From Bifidobacterium sp. (lineage in GTDB: Bacteria > Actinomycetota > Actinomycetes > Actinomycetales > Bifidobacteriaceae), in the NCBI RefSeq assembly GCF_022647885.1, contig NZ_JALCLM010000001.1:496001-560000 (forward strand): a stretch of 64,000 nucleotides of DNA. Reading direction: 5' to 3'. Below, in pieces: positions 1 through 64,000 of the stretch; position 1 is the first letter of the stretch; the number at the start of each line of letters is the position of its first letter. The notes beneath the pieces were generated by a model. The model did no database searches. It saw only the letters and a list, made by a program, of their open reading frames with translations, and was not told where the DNA came from. The translations under genes were made by a program, and so were the position numbers.

Positions 1-876
1 ACCGGCGGCAAAGAACATATACTCCATGCTCTGGGATATGAAGGGGAGCTAAAAGTCTCCGGTAAGCGTTTTGCAGGAATTCGCCGTGCGGTTCAGGTTG
101 CTGAATCCTTTGTTGGTCGTTCAAGCTTGACCTTTGATATTGTGACATCAGCTGATTTTCCTGCAGAACGAGGTCTTGGCTCGTCTGCGGCAGCTGCGGG
201 TGCGGTTATTCGTGCAGTGCTTGATGCATATGGCAAGACGGCCACGCCTGATGAATTATTCGGACTGACTAATGGCGCTGAAATCATTACTCACGGACAT
301 CCTTCAGGGCTTGATTCTGTGACAACGTGTGCCTCAGATCCAATTTTGTTGGATCATGGCGCTATATCGACCGTGAATATGGACATTCCTGCGTATCTTG
401 TTATCGCGGATTCTGGTATATCTGGCAGTACGCGTGAGGCTGTTAGCGGTGTCAGACATCGCTATGAGCATGAATTTGAAAACACCAAATCAATACTCGA
501 CAATATGGGATCCCTTGGTAGACAAGCAGTGGTTGATTTGGCTAGAGGGGACATTGACGGATTAGGTGAGCGGATGAATCAGGCTCAGCAGATGTTGATG
601 CAGCTTGCTGTGAGCCACCCTACCTTGGATTTACTCGTCGAAACTGCAAGGTCAGCAGGTGCCGCAGGAGCGAAGCTAACCGGAGGGGGACTCGGCGGTT
701 GCATGATCGCCTTGGCTTCGACGCAAGTTGTTGCTGAATCCATCCGCGAGCATCTATACGAACAAGGAGCGAAAAGCGTGTGGATACATCCACTTCGCAC
801 GTATCCCGAATCAGTCAAACACGATGAGGAAGGCTATACTTCAGCTCGTTCACGAACTGACGAAAGAATCCGATGA
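1..876 (+). CDS. mvk: Mevalonate kinase, 5' end cut by window edge
   Basis: The frame is open from base 1, so the start lies outside the window and 291 residues are visible. GHMP-kinase features are seen: the ATP-binding glycine/serine loop RGLGSSAAAAGAV, the segment HGHPSGLDSVT that carries the catalytic Asp, and the C-terminal GHMP motif KLTGGGLGGCMIAL. The family phosphorylates mevalonate to 5-phosphomevalonate, the first kinase step of the mevalonate route to isopentenyl diphosphate in the cytosol. Its stop codon overlaps the next start by 4 bases (ATGA at 873), so it is translationally coupled to the decarboxylase, and the three-gene order supports mevalonate kinase over galactokinase-type relatives. 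Confidence 0.95.
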   Translation, partial: TGGKEHILHALGYEGELKVSGKRFAGIRRAVQVAESFVGRSSLTFDIVTSADFPAERGLGSSAAAAGAVIRAVLDAYGKTATPDELFGLTNGAEIITHGHPSGLDSVTTCASDPILLDHGAISTVNMDIPAYLVIADSGISGSTREAVSGVRHRYEHEFENTKSILDNMGSLGRQAVVDLARGDIDGLGERMNQAQQMLMQLAVSHPTLDLLVETARSAGAAGAKLTGGGLGGCMIALASTQVVAESIREHLYEQGAKSVWIHPLRTYPESVKHDEEGYTSARSRTDERIR

Positions 877-1907
877 CCACTCAGGACAGCATCAATGTTC
901 CTAGCGCTGGCGAGAGTAACAGTGCCATAGCGACCGCTAACGCCAATATCGCTCTGATTAAATACTGGGGCAAAGCGGATGAGGATTTGATTATCCCCAA
1001 CATGTCGAGTTTGTCGTTGACTCTCGAGGGTCTGGAAACTACTACACGCGTAAGCTTCGATACAGCTAGTCATAGTGAACAGACTGATCTCTTATATATT
1101 GACGGCAAGCAGCAACAGGGGAATGCACTCCGGCGGGTGAGTGCTCTGCTTGACACCATACGATCAATGGCTGGAATTCATTCTCATGCAGTGGTGACCT
1201 CGCATAATACGGTGCCCTACGAAGCTGGTCTTGCCAGCTCATCCTCCGCCTTTGCTGCTCTGGCTACTGCTGCTTCGTATGCGGCAGGCTTGAAATTGAC
1301 TAGACGCGAACTATCCAGACTCGCTAGGCGTGGATCTGGATCAGCGTCACGCTCAATCTTTGGTGGTATGGCCTTGTGGCATGCGGGTCATGACGACGAT
1401 TCGTCTTTCGCTGAACCAGTGCCGTGCCCGATGGACTTGGCGATTGTGGTGGTTCTGATTTCAGGTAGTAGTAAGAAAATATCAAGCAGAGAAGCTATGC
1501 AACGGAGTGTAACTACTTCTGCTTTGTATAACGCGTGGGTGGAGTCGAACGCGAAGGATTTGCACGACGCTCTAGACGCCATTAAACGAGAAGATATCGC
1601 AGCTTTAGGACCAGTAGTGCAGACGAATTCCTTAGGAATGCATGCGACGATGATGACAGCCAAACCACCGGTTTTGTACTGGCTGCCTGGAAGTGTGGCT
1701 GCTATGCAAGCGGTTGAGGACTTGCATAGCCATGGTATGAATGCCTGGGCCACGATGGATGCTGGCCCGAATGTCAAGGTGCTGACCACTGCAGCAGAAG
1801 CAGCACAGGTTGAGCAGGCTTTGCGTGATAAGCTGCCTGGATTCGAAGTACATACGCATGTTGCCGGGCCAGGAGCACGACTGCTTCCAGCAGAGCATGA
1901 TATATGA
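873..1907 (+). CDS. mvaD: Diphosphomevalonate decarboxylase
   Basis: A 344-residue GHMP-superfamily protein. The N-terminal signature ATANANIALIKYWGK is diagnostic of mevalonate diphosphate decarboxylase, as are YEAGLASSSSAFAALA (phosphate loop), the serine-rich GSGSASRSIFGG and the C-terminal MDAGPNVKVL. The enzyme converts mevalonate 5-diphosphate to isopentenyl diphosphate with ATP use and CO2 release. Its start overlaps the mevalonate kinase stop (ATGA). A gap of about 130 bases separates it from the kinase-isomerase fusion, short enough for the same operon. The length is normal for the family. Confidence 0.96.
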   Translation: MTTQDSINVPSAGESNSAIATANANIALIKYWGKADEDLIIPNMSSLSLTLEGLETTTRVSFDTASHSEQTDLLYIDGKQQQGNALRRVSALLDTIRSMAGIHSHAVVTSHNTVPYEAGLASSSSAFAALATAASYAAGLKLTRRELSRLARRGSGSASRSIFGGMALWHAGHDDDSSFAEPVPCPMDLAIVVVLISGSSKKISSREAMQRSVTTSALYNAWVESNAKDLHDALDAIKREDIAALGPVVQTNSLGMHATMMTAKPPVLYWLPGSVAAMQAVEDLHSHGMNAWATMDAGPNVKVLTTAAEAAQVEQALRDKLPGFEVHTHVAGPGARLLPAEHDI

Positions 1908-2042
1908 CCGTTCGTAATGGCAAGACGCTGTGGCCCGATGACGGTATACGGTAAACGATGTAAGTAGTGAAATAGGAGTTGGATACGTGAGAGCAGAAGT
2001 TGTATCTAGCGTATCGACCCGATATGCAACAAGGGAATGAGC

Positions 2043-4268
2043 ATGGACAGCACTGTTGGTGTGATAACAGCAAGGGCACCGGGGAAACTTTATGTAGCCG
2101 GCGAATATGCAGTTGTGGAAGCTGGCCATGCTGCCGTGCTGATTGCTGTCGACCGTTTTCTAACAGTTCGTGCTCGGCCTAGTGAAGCTCTGGGGCATAT
2201 CCATTCAAGTCGTTTTGCTCAATCTCCTATCATTTGGCAGCATGTTGGGGACGAGCTTAAGGTCCTCGAAGGCAACCCAGAGGCTGCAGGCTTCATTCTG
2301 AGCGCGATTTCTTATGTTGAGCGTCTGGTTCTCGAAGAAGGTAACAAGCTCACCTGTTTTGATCTTGAAATCAGTAGTGATTTAGACGATTCTTCTGGCA
2401 GAAAGTTCGGTTTGGGCTCGTCAGCTGCAGTCACTGTTGCTACGGTGAAGGCTTTAGTGAAGCTATATCAGCTCAATCTCGACGAGATGCGCATTTACCA
2501 ACTTGCGTTTCTGGCGGCACACGCGATACAACCTTCCGGTTCTGGAGGAGATATCGCCACAGCCACATTCGCAGGGTGTATCACCTATAGTTCGCCGGAT
2601 CGTGTGTGGCTGGTTGAGGCGCAGCGAGAGATATCACCAAGCGAAACACCTATACATACTTTGCTTGAGCGGACATGGCCAGGGTTGAGTATCGAACGTT
2701 TGGCGATGCCGAAGGATATAAACGTCATGATCGGTTGGACTGGTGCTCCAGCTTCCACGCCGGAACTCGTCGGCAAAGTACAGTCAACAGTTAAGTCTGG
2801 CGCTCAACACGATTCGCCTGCATACCAAGAATTTCTTCATCGCAGCGATGCTTGCGTTGAGCACTTGAAGGAATCAATGGCACGATCTAGCGTGTCAGAA
2901 ATTGGTCAGTCGATACGAGAGGCACGACAGGCACTAGCGTATCTATCGTCAATCACAGGCACAATTATCGAAACACCTCGATTGCGCAGACTGGTTGAGA
3001 TAGCACAGGAGTTTGGTGCAGCAGCAAAAAGTTCCGGAGCTGGTGGGGGCGATTGTGGCATAGCTGTCTGCGGCCCCGATGCTGAGCCAGAACAGATTAG
3101 AAAAGCATGGGCAGTTGAGGGCATACAGGCTTTAGATATGACCGTATACAATCCGCAGTTGGATGATGAGTCAGACGATGGCACTGCCATTGTCAACAAT
3201 GTTTCCCAGCGGAAAAACGATCACATTCGCTTGGCTGATAAGCAGCAGAGCATAAAGCGCTCTAATGCATTCGATGATCTTCGCGTGATTCACCATGCTT
3301 TTCCCGATATGGCTATGCGCGATGTTGACTTGAGCACTTCTGTATGTGGTAGTTCTTGGTCTTCGCCCTTCTATATCAATGCGATGACTGGAGGTTCATC
3401 CAGAAGCAACGAGATCAATACAGCTTTGGCTCTTGCTGCAGCACAGACAGGTCTTGCTATTGCCTCAGGATCGCAGCATGCAGCGTTGCGAGATTCTGCA
3501 CTAACTGCTTCCTTTACTACCATTCGCCAACACACTGCTGGCTTCGTGTTTGCCAATGTTGGTCCTACTGTAGACCCGAATCAGGCAGTTGCGGCAGTCA
3601 GAATGCTAGATGCTGATGCGTTGCAAATACACGTTAATGCCGCTCAGGAGATGGTGATGCCCGAGGGAGATCGAGACTTCACATCTTGGAGAAAGCACAT
3701 ATCGGACATCATTGAGGCAGTGCAAGTACCGGTAATAGTGAAAGAAGTTGGTTTTGGTCTGAGCTCTCAAAGCATAGGGATTATTCAATCCTTAGGTGCG
3801 AGAGCAGTCGATGTCAGTGGACAAGGTGGTACTGACTTCGTCAGCATTGAGAACAGTAGGCGCAAACGTTCTGAATATGCGTATCTTCAGGGATTTGGTC
3901 AATCGACAGCGCTGTGCCTACTTGATGCTCAACAGCATGGATATGGCAGCAAGAGTTCCTTGGAAGTTTTGGCCTCTGGTGGTGTTCGTAATCCCTTTGA
4001 TGTGTTGAAGGCGTTGGCACTAGGGGCTCGAGCTGTGGGAGTGTCAGGCCATTTTCTGCATACATATCTGCAGTCGGGTTCTCGCGCTTTGGTTGAGGAA
4101 ATCCAATCATGGCAAAGTCAGCTTCGTTCCTTGATGACACTGGTAGGGGCGCACACGATAGAAGATTTACAGCGATGCGACGTATTAGTTACGGGTACCA
4201 GCAAGGAAGAGGCGGAGTTGCTTGGTATTGATTGCGGCCAATTTGCCCGACGATCATACGAGGCTTAA
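2043..4268 (+). CDS. Phosphomevalonate kinase fused to type 2 isopentenyl-diphosphate isomerase
   Basis: One uninterrupted frame of about 741 residues carries two enzymes. Residues 1 to about 370 are a GHMP phosphomevalonate kinase (APGKLYVAGEYAVVEAGH near the N-terminus, KFGLGSSAAV near 123, QPSGSGGDIATA near 165, SSGAGGGDCG near 333). After an acidic linker (about 374-386) comes an FMN-dependent type 2 IPP isomerase (QRKNDHIRLA, INAMTGGS, ASGSQH, QIHVNAAQE, VIVKEVGFG, VSGQGGTDF, ASGGVRNPFDVLKALALGA). The kinase makes mevalonate diphosphate for the upstream decarboxylase and the isomerase interconverts its product with dimethylallyl diphosphate, so the fusion joins two non-consecutive steps. 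I prefer ATG 2043 because AAGGGA sits 7 bases before it; ATG 2037 directly abuts that ribosome-binding site. Confidence 0.93.
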   Translation: MDSTVGVITARAPGKLYVAGEYAVVEAGHAAVLIAVDRFLTVRARPSEALGHIHSSRFAQSPIIWQHVGDELKVLEGNPEAAGFILSAISYVERLVLEEGNKLTCFDLEISSDLDDSSGRKFGLGSSAAVTVATVKALVKLYQLNLDEMRIYQLAFLAAHAIQPSGSGGDIATATFAGCITYSSPDRVWLVEAQREISPSETPIHTLLERTWPGLSIERLAMPKDINVMIGWTGAPASTPELVGKVQSTVKSGAQHDSPAYQEFLHRSDACVEHLKESMARSSVSEIGQSIREARQALAYLSSITGTIIETPRLRRLVEIAQEFGAAAKSSGAGGGDCGIAVCGPDAEPEQIRKAWAVEGIQALDMTVYNPQLDDESDDGTAIVNNVSQRKNDHIRLADKQQSIKRSNAFDDLRVIHHAFPDMAMRDVDLSTSVCGSSWSSPFYINAMTGGSSRSNEINTALALAAAQTGLAIASGSQHAALRDSALTASFTTIRQHTAGFVFANVGPTVDPNQAVAAVRMLDADALQIHVNAAQEMVMPEGDRDFTSWRKHISDIIEAVQVPVIVKEVGFGLSSQSIGIIQSLGARAVDVSGQGGTDFVSIENSRRKRSEYAYLQGFGQSTALCLLDAQQHGYGSKSSLEVLASGGVRNPFDVLKALALGARAVGVSGHFLHTYLQSGSRALVEEIQSWQSQLRSLMTLVGAHTIEDLQRCDVLVTGTSKEEAELLGIDCGQFARRSYEA

Positions 4269-4419
4269 TCCTAGACAGTGCTTTACTTGATGTGTTGTCT
4301 GCTCATAGAGAGTGCGTAGTCATAGATGCCTCCAAATTGACGTTGCATGAGATCAACAAGAGAACGGCATATGTGCGGCTGAGAAGTGAGGATAAATCTT
4401 AACGAGGGAGAGAACTGCG

Positions 4420-5469
4420 ATGGAAGAGATGAACAATTCTTACGGATATGTGCCACCCGAGGGTTCGAATCAACAGCAGTCCGAGGATGGCGAGAATGCC
4501 TCACAACCAGAGCAACAGCTGAAATCAGTGTGGGCTGACGGCTTTGAGCAGTCAGATACACAGCCAGAGCAACAGGGGTATGCGAACAACGGTATGCCTC
4601 AAATCAATGGGCAGAGAGAGGATTTTCAACCGGGGAATTCTCCTCAGTACACCTATGGTTATCAGCAACAGAGTAATTATCAACAGCTTCCCACATCAAC
4701 GATGCCTGGTCCTTATGCGGTTCCTTTTAACAATACAAATCTGAGTTTCAGCGGGCTAGCGGTTGCAGGATTCGTTGTTGCAATAGTTGCCCTGGTGTTT
4801 TCTTGGTTGTTCTCTTTCCTTAATGTCTTCGTCTTTGTTGGATTGGGTCTGTCAATTGCAGGCATAGTCGCAACAGGCATAGGCAAAGGCAAGAGAGGCA
4901 GGGGGCTGGCGGTCGCAGGGACGATTATCTCGGTTGTGGCACTTGTAGCCAGTATTGCTTTTGGCTCTATGTACATCAGTGCATTTTCTGAGGGATTTGA
5001 GAGCGCTTTCACATCACACAGCAGATCGTCATACACAGAACATGACGCGATGGGCAATACGGTTAGCAGCGATGCGAAGGTTAACGGTTTCGAATCAGGT
5101 CAACACGGTGTGGTGAATATCAGCGATGGATATACAGGGACTACTGAAAACGGAGATGACGTGTTCGTGGTCGTTTATACGCTGAAGAATACCGGAGATT
5201 CAAACATAGCTTTTACCGACCTGGTGATGGATATTGCCGAACAAGATGGTGAAGAGCTCGATATCAACTATGACTCCGATCTACAAAGTATTGTGCGCGG
5301 TGATACTTCAACATTTGTCGATGATGCCGATGACATTGCACCAGGACAGGAAGTAAACGTTATCCGAGGCTATGATCTCAATGATGATCAGAAGAGTGTG
5401 ACTATTTCCGCCAGCGGATGGAAGTCGGCAGGTTCCGAGACGATCTCCAAGAATTTTCAGATCAGTTGA
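4420..5469 (+). CDS. Membrane protein with Gln-rich N-terminus, DUF4190-like hairpin and DUF4352-like domain
   Basis: A 349-residue protein of unknown function. Residues 1-108 are a low-complexity Gln/Asn/Pro/Ser tail. Three hydrophobic segments follow at about 113-132, 135-153 and 162-185, with a GKGKRGRGLAVAG turn typical of DUF4190 proteins. An extracellular domain (about 210-349, acidic, with VFVVVYTLKNTGDSNIAFTDLVMDI) looks like the Ig-like DUF4352/DUF5067 family. GAGGGAGAG lies just before the ATG. A sensor or stress role is often guessed for such proteins, but nothing here shows it. It is separated from the mevalonate operon by about 150 bases and from the next gene by a 111-bp repeat. 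Confidence 0.8.
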   Translation: MEEMNNSYGYVPPEGSNQQQSEDGENASQPEQQLKSVWADGFEQSDTQPEQQGYANNGMPQINGQREDFQPGNSPQYTYGYQQQSNYQQLPTSTMPGPYAVPFNNTNLSFSGLAVAGFVVAIVALVFSWLFSFLNVFVFVGLGLSIAGIVATGIGKGKRGRGLAVAGTIISVVALVASIAFGSMYISAFSEGFESAFTSHSRSSYTEHDAMGNTVSSDAKVNGFESGQHGVVNISDGYTGTTENGDDVFVVVYTLKNTGDSNIAFTDLVMDIAEQDGEELDINYDSDLQSIVRGDTSTFVDDADDIAPGQEVNVIRGYDLNDDQKSVTISASGWKSAGSETISKNFQIS

Positions 5470-5569
5470 GTTAATACTTCAGGGCGTATTCGTTGCTACT
5501 CTGAGCCGAAAATTAGTTTGTGCGATGCATTATTGCCCTTGCCTAGAGCCAGATTTCTTAAACAATGCG

Positions 5570-5680
5570 TTTGTGTAGGGATTTTTGAGGGTATCGCAGG
5601 TATCTGCAATAAAGAAGTGGCGGAATTGCAAGGCTTGGAACATTGAGTTGACGAAGATCTGAGAAGAATCCCTACACAAA
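5570..5680. repeat. 111-bp inverted-repeat element, copy 1
   Basis: The element begins with TTTGTGTAGGGATT and ends with its perfect reverse complement AATCCCTACACAAA (14 bp). The core, reading TGGCGGAATTGCAAGG near its middle, is shared with two other copies in the window (35734-35844 and 55450-55560), all exactly 111 bp. It occupies the gap between the membrane protein and the DsbA-like gene. The copies diverge elsewhere, so the ends, the core and the length are what is conserved. It encodes no protein. It could be a non-autonomous mobile element (MITE) or a structured RNA/DNA site. No clear target-site duplication is visible. Confidence 0.85.
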
Positions 5681-5768
5681 TATATACAATACATATAATT
5701 ATTGGAAAGGTACGGTAATCAATGGAGTTGAGAACCGCAATGTTATAAATCAGAGGGGAAGTGCAGCT

Positions 5769-6635
5769 GTGACTAAACCAGTGGCAAATGGGGATAAGAA
5801 GTTGGCGGCAGTCAATGCGGAGAGAAGACAACAAACTCTTATAGGAGCACTGGCTTGCGTGCTGGTCGTCGCGCTGGTACTCGTGGTGGTGTTTGCAGTT
5901 GTTCGCTCGAAACAGCAATCGGGCACCGCGATCGACCAGGCCTATGCCAAACTGCAACAGGTCACTGATAAACCGAGCAATGCCACGAAGCAGGGAGGTG
6001 TGCTGATTTCTGTGGATGGTGCTGCAAAGAAACATGTGCCGACTGTCGAGATGTATCTTGACCCACTGTGTCCGGCATGCGCCCAAGTGGACCGGGCGTT
6101 GAACCCGACATTGGAGAAACTCTTCAGTGCAGGGCAGATCAATGTTGATGTTCATGCGGTGACATTCCTGAACCGTGCATCCAGTGATAAATACTCAACT
6201 CGAGCGGCTTCATCCTTGGCTTATGTGGCGGAACATGACCCGAAGCATGCAATCGCTTTCATCGGTGAACTTTATGCTGAAGACTATCTACCATCGGAAA
6301 GCAACTATGCATCCACCAGCGATGCTCAGATTGCGCAGCAAGCCGTTAAAGCCGGAGTAAGTCAGAGCATTGCTGAGGCTTCTGTTACCAACGGGTATGG
6401 AAGTTGGGTTGATAGAGCCACAACTTACACGATTGATCGCACGGAGCTCGTCCAAAATGGTAGCAGTGGGTTCACTACGCCATTATTTAGAATCAATGGT
6501 CATATCTGGGAGAGACAACAAATTGATAATACTGAGCTTCCCGAGGCCTTCGCTAAGAGTTTGGGCCTGCCATGGTCGGATGTTGGCAATGCCAAGGTGC
6601 TGCCAAGCATTGGCTCTGATGGTGCGATTGCATGA
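5769..6635 (+). CDS. Membrane-anchored DsbA-like thiol oxidoreductase
   Basis: 288 residues from a GTG start preceded by GAGGGGAA. A basic N-terminus and one hydrophobic segment (about 23-45) anchor the protein with its domain outside the cell. A thioredoxin-fold DsbA-like domain follows: TVEMYLDPLCPACAQVD holds the CPAC redox pair at about C101/C104, and TTPLFRING near the C-terminus carries the expected cis-proline. The family forms or shuffles disulfides in exported proteins. The neighbouring giant surface protein has very few cysteines, so I see no obvious substrate nearby. No VKOR or DsbB partner is in the window. Confidence 0.85.
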   Translation: MTKPVANGDKKLAAVNAERRQQTLIGALACVLVVALVLVVVFAVVRSKQQSGTAIDQAYAKLQQVTDKPSNATKQGGVLISVDGAAKKHVPTVEMYLDPLCPACAQVDRALNPTLEKLFSAGQINVDVHAVTFLNRASSDKYSTRAASSLAYVAEHDPKHAIAFIGELYAEDYLPSESNYASTSDAQIAQQAVKAGVSQSIAEASVTNGYGSWVDRATTYTIDRTELVQNGSSGFTTPLFRINGHIWERQQIDNTELPEAFAKSLGLPWSDVGNAKVLPSIGSDGAIA

Positions 6636-6801
6636 CAGTATTGCTCCATGGCGAAGCCGAGGACAAAGGGCAGTATCTGATAGGCAGCGTCGCTGCTCTG
6701 TGAGGATTGGGAATCCGGTTCAGAGCTAATACATCGGATGTGCGCAAAATCGTTTCATGAGCAGTGAATACTGACTTGTTGTCGTGTCACAAACAGCTGT
6801 C

Positions 6802-7338
6802 CTAGAAATCAATCGACTGAGTACTTGCTGCGTTCAGCTTCTTCCATTTCCTGATTTTGGTACGGAAGGATGTAAATGGAGCGACGGTGTTGATGTGTAT
6901 CCATTTCCACACTGGCCAGTTTGCGGGAGTTGACGCGGCCCATGCTCTGCCACCGGCTGTAAACAGAGCATCGTCGCAATAGGATTCGGTCATCAAAATC
7001 ACCTGATCGACTGTCTCGCGAAATTGTGAGGCGAGTTCTACAAGGCCATAATCGGCATATTTGTCATAGAAATGTTGGTATAGGCCGCCGAGAGCATTCC
7101 ACCGATATTCCGGATGGGGAGTCGTCACCGTGCGGCCTTCGCTCTCCTGTCGCTCCCATCCGAGTAGTAGATTCATCCATCCAAGTTGATAGGCAATCAT
7201 CTGTGAAGGGGTGCGGTCTACACCTTCATAAAAGCTATCTTTCTGCGAGTCTGTTATGTCTGAATATTCATTAATGAACAAATCTGCTCGTTTGCGAATC
7301 TCAGTTATAAGTGCCTGTTTGCTCTCGTATGTTCGCAT
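6802..7338 (-). CDS. ClbS/DfsB family four-helix bundle protein
   Basis: 178 residues matching the ClbS/DfsB (DUF1706) pattern: an N-terminal helix TYESKQALITEIRKR, then TPSQMIAYQLGWMNLLLGWE, TPHPEYRWNALGGLYQHFYDKY, and a C-terminal WPVWKWIHINTVAPFTSFRTKIRKWKK. The family name comes from the colibactin self-protection protein ClbS, which hydrolyses a cyclopropane warhead, but most members, including this one, have no shown substrate. GGAGGC lies before the ATG. It stands alone between the DsbA-like gene and the end of the surface-protein gene, with the latter on the same strand. Confidence 0.85.
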   Translation of the reverse strand: MRTYESKQALITEIRKRADLFINEYSDITDSQKDSFYEGVDRTPSQMIAYQLGWMNLLLGWERQESEGRTVTTPHPEYRWNALGGLYQHFYDKYADYGLVELASQFRETVDQVILMTESYCDDALFTAGGRAWAASTPANWPVWKWIHINTVAPFTSFRTKIRKWKKLNAASTQSIDF

Positions 7339-7609
7339 TAACAGTGCCTCCTTATAGTGATTGTTGCACCATACTTTCTTCTTATCGCGCAGTCTACATA
7401 ATGGCTGTCAACCTTAATAATGGTGCTTGCTGAAAGACTGGTTCTCAGTGCAATGATGAGCGATGCGTTGACGGTAATCGTTGACAGTCTAAACGGGCTG
7501 CTGGAGAGTGTAGATTGTTGTTGGCAAACCCAACGTTGTGTTGACATTTTTGTTGCCATGCCGTCGTAGCTTAGGGCCTACAGCTTGGTCGTCGCTCGAT
7601 ATGATGGCA

Positions 7610-10600
7610 TCATGCCATATGCCGTCCATGCCGGTGTGTGTGCTGTTTCAAGCCGCGAGAGTATGAAACCAGTGCCATGCCGAGTAGTGCTAATAGCGCC
7701 GTCAGCCATAGTGCTGAACTGACTGTACTCCCTGTGTTGGCAAGTTCGTTGACCTTGGTGGTCTCACTAGCCAAGCGTGCCTCACCATAATGAACGAGTC
7801 TTCCTGTTGAACGTTCCACCAAGCGTTCTCGCCAATAATATGTGCCTACTTCGCTAGTGGTAACTGATGGAGACTCGATATGCTGAGTGCCAGTTTCCAC
7901 CGATATTGCTGGTGTGGTGGAAATCAGTACATCCTTCGATGGGGCATTACTATCGCTCTGCTGCCAATATTCGAACGACAGTTCGTACCCGTCTGGCACT
8001 TGCCCAGTGATGAGGGCTGTATCGTGCATGGGTGCGTTCGCGTGGGCTTGCGGTTGTGCTTTGGTGGTGACTTTGATCATGCCCACACTTTCTTCTGAGC
8101 TTCGTGGCGGCTCGGTATGTAATGCAGATTCACACGGATTAGGGTTATCACTCACATTCGGCACGCATGGCTCCACAGGATTGTCGGGATTGCTGGGCGG
8201 ATAGATGCTTTCTGTCCAGTAATACGTGGCGATCTCTTTAGGTATGAATGGTGCACTGTCAATCTGCGTTTCGCCTGCATTCAGAACTACTACATCGGTG
8301 GTGAATATCAAGGAGTCTTTGGAAGCGTCATTACCGTCACTTTGTTGCCAGAGTTGGAAGATGATTCGTGCATCCTGCGGCACGTCGCCCTCAATATGCG
8401 CGGTGTCGTGGATCGCCTCACCTAATGCCATTACACGATTTGTGGTGGTGGTGACTCTGACCACGCTGATGCTCTCGTTCTCCAAGCGCGGCAGACCAGT
8501 GATAAATGGTTGATCGGCGACGGGAATCTGAGCGTCAGGATCGTCGGGCACTGTGTGACTGGATGGCGCATACACCTGTTCGCGCCAGTAATACCGGCCC
8601 GGCATATCGACACTCACCGTTTCCAGATCGACGCTCCGCTGCCCATCCGCGAGAATCACGCGCTTCGTGGTCAGGATTTTCACGTCCTTGTTCACGTCGT
8701 CCCCGTCGGACTGCCGGTAGAGCGTGGCATCCACTTGTGTGCCTTGCAGAACATGCCCCTCGAAGGTGACCGTGTCATGGAACGCTTCACCCGTATGCCC
8801 GAACGCTTGGGTCAGCGTCACGGCATCGACCACTTGCGTGGTCTCCTGCAATACGCGCACTCGGTCCGTCCAGAACGGGGTATCTTCCAAGTGCGACGTG
8901 TCATGCGCGTCAGCGGGAAGCTTCGGGCTACCGCCGCCTTCGAGGTCCTTTGCGGGAGCGCTGAGTGAGGCCACCCAATAGTATTCACCCACCTTATCCA
9001 CACGGGTTTCAGGACCGGTAATATCCACTTTCCCATCCTCTGAAGCGGTTTTGGCTTCCGTTTCGGTTATCAGATGGGCACCCGTTTCCGGCCCGTCGAA
9101 GGAGGCGACCAACGCATCCTCACCATCAGCTTCAACATCTAGTGGTTGGATACTCGGCTCGCTTTCCTCTGCCTCATTATCTATATCTATAGGTGTGGGT
9201 GTCCAGCGACGGTAAAGTTCCCACGACAGGAGCGTGCCTTCAAGTACTGGTCCGGTGATGGTCACGGTGTCCTGCAGCGGTTTACCTACCTGTTGCATTA
9301 CCTGCGCGGTGGTTGAAACGTCAATGATGCGGAAGCTCTCACGAGGATCACGCGCCTCACCGAGTTTCACGACCTTATGGTTGTTGCTGGGATCGCTGAT
9401 TTCAATCTGCCAGTAGTAGATGCCCACCTCTTCCGGAGTGACCGTCGGGCTAACAGCCTCGATCTGACCGGAAGACAGAGGCACGTATCCACTGGTGCTA
9501 ATCTTCGTATCGGTGTTGGTATTGCCCTCACCTTGCCGCCACAACAGCCAACGGGCCTGTAATCCCGTGGTCAAATCGTCGCGAATATCACCCGATTGCT
9601 GCCACCTGATATTCGTCAAATCCGCATGGTCACTGACCGCTGTGCCCAGGATGAATTCTGCACTCACATCGGTACGCGCATCAATAGCGCGAACACTCTC
9701 CGGCTTGACCCGGTCGCCACCGGTATGCAACGGCGTGCTCATATCATCGTCTGGCAGTTCGAGGACTTCTACCCAATACCAATCCGTAGCGTCAGGCACC
9801 ACCAACTCAGGGCCGGTAACCTCCTGATCGACCACATTGGTGTTGAATCCGAGCGATTTGAGTGTCCGGACTTCAGTCTCGCTGACTTTGGCTTTACTCG
9901 CCCAGTCATGCAACTCGAAACGTATCATCGCACTCTCAGGCAGCACACCTTCTATACGTGCGGTATCGGCGATCTTGCCACCCTTCGCAGCCCACTTATG
10001 CGTGCTCGTGGTGACTCGCACCGCGTGGAATGACTCGGCTGTGATGCGCTGAGCGGACTTCGCGGGATTCACATTATCTGGTTGGAACGTGGTACCGTCG
10101 GGTTTGGTGAACACCCACTGCCAGTAATACTCAGCCGGATCAGTAATATGCACCAGTGCTGAGTCCAACGCGGTCTGGGCTTCACTCAACACCACTGGAT
10201 TGATGGTGTGCACCAGCACGTCATCAGCATGGTTATCACCCACTTGCCGGTACAGGTTGAAACCGACCTGGTATCCGGCGAGCATATAGCCGTCAATATC
10301 CAGATGATCACGCACCTGGACACCATTGGTCACATCCACATAGCTTTCACCCTTTGAGATATGCACATGATCCGTGCCTTTAACCTTGGTGGTGAGTGTG
10401 ACGATCTCGAAACGCTCCGCATCCACGGTTTTGCCATCAAACAACAGCCAACGGTCAGCATATCCGTCACCATTACCCTTCTGAGTGGCGTTAGCCTGCT
10501 GCCAGTAATCACCGGCCTGTTTATCGGAGCTCACCGACGAGCCATTCGCCTGGGCTATCCTGGCTGGGGTAATCACACCGAACGCGGCACTCATCGCCGT

Positions 10601-13600
10601 ATCCCCACCAGTACCAAGAGCATTACCCTGATGAGGTTGTTCAGGGGTCCAAATCTTCACCCGATGCTGGTAAGAACCCACCACGGGAGCGTTCAAGGTC
10701 TTGCTACGGAAGGTCACACCACCCAGATGACCACCGATAGCCGATGCAGGCACGGGCAGCCTCCCAGTCGTATCCACTTTCTGAACTGCCGTGCCGTCAT
10801 GTGTGTCGGTCTGCCATATCTCGACCTGATACTGCGTGTTCGCGGGGATATTACCGGTTAAGGTCACCTGATCAGAGATGTGCATGTCATCCAACCACAA
10901 CGGTTCCGTACTCACCGTAGAAGCGCGGATCACGTCGAAGGACTCATCATCATCCCAGCCCAGTGCGGTGGACGTATAGGTGACAGTCTGCCGATCCGAC
11001 TGGGAGTAGGCTCCGCTGGTACCGCCATACCAGACGATATCCTCATTGCGATTCTCAGGATTCGTGCCCTTACCTGCCGTAGTGGTGGGCATCGTGACCT
11101 TCACGCGATAGTAGTATGTCGACGCATCCCAATCAGACGGGACAGTGAAGGTCTCGGACTTGATGTTCTGATAGTTATCGAGATCGTCCGTGCCGACATG
11201 CGGATGCTCGGTATCAGGATCATCATTCTTACCCAACTGCGCCAGCTTGGGCAAATCGTGGGCGCTAAGAGTAGCGACGCGAGTATCCTTGCGTGCCCCG
11301 TCCCTAGACCAGATCTCGAAACTTACTTTCGCACCATCAGGAGTCTGAGCACTCTGACCATTCGTATACCCCTGCTTGCTATACGGTTCGTACGCGGTCT
11401 GATGCAACACGTCATACACCTGCACGGTCGCATCCTCATACGATGTTTCGTTCGATGAGAGCCATTTCTTGGACACCGTGGTGTCAAACTTCTGCACCGG
11501 CGTGCGCTCAAAAGATGTATAACCCGTCTCGTGATCAGCATTCCATTCGCCGTAATCATGCCTGTCAAGCACGCCACCCTGAGCGGTTCGTAACTCGGTC
11601 TGCCAATACACCATCCCTGCCTTATCCAACACGAAACTCGGATCGGTGACCTTCAACGTCAACTTGCCCGGACGATTACCCTGCTGCCCGGTCTTCAACG
11701 CTTCGAACAGATTCGTATCCAAGGTGATGGTTTTCGAGCCGAGCTTGTAGGTGCCGGAATTCCCGTTGTCATCATCACCCTGCCGGTACGCGGTCACCGT
11801 GACCGTGGAACCTTGCGGGATACGCCCGACCGTACCGCCGTCATTCGAATTACCCTCACCCTGATGCTCACGATTATCAGGACTCTCAGACTGCAACGAC
11901 TCGTCATACACCGTGATCTCGTCATACAACTGCTCGCCAACAGCACCAAACTTCTGCGCATTCGACGTGACAATCCCACCAGGAGCGATATGCACAGTCT
12001 CGGACGGCAAGCCAAGCTCATGCGAAGCAACTACCGTGCCATCAGCCGCACGCAACGTGGCTTTCCAAAACACGCTCCCGGCAGTATCTGTACTCGTCTT
12101 GGGAGAGGTGACAATAATCGGCTTGGTTGCCGAGTCGATAGCCTGAGCATCTGCAATGTCCACGCGCACTTCGTCAAGCAGCTTTGCAGCGTTGATGTCA
12201 GGATCACTCTGCACTGCGTTGTAGGCAGTAAAGGTGACGTAGGAACCTTTCGGCACTTGACCGGTGATAGTCGCGGTATCTTTGAACTGTTCGCCCGGCT
12301 TCGATATGCTCCGGCTTACCTGTGTCTCAATGGTTGGCATATGAACTTTGACAGATTCACCAGCGATACCTAGTTCGTGAGTGGCAAGCAGCAGACCGTC
12401 TGCACGGTATACGCCAGCTTTCCAATACACATTGCCTACGTTTGGCGTGGATATTTCAGGACTGGTTATGGTGAAGCTCGTTGACCATGATGAAGCATCT
12501 ATCTGAGCATCAGCGATATTTACACGGGCTGAATCCAAAAGCTTGCCAACTGAGGTATCAGGCTTGCCAGATACTGGATTATACGCATCGAACAACACAT
12601 AGGAGCCACGCGACAGTTTGCCTTCGATGGTTGCTGTATCACTGAATTTCTCGTTCACATAGGCAGATCCATTGCTGACCAGTGTGGTCACTGAAATGCC
12701 CCGCACCGTGACTGTCTCGGACTCGATACCCAACTCATGCGAATCCAACAACTCGCCCGCAGGATTCCACAGGCTCACTTTCCAGTAGACGTTCCCCGTT
12801 TTGTCCGTGCTTGTACTCGGACTTGTGACCTCAATCGGCTTGGACTGAGATGTAAGAATCTGTTCAGCGGTGACATTCACACGTACTTCATCCAGAAGCT
12901 TCGCTGCTCCCACACTCGGATTGCCTTTCGTTGCATTAAATGCAGTGAACGTCACGTATGAGCCTGCAGCTAGCGGACCGGTGATCTTCGCTACGTCGGC
13001 GAATGATTCGCCTTGTGCTACTTCGCTTTTCGTCACATTCGTACTGATTGTTGGAAGGCTCGGGGGTACTGCCTCCACGAAGGTGCGCTCCCACGGATCG
13101 TTGTATGCGCTCCTGAATGCCGGAGCGCGAGCAGAACCAGGAAAATCGTAAATAAATACGTAATAACCCGTCTCACTAGTATCATCAGCAATGATGTTTA
13201 CGGTGTTGGAAACAGTCTGCACACTAGAAGACCCATTTTCTTGCAGCGTGATCTTGCCGCCACCGATTTTATACACGCCATTACGTGCGGGAACCGTCCA
13301 CTCGCCAATCAGTTTATGATGTGCATCAGCAACTGGCTCAGCAGCTGATGTAGGCTTATAAGCTTCATCCTCGCTCTTAACACCTGTAGCACTACCAGCC
13401 CACCACACGCGAATCGTTGCGTCTGTATCCTTATCAAATCCGTAAGATCCACTACCATTGAATGTGCCGTAATCCTCCGGTAAACAACCTATCGTGACCG
13501 TATCCATAATGTCACGGTCAAGTCCAGAATACTGTTCGAGCACAATCGAATCATGTGCAATAGGACGGCGATGTGCAGCAGTCTCGGCAGGGATGCCAAA

Positions 13601-14929
13601 CTCGTGAATGTAATCCTTTGTAATATAGTCTGGCTCGGATTGAACTTCCTTATCAATCAACCACACCCACGTACCGAACTGTCCCGCCTGAGATTCAGGA
13701 ACCACCCAATTGCCCAAACCATCCAACTTCTGAGCGGTCACATTCTTTGTCTGACCACTACCATTGAATGATACTGAAGTTTTCGCTACCGGTGAGTACC
13801 CCAAACCTTTCAATCGGTCGAGATAATGACCAGTCGACTCAGGATCGCTAACACTGCCCGTCTGAGCAATCTTCTTCAGAATATTCGCAGCAACACCAGT
13901 GAAATACCATCCTTGCGCTGACACACTTACACCAGCCGCCCACTCATCACCAGGCACCACACCCGAAGACACGCGATCCGTGACCATTGCGCCAGTATCC
14001 AACGTCGTGTCGGAAACCTGCGTACTCACTATCGGCTGAAAATCACGTTGCACGGCAAAAGTGATAAACCCATCCTGAGACTCAGTATGTGATGGTCGAA
14101 ACAAATCCTGAACACTGGAATCCAGCTTTGATCCTTTTGCTACCTGATAGCGAATCCTGAAATTGGCAGCTCCATTACTGGTTGCAGTCCAAGCGATATG
14201 TTGGGCTGAACCATTCGTGGTACCGCTGAACGTAGGTGTTCCTGTTGAATCAAAGTACACAGCATTATTCAAGTCGGTAATAGTAAAGCTAAGGCCAGAA
14301 ACATACTGATGAGATGCATTTTTTATTCCAGGATCTACTGTTCCTTTGCGCTTGGCCTGGGTGTATTGGTATGAGGCATCAACAACAGAAGACACGCTGC
14401 TCGTTGCTTCAGCCCAAAGCTGGTCGCCGCGCGCAACAACAGCATTAATATCGCCACCCTCTAAGGTAACAGCTCCGCCATAATGCGCTCGGAGGACAAG
14501 CCAGCGCGAGCCGACGTCCAGATGCGCGTGAAGCGCATACGCGACAGCGGCCTGCGTGAAGTCACTCAAATCGTTTTTATTGCGATCCACTAAGTTGGCT
14601 GCAATACGAGAATCTGAATCGTTCGCTTCAGACCATGTACCGGAATTTAGATCAATGGTTGGTTCCCCAGCCTCGATGCAATACACAGGATTGCCGTTCG
14701 CCCAGTCTATAATCCCAAGACCCGAACCATTTCCTGCATTCCATCCGCCACCTTGGGCAGAAAGGTTGTACGGATTGTAATCATAACCAGGATTGCCAAG
14801 ATGAGTAGAAGCGCTCGCCACAGCGCCGCCAACTAATAATCCGGCAACGGTCAAGGCCGCTATTATCGTACGAAGAGCACGCCATTTGTGAGATACTCGG
14901 ACACCAGAATCGAACCGTAAAACACTCAT
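7610..14929 (-). CDS. Giant thioester-domain, repeat-containing, sortase-anchored surface protein
   Basis: About 2439 residues. I take ATG 14929 as start because AAAGGA lies 6 bases upstream, giving a long signal peptide ending near AVASAS; an in-frame ATG at 14983 lacks this support. A TQXA-type thioester domain follows, with VYCIEAGEP (Cys about 84) and DFTQAAVAYALH (Gln about 126), the residues that form the internal thioester used for covalent host attachment in this family. About 13 Ig-like repeats of 110-140 residues come next, each with a D(T/V)xxIxG strand and a YYW/VYW strand. The C-terminus is LANTG, a hydrophobic helix and a His/Arg-rich tail: a sortase signal. No sortase is in the window. 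Role inferred: adhesin or fibrillar stalk. Confidence 0.93.
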   Translation of the reverse strand: MSVLRFDSGVRVSHKWRALRTIIAALTVAGLLVGGAVASASTHLGNPGYDYNPYNLSAQGGGWNAGNGSGLGIIDWANGNPVYCIEAGEPTIDLNSGTWSEANDSDSRIAANLVDRNKNDLSDFTQAAVAYALHAHLDVGSRWLVLRAHYGGAVTLEGGDINAVVARGDQLWAEATSSVSSVVDASYQYTQAKRKGTVDPGIKNASHQYVSGLSFTITDLNNAVYFDSTGTPTFSGTTNGSAQHIAWTATSNGAANFRIRYQVAKGSKLDSSVQDLFRPSHTESQDGFITFAVQRDFQPIVSTQVSDTTLDTGAMVTDRVSSGVVPGDEWAAGVSVSAQGWYFTGVAANILKKIAQTGSVSDPESTGHYLDRLKGLGYSPVAKTSVSFNGSGQTKNVTAQKLDGLGNWVVPESQAGQFGTWVWLIDKEVQSEPDYITKDYIHEFGIPAETAAHRRPIAHDSIVLEQYSGLDRDIMDTVTIGCLPEDYGTFNGSGSYGFDKDTDATIRVWWAGSATGVKSEDEAYKPTSAAEPVADAHHKLIGEWTVPARNGVYKIGGGKITLQENGSSSVQTVSNTVNIIADDTSETGYYVFIYDFPGSARAPAFRSAYNDPWERTFVEAVPPSLPTISTNVTKSEVAQGESFADVAKITGPLAAGSYVTFTAFNATKGNPSVGAAKLLDEVRVNVTAEQILTSQSKPIEVTSPSTSTDKTGNVYWKVSLWNPAGELLDSHELGIESETVTVRGISVTTLVSNGSAYVNEKFSDTATIEGKLSRGSYVLFDAYNPVSGKPDTSVGKLLDSARVNIADAQIDASSWSTSFTITSPEISTPNVGNVYWKAGVYRADGLLLATHELGIAGESVKVHMPTIETQVSRSISKPGEQFKDTATITGQVPKGSYVTFTAYNAVQSDPDINAAKLLDEVRVDIADAQAIDSATKPIIVTSPKTSTDTAGSVFWKATLRAADGTVVASHELGLPSETVHIAPGGIVTSNAQKFGAVGEQLYDEITVYDESLQSESPDNREHQGEGNSNDGGTVGRIPQGSTVTVTAYRQGDDDNGNSGTYKLGSKTITLDTNLFEALKTGQQGNRPGKLTLKVTDPSFVLDKAGMVYWQTELRTAQGGVLDRHDYGEWNADHETGYTSFERTPVQKFDTTVSKKWLSSNETSYEDATVQVYDVLHQTAYEPYSKQGYTNGQSAQTPDGAKVSFEIWSRDGARKDTRVATLSAHDLPKLAQLGKNDDPDTEHPHVGTDDLDNYQNIKSETFTVPSDWDASTYYYRVKVTMPTTTAGKGTNPENRNEDIVWYGGTSGAYSQSDRQTVTYTSTALGWDDDESFDVIRASTVSTEPLWLDDMHISDQVTLTGNIPANTQYQVEIWQTDTHDGTAVQKVDTTGRLPVPASAIGGHLGGVTFRSKTLNAPVVGSYQHRVKIWTPEQPHQGNALGTGGDTAMSAAFGVITPARIAQANGSSVSSDKQAGDYWQQANATQKGNGDGYADRWLLFDGKTVDAERFEIVTLTTKVKGTDHVHISKGESYVDVTNGVQVRDHLDIDGYMLAGYQVGFNLYRQVGDNHADDVLVHTINPVVLSEAQTALDSALVHITDPAEYYWQWVFTKPDGTTFQPDNVNPAKSAQRITAESFHAVRVTTSTHKWAAKGGKIADTARIEGVLPESAMIRFELHDWASKAKVSETEVRTLKSLGFNTNVVDQEVTGPELVVPDATDWYWVEVLELPDDDMSTPLHTGGDRVKPESVRAIDARTDVSAEFILGTAVSDHADLTNIRWQQSGDIRDDLTTGLQARWLLWRQGEGNTNTDTKISTSGYVPLSSGQIEAVSPTVTPEEVGIYYWQIEISDPSNNHKVVKLGEARDPRESFRIIDVSTTAQVMQQVGKPLQDTVTITGPVLEGTLLSWELYRRWTPTPIDIDNEAEESEPSIQPLDVEADGEDALVASFDGPETGAHLITETEAKTASEDGKVDITGPETRVDKVGEYYWVASLSAPAKDLEGGGSPKLPADAHDTSHLEDTPFWTDRVRVLQETTQVVDAVTLTQAFGHTGEAFHDTVTFEGHVLQGTQVDATLYRQSDGDDVNKDVKILTTKRVILADGQRSVDLETVSVDMPGRYYWREQVYAPSSHTVPDDPDAQIPVADQPFITGLPRLENESISVVRVTTTTNRVMALGEAIHDTAHIEGDVPQDARIIFQLWQQSDGNDASKDSLIFTTDVVVLNAGETQIDSAPFIPKEIATYYWTESIYPPSNPDNPVEPCVPNVSDNPNPCESALHTEPPRSSEESVGMIKVTTKAQPQAHANAPMHDTALITGQVPDGYELSFEYWQQSDSNAPSKDVLISTTPAISVETGTQHIESPSVTTSEVGTYYWRERLVERSTGRLVHYGEARLASETTKVNELANTGSTVSSALWLTALLALLGMALVSYSRGLKQHTHRHGRHMA

Positions 14930-15528
14930 GCTTGTTCCTTTCACATTCTCGCCGACCTCAAGTAGGGCCGCGCAGTAAGGCAACTATGCACAAGGAACGA
15001 TGAAACAGCGACTGCTTTCTGTCTGTGTGGATAAATGGGGAACTCACCCACAAAGGCCAAAGGTCAAGCGTGGTGTTGCTACTGAACAAGTTTGACGGCT
15101 GTTCGCCAAATTCTTCATCCAAGCGGTTTTATTCATCGAAGGATTTTGTGTGTTGTTCGGGGAGTGTGCCGATGGTCTGTTCAAGTGTGGCCCAGTGAGC
15201 TGCTGGTCGGGTCTGCGGCACGTGGTGTAGACAGCAACCGTTCCGCCGAAGCAGCTAACCAATCTTGCAGCAAACCCGTTACTGGTGTCGATGTGGACAA
15301 GACACACAGATTCTCCATAGAGGTGATGAAATCCCTGCGACACTGCTTCGTGTTGACACCGTTGCCTCAGACTTGTATTATCTGCTAATAACACAAGGAG
15401 GTGTTAATTGATAACCGTAAAATGGTACCGGTACCATAATGTTTGAACGTTTATGGTAGATAATTTAAATGGAGGTAGTGCGCTTCGTCTAATCACCATT
15501 GAATGCCTGTAACAGTTAGGGAAATAAG
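14930..15528. other. 599-base intergenic region between surface protein and LacI gene
   Basis: This divergent region must hold promoters for both the surface protein (minus) and the catabolic cluster (plus). It contains one perfect DnaA box (TGTGGATAA, 15026-15034, probably chance), the candidate LacI operator at 15422-15437, and GGAGGTAG upstream of the LacI gene. Short open frames on both strands between 15044 and 15394 show no recognisable family and may be decayed DNA. I see no RNA gene here. Confidence 0.5.
15422..15437. promoter_or_regulatory. Candidate LacI-family operator (perfect 16-bp palindrome)
   Basis: ATGGTACCGGTACCAT is a perfect palindrome with a central CG step, the form usually bound by LacI-family dimers. 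It lies about 90 bases upstream of the LacI-type gene, just before a possible -35 TTGAAC (15443-15448) and -10 TTAAAT (15465-15470) with a 16-base spacer. Near copies occur inside the cluster at 17271 (13 of 16 bases) and 18481 (14 of 16). Autoregulation and control of the whole cluster are inferred. Confidence 0.6.
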
Positions 15529-16515
15529 ATGTCATACACCATCAGAGATATTGCGGAACGCGCAGGTGTCTCGAAATCAACTGTTTCTAGATACATCAAG
15601 GGTGAACGAAACAAGGTATCTTCCAAGACGCAGAAAATTATCGAAGGTGTGATCAAGGAACTGGACTATCGTCCCAATCAAATGGCGGTGGGTCTGGCTC
15701 GTAGACAGGCCCCACAAGTTGGCGTGGTGATGTCAGATATCGGCAATCCTTTCTCCTCCGTTGCTATGCGTGGCATTTTCGACGCGTGTACCGAAAGGAA
15801 CCATATGGTTTCCTTCGCACTTTCCAACGGCAGTCTCGGCAAAGAGCGAGAAGGCATCAAGAATTTACTGTCGTTTAATATCGATCGTCTGATTATCAAT
15901 ACATGTGGAGGTAACGATGATTTCCTTGACGAGCTCGACCCTGCGAAAACAGTAGTGATTGACCGTCCGTTGGCAGGCAGGAAATTCCATACCGTTACAT
16001 CGGACAATTTCGCGAGTACCTATGCGGCCATTGAGCGTCTACAGTCAAACGGATGCGAGTCAATAGCGTTCATTACGCCTGATATCGACTCGGTCACGAC
16101 CAGACAATTGCGGTACCAAGGATATCTGGCCGCTGTGCAAGGCAAACAGAAGGCTGCGCTCGTCTCATACACATCGCAGGACGATGCCTTTAGACAGTTG
16201 GACGCGGTGTTTGCGTCAGGTTCCTGCAACGGCGCATTCACGGTCAATGGCGAGGCGTTGAAAGTGCTACTCCGATACACCAAGTCCAAAGGCGTACGCA
16301 TAGGACGGGATATAGGGGTCGTGTCCTTTGAAGACTGGGATTGGATGGGGCTGACTTCCCCGACCATCACCGCCGTCAAGCAGGATTCGTACAAAATGGG
16401 GTATTACGCAGCCAAGGATCTGCTTGATGGGGATCTTGGCTCGCAGAACCTTCCCAATATCAGAACCATTTGTTCTGCCCTTGTCGAACGTGAGTCGGAC
16501 AGGGTTGAACAATGA
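15529..16515 (+). CDS. LacI-family transcriptional regulator of the sugar-acid cluster
   Basis: 328 residues. The N-terminal helix-turn-helix (IRDIAERAGVSKSTVSRYIKG) and hinge helix (NQMAVGLARRQ) are classic LacI family, followed by a periplasmic-binding-like sensor domain (VGVVMSDIGNPFSSVAM, DIGVVSFEDWDWMGLTSPTITAVKQD). It heads a run of eleven co-oriented genes for sugar-acid catabolism, so the effector is probably a pathway intermediate such as a keto-gulonate, but this is inference. A perfect palindrome about 90 bases upstream is its likely operator. E. coli controls its analogous yia operon with an IclR-type protein and ula with a DeoR type, so the regulator here is of a different family. 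Confidence 0.93.
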   Translation: MSYTIRDIAERAGVSKSTVSRYIKGERNKVSSKTQKIIEGVIKELDYRPNQMAVGLARRQAPQVGVVMSDIGNPFSSVAMRGIFDACTERNHMVSFALSNGSLGKEREGIKNLLSFNIDRLIINTCGGNDDFLDELDPAKTVVIDRPLAGRKFHTVTSDNFASTYAAIERLQSNGCESIAFITPDIDSVTTRQLRYQGYLAAVQGKQKAALVSYTSQDDAFRQLDAVFASGSCNGAFTVNGEALKVLLRYTKSKGVRIGRDIGVVSFEDWDWMGLTSPTITAVKQDSYKMGYYAAKDLLDGDLGSQNLPNIRTICSALVERESDRVEQ

Positions 16516-16554
16516 ACAAGGTGCCCTCAACGACACCGGATAAAGAGAACCACC

Positions 16555-16998
16555 GTGTTATGGACAAATGTGCACCACGTTGATGTGGATGACTACGCCA
16601 GGTTGCAACAGGCCATCGAGCTCCTGAAACATACAGATTGGTCGGTGCCTGCCAGCAGGCACATCGATCTTGATGAGCATTGTTTCGCACAGCTGTTGGA
16701 ATACAAAACGCAGGCCATCGAGAATATCGCTTTCGAGGTGCATCACCATCGACTGGATATCCACTACATCGTCGAGGGCGAGGAAACGATTCAGGTCAGC
16801 ATGGATCATCCCAAGGAGACCGAGTACCTCGAAGAAAGGGATCTGGCACATGTTGAGCCGCCTGAGAGCTGTAGCTCAATCGTCATGCGCGCCGGAGACG
16901 CACTGATCATCGGTATGGACGAACCGCACAGAACGAATGGTCTGGTGCGTGGCACAGCAAGCAACGTCAGAAAGGTCGTACTAAAAATGAAACATTGA
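16555..16998 (+). CDS. YhcH/YjgK/YiaL family protein, first paralog
   Basis: 147 residues starting at GTG 16555, 39 bases after the regulator stop. The DUF386 (YhcH/YiaL/EbgC) cupin-like family is recognised from FEVHHHRLDIHYIVEGEE, ERDLAHVEPPES, AGDALIIGMDEPHRTNG and KVVLKM near the C-terminus. Family members sit in sugar and sugar-acid operons; YiaL is part of the E. coli 2,3-diketo-L-gulonate operon and EbgC is a beta-galactosidase subunit. Anomerase or isomerase-type roles have been proposed. The conserved His cluster (HHHRLDIHY, EPH) probably binds metal. A second paralog follows at 17251. Exact substrate unknown. Confidence 0.88.
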   Translation: MLWTNVHHVDVDDYARLQQAIELLKHTDWSVPASRHIDLDEHCFAQLLEYKTQAIENIAFEVHHHRLDIHYIVEGEETIQVSMDHPKETEYLEERDLAHVEPPESCSSIVMRAGDALIIGMDEPHRTNGLVRGTASNVRKVVLKMKH

Positions 16999-17250
16999 TG
17001 TCGGGCACTTCCACAAAACAGTGATATCCGATATACCGCAGTTAGCCTCATGAAGACGCGTTTCATTCGCAAAGGAATGAGCCTGCATTCATGGTTAAGA
17101 CGCTCACGGCAGGATACACCAATTCGCATTGGATGCATTGGTCGACGCTGACCAATGACATCATTAAAACGCCTTGAACGAGGATGTTCATAAAGGCAAT
17201 GGCACTCTGGCGCCGCATGCCAGGGAACAGTGATTCAAAGGAGAATTTAA

Positions 17251-17715
17251 ATGGAAAACGGCAAAGGAATATGGTACCGACACGATCCGAAGGTCCGTCA
17301 ACGTATCGATACGGCAATCGCATACCTCACATCGCATGAGGACGAGCTGTTGGCGAAGCCGGTAGGCAAGTACCCTCTCGCCGAGGGGATCGAAGTCCGT
17401 GTGCAGAGCTACGACTCGCGCGAATACGACACGATGGTGTACGAGACGCATCGCGATCATATCGATCTCCACTACATGCTTGACGGGCAGGAATATGTGC
17501 GTTGGTGGGACAAAGGCGTTGTGGAACCAAATTCCGAGTACGACGAGGTGGAGGACATCATCTTCTACCCCCACCCACCGCAGCACAACCGCGCCTTGCT
17601 AAGCAGCCACCATTACGTGTTGGTGTATCCGGAAGACATGCACGCAGCCCACGGCATGGTTGACGGGAAAGTCAGTCATAACCACAAAGTTGTCGTCAAG
17701 ATCTCCGTGCTCTGA
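17251..17715 (+). CDS. YhcH/YjgK/YiaL family protein, second paralog
   Basis: 154 residues with a strong AAAGGAG 8-9 bases before the ATG. It shows the same family pattern as the gene at 16555 (YETHRDHIDLHYMLDGQEYV, IIFYPHPPQHN, VYPEDMHAAHGMVDG, KVVVKISVL), but the two differ widely in sequence, so this is an old duplication or two separate acquisitions rather than a recent tandem copy. About 250 bases without a gene separate them. A near copy of the candidate operator (17271-17286) lies in its first codons. It is followed after 35 bases by the permease. Confidence 0.88.
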   Translation: MENGKGIWYRHDPKVRQRIDTAIAYLTSHEDELLAKPVGKYPLAEGIEVRVQSYDSREYDTMVYETHRDHIDLHYMLDGQEYVRWWDKGVVEPNSEYDEVEDIIFYPHPPQHNRALLSSHHYVLVYPEDMHAAHGMVDGKVSHNHKVVVKISVL

Positions 17716-17750
17716 TCCCTGGTTTCGATGGAATTGTTAGGAGAATATTC

Positions 17751-19115
17751 ATGGTGCAGATAATCATAGGCGTACTGCTTCTGGTCGCCTTCTTCGGCCT
17801 TATCGTATATGCGTTCCGTGGCGGAAATCTGATGTTGGGCATGCTCATCATGGCCATCATTTGGGCGAGCCTTTCGATCATCGGGTTCCTCACGATCAAA
17901 GATCCGAGCTTCGTCAGCGCGAACAAGGCTCTCATTAATACTTCCTTGGCTGATCATCTCAAGGCCGTATTCCAGTCTGGTCCGGAAAGCTGGGGCCCGA
18001 CCCTGGTGAACTTCATCTTCGGCGCATGGTTCGGCCGTGTGATGTTGAAGACCGGCATCGCTTCCAAAATCATCAAACTCACGGTTGAACTCGGCGGCGA
18101 TAAGCCTGTTGTCACCTCAATCATGCTGTCGATCGTTACCACCTTCGTATTCTCGAGCATGTTTGGTGCAGGAGCCGTGGTCGCCATTGGCGTCATCGTC
18201 TTCCCGATCCTGCTCTCCCTAGGCATCCCGAAGAAAACAGCCCTGGTATCCTTCATGTTGGCGGTCGGCGCCGGTCTGTATATCAACCCGGTCATTTTCT
18301 CGCAGTACAAGATGTTCTATTTGGATTCCAACGGAAACGAGACGGTCTCCTACGACTCCCAGTACCTTCAGTGGGGTTTCATCGCGCTGGCAGTCCAATT
18401 GCTGATAGCGATCATCTACACCATCGTTTTCTCGCGCAAGAAGCGTCAAGTGCATCAGTGGGCTTCACCCATGCCTAAAAATGGTACCGGTGCCACTGAA
18501 GGCAACAAAGTTCCAGGCATAGCCTTGATCACGCCTTTCGTGCCGGTCGTGCTGGCCATTGCCTTCGGACTCCCAGTTATTTTCGGTTTCCTTGTAGCAG
18601 GATTCTTCGCGCTAGCCGTATGTGGTTTTATGCGTACTTGGAAGGGCACTGCTGAGGTGTTCAACAAGACTTTCTACGACGGCGTTATTGACACAGCGCC
18701 GCTGATGGGCTTCATGCTGATCATCCCTATGTTCAATGCCGCTTCCAGCCTCGCAGTGCCTTACTTCCAGTCGCTGTTGGGCGGGATCATCCCGAACTCC
18801 ACACTGGTCGTCGCCCTAGCTTTCGCCATCATCGCGCCACTTGGACTGTTCCGTGGCCCGTTGACATTGGCTGGCGCGGGGTCGGCCACATTGGGCATTC
18901 TCAAGAGCCTGAACTTCAGTCCTCACTTCCTCTTCGCTCTGATGTACGCGCCGACGGTGACGATGAACATCTCCAGCGATATCACCCAGTCCTGGATTAT
19001 CTGGGGCATTAACTACACCAAGGTCGAAACAAAGGACTATCTGAAGTCCTCGGCGCCGACCGGTTGGATCATCACCGCGATTCTGAGCGCCGCCACCTTC
19101 TTCATCTACGGATGA
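17751..19115 (+). CDS. Multipass organic-acid permease (GntP/citrate-transporter-like)
   Basis: 454 residues, almost entirely hydrophobic, with about 11-12 membrane segments. Features that recall the ion transporter/GntP-like superfamily are LVNFIFGAWFGRVMLKTGIASKI, the reentrant-like TTFVFSSMFGAGAVVAIGVIVFPILLSLGIPKKTA, and the second-half repeat APLGLFRGPLTLAGAGSATLG. TTAGGAG precedes the ATG. Its place between the YiaL-type genes and catabolic enzymes suggests it imports the sugar acid that the cluster degrades, replacing the TRAP transporter (yiaMNO) or the PTS (ulaABC) of the E. coli pathways. The substrate and ion coupling cannot be read from the sequence. Confidence 0.8.
   Translation: MVQIIIGVLLLVAFFGLIVYAFRGGNLMLGMLIMAIIWASLSIIGFLTIKDPSFVSANKALINTSLADHLKAVFQSGPESWGPTLVNFIFGAWFGRVMLKTGIASKIIKLTVELGGDKPVVTSIMLSIVTTFVFSSMFGAGAVVAIGVIVFPILLSLGIPKKTALVSFMLAVGAGLYINPVIFSQYKMFYLDSNGNETVSYDSQYLQWGFIALAVQLLIAIIYTIVFSRKKRQVHQWASPMPKNGTGATEGNKVPGIALITPFVPVVLAIAFGLPVIFGFLVAGFFALAVCGFMRTWKGTAEVFNKTFYDGVIDTAPLMGFMLIIPMFNAASSLAVPYFQSLLGGIIPNSTLVVALAFAIIAPLGLFRGPLTLAGAGSATLGILKSLNFSPHFLFALMYAPTVTMNISSDITQSWIIWGINYTKVETKDYLKSSAPTGWIITAILSAATFFIYG
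18481..18496. promoter_or_regulatory. Possible auxiliary LacI operator inside permease gene
   Basis: ATGGTACCGGTGCCAC matches the upstream palindrome at 14 of 16 positions, keeping the CCGG centre. It lies in a hydrophilic loop of the permease coding region. It could be an auxiliary site or a chance match. Confidence 0.3.
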
Positions 19116-19166
19116 TCGCAGGTGCGCGTCGAAATGGAAATCGAATCGAGAAAAACGAGGTAAATC

Positions 19167-21296
19167 ATGGCACGACGACTTGTACGAATGGGAATCGACG
19201 TCGGTGGAACCAACACCAAATGCGTTGCAATAGATAACAACACCCATGAGATCATCGGAAAAGCTTCGGTCTTCACCACGCATGACGACAAGGCCGGAGT
19301 TGCCACCGGAGTGGTCGACTGCTTCCAGCAATGCATGGAGAAGAACGGCATCTCCCCGGAGGAAGTGGTATTCGTCGCGCATTCCACGACCCAGGCTACG
19401 AATGCGCTGCTCGAAGGGGATGTCGCCAACGTGGGCATCCTGGGCACGGCCAAGGGATGGCTGTCTTCGATCCTGACCAAAAGTCAGTTGCATCTGGACG
19501 ATATCGATCTTGGCACCGGCCGTCAGATTCATATTGTGGATGAGTTCATCAATAGCAAGAATCTGACCACCGAGTCCATCAAAAAGGCTTTGGCGGATAT
19601 GGGTGCCAAAGGAGTGCAAGTTGTCGTTGCCAGCGCGGCTTTCGGGGTTGACGGCGACGATTCGGAACGAACCATAGCCGATATCTCCGATGCCGAAGGA
19701 TATCCAGCCACTGCGGCGTCGGAGATCACCAAGATGTACGGGCTGGCCAGACGCACCAGAACCGCCGCCATCAATGCCAGCATTCTTCCCAAGATGCTTG
19801 ATACGGCTGAGAAAACCGAAAGTTCGGTTCGCGCCACCGGAGTGAATGTGCCACTGATGATCATGCGTGGTGATGGCGGGGTCATGGACTTCGAAGAGAT
19901 GAAGAAGCGCCCGGTGTTGACGATGCTCTCCGGTCCCGCCGCATCCGTGATGGGTGCTCTGATGTATCTTCGTGCATCCAACGGTATGTATTTCGAAGTT
20001 GGCGGCACCACCACGAACATCGGTGTGATCAAGAATGGTCGTCCTGCCATCGACTATTCGGTGGTCGGAGGCCATGAAACTTTTGTCAGCTCCCTTGATG
20101 TGCGTGTGTTGGCGGTGGCGGGCGGCTCGATGGTCAGAGTGAACAAATCAGGTGTGGTTGATGTGGGTCCGCGATCGGCCCACATCGCGGGTTTGGATTA
20201 CGCGGTCTTTACGAATCCAGAGGAAATCGTGAATCCGCAGATGGAGCTTTGCCAACCCAAGGAGGGCGATCCCTCGGATTACGTCAAGATCAACCTGGAA
20301 AACGGCTCAAGCGTCACCATCACTAATTCCTGTGCGGCGAATGTTCTGGGTTACGTCACGAAAGGGGATTATTCCTACGGCAGTCCGGAGGCCGCGCGTA
20401 AGGCGATGGAACCAGTCGCTGCATATTGCGGATTGAGCGTTGAGGAGCTGGCAAAACAGATTCTCGCGAAATCTTACGAGAAGATCGAAAGCTGCATCAA
20501 TGCCCTGGCCGAGAAATACAAGCTGTCGCATGAGCAGATCTCGTTGGTTGGCTGTGGCGGCGGAGCTGCATCGCTGCTCCGCTACACCGCTGAGACCTTG
20601 GATGTGAAATACATGATCCCGGAGAATGCGGAGGTCATTTCGTCCATCGGGGTGGCGCTCGCCATGATCAGGGATGTGGTCGAACGTGTGGTGCCGACAC
20701 CCTCCGCAGAAGACATCAGATCGATCAGAGAAGAAGCCACTGCGCAGGCGATCTCGTCCGGTGCTGCACCGGAAACCATCGAAGTGCACATCGACATCAA
20801 CACGCAGGAGTCGAAACTCACCGCGATTGCTACTGGATCGACAGCCGTGCAGTCGCAGGATTTGCTCGCAGCAGCGAGTGACGATGAATTGAAACAGATC
20901 GCAGCCGACGATATGCGTCTGCCGGTTGCGGAGGTCACCTTAGACACTGGAACTGATTTCATCAAGGTGTTCACTGCGCAGAAGAACGACACAACCTCCG
21001 TGCGCATCATCGATAAGAAGGGATTCATCAAGGTTCAGCGTGATGGGGCGAGGATCGAGAGCACCACGGTCGGGAAGTATCAGGATACCGTGCGGCAACT
21101 CTACGATGATCTTGCCGTCTATATGTCTGATGCAGTGCTTCGTCCATACTTCTATGTGTGTCTCGGAGGCAAAGTGATGGACTTCGATGGCAGCAGTATG
21201 GACTATGAACAGCTGCTGGTGTTGATGGATGTCGAATTCGGCGATGCCGAGCCGGACCAAGATATCATCATCGTTGCGGCGAAGAGCACGATCTGA
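19167..21296 (+). CDS. Hydantoinase/oxoprolinase (HyuA-type) ATPase-fold protein
   Basis: 709 residues. The N-terminus RLVRMGIDVGGTNTKCVAID and HSTTQATNALLEGDVANVGILG are the phosphate-binding ASKHA motifs of HyuA/5-oxoprolinase proteins. LMIMRGDGGVMDFEEM, LSGPAASVMGALMY, FEVGGTTTNIGVI, LVGCGGGAASLL and ENAEVISSIGVALAMI continue the family pattern. About 170 C-terminal residues after 540 form an extra domain. Family members couple ATP to ring opening or carboxylation (hydantoins, 5-oxoproline, acetone), usually with a HyuB partner, which is absent here. ATP-dependent opening or activation of a lactone or similar substrate is an inference. The next gene's ATG overlaps its stop (TGATG), so the two are coupled. 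Confidence 0.88.
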   Translation: MARRLVRMGIDVGGTNTKCVAIDNNTHEIIGKASVFTTHDDKAGVATGVVDCFQQCMEKNGISPEEVVFVAHSTTQATNALLEGDVANVGILGTAKGWLSSILTKSQLHLDDIDLGTGRQIHIVDEFINSKNLTTESIKKALADMGAKGVQVVVASAAFGVDGDDSERTIADISDAEGYPATAASEITKMYGLARRTRTAAINASILPKMLDTAEKTESSVRATGVNVPLMIMRGDGGVMDFEEMKKRPVLTMLSGPAASVMGALMYLRASNGMYFEVGGTTTNIGVIKNGRPAIDYSVVGGHETFVSSLDVRVLAVAGGSMVRVNKSGVVDVGPRSAHIAGLDYAVFTNPEEIVNPQMELCQPKEGDPSDYVKINLENGSSVTITNSCAANVLGYVTKGDYSYGSPEAARKAMEPVAAYCGLSVEELAKQILAKSYEKIESCINALAEKYKLSHEQISLVGCGGGAASLLRYTAETLDVKYMIPENAEVISSIGVALAMIRDVVERVVPTPSAEDIRSIREEATAQAISSGAAPETIEVHIDINTQESKLTAIATGSTAVQSQDLLAAASDDELKQIAADDMRLPVAEVTLDTGTDFIKVFTAQKNDTTSVRIIDKKGFIKVQRDGARIESTTVGKYQDTVRQLYDDLAVYMSDAVLRPYFYVCLGGKVMDFDGSSMDYEQLLVLMDVEFGDAEPDQDIIIVAAKSTI

Positions 21297-22081
21297 TGAG
21301 CAACCCGTGGAGGCACCTCGGTGAAGACCTCAAATCGAGTTTCTCTGGAATGCCAGGATTGACGACGATCCCTGGGGTGACGCAAGTGAAAGTGCGGGCG
21401 TGTTCGGCACGTGAACTGCTCGACCAGACCATGTCGTTGCCCCAGGAGGCCTTTCAATGGCACATGCTGTCGAACGACCCACTGTATGAACGCTATAGCG
21501 ACGAGCAGCGTCGCGAGATCATCGCTTTAGCGGCAGGAGTGGGGCAAAAATACGCCGACGAAGTGCTTGCCTTGGGTGGTGATCTGGACGACGTATTGGG
21601 CCACTATGACATCGCCTACGACGAACAAAGCAAACCGCTTTCGGCGGACAGAGTGGTGTTCGCGCAGTATGTCGAGCCCAATGCCGTCACCGTATTCACT
21701 GACACGTTGGACAAGTATCAGCGATACAGCGAATGTCAGGACAATGAACACGACATGAGTCGTGACGCAGTGCGCGAAGTGTTGATTGCGCATGAACTGT
21801 TTCACTATCTCGAACACCGCGATGAGCGAAGCATCGTTACCAAGAACTACAAGACCACGACGCATCGAGCGGGTCCGCTACGGCTGCGATCCCGAGTTGC
21901 GGCGATGAGCGAGATCGCAGCCATGTCCTTCGCCAAGGGATGGCTGGGTCTCGACTATTCGCCCAATGTATATGACGTCCTGCTTGTGCGCCTATACGAG
22001 CCGGATGCGGCCACGATGATCCTCGACAATATCCGTGAAGTTTACCAAGACAACAATCCGCAGGCCATCAAGGCCGTATGA
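21296..22081 (+). CDS. Unrecognised protein with HExxH zincin-like motif
   Basis: 261 residues, no signal peptide or membrane segment, so cytosolic. I do not recognise the family with certainty. It contains LIAHELFHYLEHRDE, a HExxH motif, and about 50 residues later AAMSEIAAMSFAKGWLGL, whose Glu could be the third metal ligand of a gluzincin-like site. It could be a metallopeptidase or a metal-dependent hydrolase adapted to a small substrate. It overlaps the HyuA-type stop by 1 base and the next frame at its own end, so it is embedded in the operon and translationally coupled to the HyuA-type protein, suggesting a joint function. Confidence 0.75.
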   Translation: MSNPWRHLGEDLKSSFSGMPGLTTIPGVTQVKVRACSARELLDQTMSLPQEAFQWHMLSNDPLYERYSDEQRREIIALAAGVGQKYADEVLALGGDLDDVLGHYDIAYDEQSKPLSADRVVFAQYVEPNAVTVFTDTLDKYQRYSECQDNEHDMSRDAVREVLIAHELFHYLEHRDERSIVTKNYKTTTHRAGPLRLRSRVAAMSEIAAMSFAKGWLGLDYSPNVYDVLLVRLYEPDAATMILDNIREVYQDNNPQAIKAV

Positions 22082-22098
22082 AAGAAGTAGGAGCAATC

Positions 22099-23055
22099 AT
22101 GGGAAAAAAGCAAATATTGGTCACGGGAATCGTTCCCAGGGAAGGTCTCGACGAGCTGTTCGAGCGTTTCGACGTCACCTACACGCAGGATGAACCCTTC
22201 TCACGGGCTTGGGTGCTGGACCATGCGAATCATTACGATGGCATGATTCTTATGGCACAACGAGGAGACAAGGAATTCATTGATGCGTGCGATCGCCTGA
22301 AGATTATTTCCCTCAACGCGGTGGGATACGACCATGTGGATACAGCGTATGCCAAAGAACACGGTATCGCGGTAGCCAATTCACCTCAGGCAGTACGTAT
22401 TCCTACTGCGGAACTGACATTCAGTTTATTGCTGGCCGCGGTGAAGCGGCTGCATTTCTACGATGCCACCGTACGTGAAGGTGATTGGTTCGATGTATCC
22501 GAACGCCGTCTGCAGGGGCGTACCCTTCATGGTCTGACGTTGGGAATCTTCGGCATGGGACGCATCGGTAAAACCGTTGCTGAATATGCGACAGCTTTCG
22601 GTATGTCGGTGATTTACAACGATTCGCACCACCTTGATGCCGACACTGAGGCACGCACCGGATACCGTTATGTGGAATTCGATGAATTGCTGAAGCGTTC
22701 GGATGTCATCACGATTCATGCACCGGGTCTGCCCTCCACAACGGGATTGTTCGATGCGGCCGCATTTCAGGCCATGAAGGATGACGCCTACATCATCAAC
22801 GCCGCCCGCGGCCCGATCATCAACCAGAATGATCTGATCACGGCGCTTAAGCAGGGCGACATCGCCGGTGCTGGTCTGGATGTGTTCGAGACAGAACCGA
22901 ATATTCCCGAAGCATTGCGTGAGCTGCCCAACGTCATCATGTCTCCACATGCGGGGACGGGAACGGTTGAAGGGCGCATCGAACTTGCCAAGGAGGCTGC
23001 GAACAACATCATCAGCTTCTTCGACGGTACGCCGGTAAATGTAGTCAACAAGTAA
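22099..23055 (+). CDS. NAD(P)-dependent D-2-hydroxyacid dehydrogenase
   Basis: 318 residues from ATG 22099, chosen because AGGAG lies 6 bases before it; an in-frame ATG at 22078 would add 7 residues and overlap the previous gene. The family signature is complete: TLGIFGMGRIGKTVAEYA (GxGxxG Rossmann site), catalytic Arg in NAARGPIINQ, Glu in VFETEPNIP and His in SPHAGTGT. It reduces a 2-keto acid to the 2-hydroxy acid. In this cluster the expected reaction is 2,3-diketo-L-gulonate to 3-keto-L-gulonate, done in E. coli by the unrelated YiaK (DlgD). The substrate is inferred from context only. Confidence 0.9.
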   Translation: MGKKQILVTGIVPREGLDELFERFDVTYTQDEPFSRAWVLDHANHYDGMILMAQRGDKEFIDACDRLKIISLNAVGYDHVDTAYAKEHGIAVANSPQAVRIPTAELTFSLLLAAVKRLHFYDATVREGDWFDVSERRLQGRTLHGLTLGIFGMGRIGKTVAEYATAFGMSVIYNDSHHLDADTEARTGYRYVEFDELLKRSDVITIHAPGLPSTTGLFDAAAFQAMKDDAYIINAARGPIINQNDLITALKQGDIAGAGLDVFETEPNIPEALRELPNVIMSPHAGTGTVEGRIELAKEAANNIISFFDGTPVNVVNK

Positions 23056-23115
23056 GCCACGTGTCTGAGATCGCCGATCGCTGATGTGCCAGACGCTTTT
23101 CGGTTGGGAGTGTGT

Positions 23116-24147
23116 ATGGAATTCCAAAAAATATTTGCAGATGAGTTGGATCATGGATATGCGGTGATGCGGCTGCATGAGCAGGGCAGAGATTTCGTCC
23201 TGATCGCATCCGAGGAGAATAAACCTTGCTACGCCTATGATTTGGACAACCATTACCGCAGAATCACAGTGTGGAATGATGTCGGTGGCACCATGACCAT
23301 GGTGCAGATCCCCGGTACGCTTGATTTTCTTGCCACGCAGCGCTTCTATCCGGGGTTCAATTCCGCCGCATGCCGGATCGTCCGCGCACATTTCAATGGT
23401 GTGGACTGGGACCTCTCCGAAGTGGCGCAGATGCCCTATATTCATCGTTTCGACATCATCGAACATGATGGCGGCTTCCGCTTTATTGGGTGTTCCATCG
23501 CCAATTCCAAACAGGATACGGATGACTGGTCCGATCCTGGGAAGGTATTCGTGGGTATGTACGACGAGCAGAAGAATATTCTGCAAGACGTACATCCCCT
23601 GGACGTGCGAATCACCAAGAATCATGGATACCGCAGAGGCGACGGGACATACTCATTCATCACCGGAGCTGAAGGGATCTTCAAACTGCTGTATCCGGCT
23701 GACGGAGCTGGATGGCGCATTGAACGAGTGGCAGACAACGAGACGAGTGACATGGCCGGAGTTGACGTCGACGGTGATGGTAGGAAGGAATATCTGGCGA
23801 TTCAAGGATTCCACGGATGTCATCTGCGTTTGTACGACGATCATTTCAACACTATCGCTGTCTCAAATAGACAAACGCCGTTCGGACACGCGATCGATGG
23901 TGTGACGGTGTCGGGGGAGACCTTCTTCCTCTTCGGATATCGCGACGGCAAACAGGAGCTGGAACTCGTGACGCTCGACGATGGGACATTGAAGGAGACC
24001 GTCATAGATTCCGGCGTCGGCCCCAGCAATGTGCTCGTGTATCGCAAGGCAGGTAAGGATTATCTGCTGAGCGCCAATCGCGAGAAGAACGAGGTGGCCA
24101 TCTACCGTATATCCAGCACAGCGCCCGGCAACATGGATGCGGAGTAG
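23116..24147 (+). CDS. Cytosolic beta-propeller-like protein, function unknown
   Basis: 343 residues from ATG 23116, chosen for the GGGAG 5 bases upstream. There is no signal peptide. The sequence is rich in short beta strands and aromatic turns; GVDVDGDGRKEYLAIQ has the DxDGDG form of a calcium-binding FG-GAP/VCBS-type blade, and HAIDGVTVSGETFFLFGYRDGKQELELV, FITGAEGIFKLLY and GPSNVLVYRKAG look like further blades. Cytosolic propellers in sugar operons are sometimes lactonases or isomerases, but no catalytic signature is clear to me. It sits between the dehydrogenase and the kinase, 60 bases and 3 bases from them, so it is part of the transcript. Confidence 0.7.
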   Translation: MEFQKIFADELDHGYAVMRLHEQGRDFVLIASEENKPCYAYDLDNHYRRITVWNDVGGTMTMVQIPGTLDFLATQRFYPGFNSAACRIVRAHFNGVDWDLSEVAQMPYIHRFDIIEHDGGFRFIGCSIANSKQDTDDWSDPGKVFVGMYDEQKNILQDVHPLDVRITKNHGYRRGDGTYSFITGAEGIFKLLYPADGAGWRIERVADNETSDMAGVDVDGDGRKEYLAIQGFHGCHLRLYDDHFNTIAVSNRQTPFGHAIDGVTVSGETFFLFGYRDGKQELELVTLDDGTLKETVIDSGVGPSNVLVYRKAGKDYLLSANREKNEVAIYRISSTAPGNMDAE

Positions 24148-24150
24148 ATT

Positions 24151-25710
24151 ATGGAACCGCACTCACCACGAAGATACCTGACCCTTGACAATGGGGGAAC
24201 CAATACCAAAGCGCTGCTGTTCGATGACGAAGGCAGGATGTTGGCGAAGAGCTCCTTTGCAACGGATTGGATACAGCCCCAGCCAAGCATGAGAGAGATT
24301 GATCTGCATACGCTCAAAGATTCCATATTTTCAGTCATTCGAACTGTTCTCTCGAATGCGGGAATCAGCGGATCTGAAGTGGACTGCATTACCTGCGTGG
24401 GGCATGGCAAAGGACTGTACACGCTTGACAAAACCGGGAGGGTACGTCACCGCGGGATTTTGTCCACGGACAATCGGGCCAAGGCATTGACCACCGAATT
24501 TGAGCGGCGCGTGGAGACGATCTATCCGATAAGCTCTCAACACGTGATGCCGAGTCAGGCACCGGTGCTGTTGCGTTGGTTGAAGGAACACAGTCCGGAC
24601 GTCTACAGCGACATAGGCACGGTATTCTCCGCCAAGGACTTCGTTCGTTTTCTGTTATCTGGGGACATTCACCAGGAGATTGCCGACGCATCGGGCAACA
24701 ATCTGGTGAATCTGCACACCAGGGAGTATGACCCCAGACTGTTCGAATTCTTTGGCATCGACGAAGCACTTGACTGGATGCCTCCTCTGGTGGAAGCGGA
24801 ATCCTTGGTTAGCTCGGTTGACTCGACGGCGGCTGCGCAAACGGGATTGACCGAAGGAACCCCAATCACCGGTGGGCTGTTTGACATCGATGCGGGGACT
24901 CTGGGCATGGGGGTCCTTGATACAAGCCGTTTCGGAATTATCGCCGGCACATGGAATATCAATGTGTATCCGGTTGCAGAGCCGTGCGCTTGCAAACCGG
25001 GAATCATGAACTCCCTGTTTGCCGCACGGCAGATACTGACCGAAGCATCAAGTCCGACCTCCGCGGGGAATCTGGATATTATACTCAGGCTTCTTATGCC
25101 GGATCGTTTGCAGCTTGCGCAAACAACAGGCACAGCAATCTATGACGAGCTTGAGCGTGTATTGAATGCCTCGCGCGGGGAGCCGTCGCCGGTGGTGTAT
25201 TTCCCCTTCTTGTATGGCAGCAACAGTGATCCCTACGCGTCGGCAGGTTTTCTGGGTATCGATAGCACGACTACTCGTGAACATCTGATTATGGCGGTTT
25301 ACGAGGGAATCGTCTTCGCACATCGGCAGCATATCGACCAGCTGCGTGCAGTCTGTGCGGGCATGCCGCCCGTGGCGCGCGTTTCTGGAGGAGCGGCAAA
25401 TTCTGCGGCCTGGATGCAGCTGTTCGCCGACGTATTGAAGATTCGTATAGAAACACTGCGGCAGAAGGAGAGTTCAGGATTAGGTGGCGCCATCGTATCA
25501 GCGGTTGCGACAGGCAGATACCCCTCATTGATCCAGGCGGTGCGGCACATGGTGGAGGTCGCCCATGCTTATGAACCCGACGAGGTCTCTGCTGCGCGAT
25601 ACGCGGAGAAATATGACACATATCAGGATATGCTCGGCGCTCTTTCCGGTCATTGGGATGGGCGCAACGGTGCCGTCGGCACCAAAGCAACAACGGAAAA
25701 CGAGGTGTAA
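24151..25710 (+). CDS. FGGY-family carbohydrate kinase (L-xylulose/3-keto-L-gulonate kinase-like)
   Basis: 519 residues, normal for FGGY kinases. The N-terminal phosphate loop LTLDNGGTNTKALLFDDEGR, the CVGHGKGLY segment, SAKDFVRFLLSGD, TGGLFDIDAGTLGMG and VARVSGGAANSAAWMQLFADVLK with SSGLGGAIVSAV are classic. LyxK (L-xylulokinase), the E. coli counterpart in the yia operon, also phosphorylates 3-keto-L-gulonate, which would feed the decarboxylase two genes downstream. That specificity is an inference from gene order. It starts 3 bases after the propeller stop and is followed after 2 bases by the epimerase. Confidence 0.88.
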   Translation: MEPHSPRRYLTLDNGGTNTKALLFDDEGRMLAKSSFATDWIQPQPSMREIDLHTLKDSIFSVIRTVLSNAGISGSEVDCITCVGHGKGLYTLDKTGRVRHRGILSTDNRAKALTTEFERRVETIYPISSQHVMPSQAPVLLRWLKEHSPDVYSDIGTVFSAKDFVRFLLSGDIHQEIADASGNNLVNLHTREYDPRLFEFFGIDEALDWMPPLVEAESLVSSVDSTAAAQTGLTEGTPITGGLFDIDAGTLGMGVLDTSRFGIIAGTWNINVYPVAEPCACKPGIMNSLFAARQILTEASSPTSAGNLDIILRLLMPDRLQLAQTTGTAIYDELERVLNASRGEPSPVVYFPFLYGSNSDPYASAGFLGIDSTTTREHLIMAVYEGIVFAHRQHIDQLRAVCAGMPPVARVSGGAANSAAWMQLFADVLKIRIETLRQKESSGLGGAIVSAVATGRYPSLIQAVRHMVEVAHAYEPDEVSAARYAEKYDTYQDMLGALSGHWDGRNGAVGTKATTENEV

Positions 25711-25712
25711 CG

Positions 25713-26582
25713 ATGAATTCACTAGGAATATACGAGAAAGCCCTGCCGAAGGTGGAATCTTGGCAGGAGTGCTTCGCGACGGTGCGTGACCTGGGATTCA
25801 ATTTCCTGGAGTTCTCGGTTGACGAGAGTGACGAAAGATTGGCGCGTCTTGAATGGACTCGTTCGCAGCGCGAATTGTTCAGAGATGCCGCCTGGCATTC
25901 CGGTGTACGGGTGCATACCCTGATGCTCAGCGGGCATAGAAGGTTTCCTCTAGGCTCTGCCGATCCTGTGACCAGGGAGAAGAGCCTCACCATGCTGTAC
26001 CAGGCCATCGATCTGGCTTACGACTTGGATATCCGCAATATTCAGATGGCGGGTTATGACGTGTACTATGAACCCAAAACTGTGGAATCCAGGGAATGGT
26101 TCATCGAGAACCTGAAAAAGGGCGTGGAATACGCCGCATCCCGTCAGGTCATGTTGGATATCGAGACCATGGATGATCCTTTCCTGAACTCTGTACGCAA
26201 GATCAAGGCCCTTAAGACGCAGATCCACAGCCCATGGCTTCAGGTGTATCCGGATCTGGGAAATCTCACCGCCTGGCCCGATAACAATGTCGGCGCCGAG
26301 CTTGAGTCGGGAATCGACAATATCGTCTCCATACACCTCAAAGACACTAAGCCTGTGACCGCCACCGAGCCAGGTGAATTCAGGGACGTTCCGTTCGGCG
26401 ATGGAACGGTCGACTTCGAGGGATGTCTCAGAACATTGCACCGGCTCGGATACACAGGTGCCTTCACCATCGAGATGTGGACCCAGCAGGCCCCGGATCC
26501 CATCTCGGCCGTTCGTAAGGCAAAAGCGTATTTTGCTGAGATATTCAAGAATGTCGGCATTGAGCAGGAAACGCTGCGTTAA
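25713..26582 (+). CDS. L-xylulose/L-ribulose-5-phosphate 3-epimerase (UlaE/SgbU-like)
   Basis: 289 residues from ATG 25713, 2 bases after the kinase stop (GAGGTG overlaps that stop region). The TIM-barrel xylose-isomerase-like family is clear: MNSLGIYEKALPKVESWQE at the N-terminus, FNFLEFSVDESDERLARLEW, CMLSGHRRFPLGS-like SGHRRFPLGSAD, QMAGYDVYYE, MLDIETMDD with a metal Glu, LQVYPDLGNLTAW, SIHLKDTKP and FTIEMWTQ. UlaE and SgbU convert L-xylulose 5-phosphate to L-ribulose 5-phosphate, the step between the neighbouring decarboxylase and 4-epimerase. All three lower-pathway enzymes follow each other here. Confidence 0.93.
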   Translation: MNSLGIYEKALPKVESWQECFATVRDLGFNFLEFSVDESDERLARLEWTRSQRELFRDAAWHSGVRVHTLMLSGHRRFPLGSADPVTREKSLTMLYQAIDLAYDLDIRNIQMAGYDVYYEPKTVESREWFIENLKKGVEYAASRQVMLDIETMDDPFLNSVRKIKALKTQIHSPWLQVYPDLGNLTAWPDNNVGAELESGIDNIVSIHLKDTKPVTATEPGEFRDVPFGDGTVDFEGCLRTLHRLGYTGAFTIEMWTQQAPDPISAVRKAKAYFAEIFKNVGIEQETLR

Positions 26583-26632
26583 GCAATGCCAATAGAGCGC
26601 CGCAGCTTTCGCGGCCCGGTGGGAAGGAAGGG

Positions 26633-27259
26633 ATGATGATGAAATTACAGGTTGCCATCGATCGTGTGGATCTGGCCAAGGCCGAAGAATTCGTTCGTGA
26701 GCTGAGGGGCGAGGCTGACATCATAGAAATGGGCACTTCGCTGACGATGGAGTTTGGAGTGCGTAGTCTGGCTCCGCTGGTGAGTTTGGCGGGGGACACT
26801 CCGATGCTGGGTGATATCAAGACCTGTGATGAAGGCGCATACGAATTCGATACAGGGTTCTCATGCGGATTTTCATACCTCACGGTTATGGGAGCTGCAT
26901 CAATCGAGACCGTGCGGACCTGTTACGAGTCCACGGCACGGCACGGCAGGCGGATGATGATCGATCTGATCGGGTGCGATGAGGAACGCGTCACCATGTT
27001 GTCGGAGTTCTCCGATGCCATCTTCTATCTGCACACGTCAATTGATGCGCCGCAGCCTCCCAGCCCACTCCAGGAGATACGTGCCTTCAAGCGCGACTTC
27101 CCTTCCGTGAGACATATTGCTATCTCTGCTGATGGGAATCTTGAAGAAATAGGTGATCTTTCGCGCGAGGGGGTCGAGATTCTGATCATGGGGCCGACCA
27201 TCAATGCCGCGGCGGACCCGAAGGCAGCCTGCCGATCTGTAATGGCTAGATGGCGCTGA
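26633..27259 (+). CDS. 3-keto-L-gulonate-6-phosphate decarboxylase (UlaD/SgbH-like)
   Basis: 208 residues. The orotidine-decarboxylase-superfamily barrel is shown by LQVAIDRVDLAKAEEFV, IIEMGTSLTMEFGV (catalytic Glu), MLGDIKTCDEGAYE (the DxKxxD catalytic motif), and the C-terminal phosphate-binding strands IAISADGNLEEI and ILIMGPTINAAADP. Hexulose-phosphate synthases share the fold, but the neighbours (UlaE-like epimerase upstream, AraD-like epimerase downstream) favour keto-gulonate phosphate decarboxylase, giving L-xylulose 5-phosphate and CO2. Three ATG codons stand in tandem after GGAAGGAAGG; the true start may be the second or third. Confidence 0.9.
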   Translation: MMMKLQVAIDRVDLAKAEEFVRELRGEADIIEMGTSLTMEFGVRSLAPLVSLAGDTPMLGDIKTCDEGAYEFDTGFSCGFSYLTVMGAASIETVRTCYESTARHGRRMMIDLIGCDEERVTMLSEFSDAIFYLHTSIDAPQPPSPLQEIRAFKRDFPSVRHIAISADGNLEEIGDLSREGVEILIMGPTINAAADPKAACRSVMARWR

Positions 27260-27320
27260 GGTGTGGCAGTAAACAATGTGCTATGAGAAGTGAATCGTTT
27301 TTTAAAGGAAAGGAACAACA

Positions 27321-28013
27321 ATGGTGTCGTTAGCTGATTATTCGGATGTGGTGCGTGCTGAGGTGAAGCAGGTGCGCGAGGTGGTGTCTGGGTTACATGG
27401 GCAGTTGTTGAAGTGGAATCTGGTGGTGTGGACGGCGGGTAATGTGTCGCAGCGTTTGCGTTCGGCTGATTTGATGGTGATCAAGCCTTCGGGTGTCAGG
27501 TATGAGTTTTTGACACCGCAGTCGATGGTGGTGACGGATCTGGAGGGTAATGTGGTCGATGGTGAGCAGGCGCCATCGTCTGATACAGCGTCGCACGCAT
27601 ATATCTATCGGCATATGCCCGAGGTGTTTGGCGTGGTGCATACACACTCGACGTATGCGACGGCGTGGGCTGCTGCCGGTAGGGATATTCCGTGTGCGTT
27701 GACGATGATGGGTGATGAGTTCGGTGGCCGTGTGCCGGTTGGTCCGTTCAAGTTGATTGGTTCGGAGGCCATCGGAGAGGGTGTGGTGGAGACGCTGGCT
27801 CGTTTTCCGAAGTCGCCGGCGGTTTTGATGCGTAATCATGGGCCGTTTGCGGTGGGTGTTGATGCGGAGTCGGCGGTGAAGGCAGCGGCAATGACGGAGG
27901 AGGTGGCTCGTACGGTGTGGGCGGCGGAGCAGTTGGGTGGTGCGGTTGAGATTGCTCAGCATGATATCGACAGCCTCAATGATCGCTACCAAAACATCTA
28001 TGGACAGCATTAA
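27321..28013 (+). CDS. L-ribulose-5-phosphate 4-epimerase (AraD/UlaF/SgbE-like)
   Basis: 230 residues. The class II aldolase/epimerase fold carries the substrate site NLVVWTAGNVSQRL and KPSGVRYEFL, the zinc ligands VVHTHSTYA (His about 107 and 109) and MRNHGPFAVG (His about 173). The family converts L-ribulose 5-phosphate to D-xylulose 5-phosphate, which enters the phosphoketolase (bifid) shunt. AAAGGAAAGGA precedes the ATG. Its coding strand is visibly richer in G and T (gtg, tcg, ggt codons) than the genes upstream, which hints at a separate origin. It is the last intact gene before mobile-element debris. Confidence 0.93.
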   Translation: MVSLADYSDVVRAEVKQVREVVSGLHGQLLKWNLVVWTAGNVSQRLRSADLMVIKPSGVRYEFLTPQSMVVTDLEGNVVDGEQAPSSDTASHAYIYRHMPEVFGVVHTHSTYATAWAAAGRDIPCALTMMGDEFGGRVPVGPFKLIGSEAIGEGVVETLARFPKSPAVLMRNHGPFAVGVDAESAVKAAAMTEEVARTVWAAEQLGGAVEIAQHDIDSLNDRYQNIYGQH

Positions 28014-28072
28014 AACTTCCAACAACACTGAAAGAGCTTGCCAAGTGTTGTGTGTAAGGGTGTATTTGGTTT

Positions 28073-28285
28073 TTAAATGTAGGGGTTGATTCGTTCTGGG
28101 TATGCCAGGGCGAGTTGTGCGAGGGTTTGTTGCCAGTTGGTGGTGATTTGGCCTCGATTATTGATGATTTTCCGTAGCTGAAAATTCAACGATTCGATCG
28201 AATTCGTCGTGTATATCACGCGACGGGGCATGGGCCGTGAGAGTCGCCAGAAGACCCGGGATGGTCGCGCCGAGAACGCGGCCAT
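28073..28285 (-). mobile_element. IS256-family transposase remnant (C-terminal end only)
   Basis: About 70 codons on the minus strand read RVIYTTNSIESLNFQLRKIINNRGQ...PERINPYI, the conserved C-terminal part of IS256-type transposases (the VIRTTNxIE region followed by the terminal helix). The rest of the transposase, including the first two catalytic Asp residues, is missing. The sequence left of the stop (about 28040-28072, GTGTTGTGTGTAAGGGTG) may be what is left of one IS end. It shows that a mobile element inserted at the downstream border of the sugar-acid cluster and later decayed. Confidence 0.8.
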
Positions 28286-28388
28286 GGAATCGTTCTTCTC
28301 TCTATATTTGCCTACAGCAACCAGCTAGCGGCATAACACAAACAAAGGGAAACAGTCAACCAAACCTATAGCAAACCCCCAGCCGTAC

Positions 28389-28600
28389 ATGAGCCTGGAT
28401 GACTCGATGCGCCGCATCGCCAACCAGACGCTCTTTGCCAAGCTCTGCGCCCAGGACGACAATCATGTCGAAGGCCGCAACGGTGAGCCCTTCGATATCC
28501 TCACGGACCTCGATATACAAAAACTCGCTCTCTGCCACAAGGCGGAGAGCGAGACGGGAAATCAAACTCAGTTCGTCGCAAGTTTGAACAACGAACAGCT
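28389..28600 (+). pseudogene. Serine-recombinase C-terminal remnant next to tRNA-Lys
   Basis: The frame MSLDDSMRRIANQTLFAKL...NGEPFDILTDLDIQ resembles the C-terminal region of large serine recombinases (RRLxNQAFF ... EPF..L). No catalytic domain is present upstream, so it is a decayed end of an integrase gene. The open frame runs on into the antisense of the tRNA, where its residues are meaningless. The segment is more GC-rich than its flanks. Its position against the 3' end of tRNA-Lys is where tRNA-targeting elements leave their integrase. Assignment is by motif memory, so moderate. Confidence 0.5.
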
Positions 28601-28675
28601 GGTGCCCCCCCTCGGATTCGAACCGAGAACCCACGACTTAAAAGGACGCTGCTCTAACCATTGAGCCAGAGGGGC
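28600..28675 (-). tRNA. tRNA-Lys (anticodon TTT)
   Basis: Read on the minus strand, a full cloverleaf is seen: acceptor GCCCCTC paired with GGGGGGC, D-arm GCTC-AATGGTTA-GAGC, anticodon loop CTTTTAA (anticodon TTT), T-arm CTCGG-TTCGAAT-CCGAG, discriminator A and an encoded CCA (28600-28602). One U-U mismatch is present in the anticodon stem (positions 30/40). It borders the recombinase remnant at its 3' end, a common integration target. Confidence 0.95.
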
Positions 28676-28908
28676 AACAGCAGTACATCTTACAACTGAA
28701 TTCGCAAAGACGCCACTCCGCTGAGCAATTGGTGTGGCTTTGTTGCATATTCGCTGCTACTAAAGAGTTTTCAGCACCGCTCATGATGTCGATTGCGCAG
28801 TTGAGAATGAGCCTCAGAAGCGTTGGAAAACAAGGAAAATAGTGGTATCGCAATTACAAGGCACTTAAGCTACGAGGCACCAAGGCCGAGACCTTGTATA
28901 TATGAAGC

Positions 28909-29187
28909 TCAGTCAAGACCTAGGTCGAAAGCTGCGCTGAGTTCTTTGTCAGAATACGTTTTAAACGCCATTAAGGTTTGGGTGTTGATAACCCCGTCAA
29001 CTTTCGCAATTCCTCCTGGAATGATGGAAGTGAGATCTTCGAAGGCTTTTGTGGAGACCACAGCAACGAGATCGATATCACCAGCAACTGAATATACGTC
29101 TTTTACGCCATCGATTTCGACAATTGATTGAGCTGCCTCATTGATTTTATTGGATTCTGCATTAATCATCACGATTGCATCAACCAT
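28909..29187 (-). CDS. Stand-alone Lrp/AsnC ligand-binding (RAM) domain protein
   Basis: 92 residues, equal to just the C-terminal effector domain of Lrp/AsnC regulators: VDAIVMINAESNKINEAAQSIVEIDGVKDVYSVAGDIDLVAVVSTKAFEDLTSII...VINTQTLMAFKTY. The helix-turn-helix half is absent and the gene has its own ribosome-binding site (GAAAGGA before the ATG), so this is a natural stand-alone form and not a truncation. Such proteins form decamer-like rings that bind amino acids and may work with full-length Lrp proteins. No partner is adjacent. Confidence 0.9.
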   Translation of the reverse strand: MVDAIVMINAESNKINEAAQSIVEIDGVKDVYSVAGDIDLVAVVSTKAFEDLTSIIPGGIAKVDGVINTQTLMAFKTYSDKELSAAFDLGLD

Positions 29188-29438
29188 GAGTGTTCCTTTC
29201 GCAAGCTTGTTCCTTCAGAGCTTTCGTTATCCGTGCTCAGACTTATCCGTTGAACGACATCTCTACCTGTTGCCCAGTATAGATTCATATATCTATACGC
29301 GCTGGTCATGATTCGAGGAATACGAGGATCCTCCGTTATTCAATAGATTCGGGTACTCCATCACTATGATTCACGGCGAGGAGATGTGCAGAACGGCTTG
29401 CATCGCAGCGCAGTAAGAAACTAAGACATACCATTAAA

Positions 29439-29451
29439 AGTCATTTTGACT
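29439..29451. promoter_or_regulatory. Candidate NrtR operator upstream of nrtR-nadABC
   Basis: AGTCA-TTT-TGACT is a perfect inverted repeat in the 410-base gap before nrtR. The right arm overlaps a possible -35 TTGACT (29446-29451) followed after 18 bases by TAAACA. NrtR regulators bind palindromes with GTC/GAC arms in front of NAD genes, so the position and the arms fit autoregulation. The remaining gap (29188-29597) shows nothing else I can name. Confidence 0.45.
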
Positions 29452-29597
29452 ATAAGTGGAGTAGACTGCTAAACAGCATCAACAACACCATCGATACACC
29501 GTAGATCTCACGAACATTGACGCTACCAGGATTTAAGCAATTGAGCTCGGGTAATTGAATCCGCATAATCAGCAACAGACGCAGCAAGGAGAATCGC

Positions 29598-30440
29598 ATG
29601 CCAATAGGAAATGTTAGCGAGCGACAACAACTGCCGCCCGATGTGGGTATTTCAGTGGTGATTCTTGCTCTGGGTGATCCAGACGGTGAAGTCTCAGCGC
29701 TCGACCAGCCAAATTGCCACGGTGAAGCTCACCAGTCGAATTCGGGCACTGGACAACTCTGGATACCACTGGTTAAGCGTGTGAAGCAACCATTTTTCGG
29801 TGAGTGGGCGCTGCCTGGAGGCAAACTGCAATGCGGAATTTCTCTTGAACAGGCAGCTTTTTCGGCACTCGATTCAACTACTGATATGCATCCACGCTAT
29901 TTGGAACAACTTTATACATTTGGTGATCCAAGTCGCTCAAGCGGCGGTTTACCAATGGTATCTATTGTGTATTGGGCTCTAGTCGGTGCTACTGAAACTA
30001 AGCAGTATCAGGAGGCGGACAACGTTCAGTGGTTTCCCGTTGACGCCCTGCCGAAGCTCGCTTTTGACCACAACAACATTGTTGAATATGCATTGTGGCG
30101 ACTGCGCAATCGAATTGAGTATTCGACCATAGCTGCACGTTTAGTGGGAGAGCAATTCACATTAGCTCAATTGCGTAGCGTGCATGAAGCGGTTCTGGGG
30201 CATCCTCTGGATCCTGCGAATTTTCGACGTCGGATGCTGAGCTCCAACGAATTGGAAGATACAGGCTCCACCGTAGTGCAAGGACGCAGCCGACCGGCAG
30301 TTATTTACCGCTATAGAGCTAATGAGCAGGCAGTATTCAGACCTGAAGCGTCGCTCAACGTAAATGCACAAACGACGAATATTTCAGAATCTACGGATAA
30401 CAGTCCACATACATCTATGACCCCACTGTTAAAGGAGTAA
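29598..30440 (+). CDS. nrtR: NrtR: Nudix-domain transcriptional regulator of NAD synthesis
   Basis: 280 residues. Residues about 15-150 are a Nudix domain (FFGEWALPGGKLQCGISLEQAAFSAL) whose Nudix box has lost the catalytic RE..EE residues, reading LDSTTD there, as expected for an ADP-ribose sensor and not an enzyme. Residues about 160-225 form a C-terminal winged helix (FTLAQLRSVHEAVLGHPLDPANFRRRML) that binds DNA. NrtR represses NAD-synthesis genes and is released by ADP-ribose-type ligands. Here it is the first gene of the nadABC run, 4 bases before nadA, with AAGGAG before its ATG. A candidate operator lies at 29439. Confidence 0.93.
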   Translation: MPIGNVSERQQLPPDVGISVVILALGDPDGEVSALDQPNCHGEAHQSNSGTGQLWIPLVKRVKQPFFGEWALPGGKLQCGISLEQAAFSALDSTTDMHPRYLEQLYTFGDPSRSSGGLPMVSIVYWALVGATETKQYQEADNVQWFPVDALPKLAFDHNNIVEYALWRLRNRIEYSTIAARLVGEQFTLAQLRSVHEAVLGHPLDPANFRRRMLSSNELEDTGSTVVQGRSRPAVIYRYRANEQAVFRPEASLNVNAQTTNISESTDNSPHTSMTPLLKE

Positions 30441-30444
30441 CATC

Positions 30445-31710
30445 ATGAGCGCTGTTGATGAGATTATTGCTCGACTTGATGCGCAGAACACCTGCGACAC
30501 CGATCTCGCACTCGACCCTTGGGCCTTTGACGACCCACACGTACCTAATTCATATGGTCCTGGTGCTTCAATCGCAGATCGCATACCCCATATGGCTCCG
30601 CGTCAACAACCACTACCGGAGAAGTATCGTCAAGCATCTAATGCTGAGCTTCGCGCACGAATAATTGAGGCAAAAGCACAGTTGGGTGATGCTGTGCTGA
30701 TTCTCGGCCATTTCTACCAGCGCGACGAAATTGTCGAACATGCTGATTTCCTTGGTGACTCTTTCCAATTAGCAAAGAATGCAACAGAGCGGCCTGACGC
30801 CAAACATATCGTGTTTTGTGGGGTTCATTTTATGGCTGAAACAGCAGATATTCTTTCTATGCCGGAGCAAAGTGTCACCTTGCCAAACTTGTCGGCAGGA
30901 TGCTCAATGGCGGACATGGCGGATATCGATCAGGTCGAGGAATGTTGGGATCAGCTTGATGAAATTTGCGGGTCTGATAAGACTCTAGATGGTCTGGCTC
31001 CTATTATTCCGGTTACGTATATGAATTCTTCTGCTGCGCTCAAGGCTTTCTGCGGCAAGCACGGTGGTATCGTCTGCACATCTTCTAATGCTCGTGCTGT
31101 TTTGCAATGGTCCTTTGCCAGAGGGCAACGAGTGCTCTTTTTCCCGGATCAGCATCTAGGCCGCAACACCGCACTAGCGATGGGTATGGATCTTAATCGT
31201 ATGCCGTTATGGAACCCCTATAAACCCTTAGGAGGTGGAACCCCAGAGCAATATCAGCAGGCGCAAATGATTCTGTGGAAAGGATTCTGCTCAGTGCACC
31301 AGCGCTTCACTGTTGAGCAGATCAAGCGAGCTCGTGCAGCGTATCCGGATGTCAAAGTTATTGTTCATCCAGAGTGCTCGATGGAGGTAGTTAATGCAGC
31401 AGATGGCACTGGTTCCACCGCATATATTGTTAAGCAGATTGAACAAGCTCCTGCGGGGTCAGCGATTGCGGTCGGTACAGAGATCAATCTGGTGAATCGT
31501 TTGGCAGCTCAATATCCCGATAAAACGGTGTTTTGTCTTGACCCAGTTGTTTGTCCTTGTTCCACAATGTTCCGCATTCATCCCGCATATTTAGCGTGGT
31601 CGCTTGATCAGCTGTTGGAGGGCGAAGTGGTAAATCGCATCACCGTTGATGCTCAAACCGCAGGACATGCCAGAGTTGCTTTAGAGCGAATGTTGAGGGT
31701 GCATCCATGA
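30445..31710 (+). CDS. nadA: Quinolinate synthase A
   Basis: 421 residues. Motifs of the 4Fe-4S quinolinate synthase are present: LGHFYQRDEIVEHADFLGDSFQLAKNA, FCGVHFMAETADIL, LSAGCSMADM, VTYMNSSAALKAFCG, FPDQHLGRNTA, VIVHPECSMEVV, AVGTEINLVNRLA and VVCPCSTMF, with the three cluster Cys in the FCG, PEC and CPC segments or nearby. It condenses iminoaspartate with dihydroxyacetone phosphate. It is longer than the usual about 350 residues owing to an N-terminal extension of some 70 residues typical of actinobacterial forms. AAAGGAG precedes the start; its stop overlaps nadB by 4 bases. Confidence 0.97.
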   Translation: MSAVDEIIARLDAQNTCDTDLALDPWAFDDPHVPNSYGPGASIADRIPHMAPRQQPLPEKYRQASNAELRARIIEAKAQLGDAVLILGHFYQRDEIVEHADFLGDSFQLAKNATERPDAKHIVFCGVHFMAETADILSMPEQSVTLPNLSAGCSMADMADIDQVEECWDQLDEICGSDKTLDGLAPIIPVTYMNSSAALKAFCGKHGGIVCTSSNARAVLQWSFARGQRVLFFPDQHLGRNTALAMGMDLNRMPLWNPYKPLGGGTPEQYQQAQMILWKGFCSVHQRFTVEQIKRARAAYPDVKVIVHPECSMEVVNAADGTGSTAYIVKQIEQAPAGSAIAVGTEINLVNRLAAQYPDKTVFCLDPVVCPCSTMFRIHPAYLAWSLDQLLEGEVVNRITVDAQTAGHARVALERMLRVHP

Positions 31711-33539
31711 TTGTTGTCGTTGGATCGGGGATTGCAGGGCTTTCTGCTGCATTAGCAATCACGCAGACCGTTGGAGAACACGGCACAGCCTCATCTGAGG
31801 CACATCCTGATGTGCTACTGGTCACTAAAGGCCCGATTTTAGAATCTAACACTTTGCACGCGCAAGGCGGTATCGCGGTAGCCCTATTCCAAGATGATGA
31901 TCCGAGTCTGCACAAGGCCGATACCCTAGCAGCTGGTGCTGGTCTTTGTGACCCTACGGCTGTTGATGTGCTCACCCGCGAGGGAGTCCAAAGGGTGCGT
32001 GAACTGGTTGAAGCAGGCGTACATTTCGACCGTCAGCCGGATGGAAATTTGTCACGTGGGCTTGAGGCGGCTCATGGTAAAGCGCGCGTAATCCATGCCG
32101 GCGGTGATGCAACGGGCAAGATATTGGAGCAGGATGTTGCTGCGATGGTGCTTGCCAATCCCAAAGTTCATGTAATTGAACATGCGATGCTGAAAGATCT
32201 CATTATTACTGACAATCGAGTTGCTGGTGTCACACTCTTAATTGACACGAGCGCGCAGCCAGTAGCGCAACAATACCCCAATAGCATAAGCGATTATGTG
32301 CTGAATCAAGCAAGTACTGCAAGCAACCATATGGTCGATGTCAGAGCTCAGGCAGTCATCCTTGCCACTGGAGGTTCTGGACAGCTATATCCATATACCA
32401 CTAACCCGCAGATTGCTACTGGCGACGGTGTCGCTGCTGCTTGGCGAGCTGGAGCACAGCTAGCAGATTTGGAGTTCTATCAGTTTCATCCAACAGCTTT
32501 GGCAGTCGGTGAACACTTTTTAATCTCTGAAGCAGTAAGAGGTGAAGGGGCTCATTTGCTTGATGAACAGGGAGTCCGCTACATGCTTCAAGTAGATAAA
32601 CATGCCGAACTTGCCCCTCGTGATGTGGTTGCCAGGGCGAATTTTGCTGTGATGCAGAAACAGTCGGGACGGCCAGTGTATCTCGATGTGTCACAGATAT
32701 CACTGCCAGATTCCGTTATTTCAGATGCGCTAAGCAATGCCAGACCAACAGTTCGAAGCTCGCATAAAGAACTGCTACGAGCCTTTCTGCATCGCCGCTT
32801 TCCGACAATTGATGCCACCACACGCTCACTCGGTTTTGATTGGTGTGATCAGGCACTGCCAGTAGCTCCTGCAGCGCACTATTCAATGGGCGGTATTTGC
32901 ACTGATGTTTTCGGACGGACGAGTGTACCTGGCTTATATGCCGCAGGTGAGTGTGCGCGAAGCGGTGTGCATGGGGCAAATAGATTAGCTTCCAATTCCT
33001 TGCTGGAAGGTCTCGTGTTTGGTCACAGGGCGGGTATTGCAGCAAAGAATTTCATCAATTCACCTCAGGCTACACTTCAAGTCTGGCAAACTCAACCGCA
33101 GCATGCAGCACATCAACGACTCAGATTGTTGCAGATACCTAGCGTCAATCATCCCGAGCGAGGTCTACACAGCGCTGATGTTGCTAATAGCGATTTACCG
33201 CGATTCGAGGCATCCGATACAAGGGAGGGCATTCAGCAAGAGCTTTGGAATCATGTTGGAGTACTTCGTGATAGACAAGGGCTCACGGCTGCCATAGCTC
33301 ATTTGGGCTCTGCGCTCGCAGAAGCAGAATCGGTTGTTGCAAACCGAGATATTCGTCCACAAAATCTTGCAGCTGATTGTGCGGTGCAACAGTTGGAGAA
33401 TCGTAATTTACTCACAGTCGGATATCTCAGTGCTGTTGCAGCCTTGCAGCGCCAAGAGTCGCGAGGTGCACATGCCCGTACTGATTTCCCGAATAGGAGC
33501 GAAGTTGGTGTTTCGATGCGTTATGCCAAGTATTCATGA
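31707..33539 (+). CDS. nadB: L-aspartate oxidase
   Basis: 610 residues. The FAD-binding VVGSGIAGLSAALAI begins at the second residue. HAQGGIAVALF, VIHAGGDATGKILEQDV, LATGGSGQLY, EFYQFHPTAL, EAVRGEGAHLLD and the C-terminal FAD motif GGICTDVFGRTSVPGLYAAGECA with GVHGANRLASNSLLEGLVFG are all conserved. It oxidises L-aspartate to iminoaspartate for NadA. The tail beyond about 440 is long, with extra polar stretches. The start overlaps the nadA stop by 4 bases, which matches the need for channelling of the unstable product. Confidence 0.97.
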   Translation: MIVVVGSGIAGLSAALAITQTVGEHGTASSEAHPDVLLVTKGPILESNTLHAQGGIAVALFQDDDPSLHKADTLAAGAGLCDPTAVDVLTREGVQRVRELVEAGVHFDRQPDGNLSRGLEAAHGKARVIHAGGDATGKILEQDVAAMVLANPKVHVIEHAMLKDLIITDNRVAGVTLLIDTSAQPVAQQYPNSISDYVLNQASTASNHMVDVRAQAVILATGGSGQLYPYTTNPQIATGDGVAAAWRAGAQLADLEFYQFHPTALAVGEHFLISEAVRGEGAHLLDEQGVRYMLQVDKHAELAPRDVVARANFAVMQKQSGRPVYLDVSQISLPDSVISDALSNARPTVRSSHKELLRAFLHRRFPTIDATTRSLGFDWCDQALPVAPAAHYSMGGICTDVFGRTSVPGLYAAGECARSGVHGANRLASNSLLEGLVFGHRAGIAAKNFINSPQATLQVWQTQPQHAAHQRLRLLQIPSVNHPERGLHSADVANSDLPRFEASDTREGIQQELWNHVGVLRDRQGLTAAIAHLGSALAEAESVVANRDIRPQNLAADCAVQQLENRNLLTVGYLSAVAALQRQESRGAHARTDFPNRSEVGVSMRYAKYS

Positions 33540-33594
33540 ATACCGATACAACGCGGATCCCTTCAGCAAACTTCGTGTAAGAAAGTAGATAACC

Positions 33595-34443
33595 ATGCTA
33601 ACGACATCACGTATTCGCCAAGTAGTTGAAGCAGCACTTCAAGAAGATGCTCCCACAGGGGACATAAGCTGCGCTTATGTGATAGATGCGAATATGCAGG
33701 GAGCTGCTCAACTGGTAGCAAGAGAAGCAGGCGTGATGAGTGGCATGGCTGTATTTGAAGCAGCTTTCAAACTCGAAAATCCTCAGATTGAAGTCTCTGA
33801 ACATTTCGTTGATGGCGGAGCCTTTGCTGCCGGACAGGTACTCGCACAAGTAAGTGGGGCTGTCGGCGATATACTGACCGCTGAGCGAGTGGCGCTAAAT
33901 TTCATACAAAGAATGTCTGGTATCGCTACATTAACCGCAGCATTTGTTGCAGCCGTAGGCCCATATCCCGCCCATATTGTTGATACACGCAAGACCACGC
34001 CAGGGTTACGCGACTTTGAAAAATACGCTGTTACCTGTGGAGGCGGATTTAACCATCGTCAGGGACTCTCTGACGCAGTCATGCTGAAAGATAATCATCT
34101 TGCAGCTCTTAGCTCCAATGGCCAGAGCATAACGCAAGCAATCAAGCACATTCGCTCGCGTATCGGGCATACCACGCATATCGAGGTTGAGATTGACCGG
34201 CTTGATCAACTTGAAGAAGTGCTTCGTGGCGAGCCAGACACCATAATGTTTGATAATTTCAGCACTGAAGATCTCGCAAGAGGTGTTCGTCGTGTGGCAG
34301 GCCGCACCTTGGTCGAAGCCAGTGGCAATATGTCTCTAAGTCGAGTACCTGAGGTGGCTCATACCGGTGTTGATCTGATTTCGGTCGGAGCGTTGACTCA
34401 TAGTGTGCGCAGCATTGATCTCGGTCTAGATTGGCTGGGTTGA
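33595..34443 (+). CDS. nadC: Nicotinate-nucleotide pyrophosphorylase (carboxylating)
   Basis: 282 residues, normal length. The quinolinate phosphoribosyltransferase signatures are EDAPTGDISCAYV, ERVALNFIQRMSGIATLT, DTRKTTPGLRDFEKYAVTCGGGFNHRQGLSDAVMLKDNH, HIEVEIDRLDQ, IMFDNF, EASGNMSLSRV and DLISVGALTHSV. It converts quinolinate and PRPP to nicotinate mononucleotide. It follows nadB after 55 bases and is 1 base from the cysteine desulfurase gene, so all five genes from nrtR are one unit. Confidence 0.97.
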   Translation: MLTTSRIRQVVEAALQEDAPTGDISCAYVIDANMQGAAQLVAREAGVMSGMAVFEAAFKLENPQIEVSEHFVDGGAFAAGQVLAQVSGAVGDILTAERVALNFIQRMSGIATLTAAFVAAVGPYPAHIVDTRKTTPGLRDFEKYAVTCGGGFNHRQGLSDAVMLKDNHLAALSSNGQSITQAIKHIRSRIGHTTHIEVEIDRLDQLEEVLRGEPDTIMFDNFSTEDLARGVRRVAGRTLVEASGNMSLSRVPEVAHTGVDLISVGALTHSVRSIDLGLDWLG

Positions 34444-34444
34444 T

Positions 34445-35710
34445 ATGGCCCAATCGGATAGTAGAGTCCCAAGCCCATCGTATTTGGCAGCAAACAATCT
34501 GTATCTAGATTCTGCAGCGACAGAAGCAGCTGACCCCGATGTTGTCAAAGCTATGGTGCCATACATGCTTCAAGAATTCGGCAATCCGGCGAGTGTGCAT
34601 ACGCAAGGGAAATTAGCTGCTGCAACATTGCACCAAGCTCGAGAAGAAGTAGCCCGACACCTTGGAGCCAGGACTGTAAATGTGATATTTACTTCGGGAG
34701 GTACAGAATCCGACAACCTTGCCATTAAAGGAATTGCTATGGGGATGGCAGCTAGGGAGCGGAATATGTCTGTGTCTAATGACTCAGAATCCAGTCTGGC
34801 TGCTCAAGCACGTAACGAAATAGTTATATCAGCCGTGGAACATCCCGCAGTAAAAGAATCTGCATACTGGCTCGAGCGCAACTGCGGTTTTCGAGTTCTG
34901 ACGGTACCGGTGGATGCTGTGGGCCGAGTCAGCCTAACAGCATTGAAGACGATGGTGAATCATCGTACCGTTCTGGTGTCGGTGATGTTGGCCAACAATG
35001 AGGTTGGAACAATACAACCGATACGACAGATATCAGATATCGCTCACTCTTGTGGCGCGGTAATGCACACCGATGCAGTGCAAGCTGCAGGACTCATTCC
35101 TATTGATGTGGCAGCTCTCGGTGTCGATGCCCTGAGTATTTCTGGGCATAAATTCGGCACACCAAAAGGTATTGGTGTGCTGCTGTTGCGTTCTTCGCTG
35201 CCATACGAAGCGTTAATCTCGGGTGGGGGACAGGAACGAGGAGTGCGCTCTGGCACTCAGAATGTTGCGGCTGCGGTTGCTATGGCTGTGGGTTTGCGTA
35301 AGTCATGTCGACATATGGTTTCGCAATCTCGGGATTTAGCTAACTCTGCTCGAGCTCTGGCTGATGCTGTGAAGCAGTCAGTGCCGAACGTTCAATTGAC
35401 TGGCGATTGGGAAAATCGTTTGCCGGGTCATGTATCGATGGTGTTTTCAGATGTTTCTGCTGAGGCGCTGTTGGTGGAATTGGATGTGCGCGGTATTAGT
35501 TGTTCAAGCGGGTCAGCTTGTGCTGTTGGGCATATGGAATCTTCGCAAACCTTGATAGCAATGGGCTTCGATCGGGTTTCATCGAAGAATTCCTTGCGAC
35601 TGACTTTTCGCCGCCCACTCACCCCTGCACAAATCAAGTGGATTGTCGAGATTCTGCAGGCATCGTTGTCTGCGCTGACTCCAAAACGCCATCACGTAAT
35701 GCATGAATAG
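34445..35710 (+). CDS. Cysteine desulfurase (NifS/IscS type), likely Fe-S supplier for NadA
   Basis: 421 residues. YLDSAATEAADPDVVKAM and FGNPASVHTQGKLA at the N-terminus, FTSGGTESDNLAIKG, HPAVKE, LANNEVGTIQPI, HTDAVQAAG, SISGHKFGTPKGIGVL with the pyridoxal-phosphate Lys, and SCSSGSACAVGHMESS with the active-site Cys are seen. The family removes sulfur from cysteine for Fe-S assembly. Its position 1 base after nadC suggests it serves the NadA 4Fe-4S cluster, like the nifS gene beside nad genes in Bacillus. Its name alone cannot be settled between NifS and IscS. A 111-bp repeat starts 23 bases after its stop. Confidence 0.93.
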   Translation: MAQSDSRVPSPSYLAANNLYLDSAATEAADPDVVKAMVPYMLQEFGNPASVHTQGKLAAATLHQAREEVARHLGARTVNVIFTSGGTESDNLAIKGIAMGMAARERNMSVSNDSESSLAAQARNEIVISAVEHPAVKESAYWLERNCGFRVLTVPVDAVGRVSLTALKTMVNHRTVLVSVMLANNEVGTIQPIRQISDIAHSCGAVMHTDAVQAAGLIPIDVAALGVDALSISGHKFGTPKGIGVLLLRSSLPYEALISGGGQERGVRSGTQNVAAAVAMAVGLRKSCRHMVSQSRDLANSARALADAVKQSVPNVQLTGDWENRLPGHVSMVFSDVSAEALLVELDVRGISCSSGSACAVGHMESSQTLIAMGFDRVSSKNSLRLTFRRPLTPAQIKWIVEILQASLSALTPKRHHVMHE

Positions 35711-35733
35711 ACAGCTGTTTATCTCAATTGTCG

Positions 35734-35844
35734 TTTGTGTAGGGATTTACTTCGTAAAGAAGCGTTCTTAAGATTTAAGAATGGCGGAATAATGCAAATC
35801 TCATTTCTCAAGAGACATATTTATTTGAAAAATCCCTACACAAA
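35734..35844. repeat. 111-bp inverted-repeat element, copy 2
   Basis: TTTGTGTAGGGATTT at the left is matched by AAATCCCTACACAAA at the right (15 bp), 111 bp in total. The centre reads AATGGCGGAATAATGCAAAT at the same offset as in copy 1. It fills the gap between the convergent cysteine desulfurase and TetR genes, where it could act as a two-way terminator. Flanks are CG on the left and AATCG on the right. Confidence 0.88.
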
Positions 35845-35866
35845 AATCGCTGTGCAGCTCTGAAAG

Positions 35867-36688
35867 TTATTGCTGAGCAATAGTTGGGGTGTTTGCTGCG
35901 GTATTTGCGTGATTTTCAACATCCGAGACAGTGTTGTTGTCTTTGTCGGAGATTGCTTCTTCCAGTTGTTCCGAGTTATGACCCTCGTTATCGTGCTTCG
36001 ATGCCTTATCGCCTGTTTTGCCAGAGTTGTTATTAATACGCTTTGCTTCAGATTTTGATGTGGGGTGCTTGCCTTCGAATCGTAATGTTGGTTTTGCTTC
36101 TAGACGAGAGAGTCCGTTCCACGCAAGGTTGACGATATATGCAGCAAGTTGCTCCTTGCTGGCTTTACGACGGTCAGCCCAGTATTGACCTGTAAATACA
36201 GTAAGGCCCACAAGCATTTGAGCGTAATACGGTACTCCTCGGGTTGAGAGTTTTTGCTGCTTAAAGGATTCTTCTAAGATTCCCTCGACGCGCAAACTGA
36301 CATCACCAAGTAACGAATTGAAGGAGCTTGATGGGTCAGTCGAAGGGGAGTCACGAACGAGAATCTGGAAGCCCTCAGTATGCTCCTCAATAAAACCTAG
36401 TAGGGCCAGTGCTGTGCGCTCCACAATTCGTCTAGGGTGATCGCTGCTTTTGCTAAGTGCTTGGTTTAAGGCTGTGGTGAGAGATAGCATTTCTCGGTCG
36501 ACAACAACCGCGTATAGTCCTTCTTTTCCACCAAAGTGTTCGTACACAATTGGTTTGCTAACCTTCGCGTTTGCTGCGATTTCTTCAACACTAACTGCTT
36601 CGAAACCTTTTGAAGCAAAGAGGGAGCGCCCGACTTCAATCAGCTGTTCGCGCCGTTGAAATGATGTCATTCGTGAAGATCCGCTCAT
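35867..36688 (-). CDS. TetR-family transcriptional regulator with polar C-terminal tail
   Basis: 273 residues from ATG 36688; upstream in-frame codons lack a ribosome-binding site, while GGGAAA lies about 10 bases before this ATG. The N-terminal TetR helix-turn-helix is typical: RREQLIEVGRSLFASKGFEAVSVEEIAANAKVSKPIVYEHFGGKEGLYAVVV. Residues about 60-200 are the helical ligand domain. The last 60 residues are a Lys/Asn/Asp-rich low-complexity tail, unusual for the family. No target gene is adjacent on the same strand, so its regulon is unknown. Confidence 0.92.
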   Translation of the reverse strand: MSGSSRMTSFQRREQLIEVGRSLFASKGFEAVSVEEIAANAKVSKPIVYEHFGGKEGLYAVVVDREMLSLTTALNQALSKSSDHPRRIVERTALALLGFIEEHTEGFQILVRDSPSTDPSSSFNSLLGDVSLRVEGILEESFKQQKLSTRGVPYYAQMLVGLTVFTGQYWADRRKASKEQLAAYIVNLAWNGLSRLEAKPTLRFEGKHPTSKSEAKRINNNSGKTGDKASKHDNEGHNSEQLEEAISDKDNNTVSDVENHANTAANTPTIAQQ

Positions 36689-36895
36689 GTACACAGTTTC
36701 CCACAATTTTTGAATCTTATGCGGCGGGTTATATTCCCATGAAGTATTCCCATTAAGCAATTGACATGAACAGCTTATGAGGTTATTGGCTGAGTGTCAT
36801 TATGACCTTACAGAGGATTTGGCGAGGAATTATGGCAATTATGGCGTCACGTGCGAGATAGCGTGTGGAGAACGCGCGGGGGTTCGGCTTCTACG

Positions 36896-37321
36896 ATGAC
36901 GAATGTCCTGGCAGCTGGCACAATGAGTGTCATGGTTTGGGCGATTCTCATATGGTTGGCTGTGGTCATAGCACTAGTCGTGGTAGTGCTGCGCCTGGCG
37001 AGGGGCGAGTCGCACAAAGGCGGTTCCTATGAGCCTGTAGATGATTTATTGGCTAACGAACGTGAGGCTCGCGAGATGAGGAGCCCGCGTGTTGCTGGTA
37101 CTGCGCCCTCGTTCCAACCCACTGGTCATCCGCGTCCCGAATACAGGAGTGATGACACTCTCGATTCCACAATGGAAAATCCCGTGTACGTCAACAATGC
37201 GTCAGTTGTTGAAGTTCGAGCCTTGTTCAAACCTGATGAGAGGGAAAGTGAACAGGCAAACGATAAGCTTATCGCGCACGCACAGAGTCCCGATTCGGGT
37301 TCGCTACATCCACAGCGCTAA
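36896..37321 (+). CDS. Small single-pass membrane protein, unknown function
   Basis: About 141 residues. One hydrophobic segment (MSVMVWAILIWLAVVIALVVVVLRLARG) near the N-terminus is followed by a polar cytosolic tail with SYEPVDDLLANEREAREM and acidic stretches. I do not recognise a family. The start is uncertain: ATG 36896 is my choice, GTG 36851 and ATG 36923 are possible, and none has a strong ribosome-binding site. It lies 53 bases before ftsY on the same strand. Confidence 0.6.
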   Translation: MTNVLAAGTMSVMVWAILIWLAVVIALVVVVLRLARGESHKGGSYEPVDDLLANEREAREMRSPRVAGTAPSFQPTGHPRPEYRSDDTLDSTMENPVYVNNASVVEVRALFKPDERESEQANDKLIAHAQSPDSGSLHPQR

Positions 37322-37374
37322 AACGTTGGCATGCGATATGTAGCGCTGTCCCACTCCGTTTTTAGTGTTGGAGT

Positions 37375-38643
37375 ATGGATACAAAGCTGATTGTGGGTAT
37401 TATCGTTGCCGCAGTAATTATTCTGGCAATTGTTGTCGCGGTTATTACGGTTAAGAGAGTTCGCCGCCGGCATGATTTCGGAAGTGCTGAAGCCCCGAAT
37501 CCTCCGCTACAGAGTTCTGGGAGTGCAGGCGCTGAACATACTGATGTCAGCGATCCAGGCCCTCGTCTCGAACCGGTATCGGCACAGATTCTTGATCCTA
37601 CAGCCGCCGTTGATTTGGCTTCATCGCACGATTCAGCCAGTGCAACGAATACGGATAATTCACTTGCGCAGATGGCATCCCCAGCTGCACGACAAAAGAC
37701 ACGCAAACCTGAATCATCCGCTTCTCGTTTGGTTCGTCTACGCTCACGGCTTTCAAAAAGTGCTAACCCTTTTGGCAAGGTTCTTTTCACAATTTTGACT
37801 AAAGATAACCTCACGGAGTCAGATTGGGAGGAAGTCGAAGACACCCTGCTCTTAGCTGATGTAGGTGCTCAGGCCAGTAGCCAGCTTGTTGATGAATTGC
37901 GCTCTGACGTCCGTGTGACTGGTCAGAAGGACCCTGAGGCAATACGCGATCTCTTGCGTTCCAAACTGCTCGATTTAGTGGATATCAAGCAAGATAGGAC
38001 GCTTAAAGCAAATCGAGCTGCGGCAGTTACACCGTCGGTAATTATGATGGTTGGCGTTAACGGCACCGGCAAAACCACCACCGCAGGCAAGCTTGCTCGT
38101 CTGTTCGTCGCAGAATCAAAAACCGTGGTTATGGGAGCAGCTGACACTTTCCGTGCTGCGGCTGCAGATCAATTGCAAACTTGGGGCAATAATGTTTCCG
38201 TTCCTGTTGTTCGTAGTGACAAGGATGGTGCCGACCCCGCTTCGGTGGCTTTCGAAGCTGCTCAACGTGCTGTGACAGATAAAGCGGATGTGCTGATTAT
38301 TGATACAGCAGGGCGTTTGCAAAATAAGGCAAACTTGATGGATGAGTTAGGCAAGATTCGTCGAGTAACCGAAAAAACTGTGGCTGTTGACGAAGTATTG
38401 CTCGTGCTGGATGCCACCACTGGGCAGAATGGCATGGCTCAGGCCAAGGTGTTCGCTGAAGCTATCGGGATCACAGGTATTGTGCTTAGTAAAATGGATG
38501 GTTCCGCAAAAGGTGGGATTGTGATTTCAGTGCAGCAAGAGCTCGGTGTGCCTGTTAAGCTCGTTGGCCTTGGGGAAGGCCCTGATGATTTGGCACCATT
38601 TGATCCAGAATCTTTTGTTGACGGAATCCTTGCTCAGAACTAA
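37375..38643 (+). CDS. ftsY: Signal recognition particle receptor FtsY
   Basis: 422 residues. An N-terminal hydrophobic segment (LIVGIIVAAVIILAIVVAVITV) anchors the protein, a polar linker follows to about 120, then the NG domain: LTESDWEEVEDTLLLADVG, GVNGTGKTTTAGKLA (P-loop), GAADTFRAAAADQL, DTAGRLQNKANLMDEL, KMDGSAKGGIV and VGLGEGPDDLAPFDPE. FtsY is the GTPase that docks SRP-ribosome complexes at the membrane. The direct membrane anchor is the actinobacterial form. Confidence 0.97.
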   Translation: MDTKLIVGIIVAAVIILAIVVAVITVKRVRRRHDFGSAEAPNPPLQSSGSAGAEHTDVSDPGPRLEPVSAQILDPTAAVDLASSHDSASATNTDNSLAQMASPAARQKTRKPESSASRLVRLRSRLSKSANPFGKVLFTILTKDNLTESDWEEVEDTLLLADVGAQASSQLVDELRSDVRVTGQKDPEAIRDLLRSKLLDLVDIKQDRTLKANRAAAVTPSVIMMVGVNGTGKTTTAGKLARLFVAESKTVVMGAADTFRAAAADQLQTWGNNVSVPVVRSDKDGADPASVAFEAAQRAVTDKADVLIIDTAGRLQNKANLMDELGKIRRVTEKTVAVDEVLLVLDATTGQNGMAQAKVFAEAIGITGIVLSKMDGSAKGGIVISVQQELGVPVKLVGLGEGPDDLAPFDPESFVDGILAQN

Positions 38644-38812
38644 TACACCATGTGCCTGATAGGCCCTACATGATGCCCTGATGGTGCCGATATTTCGCTT
38701 ATGTTATGCGCATTTTTGAATCACTGAAGAGCGATATCGATTCTCGTTTGCACGCTGTGCACTGTACGAACCATCATGTGGTTGGCTAAGATAGCTTGTG
38801 GGAGTAGGCAAT

Positions 38813-38850
38813 TAACACATTCGTAACACACTGGAACGGTCATGGTAACC
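38813..38850 (+). promoter_or_regulatory. Candidate GlnR boxes upstream of amtB
   Basis: Within the 349-base gap before amtB, four AAC triplets lie about one helical turn apart: TTAACACATTCGTAACACACTGG and onward to GGTAACC. The first pair has the AC-N9-AC form of actinobacterial GlnR sites; the later ones are spaced N8 and N10. GlnR activates amtB-glnK-glnD in relatives, so the position fits. A TATTAC (38863-38868) could be the -10. The rest of the gap shows nothing else I can name. Confidence 0.4.
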
Positions 38851-38992
38851 CTGCGGACGTTGTATTACTGCTGTTGGTTTCCTTATCGGGACACCATGTG
38901 AGAAGTCCGTCGGATCCCCGCCGATGGTTTTGAGAATGACCTGGGATTCTGAAGATTGAATCGCTCGTTTACGAACAGAGAGGGAGGTAGAC

Positions 38993-40619
<1,627 letters not shown>

Positions 40620-40646
40620 TATATCTGCAGCAGTGCTATGAATTTC

Positions 40647-40680
40647 AGGAAGGCCCCACACGTCGTTGTGGGGCCTTCCT
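40647..40680. terminator. Strong hairpin after glnK
   Basis: AGGAAGGCCCCACA pairs perfectly with TGTGGGGCCTTCCT around a 6-base loop (14-bp stem). It ends the amtB-glnK transcript or separates it from glnD. No T-tract follows, so it may only attenuate. Confidence 0.75.
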
Positions 40681-40802
40681 CATATTAGTGATGAATTGCT
40701 ACACCACAGGTATGCAGGAATTGTCCAATGTGGTGTCAGCAGCGTTAGCTGTGATGTCGTAAAACCGAGCTGTGTAATACCTAACAGATGGAGACTTCGG
40801 TT

Positions 40803-42617
40803 ATGGTTCAAGCCGTAGGAGAGTTGCATAATCATTTGCTGGCGATAAGCAATGTCGACGTTGATGGTGTGTATCGTGATGGCGCTCGTAAGCGTGCTGA
40901 ACGTAGCCAGGTGGTAAATGATTCATTGAAGCAGCTGTGGGACGAGGCTGTATCCTCAGTGAATTTTCAAGTTCCTTCCACAGGTGTGGGGCTCGCTGCT
41001 GTGGGATCACTTGCTCGCGGGCAGATGGGGCCAAATTCTGATCTTGATTTAGTGCTGATGGTTGAGGATAGGACACTCAAGCAGGAGCAGCTCGCCCAAT
41101 TTGCCGATAAATTGTGGTATCCATTGTGGGATTCTGGACTTGATTTAGATCACTCAGTGAGAACTCGATCACAATGTGAATCGGTTACTGATCACGACCT
41201 CCCTGCAGCTATGGGCTGGCTCGATGTTCAACCTATAGCTGGTGATGTTGAGCTCATCCAGCAAACGGCAACTTCGATTCTTGAACGCTGGCGCAAAGCG
41301 GCTAGAAAGCGCCTGCCAGAGTTGACGGAGTCGGCAATGTCGAGACTGAAACAATTTGGCAGGCTGCCATATATCAATCAGCCCGATATTAAAGAAGCTC
41401 GAGGGGGACTCAGAGATTCAACCTTGATTGCCTCTCTAGCGGCATCGTGGTTATCTGATCGTCCTCACGGTCAATACGACTCCGCAGTCAATCGCTTATT
41501 GGATGTGCGCGACTGCATCCATCTGGCAAGCAGAAAAGATACGAACTTGCTGTTGCCTCAATATCAAGCAGAAGTGTCGACGATGTTGGGTTTAGCGGAT
41601 CCAACCTTACCTGAGGGCGAGCGTCAGGCTCGGTCAATCGATGACTTACAAACGTTATTGGCCACTTTGGGTAGACGTATAGCGTTTGCTCTGGATTCAA
41701 CTACTTCGCGCGCTCAGCATTCGCTAACTCATGAACGTCCCCGTTTCGCATTCTTTCAGGGCAAGCGAGAGGCCCCTCGCTTCGATGTCATAGCACAGGG
41801 AGTGGCTCAGCATGAGAGGGAAGTTGTGTTGGCTCCAGGTATTAATCCAGCGCAGGAGCAATATCTTCCTCTGCGTGTGGCCGTTGCATCTGGTGAATTT
41901 GGCTTGCCGATTGCCAACTCGACATTGATCAATCTCAGCAAATCTCCAATTCGCGATTATGTGTGGGATGAGGAATCTCGTGCATTGTTTATCCGTCTTC
42001 TGGCTTGCAGAAGTGAGCTCACGCGAGTGTGGGAAGAAATCGATTATGTTGATATTCCAGGTAGATGGATCCCTGAGTGGCTGGGGGTGCGTAACCGTCC
42101 GAGCGCATCAGCAGCTCATAGATACACCATCGACCGACACATGGTTGAGGTTACTGCACGGCTTGGCGAACGGTCACCAGGCGGTGCACGCTATGATGAT
42201 GCGCATATGCAAGCCTTACTGCTCGCGGGAATTCTTCACGATATAGGTAAGCGACCAGGTGTGCAGGATCACGCTCTCGAAGGAGCTCGCCACGTACCGG
42301 TAATCCTTCGCAGAATGGGATATCACGAAGAAGTAGTGAAGATGGCTACGGTTCTGGTGCGAGAACACCTAACGCTGTCAGATTATGCAACAGGGAAAGA
42401 TCCATACGATCCGGCAGTAGCAGCGTCGCTTAGTGAACGCTTAGAAGGGGATGTGCTGCTTCTGGATATGCTTTTCGACCTGACGAAGGCTGATGGTTCC
42501 TCATTGGGTGCTACATCTGCTGAAGCTATTACGAAGCGCTACGGCTGGTCAAAGTGGCGCGAGCAACTTGTTACGGCAATGTATGCCGCTACTCGGGCCT
42601 ATATGTTGAAGCACTAA
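40803..42617 (+). CDS. glnD: PII uridylyl/adenylyltransferase GlnD, short form
   Basis: About 604 residues from ATG 40803, preferred over 40788 because GGAGA lies 8 bases before it. The nucleotidyltransferase site GLAAVGSLARGQMGPNSDLDLVLMVED and the HD phosphohydrolase site LLAGILHDIGKRPGVQDHALEGA are present, with AREGGLRDSTLIASLAASW-type linkers (EARGGLRDS). The C-terminus stops soon after the HD domain, with no ACT-domain pair, whereas the E. coli enzyme is about 890 residues. It modifies PII encoded 180 bases upstream. Without ACT domains it would not sense glutamine in the usual way. Confidence 0.9.
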   Translation: MVQAVGELHNHLLAISNVDVDGVYRDGARKRAERSQVVNDSLKQLWDEAVSSVNFQVPSTGVGLAAVGSLARGQMGPNSDLDLVLMVEDRTLKQEQLAQFADKLWYPLWDSGLDLDHSVRTRSQCESVTDHDLPAAMGWLDVQPIAGDVELIQQTATSILERWRKAARKRLPELTESAMSRLKQFGRLPYINQPDIKEARGGLRDSTLIASLAASWLSDRPHGQYDSAVNRLLDVRDCIHLASRKDTNLLLPQYQAEVSTMLGLADPTLPEGERQARSIDDLQTLLATLGRRIAFALDSTTSRAQHSLTHERPRFAFFQGKREAPRFDVIAQGVAQHEREVVLAPGINPAQEQYLPLRVAVASGEFGLPIANSTLINLSKSPIRDYVWDEESRALFIRLLACRSELTRVWEEIDYVDIPGRWIPEWLGVRNRPSASAAHRYTIDRHMVEVTARLGERSPGGARYDDAHMQALLLAGILHDIGKRPGVQDHALEGARHVPVILRRMGYHEEVVKMATVLVREHLTLSDYATGKDPYDPAVAASLSERLEGDVLLLDMLFDLTKADGSSLGATSAEAITKRYGWSKWREQLVTAMYAATRAYMLKH

Positions 42618-42642
42618 AGCACTAAAGCACTGGCGTACAACA

Positions 42643-43977
42643 TTACATTCTGTCAATTGCACGGTCAATCCATATATTGCTGCGCACACGTAGTCCATTG
42701 CATACAGCGCGAATGCCTATGAACACCACACTGATAAGCGACCACAACAGAGCAGTACTCCAGATGTCATTTGGCCAGGGCACGGCATTTGCGCCCCACA
42801 GCGTCAACAGGTACACGGCAGCTGTCAAGGTGCATGAGAACGCTAAGAATCGGTAATCTTCGGCGCCAATGAGAATGCCGTCAAGCGCCCACATCCACCC
42901 TGCAAGGGGGAGGAATATGGCTTGCACAATCATGCCAACAGTAATTAGCAGTTGAATATTCGCGGACGGGCTGAACAACGGAGATGCAATAATTCCGAGA
43001 ATCACCATCACTATGCCGATAGCAACGCCTGTGAGTAATCCAGCACGCGCTGCTTCTCGCGTCATGTGGCGCGATGCTTCGCGGTCACGTGCTCCTATTG
43101 CTGTGGCAACAAGTGCCTGACCTGCTATACCTATGGCATCAAGCATATTCAGTGCGAAATTCCAGGTTGAGTTTACCGCTTGGTACGCGGCTAAAACCTG
43201 TTCCCCCATGTGGGTAGCTAAAACGACAGTCATCACCAACGAGAGGCGTAGCGCGAGAGTACGAATAAACAGGGGGAATCCATCACCTGCACTTGAGGCT
43301 ATACCTTCCAGACGCGGCTTCCAGCTGGCACCGAATTTTCTAGCCCAAATTAGTGCAGGCACAGTGAGCATAATGCCCATGAACCATTGAGCTATCAGCG
43401 TGGCTGCACCTGAACCAACAATGCTCCAGTGGAATACCAACACAAAGAGTAATTCCAAAATGGTGTTAACCACAGCACCGGCAATGGCAGCTATGAGCGT
43501 GATACGAACTTTTCGCATGCCTCTGAATATGCCGTTGGCAGCATATACCAGTAGCATGCCGGGGAGGCCGAAAATAATCGCTTGCAAATATAGCTCAGCC
43601 TGGATGAGCACCTGCCCGCGTGCCCCCATGAGCTCACAGAGTCTGCCACCGAAGAAGAAGAGCAGCACAGAAGCAAGTAATCCGATAATCAATGCTAGCC
43701 ACATGCCATCTACGCCAGCTTCAATGCCTTGGCGTTTATGGCCTGCTCCCATCAGTGAGGCGACTTGTGAAGTTGTGTTGTAGGCGAGGAACACACACAA
43801 TCCGACGGTGGTGAGCAGGATTGTGGAGCCGATAGAAAGACCTGCTAATGAAGCGTCACCAATATGACCGACTACGGCTGTATCGATCAAGATGAAGGTG
43901 GGCTCCGCTATGAGTTGTCCGAAAGTAGGGATTGCCAATGACAGTATCGAATGTCTGATTTCGCGTTTATCGCTCAT
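42643..43977 (-). CDS. MATE-family multidrug/Na+ or H+ antiporter
   Basis: 444 residues with about 12 membrane segments. ILSLAIPTFGQLIAEPTFILIDTAVVGHIGDASLAGLSIGSTI at the N-terminus, AANGIFRGMRKVRITLIAAIAGAVVNTILE in the middle, and the second-half DAIGIAGQALVATAIGARD are typical of DinF-like MATE exporters. The substrate cannot be read. The gene converges on glnD with 25 bases between stops. Its promoter lies in the gap shared divergently with dnaB. Confidence 0.92.
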   Translation of the reverse strand: MSDKREIRHSILSLAIPTFGQLIAEPTFILIDTAVVGHIGDASLAGLSIGSTILLTTVGLCVFLAYNTTSQVASLMGAGHKRQGIEAGVDGMWLALIIGLLASVLLFFFGGRLCELMGARGQVLIQAELYLQAIIFGLPGMLLVYAANGIFRGMRKVRITLIAAIAGAVVNTILELLFVLVFHWSIVGSGAATLIAQWFMGIMLTVPALIWARKFGASWKPRLEGIASSAGDGFPLFIRTLALRLSLVMTVVLATHMGEQVLAAYQAVNSTWNFALNMLDAIGIAGQALVATAIGARDREASRHMTREAARAGLLTGVAIGIVMVILGIIASPLFSPSANIQLLITVGMIVQAIFLPLAGWMWALDGILIGAEDYRFLAFSCTLTAAVYLLTLWGANAVPWPNDIWSTALLWSLISVVFIGIRAVCNGLRVRSNIWIDRAIDRM

Positions 43978-44237
43978 GGCACCCCTCTATTGTGGCCGCG
44001 CGCGGTTCGTTGGGCCGCTTTGAACTTTGCGGGTACAGGCTATCAACAGTTGAGTTAAGCCTGAAGTGGCAGGTTCGAGGTGTGGATGATTTGCTATTGA
44101 TGTGTGAAAGAAGTCACGCTTGAACGGTAATGAACGAAAAGTTAACAGATCATAACAGCGAAGCTAATAGCACATGAATCATCTTTTGGAAATCGTACAA
44201 ATGTTCAAAAGGCTCTATCCCCAAGCTATACACAGAG

Positions 44238-44300
44238 TTATCCTCATCGTGTGGATAACTCTGGGGATTATCCCCCTGAACACGCCTGTGATGTGGATAA
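44238..44300. promoter_or_regulatory. DnaA-box pair in the dnaB upstream region
   Basis: Two perfect DnaA boxes, TGTGGATAA, lie at 44250-44258 and 44292-44300, in the same orientation and 42 bases apart. GTTATCC at 44238 forms an inverted repeat with GGATAAC of the first box, and TGTGGATGA at about 44081 is a one-mismatch box. They stand 76-126 bases before dnaB in the 398-base MATE/dnaB divergent gap, suggesting DnaA control of helicase expression. Confidence 0.6.
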
Positions 44301-44375
44301 CTTTATTTTTCGTCCACATTGATACCGAATTACGCTCGTCATCTGCTGACAAGGGGCGAACGTAGAATCTAAACC

Positions 44376-45827
44376 ATGAATTCTGATGATTTCCCTGATT
44401 TCTCGCGCTCCAGTCAAACAGGCAGCCGCACACAAGGCTCGCGACAAGGCCGCTCATCAGACAACGCAAGGGCTTTGTCTTCGGATGTGCTCTTCGATCG
44501 TGTTCCGCCTCACGACGATGAAGCAGAGATGGCAGTATTGGGCGGAATGTTGATGAGTAAAGATGCCATCGGTGAAGTCAGCCAGCTGATCGATGTATCT
44601 GATTTTTATCAACCTAAGAATCAAACGATTTATGATGCAGTGATTACGCTGTTCTCAGCCTCCCAACCTGTTGATGCTGTTTTGGTCGCCAATGCTTTGC
44701 TCAAGGACGGCGATTTAGAGAAAGTGGGTGGAACTGATTACCTGCATTCTCTTGTAGCATCAGTCCCGACTGCAGCAAATGCTACGTATTATGCGGATAT
44801 CGTTCATCAGCGAGCTATTTTGCGCAATGTGATTGCTGCTGGAACGAAAATCGCACAATTGGGATATTCTGCTGAAGGGTCTCAAGCAGAGGATGTTGTT
44901 AATCTCGCACAGGCAGAAATCTATGAAGTCAGTTCAGGGAAAGTCCGGCAGGATTATCAAGCTATCGGTCCTGTGGTTCATGATGCCTTAGATCAGTTAG
45001 ACAAACTCCAAAATGGAGATCTCGAGCGGGGCGTACCAACAGGTTTCAAAGATATTGATGATGTTACCCAGGGTTTGCAGCCAGGACAGATGATTGTTGT
45101 TGCCGGACGCCCTGCAATGGGTAAGTCAACCTTAGGTATTGATTTCGCGCGTTCCGCCGCTTTGCATCATCATGATGCAGCTGTGGTGTTCTCCTTGGAG
45201 ATGAGTAAAACAGAACTCGCACAGCGCATTATCTCGGCTGAAACGAATATTCCTTTAGTGGCTTTGCGCAAGGCCGATGACATCACGCCTGAGCGGTGGA
45301 ATACTCTCAACAATTTCTGGAATAAGCTCGATGATGCTCCGTTGTTTATCGATGATTCCCCTAATATGAGTCTGATGGAAATTCGTGCGAAATGTCGCCG
45401 GCTTAAGCAGACTGATGATCTGAAACTCGTGGTAATTGACTATCTGCAGCTGATGAGTTCCGGTAAGCAGATTGAGTCGCGCCAGCAAGAGGTTTCCGAG
45501 TTCTCTCGAGCCCTGAAGTTATTGGCGAAAGAGTTAGAGCTGCCGGTTGTAGCTTTGAGCCAGTTGAATCGTGGACCTGAAATGCGCAACGACCGCAAAC
45601 CTATGCTTTCAGATTTGCGTGAATCTGGATCTATCGAGCAGGATGCTGATGTGGTGATGTTGGTACATAGGCCAGACTTCTACGATAAGGAAGATCGCCC
45701 TGGAGAGGCTGATATCATCATGGCCAAGCATCGTAACGGGCCTACAGAAACCTTCCATCTGGCATTCTTGGGGGCAAACTCAAAATTCAAAGATATGCCG
45801 CAGGATTATCAGCAAGCGGGGGTGTGA
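44376..45827 (+). CDS. dnaB: Replicative DNA helicase DnaB
   Basis: 483 residues, without an intein. The N-terminal domain (VPPHDDEAEMAVLGGMLMSKDAIGEV) is followed by the RecA-like motor: VPTGFKDIDDVTQGLQPGQMIVVAGRPAMGKST (Walker A), AVVFSLEMSKTELAQRI, LKLVVIDYLQLMSS (Walker B), LPVVALSQLNRGPEMRNDRKPMLSDLRESGSIEQDADVVMLVHR and IIMAKHRNGPTETFHLAF. It unwinds DNA at the fork. The start lacks a clear ribosome-binding site. MurT begins 7 bases after its stop. Confidence 0.97.
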   Translation: MNSDDFPDFSRSSQTGSRTQGSRQGRSSDNARALSSDVLFDRVPPHDDEAEMAVLGGMLMSKDAIGEVSQLIDVSDFYQPKNQTIYDAVITLFSASQPVDAVLVANALLKDGDLEKVGGTDYLHSLVASVPTAANATYYADIVHQRAILRNVIAAGTKIAQLGYSAEGSQAEDVVNLAQAEIYEVSSGKVRQDYQAIGPVVHDALDQLDKLQNGDLERGVPTGFKDIDDVTQGLQPGQMIVVAGRPAMGKSTLGIDFARSAALHHHDAAVVFSLEMSKTELAQRIISAETNIPLVALRKADDITPERWNTLNNFWNKLDDAPLFIDDSPNMSLMEIRAKCRRLKQTDDLKLVVIDYLQLMSSGKQIESRQQEVSEFSRALKLLAKELELPVVALSQLNRGPEMRNDRKPMLSDLRESGSIEQDADVVMLVHRPDFYDKEDRPGEADIIMAKHRNGPTETFHLAFLGANSKFKDMPQDYQQAGV

Positions 45828-45834
45828 CTGCCAT

Positions 45835-47340
45835 ATGGAACAACAAGAAAATTCAGCAAGTGCCAAACCTTGGTACTCATCCTCGATTCCTCTGCTTGGC
45901 AAAGGTATACGGCTGCTGTCACGTCTTACACGACACGGAGGAAGTGCCTTTCCTGGGAAAATCGTCGAATCACTGGATCCTGATTTCCTGGCACGTTCAC
46001 TTGCACAACTCCCACTGGGAGTGGTTCTGGTTTCAGGTACTAATGGCAAGACCACCACAACTCGCATGATCGCTTCGATGCTCACTGATCAGGGTTTTCG
46101 TGTTTTCACCAATCCCACCGGATCAAATTTCACCAGAGGGGTGGTTTCCGCACTCTTAGGAGAGGTAAGTGCAACAGGTCACTTAGATGCGGACATCGCT
46201 GTATTGGAACTCGACGAAGCCTATGCCGTGCATTTTGTTAAACAAGTGAAGCCGCGATTTTCATTGCTGCTGAATGTTATGCGAGATCAGCTGGATCGTT
46301 TTGGAGAAATAGACAATACTGCTCGTTTACTCAGCCATGTTGCCGCAGCTACGACCGGAACTGTGATACTGAACCGTGAAGACAGGCGTATTGCAGACTT
46401 ATTACAATGCGTACCTGAAGATACCGCTGTGCGCTATTTCGGACTGAGTGATGATTTGAAGAGTGCGTTCCCCTCGGATGACGACATGCACTCCGATACA
46501 AAAGCCAGTTCAGATTCCGAAGATCACAGAAGTTCAGTGAATGAAAGTACTACTGCTGAGTTGAAGACACCCGATTACAAGACCTCTGCGCAGGCAGATG
46601 GATCGGAGCAGTCTGGACAAAGGATTGATGTCTCTGGCGAGGAATTGATGCTCCCTATGGGGACTCCGGTCGCAGACGTGACCTTGGTGGCTGTAGGCAA
46701 ACAATATGCACAGTTTGAGATGGACGGTGTAACAAGCGGAACTTCGGTCAAGCTTGAAGGATTATATAATCTGTTCAACGCAGCAGCCGCACTTACTGTG
46801 GTTCGTGCAGTACAGCGTTCTTCTGATACACAGCGTGATATTGATAATAAAAATCTACTCAATTCGCTCTCATCAGTGACTCCCGCATTTGGCAGGGGCG
46901 AAATCATTGATTTCCATGGGACCTCCGTGGAGCTTGTTCTGGTGAAGAACCCTATGGGCTTTAGACTTGCACTCCAATCATTCGACCCTATGGGATACGA
47001 CACCATGATTGTGATTAACGACGAATTCGCTGATGGGCGCGATATGAGTTGGCTCTGGGACGTTGATTTCTCTTCACTCAAAGCAGAGGGTGTTGCTGTG
47101 GTCTCCGGAGTTCGTGCCTGGGATATGGCTCTGCGCTTGGAATATGACCAAGTTCCAGTCACTGCAGTTGATACTCAGCCTTCGCATGCTCTTGACCTAT
47201 TCCTTCAGCACTCTGTCGATTCTGGGTCTGCAAATGGCGGGCCTGCTCGTCCGAAAAGAATATATTGCACCTATACCGCCATGCTTAAAATTCGTTCCAG
47301 CCTCTCTCACCTCACTACAGTTGCTGATGCTGGCGTGTGA
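45835..47340 (+). CDS. murT: Lipid II isoglutaminyl synthase, Mur ligase subunit MurT
   Basis: 501 residues. Mur-ligase features: VVLVSGTNGKTTTTRMIASML (ATP loop), TGSNFTRGVVSALLG, IAVLELDEAYAVHFVKQVKPRFSLLLNVMRDQLDRFGEID, and the C-terminal DUF1727 region (GRGEIIDFHGTSVELVLVKNPMGFRLALQSF, MIVINDEFADGRDMSWLWDVDF). With GatD it amidates the second-residue glutamate of lipid II. The Cys4 zinc ribbon of Gram-positive MurT, expected after RYFGLSDD, is replaced by an acidic Ser/Asp/Glu-rich insert of about 60 residues without cysteine. GatD follows after 122 bases. Confidence 0.93.
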   Translation: MEQQENSASAKPWYSSSIPLLGKGIRLLSRLTRHGGSAFPGKIVESLDPDFLARSLAQLPLGVVLVSGTNGKTTTTRMIASMLTDQGFRVFTNPTGSNFTRGVVSALLGEVSATGHLDADIAVLELDEAYAVHFVKQVKPRFSLLLNVMRDQLDRFGEIDNTARLLSHVAAATTGTVILNREDRRIADLLQCVPEDTAVRYFGLSDDLKSAFPSDDDMHSDTKASSDSEDHRSSVNESTTAELKTPDYKTSAQADGSEQSGQRIDVSGEELMLPMGTPVADVTLVAVGKQYAQFEMDGVTSGTSVKLEGLYNLFNAAAALTVVRAVQRSSDTQRDIDNKNLLNSLSSVTPAFGRGEIIDFHGTSVELVLVKNPMGFRLALQSFDPMGYDTMIVINDEFADGRDMSWLWDVDFSSLKAEGVAVVSGVRAWDMALRLEYDQVPVTAVDTQPSHALDLFLQHSVDSGSANGGPARPKRIYCTYTAMLKIRSSLSHLTTVADAGV

Positions 47341-47462
47341 CAAGGGGCGCGATGCTCACTTGGATGTATCTAGGATCACTAGTGAAGAGAAGATGAAACA
47401 CAGGTATTTCATCAACGTGATCACATATAGTGCTGAGCTGATAGGTATGTAAGGAGGACTTC

Positions 47463-48212
47463 ATGGATAGAAACATTGATGTGTTGTCGCTGTATCCGAA
47501 GGATATGAATATCTATGGGGATTCGGGCAATGTGCTCTCTGTGCGTCGTCGCCTTGAGCTCCTTGGATATCAGGTTCAAGTGCATGCGTACAACCAAGAT
47601 GGCGATTGGCCTGAGCATATCGATCTCATTCTGGGTGGTGGAGGTCAGGACCAAGGACAGCGAAAAATAATTCGTGATCTGTTTAAGCGTGCTGACAGTA
47701 TTCGTGCTTTGGCACACGAGGGCACCCCGATGCTGATGATATGCGGTATGTATCAGTTGTTCGGTGATTATTTCGAGACTTTGGAAGGTGACCGACTACC
47801 AGGAATAGGTGTTCTGGGCTTACATACTATTGGCCAAGAGGAGCGTTTGATAGGCAATTTGGTTGAACATTCCCAAGAGTTTGGTGACATCGTTGGATAT
47901 GAGAACCATTCAGGGAAAACCTTTTTGCATGAGGGCACACAAGCTCTCGGTACAGTGGATGCTCAGGGTACTGGTAATAACGGTTCCGATGGTACTGAGG
48001 GCGCCCGCATCCACAATGTCATCGGAACGTATATGCATGGATCGTTGTTACCAAAGAATCCTGCGATTACCGATTTTCTTATCCGTAAAGCATGTGAGCG
48101 TCGTTACGGTGCTCTTGACCCACAGAGCACAGTTGAGCAGCAGCAAGAACTCACTCGGCTCAACGATTTTGCCGAACGAGCAAGAGCGGTAGCTATGCAG
48201 CGTCCCCGCTAG
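47463..48212 (+). CDS. gatD: Lipid II isoglutaminyl synthase, glutaminase subunit GatD
   Basis: 249 residues, class I CobQ-like glutaminase. DVLSLYPKDMNIYGDSGNVLSVRRRLELLGY opens the fold; LILGGGGQDQGQRKII and PMLMICGMYQLFGDYFE hold the catalytic Cys; the His lies in NVIGTYMHGSLLPKNP. It supplies ammonia from glutamine to MurT. AAGGAGG precedes the start. The gap to murT has no gene, so the pair is probably co-transcribed. Confidence 0.94.
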   Translation: MDRNIDVLSLYPKDMNIYGDSGNVLSVRRRLELLGYQVQVHAYNQDGDWPEHIDLILGGGGQDQGQRKIIRDLFKRADSIRALAHEGTPMLMICGMYQLFGDYFETLEGDRLPGIGVLGLHTIGQEERLIGNLVEHSQEFGDIVGYENHSGKTFLHEGTQALGTVDAQGTGNNGSDGTEGARIHNVIGTYMHGSLLPKNPAITDFLIRKACERRYGALDPQSTVEQQQELTRLNDFAERARAVAMQRPR

Positions 48213-48331
48213 TATCTATACAATCTGACTGGAGATTATGTTAGTGGTGCTGCCTTTGGCATATTCCTCGTTCGTGAGTAGTTCCCTCATGTCGCTCGAA
48301 TAATTACTGGGGTAGAGTTGAAACACCGATA

Positions 48332-48349
48332 CGATGGTGCGCACCATCG
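48332..48349. promoter_or_regulatory. Perfect 18-bp palindrome upstream of the phasin-like gene
   Basis: CGATGGTGCGCACCATCG is fully self-complementary with no loop bases, and the flanks CCGATA and TATTGG extend the symmetry with one mismatch. Lacking a loop and a T-run, it looks more like an operator for a dimeric regulator than a terminator. It is 49 bases before the 48398 start. Confidence 0.45.
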
Positions 48350-48397
48350 CTATTGGGATGTGACTAGCTATAGGCAAGCGAATACGAGGAGGTAATC

Positions 48398-48625
48398 ATG
48401 GCAGATTTCGATTTTGGTGAAGGGCTGCGTAAAGTATTTCTCGCTGGCGTAGGTGCTCTTGCTACCGGCGTGGAGAAGAGCCAAGAAATCATTGACGATC
48501 TGGTCAAAAAAGGTGAAATTACTGTTGAGCAAGGAAAAGAGCTCAATACAGAACTCAAGCGCAAAGCGCAACAGCATAAGTCTGAGGCTCAGTCGGCTAA
48601 GGATGAGAACGAGCCAGAAGCATAG
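48398..48625 (+). CDS. Small phasin-like helical protein
   Basis: 75 residues, AGGAGG before the ATG. GLRKVFLAGVGALATGVEKSQEIIDDLVKKGEITVEQGKELNTELKRK is the pattern of the short PhaF/PhaI-like phasin family, an amphipathic helix pair followed by a charged tail (HKSEAQSAKDENEPEA). Many actinobacteria that do not store polyhydroxyalkanoate have it, so a storage role should not be assumed. It lies 24 bases before the UbiB-family gene and may be co-transcribed with it. Confidence 0.88.
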   Translation: MADFDFGEGLRKVFLAGVGALATGVEKSQEIIDDLVKKGEITVEQGKELNTELKRKAQQHKSEAQSAKDENEPEA

Positions 48626-48649
48626 GCCAGGTGGGAGCGTTCAGACTTT

Positions 48650-50422
48650 ATGACATCTGGTCAACATCAGACTGGACAGCAAAACCACGGGGAACACTCG
48701 TCGGGCTTTGCTGAGCCTAGCGGAGTTTCCGTCGATGCTATTGGGCAAGACGATACTCGACATATGCAAACGATTGGGTTGTTCGGCAGTAAAACTCAGC
48801 AATCCAGTCCGGGGGCTTACCACCTGACAGCTCGAGGCAAGTTCCGTCGTTTATGGCAGATAGCTCGAATCGCGACTCATTTCGATGCAGTTCGTGGACT
48901 AACCCCAGTAACTATGCGTTTGATGTTGGAGGCTTTGGGACCCACATTCGTAAAGGTTGGGCAAATTCTCTCCATGAGATCTGAAATTCTTCCAGATGCT
49001 TTTTGTAAGGAGCTTTCTCGGCTTAGGGCCAACGCTGATCCGATGCCCTACCAGACCGTGGTTAATGCTCTAGCACAGGAATACGGCCGTCCGGTAGAAC
49101 AAATTTTTGAGCGCATCGATCCAACGCCACTGGGTTCTGCCTCATTGGCACAGGTCCACAGAGCCAAGCTAATCTCTGGTGAGGATGTGGCCATTAAAGT
49201 TCAGCGGCCAGGTGTGCGCGAAATCATGGCGCAAGACATTGATATTATGCGGTCATTTGCAAATATGGCCACACGTTTTGCTCGTAGTGCGCAGATTCTA
49301 GACCTCAAAGGCGTGGTTGAAGAACTGTGGGAAACATTTCAAACTGAAACAGATTTCTTGATGGAGGCTCGTAATTTAGAGGACTTCCGTAACTTCTGTA
49401 AAGACTATGCATACATTGACTGTCCACGGCCTTATATGAAGTTATGCACACAGCATGTGGTGGTGATGGACTACGTTGATGGTATTTCTGTATCTCACCC
49501 TAAACAGCTATTGAGAGCAGGTTACGATCTTGAAGAAATTGGGATGAAGCTGGTCGATAACTATGCCACTCAAGTCCTTGATGTGGGATTCTTCCACGCC
49601 GACCCTCATCCTGGAAATATCCTCATTGATGAAGGTCGGATTGTATTTATTGATTTGGGCATGACTGGAAGGTTGGATTCGAGCAACCGTTCGGCTTTAC
49701 GCGACATGCTCTATGCAGTGGCAAGGCACGACTCACCTTCATTAGCGAATGCTCTGTTGCGCTTCACTGGGTCGCAGGAACAGCGTGCTGATGACTATGC
49801 TTCATTACTCAATGATTTGGATGCAGTTATCGAACAATTTGGCACGGTGGCTTTGGCTGAACTCAATATAGGTGAGTTCTTCACTGCGCTGATGCAGCTA
49901 GCACGTAAACATTCAATTGAGGTGCCAAGCTCTGTGACCACTGTTGCTAGGGGATTGGTGACCTTAGAAGGGACGTTAGATGAGTTCCTTCCATCGACCA
50001 ATATGATTGCTATTATTTCGCAACATATTATTGCTTCGAAAAGTACTGGGGAACGAGTCATAGAGGAGACACGTTCACTACTCGACCAAGGGAATCAAGC
50101 TCTCCATGGATTGCTAGGTGCATTGGGAGAAACAAAAACTGCATCTAGAATGCTCACCAGAGGCCAGATGAAACTCAATATCGAGTTGGTAGGTTCTGAA
50201 CAGCCTTTGCAGCAGCTTTCAGATATGGTTAACCGTATAACAATGGCGCTGATTGTGGTGGGCTTATATGTGGGCTCGTCCATCGTGTATTTTGCAGGTA
50301 TTAAACCTGTTATATTTGGCATTCCTGTTATCGGACTTATGGGGTACGTGGTGGCATTCATTCTCTCAGTTTGGATTGTGATTGACATCATGCGAAAAAA
50401 CAGGGCGATAAAACGTCGTTGA
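48650..50422 (+). CDS. UbiB/ABC1-family protein kinase-like protein
   Basis: 590 residues. The ABC1 signature KVGQILSMRSEILPD (the KxGQ motif), the alanine-rich nucleotide loop LGSASLAQVHRAKL, VAIKVQRPGV with the invariant Lys, HADPHPGNILID and FIDLGMTGRL (metal-binding Asp) are complete. Two C-terminal hydrophobic segments (MVNRITMALIVVGLYVGSSIVYFAG, GIPVIGLMGYVVAFILSVWIVID) anchor it. In quinone-making bacteria UbiB supports ubiquinone synthesis; bifidobacteria lack quinones, so here it more likely acts in lipid or isoprenoid handling, which is inference. Confidence 0.92.
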   Translation: MTSGQHQTGQQNHGEHSSGFAEPSGVSVDAIGQDDTRHMQTIGLFGSKTQQSSPGAYHLTARGKFRRLWQIARIATHFDAVRGLTPVTMRLMLEALGPTFVKVGQILSMRSEILPDAFCKELSRLRANADPMPYQTVVNALAQEYGRPVEQIFERIDPTPLGSASLAQVHRAKLISGEDVAIKVQRPGVREIMAQDIDIMRSFANMATRFARSAQILDLKGVVEELWETFQTETDFLMEARNLEDFRNFCKDYAYIDCPRPYMKLCTQHVVVMDYVDGISVSHPKQLLRAGYDLEEIGMKLVDNYATQVLDVGFFHADPHPGNILIDEGRIVFIDLGMTGRLDSSNRSALRDMLYAVARHDSPSLANALLRFTGSQEQRADDYASLLNDLDAVIEQFGTVALAELNIGEFFTALMQLARKHSIEVPSSVTTVARGLVTLEGTLDEFLPSTNMIAIISQHIIASKSTGERVIEETRSLLDQGNQALHGLLGALGETKTASRMLTRGQMKLNIELVGSEQPLQQLSDMVNRITMALIVVGLYVGSSIVYFAGIKPVIFGIPVIGLMGYVVAFILSVWIVIDIMRKNRAIKRR

Positions 50423-50633
50423 ACACAGTATGCGAAGGCTTGGAATGTGAAGCATTGTTAGCACGTTCAAAATAATTGCGATACCTTACTTCGATAACGC
50501 TAAAGGTGAATTTTGCAATTCTTCGTTACAGTTATGGTGCAATCGTCGCATACATTGGTGACGTATCCCTTGGATGCAAGGGAGGGGATTGCCGCGCACA
50601 GCATTGAGATGCGAGGTAACTAGGAGAGGATAG

Positions 50634-51605
50634 ATGTCTATGTTTGCTTTGGGTACCAGATTGTCCAAGAAAGTGGCAACCACAGCCGCTGCTGTTTTCG
50701 TGGTTACGGGTTTGGCTGTCGTTTCCGCATGTGGCGAGGCACCTGCGCCCTCGGCCTCCAGCACCAACAGCACAGTAAATCCTGATTTGGATACCGCAGC
50801 GTACACCAAGATTATTGACGGTGGCGACACCGCTGATTCAGCTACCGTAGAGGCCAATTCATGGGCTAAATCCGTCAAGGATGCAGGTGTTCTAAAAGTT
50901 GGTGGTACGAAAACTTCCACACTGTTCTCTTTGCAATCCACCAGTGATAACAAGGTTCGCGGTTTCGATGCAGGGCTTTCACAACTCTTAGCGCAGTACA
51001 TCATCGGTAAATCAAATACAGAGCTGACTGTGGTTGATTCTTCAACGCGAGAGAGTGTTTTGCAGAATGGTACTGTGAATTCAGTATTTGCTACGTACTC
51101 GATCACCAGTGAGCGTAAGCAGAAGATTGATTTTGCTGGACCTTACTACGTTTCGCAACAGGCCATATTGGTAAAGAAGTCAAATAGCGACATTTCCAGT
51201 GTCAAAGACCTTGACGGTAAGAAGGTCGGTGTTCAGGCTGGTTCAACAGGTCCGGATGTAGTTAAAGAGAATGCTCCTAAGGCTACCGTTCAGGAGTTCC
51301 AGACAGATGACGAGATTACTCAGGCACTGCGTCAGGGTCGTATTGATGCCTATGTTGTTGATCAGACCTTGTTGCTTGGTGATGTTGTTAAGAATCCAAA
51401 TGATTTCAAAATTGTTGGAGAACCATTTGGAGATAAGGATCCTTATGGTATCGGTCTACCAAAGGGTTCTGATGCTGCGGAGTTCGTCAATGCGTGGCTG
51501 AAGAAGATTGAATCCGATGGTACTTGGGCGAAACTTTGGAAGGTTACCATAGGAGATCGTACAGGGGTAAGCGAGGTTCCCACACCTCCGACCATTGAGG
51601 AATAA
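50634..51605 (+). CDS. Glutamate/glutamine-type ABC transporter substrate-binding lipoprotein
   Basis: 323 residues. The N-terminal signal with lipobox VVSAC (Cys at about 33) anchors the mature protein to the membrane. The SBP family 3 pattern is clear: LKVGGTKTSTLFSLQSTSDNKVRGFDAGLSQLL, FATYSITSERKQKIDFAGPYYVSQQAILVKK, LDGKKVGVQAGSTG, and ITQALRQGRIDAYVVDQTLL. The residue specificity (glutamate, glutamine or other polar amino acids) is not readable. AGGAGAGG lies before the ATG. A stem-loop separates it from the permease genes. Confidence 0.93.
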   Translation: MSMFALGTRLSKKVATTAAAVFVVTGLAVVSACGEAPAPSASSTNSTVNPDLDTAAYTKIIDGGDTADSATVEANSWAKSVKDAGVLKVGGTKTSTLFSLQSTSDNKVRGFDAGLSQLLAQYIIGKSNTELTVVDSSTRESVLQNGTVNSVFATYSITSERKQKIDFAGPYYVSQQAILVKKSNSDISSVKDLDGKKVGVQAGSTGPDVVKENAPKATVQEFQTDDEITQALRQGRIDAYVVDQTLLLGDVVKNPNDFKIVGEPFGDKDPYGIGLPKGSDAAEFVNAWLKKIESDGTWAKLWKVTIGDRTGVSEVPTPPTIEE

Positions 51606-51627
51606 CGCATCTCGCGTTTCGTGAGAC

Positions 51628-51666
51628 ATTCGGCCGTTTCACCGCTTCAAGTGGTGGCGGTCGAAT
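51628..51666 (+). terminator. Stem-loop between binding-protein and permease genes
   Basis: ATTCGGCCG pairs with CGGTCGAAT (one G-U), and CACC with GGTG inside it. There is no T-tract. Such hairpins usually give more binding protein than permease by partial termination or 3'-end protection. Confidence 0.6.
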
Positions 51667-51699
51667 GCTGTTCAATTCCGACACGATTAAGGAGGTGCC

Positions 51700-52365
51700 A
51701 TGGGAGCTGATCTCAGCCACCTGCTAAATGCATATGGTACGCAGTTCTTAAGTAGTTATTGGGTTTCTCTGCGTATTGCCTTGCTTGCCTTTGCTGGCGG
51801 GTTTCTGTTGGGTACATTATTGACGGTTGCCAGAGTGAGCCCAATCCCACCTCTACGTGGGGCTGTAAATGTGTATGTCGAGACTTTCCGTAATGCACCG
51901 GTGCTTTGCGTGTTAATTTTTATTGTGTATGCCTTGCCTGATTTAGGTGTGGTTATTGATTACGAGCCGAGCGTTATTATCGCGCTCATTTTGGTGTCTT
52001 CTGCCTTTGCCTGTGATAATTTGCGCACTGGTATTAACACCATAGACGCAGGCCAGATTGAGGCGGCTCGTGCATTAGGAATGGGGTTTGGCCCGATTGT
52101 GAGTTCAATCGTGCTACCTCAGGCTTTCCGTAGTGTCATACAGCCTATGGTCACGTTGTTTATATCGGTTGTTATAAGCTCCTCTGCAGGTTCTCTGGTT
52201 CCTTTGGCGCATAAGGAGTTGACTGGTCTGGTTGCTGAAATTAACAACCACGAGGCCTTGGGCATTCTCACCTTCCTCATTGCTTCTTTGCTATATGTGT
52301 GTACAGGGCTAGTAATTGCTTTCTTCGGACGTAAAGTCGAAAGGAGACTAGCGATATGGCGATGA
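51700..52365 (+). CDS. Amino-acid ABC transporter permease, first subunit
   Basis: 221 residues, about 5 membrane segments. The HisM/GlnP pattern is present: YWVSLRIALLAFAGGFLLGTLLTVARVS, VYVETFRNAPVLCVLIFIVYALPDLG, FACDNLRTGINTIDAGQIEAARALGMGFGPIVSSIVLPQAFRSVIQPMV (the EAA loop). AAGGAGG precedes the start. It overlaps the second permease by 10 bases. No ATPase gene accompanies the set. Confidence 0.93.
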   Translation: MGADLSHLLNAYGTQFLSSYWVSLRIALLAFAGGFLLGTLLTVARVSPIPPLRGAVNVYVETFRNAPVLCVLIFIVYALPDLGVVIDYEPSVIIALILVSSAFACDNLRTGINTIDAGQIEAARALGMGFGPIVSSIVLPQAFRSVIQPMVTLFISVVISSSAGSLVPLAHKELTGLVAEINNHEALGILTFLIASLLYVCTGLVIAFFGRKVERRLAIWR

Positions 52366-53174
52366 CACGTACTGAGCGGGCGCTGTTCGAAATTGGCGGA
52401 CCGAAAACACGTCGGCGTATTCTGATCGGCACGATTATCAGCGCTGTCCTCTTGGCGGTACTTCTTGCATGGGTTATATATCGTTTTTATGAGAAGGGTC
52501 AGCTCGATTATCGCTATTGGTATTTTTTTGCGCAAAGCAATGTATTAGCATTTCTTGGTGCTGGCCTGTTGGGTACCATGCGTGCAGCCCTAGGAGCCGG
52601 AGCCATAGCGTTGGTTGTTGGTATGTTCCTGATGCTTTGCCGGACTTCAAGCATCAAACCATTGTCTTGGATAGCCACCACACTTATTGAGTTTCTTCGT
52701 GGTACGCCAACGCTGTTGTTCATTTACTTTTTGTTCTTAGTCCCTGCACAGTTTGGTGTGCATATGAGCACCTATTGGATGGTTGTCATTCCAACTTCTG
52801 CATATGCGTCTGCTGTGCTGGCAGAGGTCTACAGAGCTGGTGTGGCTGCGGTGCCTAGTGGACAGAAAGAAGCAGGAATATCTCTTGGTCTTTCTGACTC
52901 ACAAAATTTCCGATTTATTGTCATGCCTCAGATGCTGCGAATAGTTACACCGACTTTGGTAGCCCAGTTAGTTGTTGTCGTGAAGGACACAACTTTCGGA
53001 TATGTAGTGACATATCCAGAGTTGATGGTGAACGCGAAGGTAGTGATTGCCAACTTCAGCAGTTTGGTACCTGTATATCTTGTGGTGGCAATTATCTATG
53101 TGTTAATTAACTATGCTATTTCACAGTGTGCTAACTGGCTTTCGCATAGAAACAGCATCGATATTTTGGTGTAA
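52356..53174 (+). CDS. Amino-acid ABC transporter permease, second subunit
   Basis: 272 residues with 6 membrane segments; N-terminal cytosolic tail longer than in the first subunit. ATLIEFLRGTPTLLFIYFLFLVPAQFG and AVLAEVYRAGVAAVPSGQKEAGISLGLSDSQNFRFIVMPQMLRIV (EAA loop) place it in the same family. AAAGGAG lies inside the previous gene's end, 9 bases before this ATG. The heterodimer with the first permease is expected. Confidence 0.93.
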   Translation: MAMTRTERALFEIGGPKTRRRILIGTIISAVLLAVLLAWVIYRFYEKGQLDYRYWYFFAQSNVLAFLGAGLLGTMRAALGAGAIALVVGMFLMLCRTSSIKPLSWIATTLIEFLRGTPTLLFIYFLFLVPAQFGVHMSTYWMVVIPTSAYASAVLAEVYRAGVAAVPSGQKEAGISLGLSDSQNFRFIVMPQMLRIVTPTLVAQLVVVVKDTTFGYVVTYPELMVNAKVVIANFSSLVPVYLVVAIIYVLINYAISQCANWLSHRNSIDILV

Positions 53175-53177
53175 TTC

Positions 53178-53200
53178 GCACATGAGTTCAACTCATGTGC
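53178..53200. terminator. Hairpin after the ABC permease genes
   Basis: GCACATGAGT and ACTCATGTGC form a perfect 10-bp stem around a 3-base loop, starting 4 bases after the permease stop. No T-run follows. Confidence 0.65.
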
Positions 53201-53388
53201 TGAAGGTTTGGCCTCTTGTACTCGTGCTGTGCTGAGTTTTGCACGATAGGAACGCGACCTATTAGTGCCGTTAGCGACCTTTCGCACGTCATAATCCGAA
53301 GAAATCGTTATGATACGAAGTAGCAGTGCGAGTAGGGGATATCTGCTTATTCGCTGTGTAACGACGGAACAACGAAGGGGTATTGACG

Positions 53389-54453
53389 ATGGGCTTCGCA
53401 AAAAATGTTCGTAGACTTGCACTATCTGGAGTTGCGGCAGCAGGTATTGGCACCTGGGCTTTGGCTCCAAGAGGCCCAAGAGGAAGAGCTAATTCGCGGG
53501 TTAGCGCCACTCCTAACGGAGTACCTGGCCAAGAAATATATGAAGATAGCCCAATTCCTGATGTCTATTTTGCTCACCGCGGGTTGCACGACACTGGTTC
53601 AGGGCTCACAGCCGGCTATCTGCCTGAGAGTGTTGACTATGTCACGTTGGCCCGTGAAATGGCTCAGAAGGCCGGATATGGCATAGGATTCAACGGTCCG
53701 ATTGCACCAGAGAATTCTCTTGCCTCATTTGCAGCAGCCTGTGAAGCTGGGTTTGGTATCGAGCTAGATATTCAATTAACCAAGGATGGCCACGTCGTTG
53801 TGATCCATGACGATAACCTGCTCAGAGTGGCAGGAGTTAACCGCAGAATATCCGATTTAACCTATGCACAGTTGTGCAGAATTCCTTTGTTCCCTAGCCC
53901 TGCCAAAGCAGGTGACGATCACGTAGAGGGTTTGACTGACCAGATTCCGGACAGTCAGGATGACCAACAGTACGCGCAATACGTTCCGCTACTGACGGAG
54001 GTGCTCAACGTCGTTGATGGTCGCGTCCCGCTAATCGTGGAATACAAGATGGGCGATAGTTTTGACGAAGAATTGATGAAGCGTGGAGATATTATTCTTC
54101 GTGGTTATCAAGGCCCTTACGTTATAGAATCTTTTCACCCTATGGCAGTGAACTGGTATCGTATTCATCGGCCAGATGTCTGCAGAGGCCAGTTGTCCGA
54201 GCCGAAATCCTTCTCGTTCACCAACTCTCAGGAAGTTAAGCAGTCCTTAGCGGGTAATTTGCTATTCAATTGGTTGGGGCGTCCAGATTTTATTGCTTAT
54301 GACTGGCACGGCGGCGACAATTTCCCACTGCGCACAGCACGCTCTTTAGGCGCGATTACTGTCTCATGGACGGTTCGTAGCGGTGCAGAGCAAGAGGCTT
54401 CGAGTCCCTATTTCGATTACATGATTTTCGAATCATTCGTGCCTTTAGCCTAA
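53389..54453 (+). CDS. Glycerophosphodiester phosphodiesterase, membrane-anchored or exported
   Basis: 354 residues from ATG 53389, 8 bases after GAAGGGG. A basic N-terminus and short hydrophobic stretch (RLALSGVAAAGIGTWALAP) suggest a signal anchor. The GDPD fold is shown by FAHRGLHD, APENSLASFAAACEAGFGIELDIQLTKDGHVVVIHDDNLLRVAGV, PLIVEYKMGD and VIESFHPMAVNWYR. It cleaves glycerophosphodiesters to glycerol 3-phosphate and an alcohol. An insert after residue 60 delays the PENS motif, as in related actinobacterial proteins. Confidence 0.92.
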   Translation: MGFAKNVRRLALSGVAAAGIGTWALAPRGPRGRANSRVSATPNGVPGQEIYEDSPIPDVYFAHRGLHDTGSGLTAGYLPESVDYVTLAREMAQKAGYGIGFNGPIAPENSLASFAAACEAGFGIELDIQLTKDGHVVVIHDDNLLRVAGVNRRISDLTYAQLCRIPLFPSPAKAGDDHVEGLTDQIPDSQDDQQYAQYVPLLTEVLNVVDGRVPLIVEYKMGDSFDEELMKRGDIILRGYQGPYVIESFHPMAVNWYRIHRPDVCRGQLSEPKSFSFTNSQEVKQSLAGNLLFNWLGRPDFIAYDWHGGDNFPLRTARSLGAITVSWTVRSGAEQEASSPYFDYMIFESFVPLA

Positions 54454-54476
54454 CTTGCAACTGGCTGAACTATAGA

Positions 54477-54510
54477 ACGGCGCTCTCATAGGTTGCTATG
54501 AGAGCGCCGT
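54477..54510. terminator. Bidirectional hairpin between convergent GDPD and upp genes
   Basis: ACGGCGCTCTCATAG pairs perfectly with CTATGAGAGCGCCGT around GTTG (15-bp stem). It lies between the two stops and serves both strands. Confidence 0.85.
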
Positions 54511-54550
54511 AATAATAAATAGATATCTCGTCGGAAGTTATGATGAGTGA

Positions 54551-55189
54551 CTAGTCGATAACTCCATACAAACGATCACCTGCATCACCCAGACCTGGGA
54601 CGATGTATGATTTTTCGTTCAGCTTCTCGTCAACCGCGCACACGACCACTTTGAAATCGATGCTGGGGTCGATTTCTTCGCGGAGTCTATCAAGACCTTC
54701 AGGCGCAGCAATGATGTTGATAGCAGTTACATCTTTGGCGCCGCGTTCAGCCAAATAATGTGTAGCGGCGATTAGGGTGCCACCAGTTGCGAGCATTGGG
54801 TCAAGCAGAAAGCACTGACGCCCTGAAAGATCTTCGGGCAGCCTGTTCGCATAGGTGATGATGTCGAGTGTATTCTCATCTCGCTTCATTCCTAAGAATC
54901 CGACTTCAGCTGTGGGGAGCAGACGTGTCATGCCGTCGAGCATGCCCAGACCTGCACGCAGTACTGGAACCACCATTGGTCGTGGCGTGCTCAGTTTCTT
55001 GCCGACCATTGAAGCCACGGGGGTTTCGATAGGATAGTCAGTGATGTCGAGATTACGGGTCGCTTCGTATGCTTCCAACATGACCAGCTCGCTTACCAGC
55101 TCGCGGAAGGTATTAGAAGGAGTGTTCTTATTTCGCAGGACGGTGAGCTTGTGCTCAACCAGAGGATGTTGCAATACGTTTAATTCCAT
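54551..55189 (-). CDS. upp: Uracil phosphoribosyltransferase
   Basis: 212 residues from ATG 55189, where the protein begins [25 protein letters not shown] as in relatives; an upstream in-frame ATG adds 7 unlikely residues. PRPP and uracil sites are visible: [49 protein letters not shown] and the C-terminal [15 protein letters not shown]. It converts uracil and PRPP to UMP in pyrimidine salvage. Alone in its unit, with a long structured region upstream. Confidence 0.97.
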
Positions 55190-55449
55190 ACTCTTAAGGG
55201 TAAACCCCAATATTGCATGAAGAGTGAGTTTCAGGTGACAAAGTCAGAAAAGTGAAGAGAAATGCGCCGAACCGTGAAAGCGCCTGTCGGCGCAAACGCC
55301 GCTCGCAGCGGCAACAAATGGAGCCCGGGGCTTTAGCACGGCCCGACGCGGTAATCATTCTACGGCACTGGAGGACTACTCAAGCAGGGTGTTGTGCTCT
55401 TCGAGGAATATATCTAAGGTTTGCGGCGTAACAATCCTTCGTATTACCG
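55190..55449. other. upp upstream region with a GC-rich structured block
   Basis: Between upp and copy 3 of the 111-bp repeat there is a GC-rich block (about 55262-55375) with several possible hairpins, such as GCCGCTCGCAGCGGC (55297-55311) and GGCGCTTTCAC-type arms. On the plus strand it also holds a 24-codon frame (55262-55336, MRRTVKAPVGANAARSGNK...). It could be the 5' leader of upp, a small RNA or a tiny gene; I cannot decide. Confidence 0.4.
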
Positions 55450-55560
55450 TTTGTGTAGGGATTTTTGACGTAATCTCAAGTATGCGATGGATGCGTGCCT
55501 TGCAATGTAGCCATTTCTGAGCAAAATCGCACTGCTGATAATCTAATATCCCTACACAAA
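55450..55560. repeat. 111-bp inverted-repeat element, copy 3 (core reversed)
   Basis: TTTGTGTAGGGAT at the left pairs with ATCCCTACACAAA at the right (13 bp), 111 bp overall. Its core reads as the reverse complement of the other two copies: on the minus strand AATGGCTACATTGCAAGG lies at the same offset within 1 base. So it is inserted in the opposite orientation. It lies at the 3' end of the minus-strand gene starting at 56314. Confidence 0.86.
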
Positions 55561-55585
55561 TGACAAGCGTTAAGGAGCGACGGAG

Positions 55586-56314
55586 TTATTCCAGTTTGCC
55601 TCTACGCCACAATGATGCTCCGTGCTTGAAATCCTTGGCTGTGCCCGATAAGTTTCGAGAAGTTTTCAACATAGAAGCAACTTTGGGATCGCCGCTGTCT
55701 ACGCCTAGAGCTTCTTGGCTGATACTTTCCTTGCCACGGCGGTCGGCTTCACGGGACAGTCCGCTAGCAATGACCTCGCAGAATACACATGCGCGTTCGA
55801 GTGCCACTGCGAAATCCCCAGTAAAAGCACCCGAAAGAATTGAATCTGCTGTTTTAGCAATATCAGATGCAACAGGGGCTTGGTCGATGCCGACAATCGC
55901 AGAAGCGGCTGTATCAAAAGGTTCACCTGATCGCCATAGCAAACTGATGGACTCGCGGTTACGATGCATCCATGTGCGAAGTGTGTAGAGGCGCCAAAGG
56001 ATTCCAGGTAAGGAATCAGCTTCGGATCTGCTCCACAGTTCGGCTACGACGTCGATGCCCTCATGATCTATCAGTGAGAGTACGCGCTGAACAACTTGTG
56101 GATCTTCGCTATGGTGTACGCGATCAAGGAGTGAGGCAGCTGATGTATGGCTAAGTTCACTGATTTGCTGAGGGTCCACTCCACCTGCAAGGTGGTCTGC
56201 AACAGCTTGATCAAGCTGGGCAGGGCGTGCGGGTCGATTTGACCCAAGGCGTGCAGATGAGAACGAGTGGGATGATGAGTGAACAGAGCCTGAAGCGAAA
56301 GAATCAATAGACAA
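55586..56314 (-). CDS. Hypothetical protein upstream of upp
   Basis: 242 residues, no signal peptide or membrane segment, largely helical, with a Ser-rich N-terminus. I do not recognise its family. Segments such as LDRVHHSEDPQVVQRVLSLIDHEGIDVVAELW and GILWRLYTLRTWMHRNRES look like helical repeats. It overlaps the Nudix/SixA gene by 11 bases, so it is translated with that gene and ppk1, hinting at a role in the same nucleotide or polyphosphate area, which is only contextual. Confidence 0.75.
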   Translation of the reverse strand: MSIDSFASGSVHSSSHSFSSARLGSNRPARPAQLDQAVADHLAGGVDPQQISELSHTSAASLLDRVHHSEDPQVVQRVLSLIDHEGIDVVAELWSRSEADSLPGILWRLYTLRTWMHRNRESISLLWRSGEPFDTAASAIVGIDQAPVASDIAKTADSILSGAFTGDFAVALERACVFCEVIASGLSREADRRGKESISQEALGVDSGDPKVASMLKTSRNLSGTAKDFKHGASLWRRGKLE

Positions 56315-57386
56315 TAGGTGCTACTTTCTGGATATCGATGATAATCGGTCCATGAGCAGAATTTACTACACTTAGATTCAACGCGTGAGCTGTTTGCATG
56401 AAGGGCGAAATCTTTGGTAGTCGTTTCGCGAGGGATGTTCCCAGACACATACCGCGCAAATTCTCAAAAATTCCTTCGAACAGTGGACGATGAGTGCACA
56501 AGAGGGTATTGCGTTTTTCTTGTAGAGCGGTCTGAATACAACTTTCTAAGGCATCGAGCACAGTCTGATGATGCGTCTTATAAGCATCTTCGGTGAAGTC
56601 GTCATTGCGTTCGAGAGGGATGCCACTTTGAAGCGCATACGGGAGCACTGTATCTGCGCATCTGGTCCACGAAGAGCTGACAATACGCGCTGGCGCGAAG
56701 CATGCAAGCTCCCGAGAGAGAGCAAATGAAGCAGCAGCACCAAGTGGAGTGAGAGGCCGCACAGCATCAGTTCCTATCCAAGATTTTCGTGGTTCTGCTT
56801 TGCCATGGCGCACAATGGTGAAAGAAATCGCATCTAAAGCAGATTCACGCAGTCGTGTGACGCAAGCGTCAAGCACTGTACGATCCGTGGAATGTGTCAG
56901 CATATGGCGTGCTTCTGATATTGATGTCCAACGCACATCGTTGATTTCAGAAATATCTGCTTCGTGGACAGGGCCAAAGGCAACGTGTCGCTGTTGTTCC
57001 TGTAGGGCGTCCAGTGGTGTTGCCATCCAATATGAGACCCTTTTGGTGGTTGAGCCCGAGACGCCTTTACGCTTTCGTCCGCCCTCTTCATTGAGCGGAT
57101 ATTCCAATGTTGTAAGGAATGGTCCAAGACTTGCAGGGGTACCTGTTTCTTCGCCAACCTCGCGAACAGCGGTCCGAAACAAAGACTCATTCTGTTCCTG
57201 CTTGCCTTTCGGCCAACTCCAATCGTCGTATTTGGGACGATGTACTAAGCAAACTTCGACGCAGTCGCTAAGAGCATGGAAGTCTTCATCACTGAGCACG
57301 TCACCCGATGACACACTAATAGGTAGCTGTTTTCCGGAACGTATTCTTATGAGAATCGCTCCGGCTGCCTCAACGGTCTTAGACAT
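56304..57386 (-). CDS. Nudix hydrolase fused to SixA-type histidine phosphatase (MutT1-like)
   Basis: 360 residues. Residues about 1-150 are a Nudix domain with an intact box (GKQEQNESLFRTAVREVGEETGTPA). Residues about 185-330 are a histidine-phosphatase domain with TIVRHGKAEPRKSW (catalytic RHG) and a later conserved His in LLCTHRPLFEG. The order matches mycobacterial MutT1, which hydrolyses 8-oxo-dGTP and diadenosine polyphosphates. The gene lies 24 bases after ppk1's stop region on the same strand, a pairing common in actinobacteria. Confidence 0.92.
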   Translation of the reverse strand: MSKTVEAAGAILIRIRSGKQLPISVSSGDVLSDEDFHALSDCVEVCLVHRPKYDDWSWPKGKQEQNESLFRTAVREVGEETGTPASLGPFLTTLEYPLNEEGGRKRKGVSGSTTKRVSYWMATPLDALQEQQRHVAFGPVHEADISEINDVRWTSISEARHMLTHSTDRTVLDACVTRLRESALDAISFTIVRHGKAEPRKSWIGTDAVRPLTPLGAAASFALSRELACFAPARIVSSSWTRCADTVLPYALQSGIPLERNDDFTEDAYKTHHQTVLDALESCIQTALQEKRNTLLCTHRPLFEGIFENLRGMCLGTSLAKRLPKISPFMQTAHALNLSVVNSAHGPIIIDIQKVAPIVY

Positions 57387-57410
57387 GGTAAGTCCTTGAG
57401 CTCTTCCGCA

Positions 57411-59654
57411 CTAACGGGGGAGCTGCGGTCCACGGGTGTGTTTTTTGATGAGGTACTCTTGGCAATCGATTAGCGGTTGCCCCTGCTCATCTCGTGAGTG
57501 TCGAATGTAGGATCCATCGGCCTGCATATGCCAAGAGCTGGTGGTATCTGCCATTTGTAAATCGACGTATTTGATGAGCTCATCTATCTCATCGGGAGCG
57601 GTGATACGCACTAATGCTTCAACGCGCCGATCGAGATTGCGATGCATTAAATCAGCGGAACCAATCCACACTTCCGGACCAGAGATTGGCCCTTCACCAA
57701 TCTGAGGTCCTTCCGAATTTGCAAAAGCGAAAATTCTGCTGTGCTCAAGGAAACGTCCGAGCACGGAACGGACACGAATAGTCTCGCTGAGCCCTGGAAC
57801 TCCTGGCTTGAGTGCGCAGATGCCTCGTTCAACAATATCGATGTTGACACCTGCCTGGCTTGCACGGTACAAGGCATCGATAGTTTTCTCATCCACCAGA
57901 GAATTGACTTTAATCTTGATCCATGCATCTTTGCCTTGACGCGCTGCAGCTTCTTCACGCTGTATGCGCTGGATAAGGCCAGTGCGCACAGTACGCGGCG
58001 CGACAAGCAATCTATGGAAGCTGGACTTAGGTGCATAACCGGAAAGCTGATTAAACAGTCTGGTGAGGTCTTGGCCCACAACAGGGTCACAAGTCAACAG
58101 ACCTAAATCAGTATAGATACGAGCGGTTTTCGGGTTGTAATTTCCCGTGCCAACGTGGCAATACCGGCGTAGGCCTTCTTGTTCTTGTCGAATGACCAGT
58201 GACAATTTGCAATGTGTTTTTAAGCCGACAATGCCATACACCACGTGAACTCCAGCTCGCTCAAGTTTGCGAGCCCAAGCGATATTGGCTTCTTCATCAA
58301 ATCGAGCCTTGATTTCGACAAGCGCTAGAACCTGTTTGCCCGCATGCGCAGCATCGACTAGTGCATCAATAATCGGCGAGTTTCCCGAAGTGCGGTACAG
58401 CGTTTGTTTGATAGCGAGTACTTTCGGGTCAGCAGCCGCTTGCGCTAGAAAAGCCTGTACAGATGTCGAGAACGAATCATAAGGATGATGCAACAGCACG
58501 TCACGTTCGCGTATTGCAGCGAAGATGTCTTGAGCCCTGCTGGATTCGACTTCTGCAATCTGTCTATTTGTAGCAGGAATAAAAGGCTGATACTTCAGAT
58601 CTGCACGGTCGATTGACTGTAACTCAAAGAGCACAGTGAAGTCCAGGGGGGAGGGCAGACGATACACCTCGTCCTCGTTGACACCAAGCTTGTCGGCAAG
58701 TAACTGAGATAAGAACGGTGAGGTAGTATCAGAAATTTCTAGTCTGATTGGCGGCCCGAAGCGCCTACGGAGGAGCTCTTTCTCCATGGCGTTCAACAGG
58801 TTTTCAGCATCGTCTTCCTCGACATCGATATCTTCGTTTCGCGTAACACGGAAAGAGCGCGCCTCTTTGATAATCATGCCAGGGAATAGGGCTTCCAAAT
58901 GGGCAATCAGCAGATTCTCCATAGTGATGAAGCCATAGCGCTCTTCGCGGCCCTCTTCGTCGGTGAGATCTTCTACTGCTACTAAACGAGGCATATTGTC
59001 AGGGATTTTTATGCGTGCGAAATGTGATTTCCCTGAAGCAGGATTTTCTACGATAACGGCAAGATTCAGAGAATTGCCAGAGATATAAGGGAAGGGGTGC
59101 GCAGGATCCACTGCGAGTGGAGTTAACACAGGGAATACTTGGCGCCGAAAGATTCGGGAGAGACGTTCCTGCTCGTTAGCGTTGAGCTGATTCCAACGTA
59201 AGAGAACAATGTGTTCCTTGGCTAATTCAGGAAGAATATGTTCGTTGACATAGTGTGCATGTTCATCTTGTAAACGATGTGCATGATCGGAAATTGCTCG
59301 AAGCTGTTGCCTTGGGCTCAGTCCGCTCGCGGCTGTTACTGCGATACCGCTATCAATACGACGCTTGAGTCCAGCGACGCGGACCATGAAGAACTCATCC
59401 AGATTGTTGGCAAATATTGCTGCGAAATTTGCACGCTCCAACATTGGCTGAGTTTCATCCTCGGCAAGTTCTAGTACGCGCTTATTGAACTTAAGCCAAC
59501 TGATTTCTCTGTCGAAAAAACGATCTTCGGGCAGGGCAGCAACATCCGAGCCTAAACCGTCTGCTCGGCGGTCACTTTTGTCGGTTTCTGCAATGTGCTC
59601 TGCGATTTGACTACGCAGGACCGCCTTTGACGGGGCATCAAAAATCTGAACCAT
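57411..59654 (-). CDS. ppk: Polyphosphate kinase 1
   Basis: 747 residues. [73 protein letters not shown] (with an active His), [59 protein letters not shown], and [24 protein letters not shown] are the family motifs. It makes polyphosphate from ATP. The 59655-60323 gap upstream separates it from the tad locus on the other strand. Confidence 0.97.
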
Positions 59655-59837
59655 AGCACCATCCTAGATGCAGGGGTATAACACTTCATGTCGAGTTTGT
59701 GAGAATTCAATATGAATTCACATTGTGGAGTTATTGACAACGGTTTGGCATTCGAGGGTGACGGTGCCTACTACCCTTTTCGCTCGAAAAGCACGCAATC
59801 GTGCGATGTTGCGTATGTGAATAAAAAACTGAACAAA

Positions 59838-60002
59838 AAAGGAGACCCCCCGTTTGGGAGGTCTCCTATACAAGTCCAACTCAGCAGAATCTCTGCACAA
59901 CATCATCGTTGCAACGGTAAGTCTATCCATTGCCCGTCCAACGTACCGGTCATCGTGACCATCTACCTTTGTGGGCTTCTGCTCTGTTCTGTTGTCCTTG
60001 TA
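59838..60002 (-). ncRNA. Possible small RNA, about 165 nt, upstream of ppk1
   Basis: The only use visible for the terminator at 59840 is a minus-strand transcript from the right. A possible promoter on that strand has -35 TTGCAT and -10 CATAAT (60009-60014) with a 16-base spacer, which would start RNA near 60002. No convincing coding frame lies between. The rest of the 59655-60323 gap holds no gene that I can support. Confidence 0.35.
59840..59867 (-). terminator. Intrinsic terminator for a minus-strand transcript
   Basis: GGAGACCCCCC and GGGAGGTCTCC form an 11-bp stem with one mismatch and a GTTT loop. Read on the minus strand it is followed by TTTTTT. It lies upstream of ppk1, so it would end a transcript that begins to its right. 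Confidence 0.75.
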
Positions 60003-60323
60003 CTGACAATTATGCTCTTTAAACGTGTGTATGCAAGTCCAAATCAAGGAATGTCATCTTCTTATCGAAAGTGGTAAAAAATGGTTGCCATAAAGGCTAG
60101 GAAGTTACTTTTGCGTTCCTTCTCAACTGGATTGTGTGCGCTTGTGTTCATTGATGAGATTAGTGGCTTTCGTGGGCGTGTCGAGTGGGTAGATAAGTGG
60201 GTAGATAAGTAGGTAGATAAACGCAACTGCACAGTTACTCACTGAGATCAGTGCAGACTTGCACATTCGACCACAAGGGGTTGTTCTTTTGGATACAGAT
60301 ACTGCTCTGTATTGAATTACCTC

Positions 60324-61280
60324 ATGACAATGAATGCTAGAAAAACACATAAAGACTCCTTGCGAGGCTCTAAAAGTGCGTCACGCAATGTACATCTCCG
60401 TACGAGTGATTCAAGCCAGCATTCTGCTGTTCGAATGCAGCATGCCGGTTGCCAGATTATTGCATTCGTGGGAGTAAGTGGAGGACTAGGCTTAAGCACT
60501 TTGGCTTCGCTACTTGCCTGGACCTTTGTTCGTAGAAGGTTACGGTGCACCATTGTTGATACCGATATCACTGGAGGCGGATTGGATGTGCTGCTTGGTA
60601 TAGAAGCTGAAAGCGGCATGCGTTTTGGCGATATTTCGGCACCTCTGGGACAGCTAGATGGTACTGCCTTATATCATGAACTGCCATCGTGGGAGCGTAT
60701 AGGGGTGCTCAGCGTTAACCCCTGGAATGCCGCATGTCCTGATTGGTGGGAGCAACAGGCTGCGATTACAGCATTGCAAGAGGTCAACGATGTGTTGGTT
60801 ATTGACGCTGGACTTGGTGTTCATCTTGGTGAACTGGCATTACCGCCCACCGTACAAACTGTGTTACTCACTGAACTCAGTGTTCTTGGATTAGCGCGGA
60901 CGAAAGCACTGCTGAAGTCTGATAATTCGAGGGATAATTCGGTGCAGCCGCTTCTCGTTGGGATACATCCTCGCAGCATGCCACGGCAGATGACACCGCT
61001 AAGTCTTGATGAAGCTCAAGATTATCTTGGCGTGGAATTAATAGGAGTGATGTCTTGGTGTAAACGATTGAGTGACTCCATGCTGTCTGGTTTCGGAATA
61101 CCTCGGATACCCAAGCAGTATCTTCCTCTACTTGATGTGCTTGCCGATGCTGTGCTTAACCATCAAGGGGAAAATTCCTTGCACGTGATTGAGCAATCGC
61201 GTAGCGAAGGGGCATTGGCCAAGGATGGGCGCAAACAGTCATCATCTCTCGACGTCGAGCGTGCACGGAATGAGGAGTGA
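60324..61280 (+). CDS. TadZ/CpaE-like pilus-assembly ATPase
   Basis: About 318 residues from ATG 60324; TTG 60312 and ATG 60330 are alternatives and no ribosome-binding site is clear. A MinD/ParA-type fold with an atypical P-loop (IIAFVGVSGGLGLSTLASLLAW) and CTIVDTDITGGGLDVLLGIE, VLVIDAGLG, LLTELSVLGLARTKALL. TadZ positions the pilus machine at the pole or septum. It overlaps the next gene, so it opens the tad operon. Confidence 0.85.
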   Translation: MTMNARKTHKDSLRGSKSASRNVHLRTSDSSQHSAVRMQHAGCQIIAFVGVSGGLGLSTLASLLAWTFVRRRLRCTIVDTDITGGGLDVLLGIEAESGMRFGDISAPLGQLDGTALYHELPSWERIGVLSVNPWNAACPDWWEQQAAITALQEVNDVLVIDAGLGVHLGELALPPTVQTVLLTELSVLGLARTKALLKSDNSRDNSVQPLLVGIHPRSMPRQMTPLSLDEAQDYLGVELIGVMSWCKRLSDSMLSGFGIPRIPKQYLPLLDVLADAVLNHQGENSLHVIEQSRSEGALAKDGRKQSSSLDVERARNEE

Positions 61281-61285
61281 TGGCT

Positions 61286-62347
61286 ATGCATATAGATAAT
61301 ACTGAGAGCGGTTTGATGTTTGGCCCACTGGATGAATTTGTTCGTGAAGCGAAGGTAAGCGATATAGCTGTCACTGAAGATGGCAGGGTGTGGGTGGATG
61401 CAGGTGATGGTATGCGTGAGCGCACTACACGACTACGCTTTCACAGTCCTGAGATTGTTCGAGAATTCGCTGTTCGACTCTGTTCGCAGTTAGGTCATAG
61501 GTTAGATGATTCCTGCCCTATTGCTGATGTTTCGACACCAGAAGGTATTCGTATCAATGTGGTAATTGCGCCTCTGGTCTCAAGAGGTGCTGCTATTTCG
61601 ATACGTTTCCCCAATCGTGTGGCTCCCAGGCTCGAGCAGTTAAGCGCCGTGGGAATGATGCCCGAAATTTGGGCATCTACATTGCGTGCCTTAGTGCGAC
61701 GTAGAGCGTCAATTTTGCTCACGGGAGCCACAGCAGCGGGTAAGACAACATTGCTGAAGGCTTTGCTTGCTGAGTGTGATGCTAATGATCGGATAGTTAC
61801 CGTTGAAGAGACTCGCGAGCTGGGACAGCTAGCGGCACCGAACCATGTGTCCTTGGCTACTCGAGAGGCCAATGTTGAAGGGGCTGGTGAAATTGGTCTT
61901 GAGGAATTGATGAGGGCTACTCTCAGAATGCGCCCTGATCGTGTGATTCTGGGTGAATGCCGAGGAGCTGAAATTGTGCATCTGCTTCGTGCGCTCAATG
62001 CTGGTCATAAAGGTGGAATGGCTACAATTCACGCCGATGGTGTTACCAGAGTTCCTACAAGACTCATTTCACTCGGCATGCTTGCTGGGCTTGATGCCAT
62101 GGCGACGGCGTTGTTGCTCGACGGCGCATTTGATGCACTGGTACATGTACAAAGGATTTCTGGGGTACGTAGGATTACACAAATTGGTTGTCTTGAGTTT
62201 CGACGGCATGGCGAATTATCAGGCGTGGTGATGTCTTCATGGCACGGTGAGAAGCAAGTACTCGGCAATGATTTGTGGTGTCAATTTCTTGAACGATGGA
62301 ATCCGGAGTGGCTATCAGCTTCATCGCATACAAGAGGTAAAAGCTGA
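61286..62347 (+). CDS. TadA/CpaF-type secretion ATPase
   Basis: About 353 residues from ATG 61286, spaced 8 bases from GAGGAG; ATG 61280 is possible. ISDIAVTEDGRVWVDAG-like N-terminal part (VSDIAVTEDGRVWVDAGDG), LLTGATAAGKTTLLKALLA (Walker A), TVEETRELGQLAAPNHVSL (Asp/His boxes), LRMRPDRVILGECRGAEIVHLLRALNAGHKGGMATIHAD (Walker B and His box). It drives Flp pilus assembly. Its stop overlaps tadB by 1 base. Confidence 0.95.
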   Translation: MHIDNTESGLMFGPLDEFVREAKVSDIAVTEDGRVWVDAGDGMRERTTRLRFHSPEIVREFAVRLCSQLGHRLDDSCPIADVSTPEGIRINVVIAPLVSRGAAISIRFPNRVAPRLEQLSAVGMMPEIWASTLRALVRRRASILLTGATAAGKTTLLKALLAECDANDRIVTVEETRELGQLAAPNHVSLATREANVEGAGEIGLEELMRATLRMRPDRVILGECRGAEIVHLLRALNAGHKGGMATIHADGVTRVPTRLISLGMLAGLDAMATALLLDGAFDALVHVQRISGVRRITQIGCLEFRRHGELSGVVMSSWHGEKQVLGNDLWCQFLERWNPEWLSASSHTRGKS

Positions 62348-63027
62348 TGCTCATACAACATGAATCCGTGAATGTAGCTTTCTATATAGGATTATTGATT
62401 CTATTGTGGCCCAAGCGGTCTCTACAACACCCTAGACGCTTGCGGGTGCACGAGCACTTGCGTGATAATCAAGGTTCCGGTGCTGGAACTATTGCTGGGC
62501 TGGCAACGCTCTCTTCGATGTTGCGTTGTGGCGGCAACCTTGTGGAAAGTGTCGAAGTGCTGACCGGACGATCATTCGCAACAAGAACATTGACATTGAA
62601 TAGGTGTTACGAGGTGATGTGGAAATGTCACAGCAGAGATGAAAATCCGGAGCAAATTCGCATGGTTGCTATGTCGTTGAGTGCGGCCTATAGGCTCAGT
62701 GAAGAATTAGGCTGCGAAGCTGCTCGCTGTATTGATGCGGCTGCTGCAGCTTGTAGACGTGCTCATCAAGTGGATGAGCTCAGAAACAAAGCGTTTTCGA
62801 TGCCCAAAGCCACGGTAAAATTGCTATCAGCCTTGCCCATCGCTGCTATGGCTGTTGCGGAGCTAATAGGTGTTAGAGCGCTCTCCTTCCTCTTTTCCAC
62901 TATGCCAGGCCTGATATGTCTTACGTTGGGAAGCCTATGTTACATATTGGGAGTGCTGTGGATGCATGCTTTAGCGCAGGCGGATCATACAGACAGCGTC
63001 AATGCTCTGCAAAGGTTGGGTGTGTGA
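62347..63027 (+). CDS. TadB-like inner-membrane protein
   Basis: 226 residues. An N-terminal hydrophobic segment (VAFYIGLLILLWPKR), a cytosolic T2SS-F-like helical part (TIAGLATLSSMLRCGGNLVESVEVLTG, MVAMSLSAAYRLSEELGCEAARCIDAAAAACRRAHQ), then two hydrophobic segments at the end (AVAELIGVRALSFLFSTMPGLICLTLGSLCYILGVLWMHAL). It pairs with TadC in the membrane platform of the pilus. Confidence 0.88.
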   Translation: MLIQHESVNVAFYIGLLILLWPKRSLQHPRRLRVHEHLRDNQGSGAGTIAGLATLSSMLRCGGNLVESVEVLTGRSFATRTLTLNRCYEVMWKCHSRDENPEQIRMVAMSLSAAYRLSEELGCEAARCIDAAAAACRRAHQVDELRNKAFSMPKATVKLLSALPIAAMAVAELIGVRALSFLFSTMPGLICLTLGSLCYILGVLWMHALAQADHTDSVNALQRLGV

Positions 63028-63145
63028 AGCGTGGAAGCGGTTGTTGCTTCCCTAGCTATCGCTGGCGCAGTGCTGCTCTTACGGGCGCACAGATGCTCGG
63101 CATAGTAGTTATGGGGCAGTTAAACCGTCGTCTCGGCTACACATC

Positions 63146-63580
63146 GTGCTCGTTTTGGAAATGCTGGCTGTGGCTATTCGTCAAGGAGCGTCCATAACTC
63201 ATGCGCTCGAAAGCGTAGCTGCTGTGATTGACGAAGAACTCAGTGTATCTGTCAACACAGTGACAGCAGCTTTGCATCGAGGTGTTGGATGGTCACAAGC
63301 TTGGGTGACGGTGTGCAACAAGCACACGGTTACAGGCATATCATGCATGATTTTAAGGGATTCATTGGAAGCGTCTTGGCGGTTGGGAGCATCTCCGCTG
63401 CCTCGAATTGAAGCGGTTGTAGCTCAACTGGATGCACAGGAGCGTAATCACATTGAATCCGATGCAGCTCGCCTTACTGTGAGACTCTTACTCCCTACAG
63501 CTTTATGTTTTCTTCCTGCATTCGTCCTTCTTGGAGTTATACCTTGTATCGCCGCTTTTGCGCAGGGTATTTTTGCGTAG
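63146..63580 (+). CDS. TadC-like T2SS-F protein, possibly frameshifted at its N-terminus
   Basis: 144 residues read from GTG 63146: LEMLAVAIRQGASITHALESVAAV, GVGWSQAWVTV, ASPLPRIEAVVAQLDAQERNHIESDAARLTVRLLLPTALCFLPAFVLLGVIP, typical of the TadC end. TadC usually has an N-terminal membrane helix. A fitting one (EAVVASLAIAGAVLLLRAHR) begins at GTG 63031 in another frame and ends at TAG 63103, so a one-base shift near 63085-63105 may have split the gene, or the sequence has an error there. Confidence 0.7.
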   Translation: MLVLEMLAVAIRQGASITHALESVAAVIDEELSVSVNTVTAALHRGVGWSQAWVTVCNKHTVTGISCMILRDSLEASWRLGASPLPRIEAVVAQLDAQERNHIESDAARLTVRLLLPTALCFLPAFVLLGVIPCIAAFAQGIFA

Positions 63581-63861
63581 CGGTAGCAATTGCATGCAGT
63601 AATGCAATAGTGCATATAACTACCTAGATAGATACGGATAGATATCCACAGTGAGCAGCGCTGCTTCACCTTTAACCACACAGTCATGCAGAACAGTTGC
63701 TGCGTTCTGTTCTCAGCCATAGTGGTGATACACGAAGGCACCGTAGAAATTCGACAGTCATACAAGGACAGCCAAAAGGTACTACTCCCATCGTTATTTG
63801 TTTACATGGTCGAATTCCAATACGTCATAAAGGTGCCGTGCTTGATTGAAAGGAAATCGCT

Positions 63862-64000
63862 ATGCGACAACATCATCTCTTACCACCACAACCGGCTGCG
63901 AATGCGCCAGATAGTGAAGACACCACCAGCGGGCGAATACGGAGCTTGTTGAACGATATCGTTGAAAAAATATCATCCCAATGTTGTCTGTTAGATGCTC
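63862..64000 (+). CDS. Start of a short gene cut by window end, possibly a Flp-type pilin
   Basis: ATG 63862 follows AAAGGAAA. Forty-six codons are visible (MRQHHLLPPQPAANAPDSED...), charged and without a hydrophobic helix so far. A Flp pilin would show its processing site and helix just after this point, and a pilin gene is expected here in a tad locus, but the visible part does not prove it. Confidence 0.4.
   Translation, partial: MRQHHLLPPQPAANAPDSEDTTSGRIRSLLNDIVEKISSQCCLLDA

Follow-up and report, generated by a model that had tools for sequence, protein, structure and literature searches.

The window, by which we mean the whole 64,000-nucleotide stretch of Bifidobacterium sp. DNA that was analyzed, carries a run of forward-strand genes preceded by two candidate regulatory features. 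One is a promoter-like site (TTGACA-17-TATTAT, 15353..15381, forward strand, 11 of 12 consensus matches), which stands as a consensus match only, nine such sites being found in the region against 11.6 expected in shuffles; the other is a perfect palindrome, ATGGTACCGGTACCAT (15422..15437, strand not applicable), a candidate operator that we take to be of the LacI type. Profile matches identified a LacI-family regulator (15529..16515) and two YhcH/YjgK/YiaL family proteins (16555..16998 and 17251..17715), YiaL being a YhcH-family member. These are followed by a membrane transporter with relatives in a conserved cluster (17751..19115), a 709-residue HyuA-like protein of the K18/N284 type with Hydant_A_N and Hydantoinase_A domains (19167..21296), a 261-residue HELFH protein (21296..22081), a D-2-hydroxyacid dehydrogenase (22078..23055, profile match), and a 353-residue propeller-like protein (23086..24147). 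The run ends with an FGGY kinase (24151..25710; best NCBIfam model XylB, below its cut-off), a UlaE-type L-ribulose-5-phosphate 3-epimerase (25713..26582, the listed ORF beginning at 25653; TIGR00542, 343.6 against a cut-off of 272), a UlaD/HxlA-family decarboxylase or synthase (26633..27259), and a UlaF-type L-ribulose-5-phosphate 4-epimerase (27321..28013; NF005123, 362.9 against 251). An earlier sequence-only reading had described the HyuA-like, HELFH, and propeller-like proteins as a trio embedded in the transcript. Their ORFs are indeed co-directional and tightly packed, the first two overlapping by one base according to the ORF coordinates, but a fourth gene, that for the dehydrogenase, lies within the span. 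That reading also overlooked the transporter, which is part of the conserved unit.

The HyuA-like protein matched PF05378 and PF01968 at 81 and 207 bits, both above the cut-offs, and it resembles solved HyuAs mainly over residues 1-340. It had been called a lone HyuA with its usual HyuB missing, and both points were borne out: it is the single PF01968 protein found in the genome, and PF02538 was found nowhere in the whole genome by a search that was positive in 6 of 14 control genomes. The phosphate-1 aspartate D11 and GGT are kept in other HyuAs (16/16), in D18-type rows (12/12), and in K18-type rows (82/82). Column 18 holds lysine in 82/82 window-type rows and aspartate in 16/16 other HyuAs, column 34 holds lysine in 0/82 window-type rows, and column 284 holds asparagine in 74/82. 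Columns 18, 284, and 34 were set against D18, D302, and the conserved lysine of CapA, column 34 being presumed to be Lys32 with CapA itself unaligned; PMC8453981 describes roles for D18, Lys32, and D302 as ATP-site residues. Because residues conserved in other HyuAs are lost, ATP use may have changed in the K18 group. The adenosine motif GxxPGP is absent from K18-type rows (0/82) and D18-type rows (0/12), but also from the other HyuAs compared (0/16), and is therefore no distinguishing mark of the window's group. A single origin of K18 appears only in the tree without the Deinococcus protein (L011); this protein has K18 and N284, yet in a tree that includes it, it branches off at the root with a very long branch.

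This altered site would suit an improbable alternative, in which the HyuA-like protein, with K18 in its phosphate-1 loop, acts in its own right as a phosphotransferase or some other ATP enzyme, and the HELFH protein is an independent hydrolase, for example of a lactone or amide, acting at another step. The uniform lysine fits such a role, as do weak, sub-cut-off BcrAD, FGGY, and MutL profile matches at the N-terminus, and lysines like K18 occur in kinase loops. Separate steps, however, do not predict the strict pairing described below; a kinase is often already there (FGGY in the window, a KdgK-like kinase at 15 of 80 loci), and the HELFH family also partners HyuA relatives of the D18 type. 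On the strength of those same kinases, we also rejected the pair as the pathway's only kinase.

The HELFH protein had no significant match in Pfam, NCBIfam, or PDB sequences (weak PDB matches only), and Foldseek at E <= 0.001 returned nothing informative. The HExxH residues (H166, E167, and H170), E206, and F212 are invariant in 70 aligned rows; in 81 rows including broken genes, HExxH is present in 80 and E206 in 77 (three gaps and one K). A structure model, for which the alignment held 68 rows after split or cut HELFH proteins (L055, L068, L071, and L073) and some near-duplicates were dropped, points to an IrrE/PprI-like (ImmA/IrrE-type) zincin as a tentative fold. The protein has the look of a zinc hydrolase, with putative zinc binding and hydrolysis.

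An HExxH gene lies directly 3' of HyuA at 78 of 80 scan loci and 5 of 7 plasmid loci, and the pair occurs in the same gene order across several bacterial phyla and haloarchaea. Pairing elsewhere had been set beforehand as the test of the sequence-only reading, against the case of genes that never co-occur, and what we found was near-constant co-occurrence. To judge chance adjacency, HELFH and HyuA were searched for independently in one set of 299 genomes from a single phylum, and chance was rejected: both were found in 13 genomes, one without the other in 1 and 1, and neither in 284 (the best three HyuA candidates per genome were scored, and the best nine for HELFH in crowded genomes). Among the candidates scored, 14 of the 299 genomes carry the cassette of transporter, HyuA, and HELFH. 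A subfamily HyuA lay within 4 kb of 14 of 16 HExxH places; the two exceptions are a place at a contig end and a marginal one. Nor is pairing a general HyuA habit, as 146 of the 299 genomes have a HyuA match at 1e-15 and the subfamily occurs in 14 of them, while in the 132 genomes with a non-subfamily HyuA, HELFH was found in one, marginally (G157, E 8e-4).

Gut Clostridia and Enterococcus carry the cassette and account for many of the 80 loci, which are unequal in length, so that neighborhood counts are lower bounds. Over 70 of the 80 loci (L020, L033, L034, L050, L055, L067, L068, L071, L073, and L075 were left out), pairwise distances correlate between HyuA and HELFH (r 0.80) and between HyuA and the transporter (r 0.83). 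Mean identity over the same loci is 30% for HELFH against 62% for HyuA; such fast divergence is unusual for a substrate-holding subunit and counts against the module proposed below. No HExxH gene was found at three HyuA loci (L020, L006, and L011), so the gene may be dispensable, and a further locus (L126) has only short HELFH frames. A plasmid tblastn with the HELFH query and single-protein scans gave nothing informative; literature searches found nothing on the trio and no assigned function.

The constancy of this arrangement weighs on another reading of the HELFH protein. Characterized ImmA/IrrE-fold zincins are proteases, which cut proteins, and HELFH could be a regulatory protease of this kind, making a substrate-triggered cut in HyuA, the transporter, or a GntR or LacI regulator while HyuA activates its substrate alone. 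We consider this unlikely, though with a real chance of being right. HELFH follows HyuA in those 78 loci regardless of the regulator nearby (GntR at 33 of 80, LacI at 21 of 80), and the usual ImmA/IrrE partner repressor was not seen as a fixed cassette member. The M78 profile, moreover, is not among the matches listed for 70 HELFH members at E <= 0.1, nor did it match five proteins at E <= 10 with HMMER filters applied.

The cassette's third constant component is the transporter, whose cluster is present at 83 of 87 loci. The window protein has no Pfam or NCBIfam match; from a weak DcuC match of one relative (L130), it looks like a secondary carboxylate carrier. Its fixed presence, together with catabolic neighbors that vary between clades while the cassette stays constant (read by eye), would be in keeping with HyuA and HELFH serving the transporter as an ATP-driven energizing or gating unit instead of as catabolic enzymes. 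We find this very improbable, given that a carrier of the secondary type needs no ATPase and that characterized HyuA-type proteins are enzymes.

The propeller-like protein has no Pfam or NCBIfam match and only weak matches in a PDB sequence search. It had been grouped with the HyuA pair and said to lack counterparts in keto-gulonate operons, neither of which stood up: relatives with 30-37% identity occur in Coriobacteriia ascorbate/keto-gulonate operons (L179-L191), and the protein belongs to this ascorbate-operon family instead. They place its start nearer 23116. UlaE- or UlaF-like genes are listed in 7 of 13 Coriobacteriia regions with the propeller-like gene, and at the one locus checked (L184) UlaG scores 570 bits against a cut-off of 306. 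In two genomes (L072/L188 and L189), a Coriobacteriia-type PTS operon lies next to the cassette. A role for the propeller-like protein as a UlaG replacement was rejected, both occurring together in L184 and L072.

At least one sugar-acid-type gene lies near 49 of the 80 loci; none of those listed was found at the other 31, where some contigs are short and some loci have only transporter, HyuA, HELFH, and GntR between unrelated genes, which counts against the sugar-acid module proposed below. Among the labels of neighbor clusters, Pfam was used to check representatives of UxuA (L024), M28, DHDPS, FAD_oxidored, PanE, and the cyclase; YiaK and HxlB were above their NCBIfam cut-offs, HPS and KdgK were below theirs, and the KdgA, UxuB, and GntR labels are our assumption. 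The SIS cluster, counted as PHI, includes at least two members (L018 and L027) that look like RpiR-type regulators. HxlA/HxlB-like pairs lie near some cassettes, and a formaldehyde/RuMP link was considered. All three YiaK-like proteins checked exceed the 3-dehydro-L-gulonate 2-dehydrogenase cut-off. For the window, we propose that the D-2-hydroxyacid dehydrogenase substitutes for YiaK; no ORF at the 87 loci was labeled as its relative (BLAST, 1e-4). The FGGY kinase is probably of the keto-gulonate or L-xylulose type, and assignment of the 26633..27259 product as UlaD rests on gene context, HxlA alone having matched at E <= 1e-30 with a score of 124.6, below the cut-off of 200. A genome search starting from the L184 UlaG turned up no relative (best E 0.07, 66 residues with stops), though a very distant UlaG could escape it. 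Ascorbate may still be taken up by a PTS, because two UlaA-type PTS loci lie elsewhere in this genome.

That the trio is kept across Archaea and several bacterial phyla very likely marks a real biochemical system. We tentatively favor, with something short of even confidence, a conserved module that takes up and activates sugar acids of the keto-hexonate type and in which HELFH stands in HyuB's place, a scheme whose substrate class, ATP use, zinc binding, physical complex, hydrolysis, and pathway order we infer. The transporter would import a carboxylate without phosphorylation, the HyuA-like protein would activate the substrate at a carbonyl, enol, or lactone at the expense of a nucleotide, probably ATP, and HELFH, as an IrrE-fold zinc hydrolase, would finish the hydrolytic step. 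ATP-dependent ring opening, which the sequence-only reading had offered for the pair, would be a putative activity of the same kind. The free keto-hexonate would then enter clade-specific catabolism, in which the window's 2-hydroxyacid dehydrogenase may reduce it, the FGGY kinase phosphorylate it, and UlaD/E/F take it on to pentose phosphate, with cassette and kinase doing the work of the ascorbate PTS and of UlaG, the lactonase. A bolder claim seems to us rather doubtful: that the pair is a two-component, ATP-dependent hydrolase of a new class, with an IrrE-fold zinc protein replacing HyuB and with keto-sugar-acid lactones, ascorbate for instance, as substrates. If true, it would give gut bacteria a PTS-free route for ascorbate-like compounds, and haloarchaea and other bacteria would have an older form, a D18-type HyuA together with an FAD oxidoreductase, acting on other substrates.

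The trio brings together a zinc-hydrolase-like family that has no name and HyuA proteins with altered nucleotide-site residues, and it allows the pairing of a HyuA subunit with a new partner to be put to the test. What the trio acts on may be relevant to the way gut microbes deal with ascorbate- or uronate-like compounds. In PMC11581127, the Ruminococcus gnavus operon most induced by agarooligosaccharides comprises a hydantoinase, YhcH, UxuA, YiaK, and a hypothetical 'peptidase', a strong induction of interest here although the likeness to the cassette is in gene names only.

Among known systems, HyuAB, CapAB, and 5-oxoprolinase share with the window's HyuA PF05378 and PF01968, the GIDVGGT loop with D11, and the TTxATN motif, as well as an ASKHA subunit whose partner bears a probable metal site (PMC8453981, on caprolactamase). 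The window's partner differs in being a small HExxH protein, HyuB not being found in the genome, and its HyuA group has D18, K34, and mostly D284 replaced, with E for D at 277. HyuA-DUF917 pairs (Lactiplantibacillus plasmid locus L092) likewise join a HyuA-like protein, a non-HyuB partner, and a permease, but the partner is of another family and the L092 HyuA shares 29% identity with the query across 76% of the latter's length. PprI/IrrE, ImmA, and CapP, the M78-type zincins, resemble HELFH in HExxH with a downstream Glu and, tentatively, in predicted fold, whereas HELFH has no listed profile match and is linked to HyuA and the transporter. The Coriobacteriia ascorbate-type operons share the propeller-like family but use a PTS and UlaG (the latter checked for L184). 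Finally, the enterobacterial yiaKLMNO-lyxK-sgbHUE and ula systems (PMC6958661) resemble the window in YhcH/YiaL-type genes, a kinase, and UlaD/E/F-type steps, whereas the window has transporter-HyuA-HELFH in place of YiaMNO or a PTS with UlaG, and a 2-hydroxyacid dehydrogenase where yia has YiaK.

The genome is a single contig of 2.34 Mb, of which the window covers positions 496001 to 560000. ORF, Pfam and NCBIfam reading placed the operon genes, all on the plus strand, between 15529 and 28013, in the order LacI regulator, two YhcH/YiaL-family proteins, membrane transporter (17751–19115; no Pfam or NCBIfam match), HyuA-like protein (19167–21296), HELFH protein (21296–22081), D-2-hydroxyacid dehydrogenase, propeller-like protein (23086–24147), FGGY kinase, UlaE-type epimerase, UlaD/HxlA-family protein and UlaF-type epimerase. 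The HyuA and HELFH ORFs have one base in common. Pattern matching found an operator-like palindrome at 15422–15437, 3′ of a promoter-like site and presumably of the kind bound by LacI proteins; copies with two mismatches (18481–18496, within the transporter gene) and three mismatches (17271–17286) bring the matches to three, compared with 0.14 expected, and three or more were reached in one of 100 shuffles. On the minus strand, ORF 7610–14983 (2457 aa), judged by eye, resembles a repeat-rich surface protein that ends in an anchor-like C-terminal tail.

Across the whole genome one PF01968 protein was found, and no HyuB (PF02538), which bears out the statement of the sequence-only reading that this usual partner is missing. 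Neither the HyuA nor the HELFH gene was found in 26 other genomes of the genus, apart from one weak, stop-riddled HyuA match, which suggests that the genes were gained horizontally.

The transporter, HyuA and HELFH genes form a genuine and ancient cassette. Scanning named genomes with a HyuA alignment yielded at least 559 confirmed relatives; the best 80 of these loci were used, mostly from Bacillota but also from Synergistaceae, Chloroflexota, Treponema, Olsenella, an Acholeplasmatales member and a betaproteobacterium. By the HELFH-family profile, 78 of the 80 have a HELFH gene at most 1.6 kb downstream of HyuA, the exceptions being L033, whose contig stops at HyuA, and L020, which lacks HELFH. 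A plasmid search gave, among the 20 of 729 records that were listed, eight with HyuA relatives (38–41% identity over 81–99% of the length), followed by matches of at most 29% identity. Five of seven plasmid loci contained HELFH by the same profile (none in Selenomonas L006 or Deinococcus L011), and in four haloarchaeal loci (L005, L007–L009) and Streptomyces L010 a small HExxH gene directly follows HyuA, with a relative of the window transporter adjoining the pair. Across all 87 loci, the transporter cluster was present in 83, mostly immediately upstream. Second, remoter HyuA-HELFH pairs were seen in two genomes that already had one (L107 in G066 and L108 in G062), their HyuA pieces being 39% and 33% identical to the window HyuA.

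Co-occurrence was also measured separately, by running the HELFH profile and the window HyuA independently on 299 genomes drawn evenly from the phylum to which G059, the source of locus L018, belongs. The profile hit 16 places in 14 genomes, with a subfamily HyuA within about 4 kb of 14 of them (ten inside the 1.5 kb flank, four by a wider fetch); of the other two, one lay at a contig end and one was marginal (E 8e-4). With at most three candidates scored per genome, the window HyuA gave 16 full-length matches (527–947 bits) in 14 genomes, while the next best scored match reached 146 bits over the N-terminal half; any HyuA match at 1e-15 was present in 146 of the 299. Thirteen genomes had both families, one HELFH alone (the marginal hit), one HyuA alone (G100, where the gene is 379 bases from a contig end) and 284 neither (Fisher p ~1e-20). 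Pairwise distances over 70 of the 80 loci correlated between HyuA and HELFH (r 0.80, reached in none of 2000 permutations) and between HyuA and the transporter (r 0.83). Given these counts and correlations, the two genes are far from never occurring together, and the pairing proposed from the sequence is conserved elsewhere.

In a tree of 45 rows including five other HyuAs, the window subfamily formed a single clade, inside which the 26 rows with lysine at column 18 (K18) formed one clade (support 98/94); L011, also K18, was excluded from this tree; in an 88-row tree it sits on a very long branch. Column 11 was aspartate in all HyuA rows compared. All 16 other HyuAs and the 12 D18-type subfamily rows had aspartate at column 18; 82 subfamily rows had lysine there, two further rows histidine and two a gap. 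The 82 K18 rows had no lysine at column 34 and asparagine (74) or aspartate (8) at column 284, compared with lysine and aspartate, respectively, in all other HyuAs and D18-type rows; column 277 was glutamate in the 82 and aspartate in the 16 other HyuAs. Work on the caprolactamase subunit CapA (PMC8453981) reports a strong drop in product formation when D11 or D295 is mutated, models D18 as holding magnesium at the α-phosphate, describes one strictly conserved lysine and places D302 near the γ-phosphate and a tunnel toward the zinc subunit CapB. By this comparison, several residues of the putative CapA-type set are changed together in the window's group. Of 12 loci with the D18-type HyuA, 11 encode a FAD_oxidored-like protein next to it (six on plasmids, plus L129–L133); BLAST at 1e-8 found no such gene in any of the 80 scan loci within 6 kb upstream and 7 kb downstream, as far as the contigs extend. 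Extra little-studied neighbours were noted beside D18-type, H18-type or untyped cassettes (L123, L124, L127, L130 and L131), among them a NanE-like TIM-barrel protein, DUF4127 (L127) and, at L123/L124, an RraA-like protein, a PALP-family enzyme and an amidohydrolase.

Near the cassette, 49 of the 80 loci carry one or more genes of sugar-acid type (YhcH in 22, YiaK type in 21, KdgK-like in 15, KdgA-like in 12, a SIS cluster that includes HxlB-like members in 12, HxlA-like in 10, UxuA in 8 and UxuB-like in 4); the other 31 carry none of these types. Three YiaK-like proteins tested (372, 454 and 361) all passed the NCBIfam cut-off of 316 for 3-dehydro-L-gulonate 2-dehydrogenase. Read by eye, the neighbour set tracks the HyuA clade, so substrates probably differ between clades. 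In L029, L031, L038, L041, L090 and others, HxlA/HxlB-like pairs stand by the cassette together with genes resembling those of KDG kinases and aldolases; they may serve either to fix formaldehyde or in an isomerase-decarboxylase route that handles ketogluconates. In Treponema L058 the gene after the cassette encodes a protein weakly matching URO-D, a family that includes methyltransferases, and the ORF before the cassette looks like another such protein. A gene of an M28-peptidase cluster lies on the opposite strand near the cassettes of L037, L043, L047, L051, L052, L055 and L064, which also have varying sets of YhcH, SDR or GntR genes.

According to sections of PMC11581127, the operon of Ruminococcus gnavus most induced by agarooligosaccharides (log2 change 4.1–4.4) has genes annotated as hydantoinase, YhcH family protein, mannonate dehydratase and 3-dehydro-L-gulonate 2-dehydrogenase, together with two for hypothetical proteins, one of them called a peptidase; tag-to-enzyme assignment differs between its table and discussion, and no name for the system was found in these sections. 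The likeness to the cassette is one of gene names, and we infer that the tags, taken at the discussion's two ends, fit the YiaK-transporter-HyuA-HELFH-YhcH-UxuA order of L044 and L046.

Among 246 genomes of the class to which Olsenella L072 belongs, 17 have relatives of the propeller-like protein, in one case as weak fragments only. The sequence-only reading had given this protein no counterpart in keto-gulonate operons, which did not hold: ascorbate/GAT-type PTS genes adjoin the relatives in 12 of 13 regions examined, and UlaE- or UlaF-like genes occur in at least seven of the 13, ORF selection having hidden some genes. At L184 the EIIC scored 355 bits on an ascorbate model, short of the 380 needed, and UlaG (570, cut-off 306) comes next after the propeller-like gene; L072 has the same UlaG-like gene in that position. 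The PTS operon with the propeller-like gene and the cassette lie side by side in two genomes (L072/L188 and L189), and at L072 a kinase, UlaF and UlaE follow the cassette. This protein thus looks like an ascorbate-operon accessory rather than a member of the HyuA pair.

In the window, the cassette and kinase hold the place that the ascorbate PTS and UlaG occupy in ula operons, and a search of the whole genome gave no UlaG relative, which favours an unphosphorylated route through HyuA and HELFH. A keto-hexonate or its lactone would be imported unphosphorylated, HyuA would activate it in a nucleotide-dependent step, HELFH would carry out a hydrolytic step, and reduction, then phosphorylation, would lead into the Ula steps. 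Built on gene facts, this scheme as a whole is tentative, its chances somewhat short of even. PTS uptake is a possible alternative, as two UlaA-type PTS systems lie elsewhere in the genome (L195, 233000–252000; L196, 2288000–2306000), one adjoining HPr- and EI-like genes; no UlaD, UlaE or UlaF relatives were found among the matches listed beside them. The strongest rival takes HELFH for a regulatory protease, like the relatives of its predicted fold; we consider this somewhat less likely than the scheme above. Metal-site partners of HyuA-type subunits are already known; in the literature accessible to us, we found no account of a HyuA group linked to both a transporter and a zincin of predicted IrrE fold.
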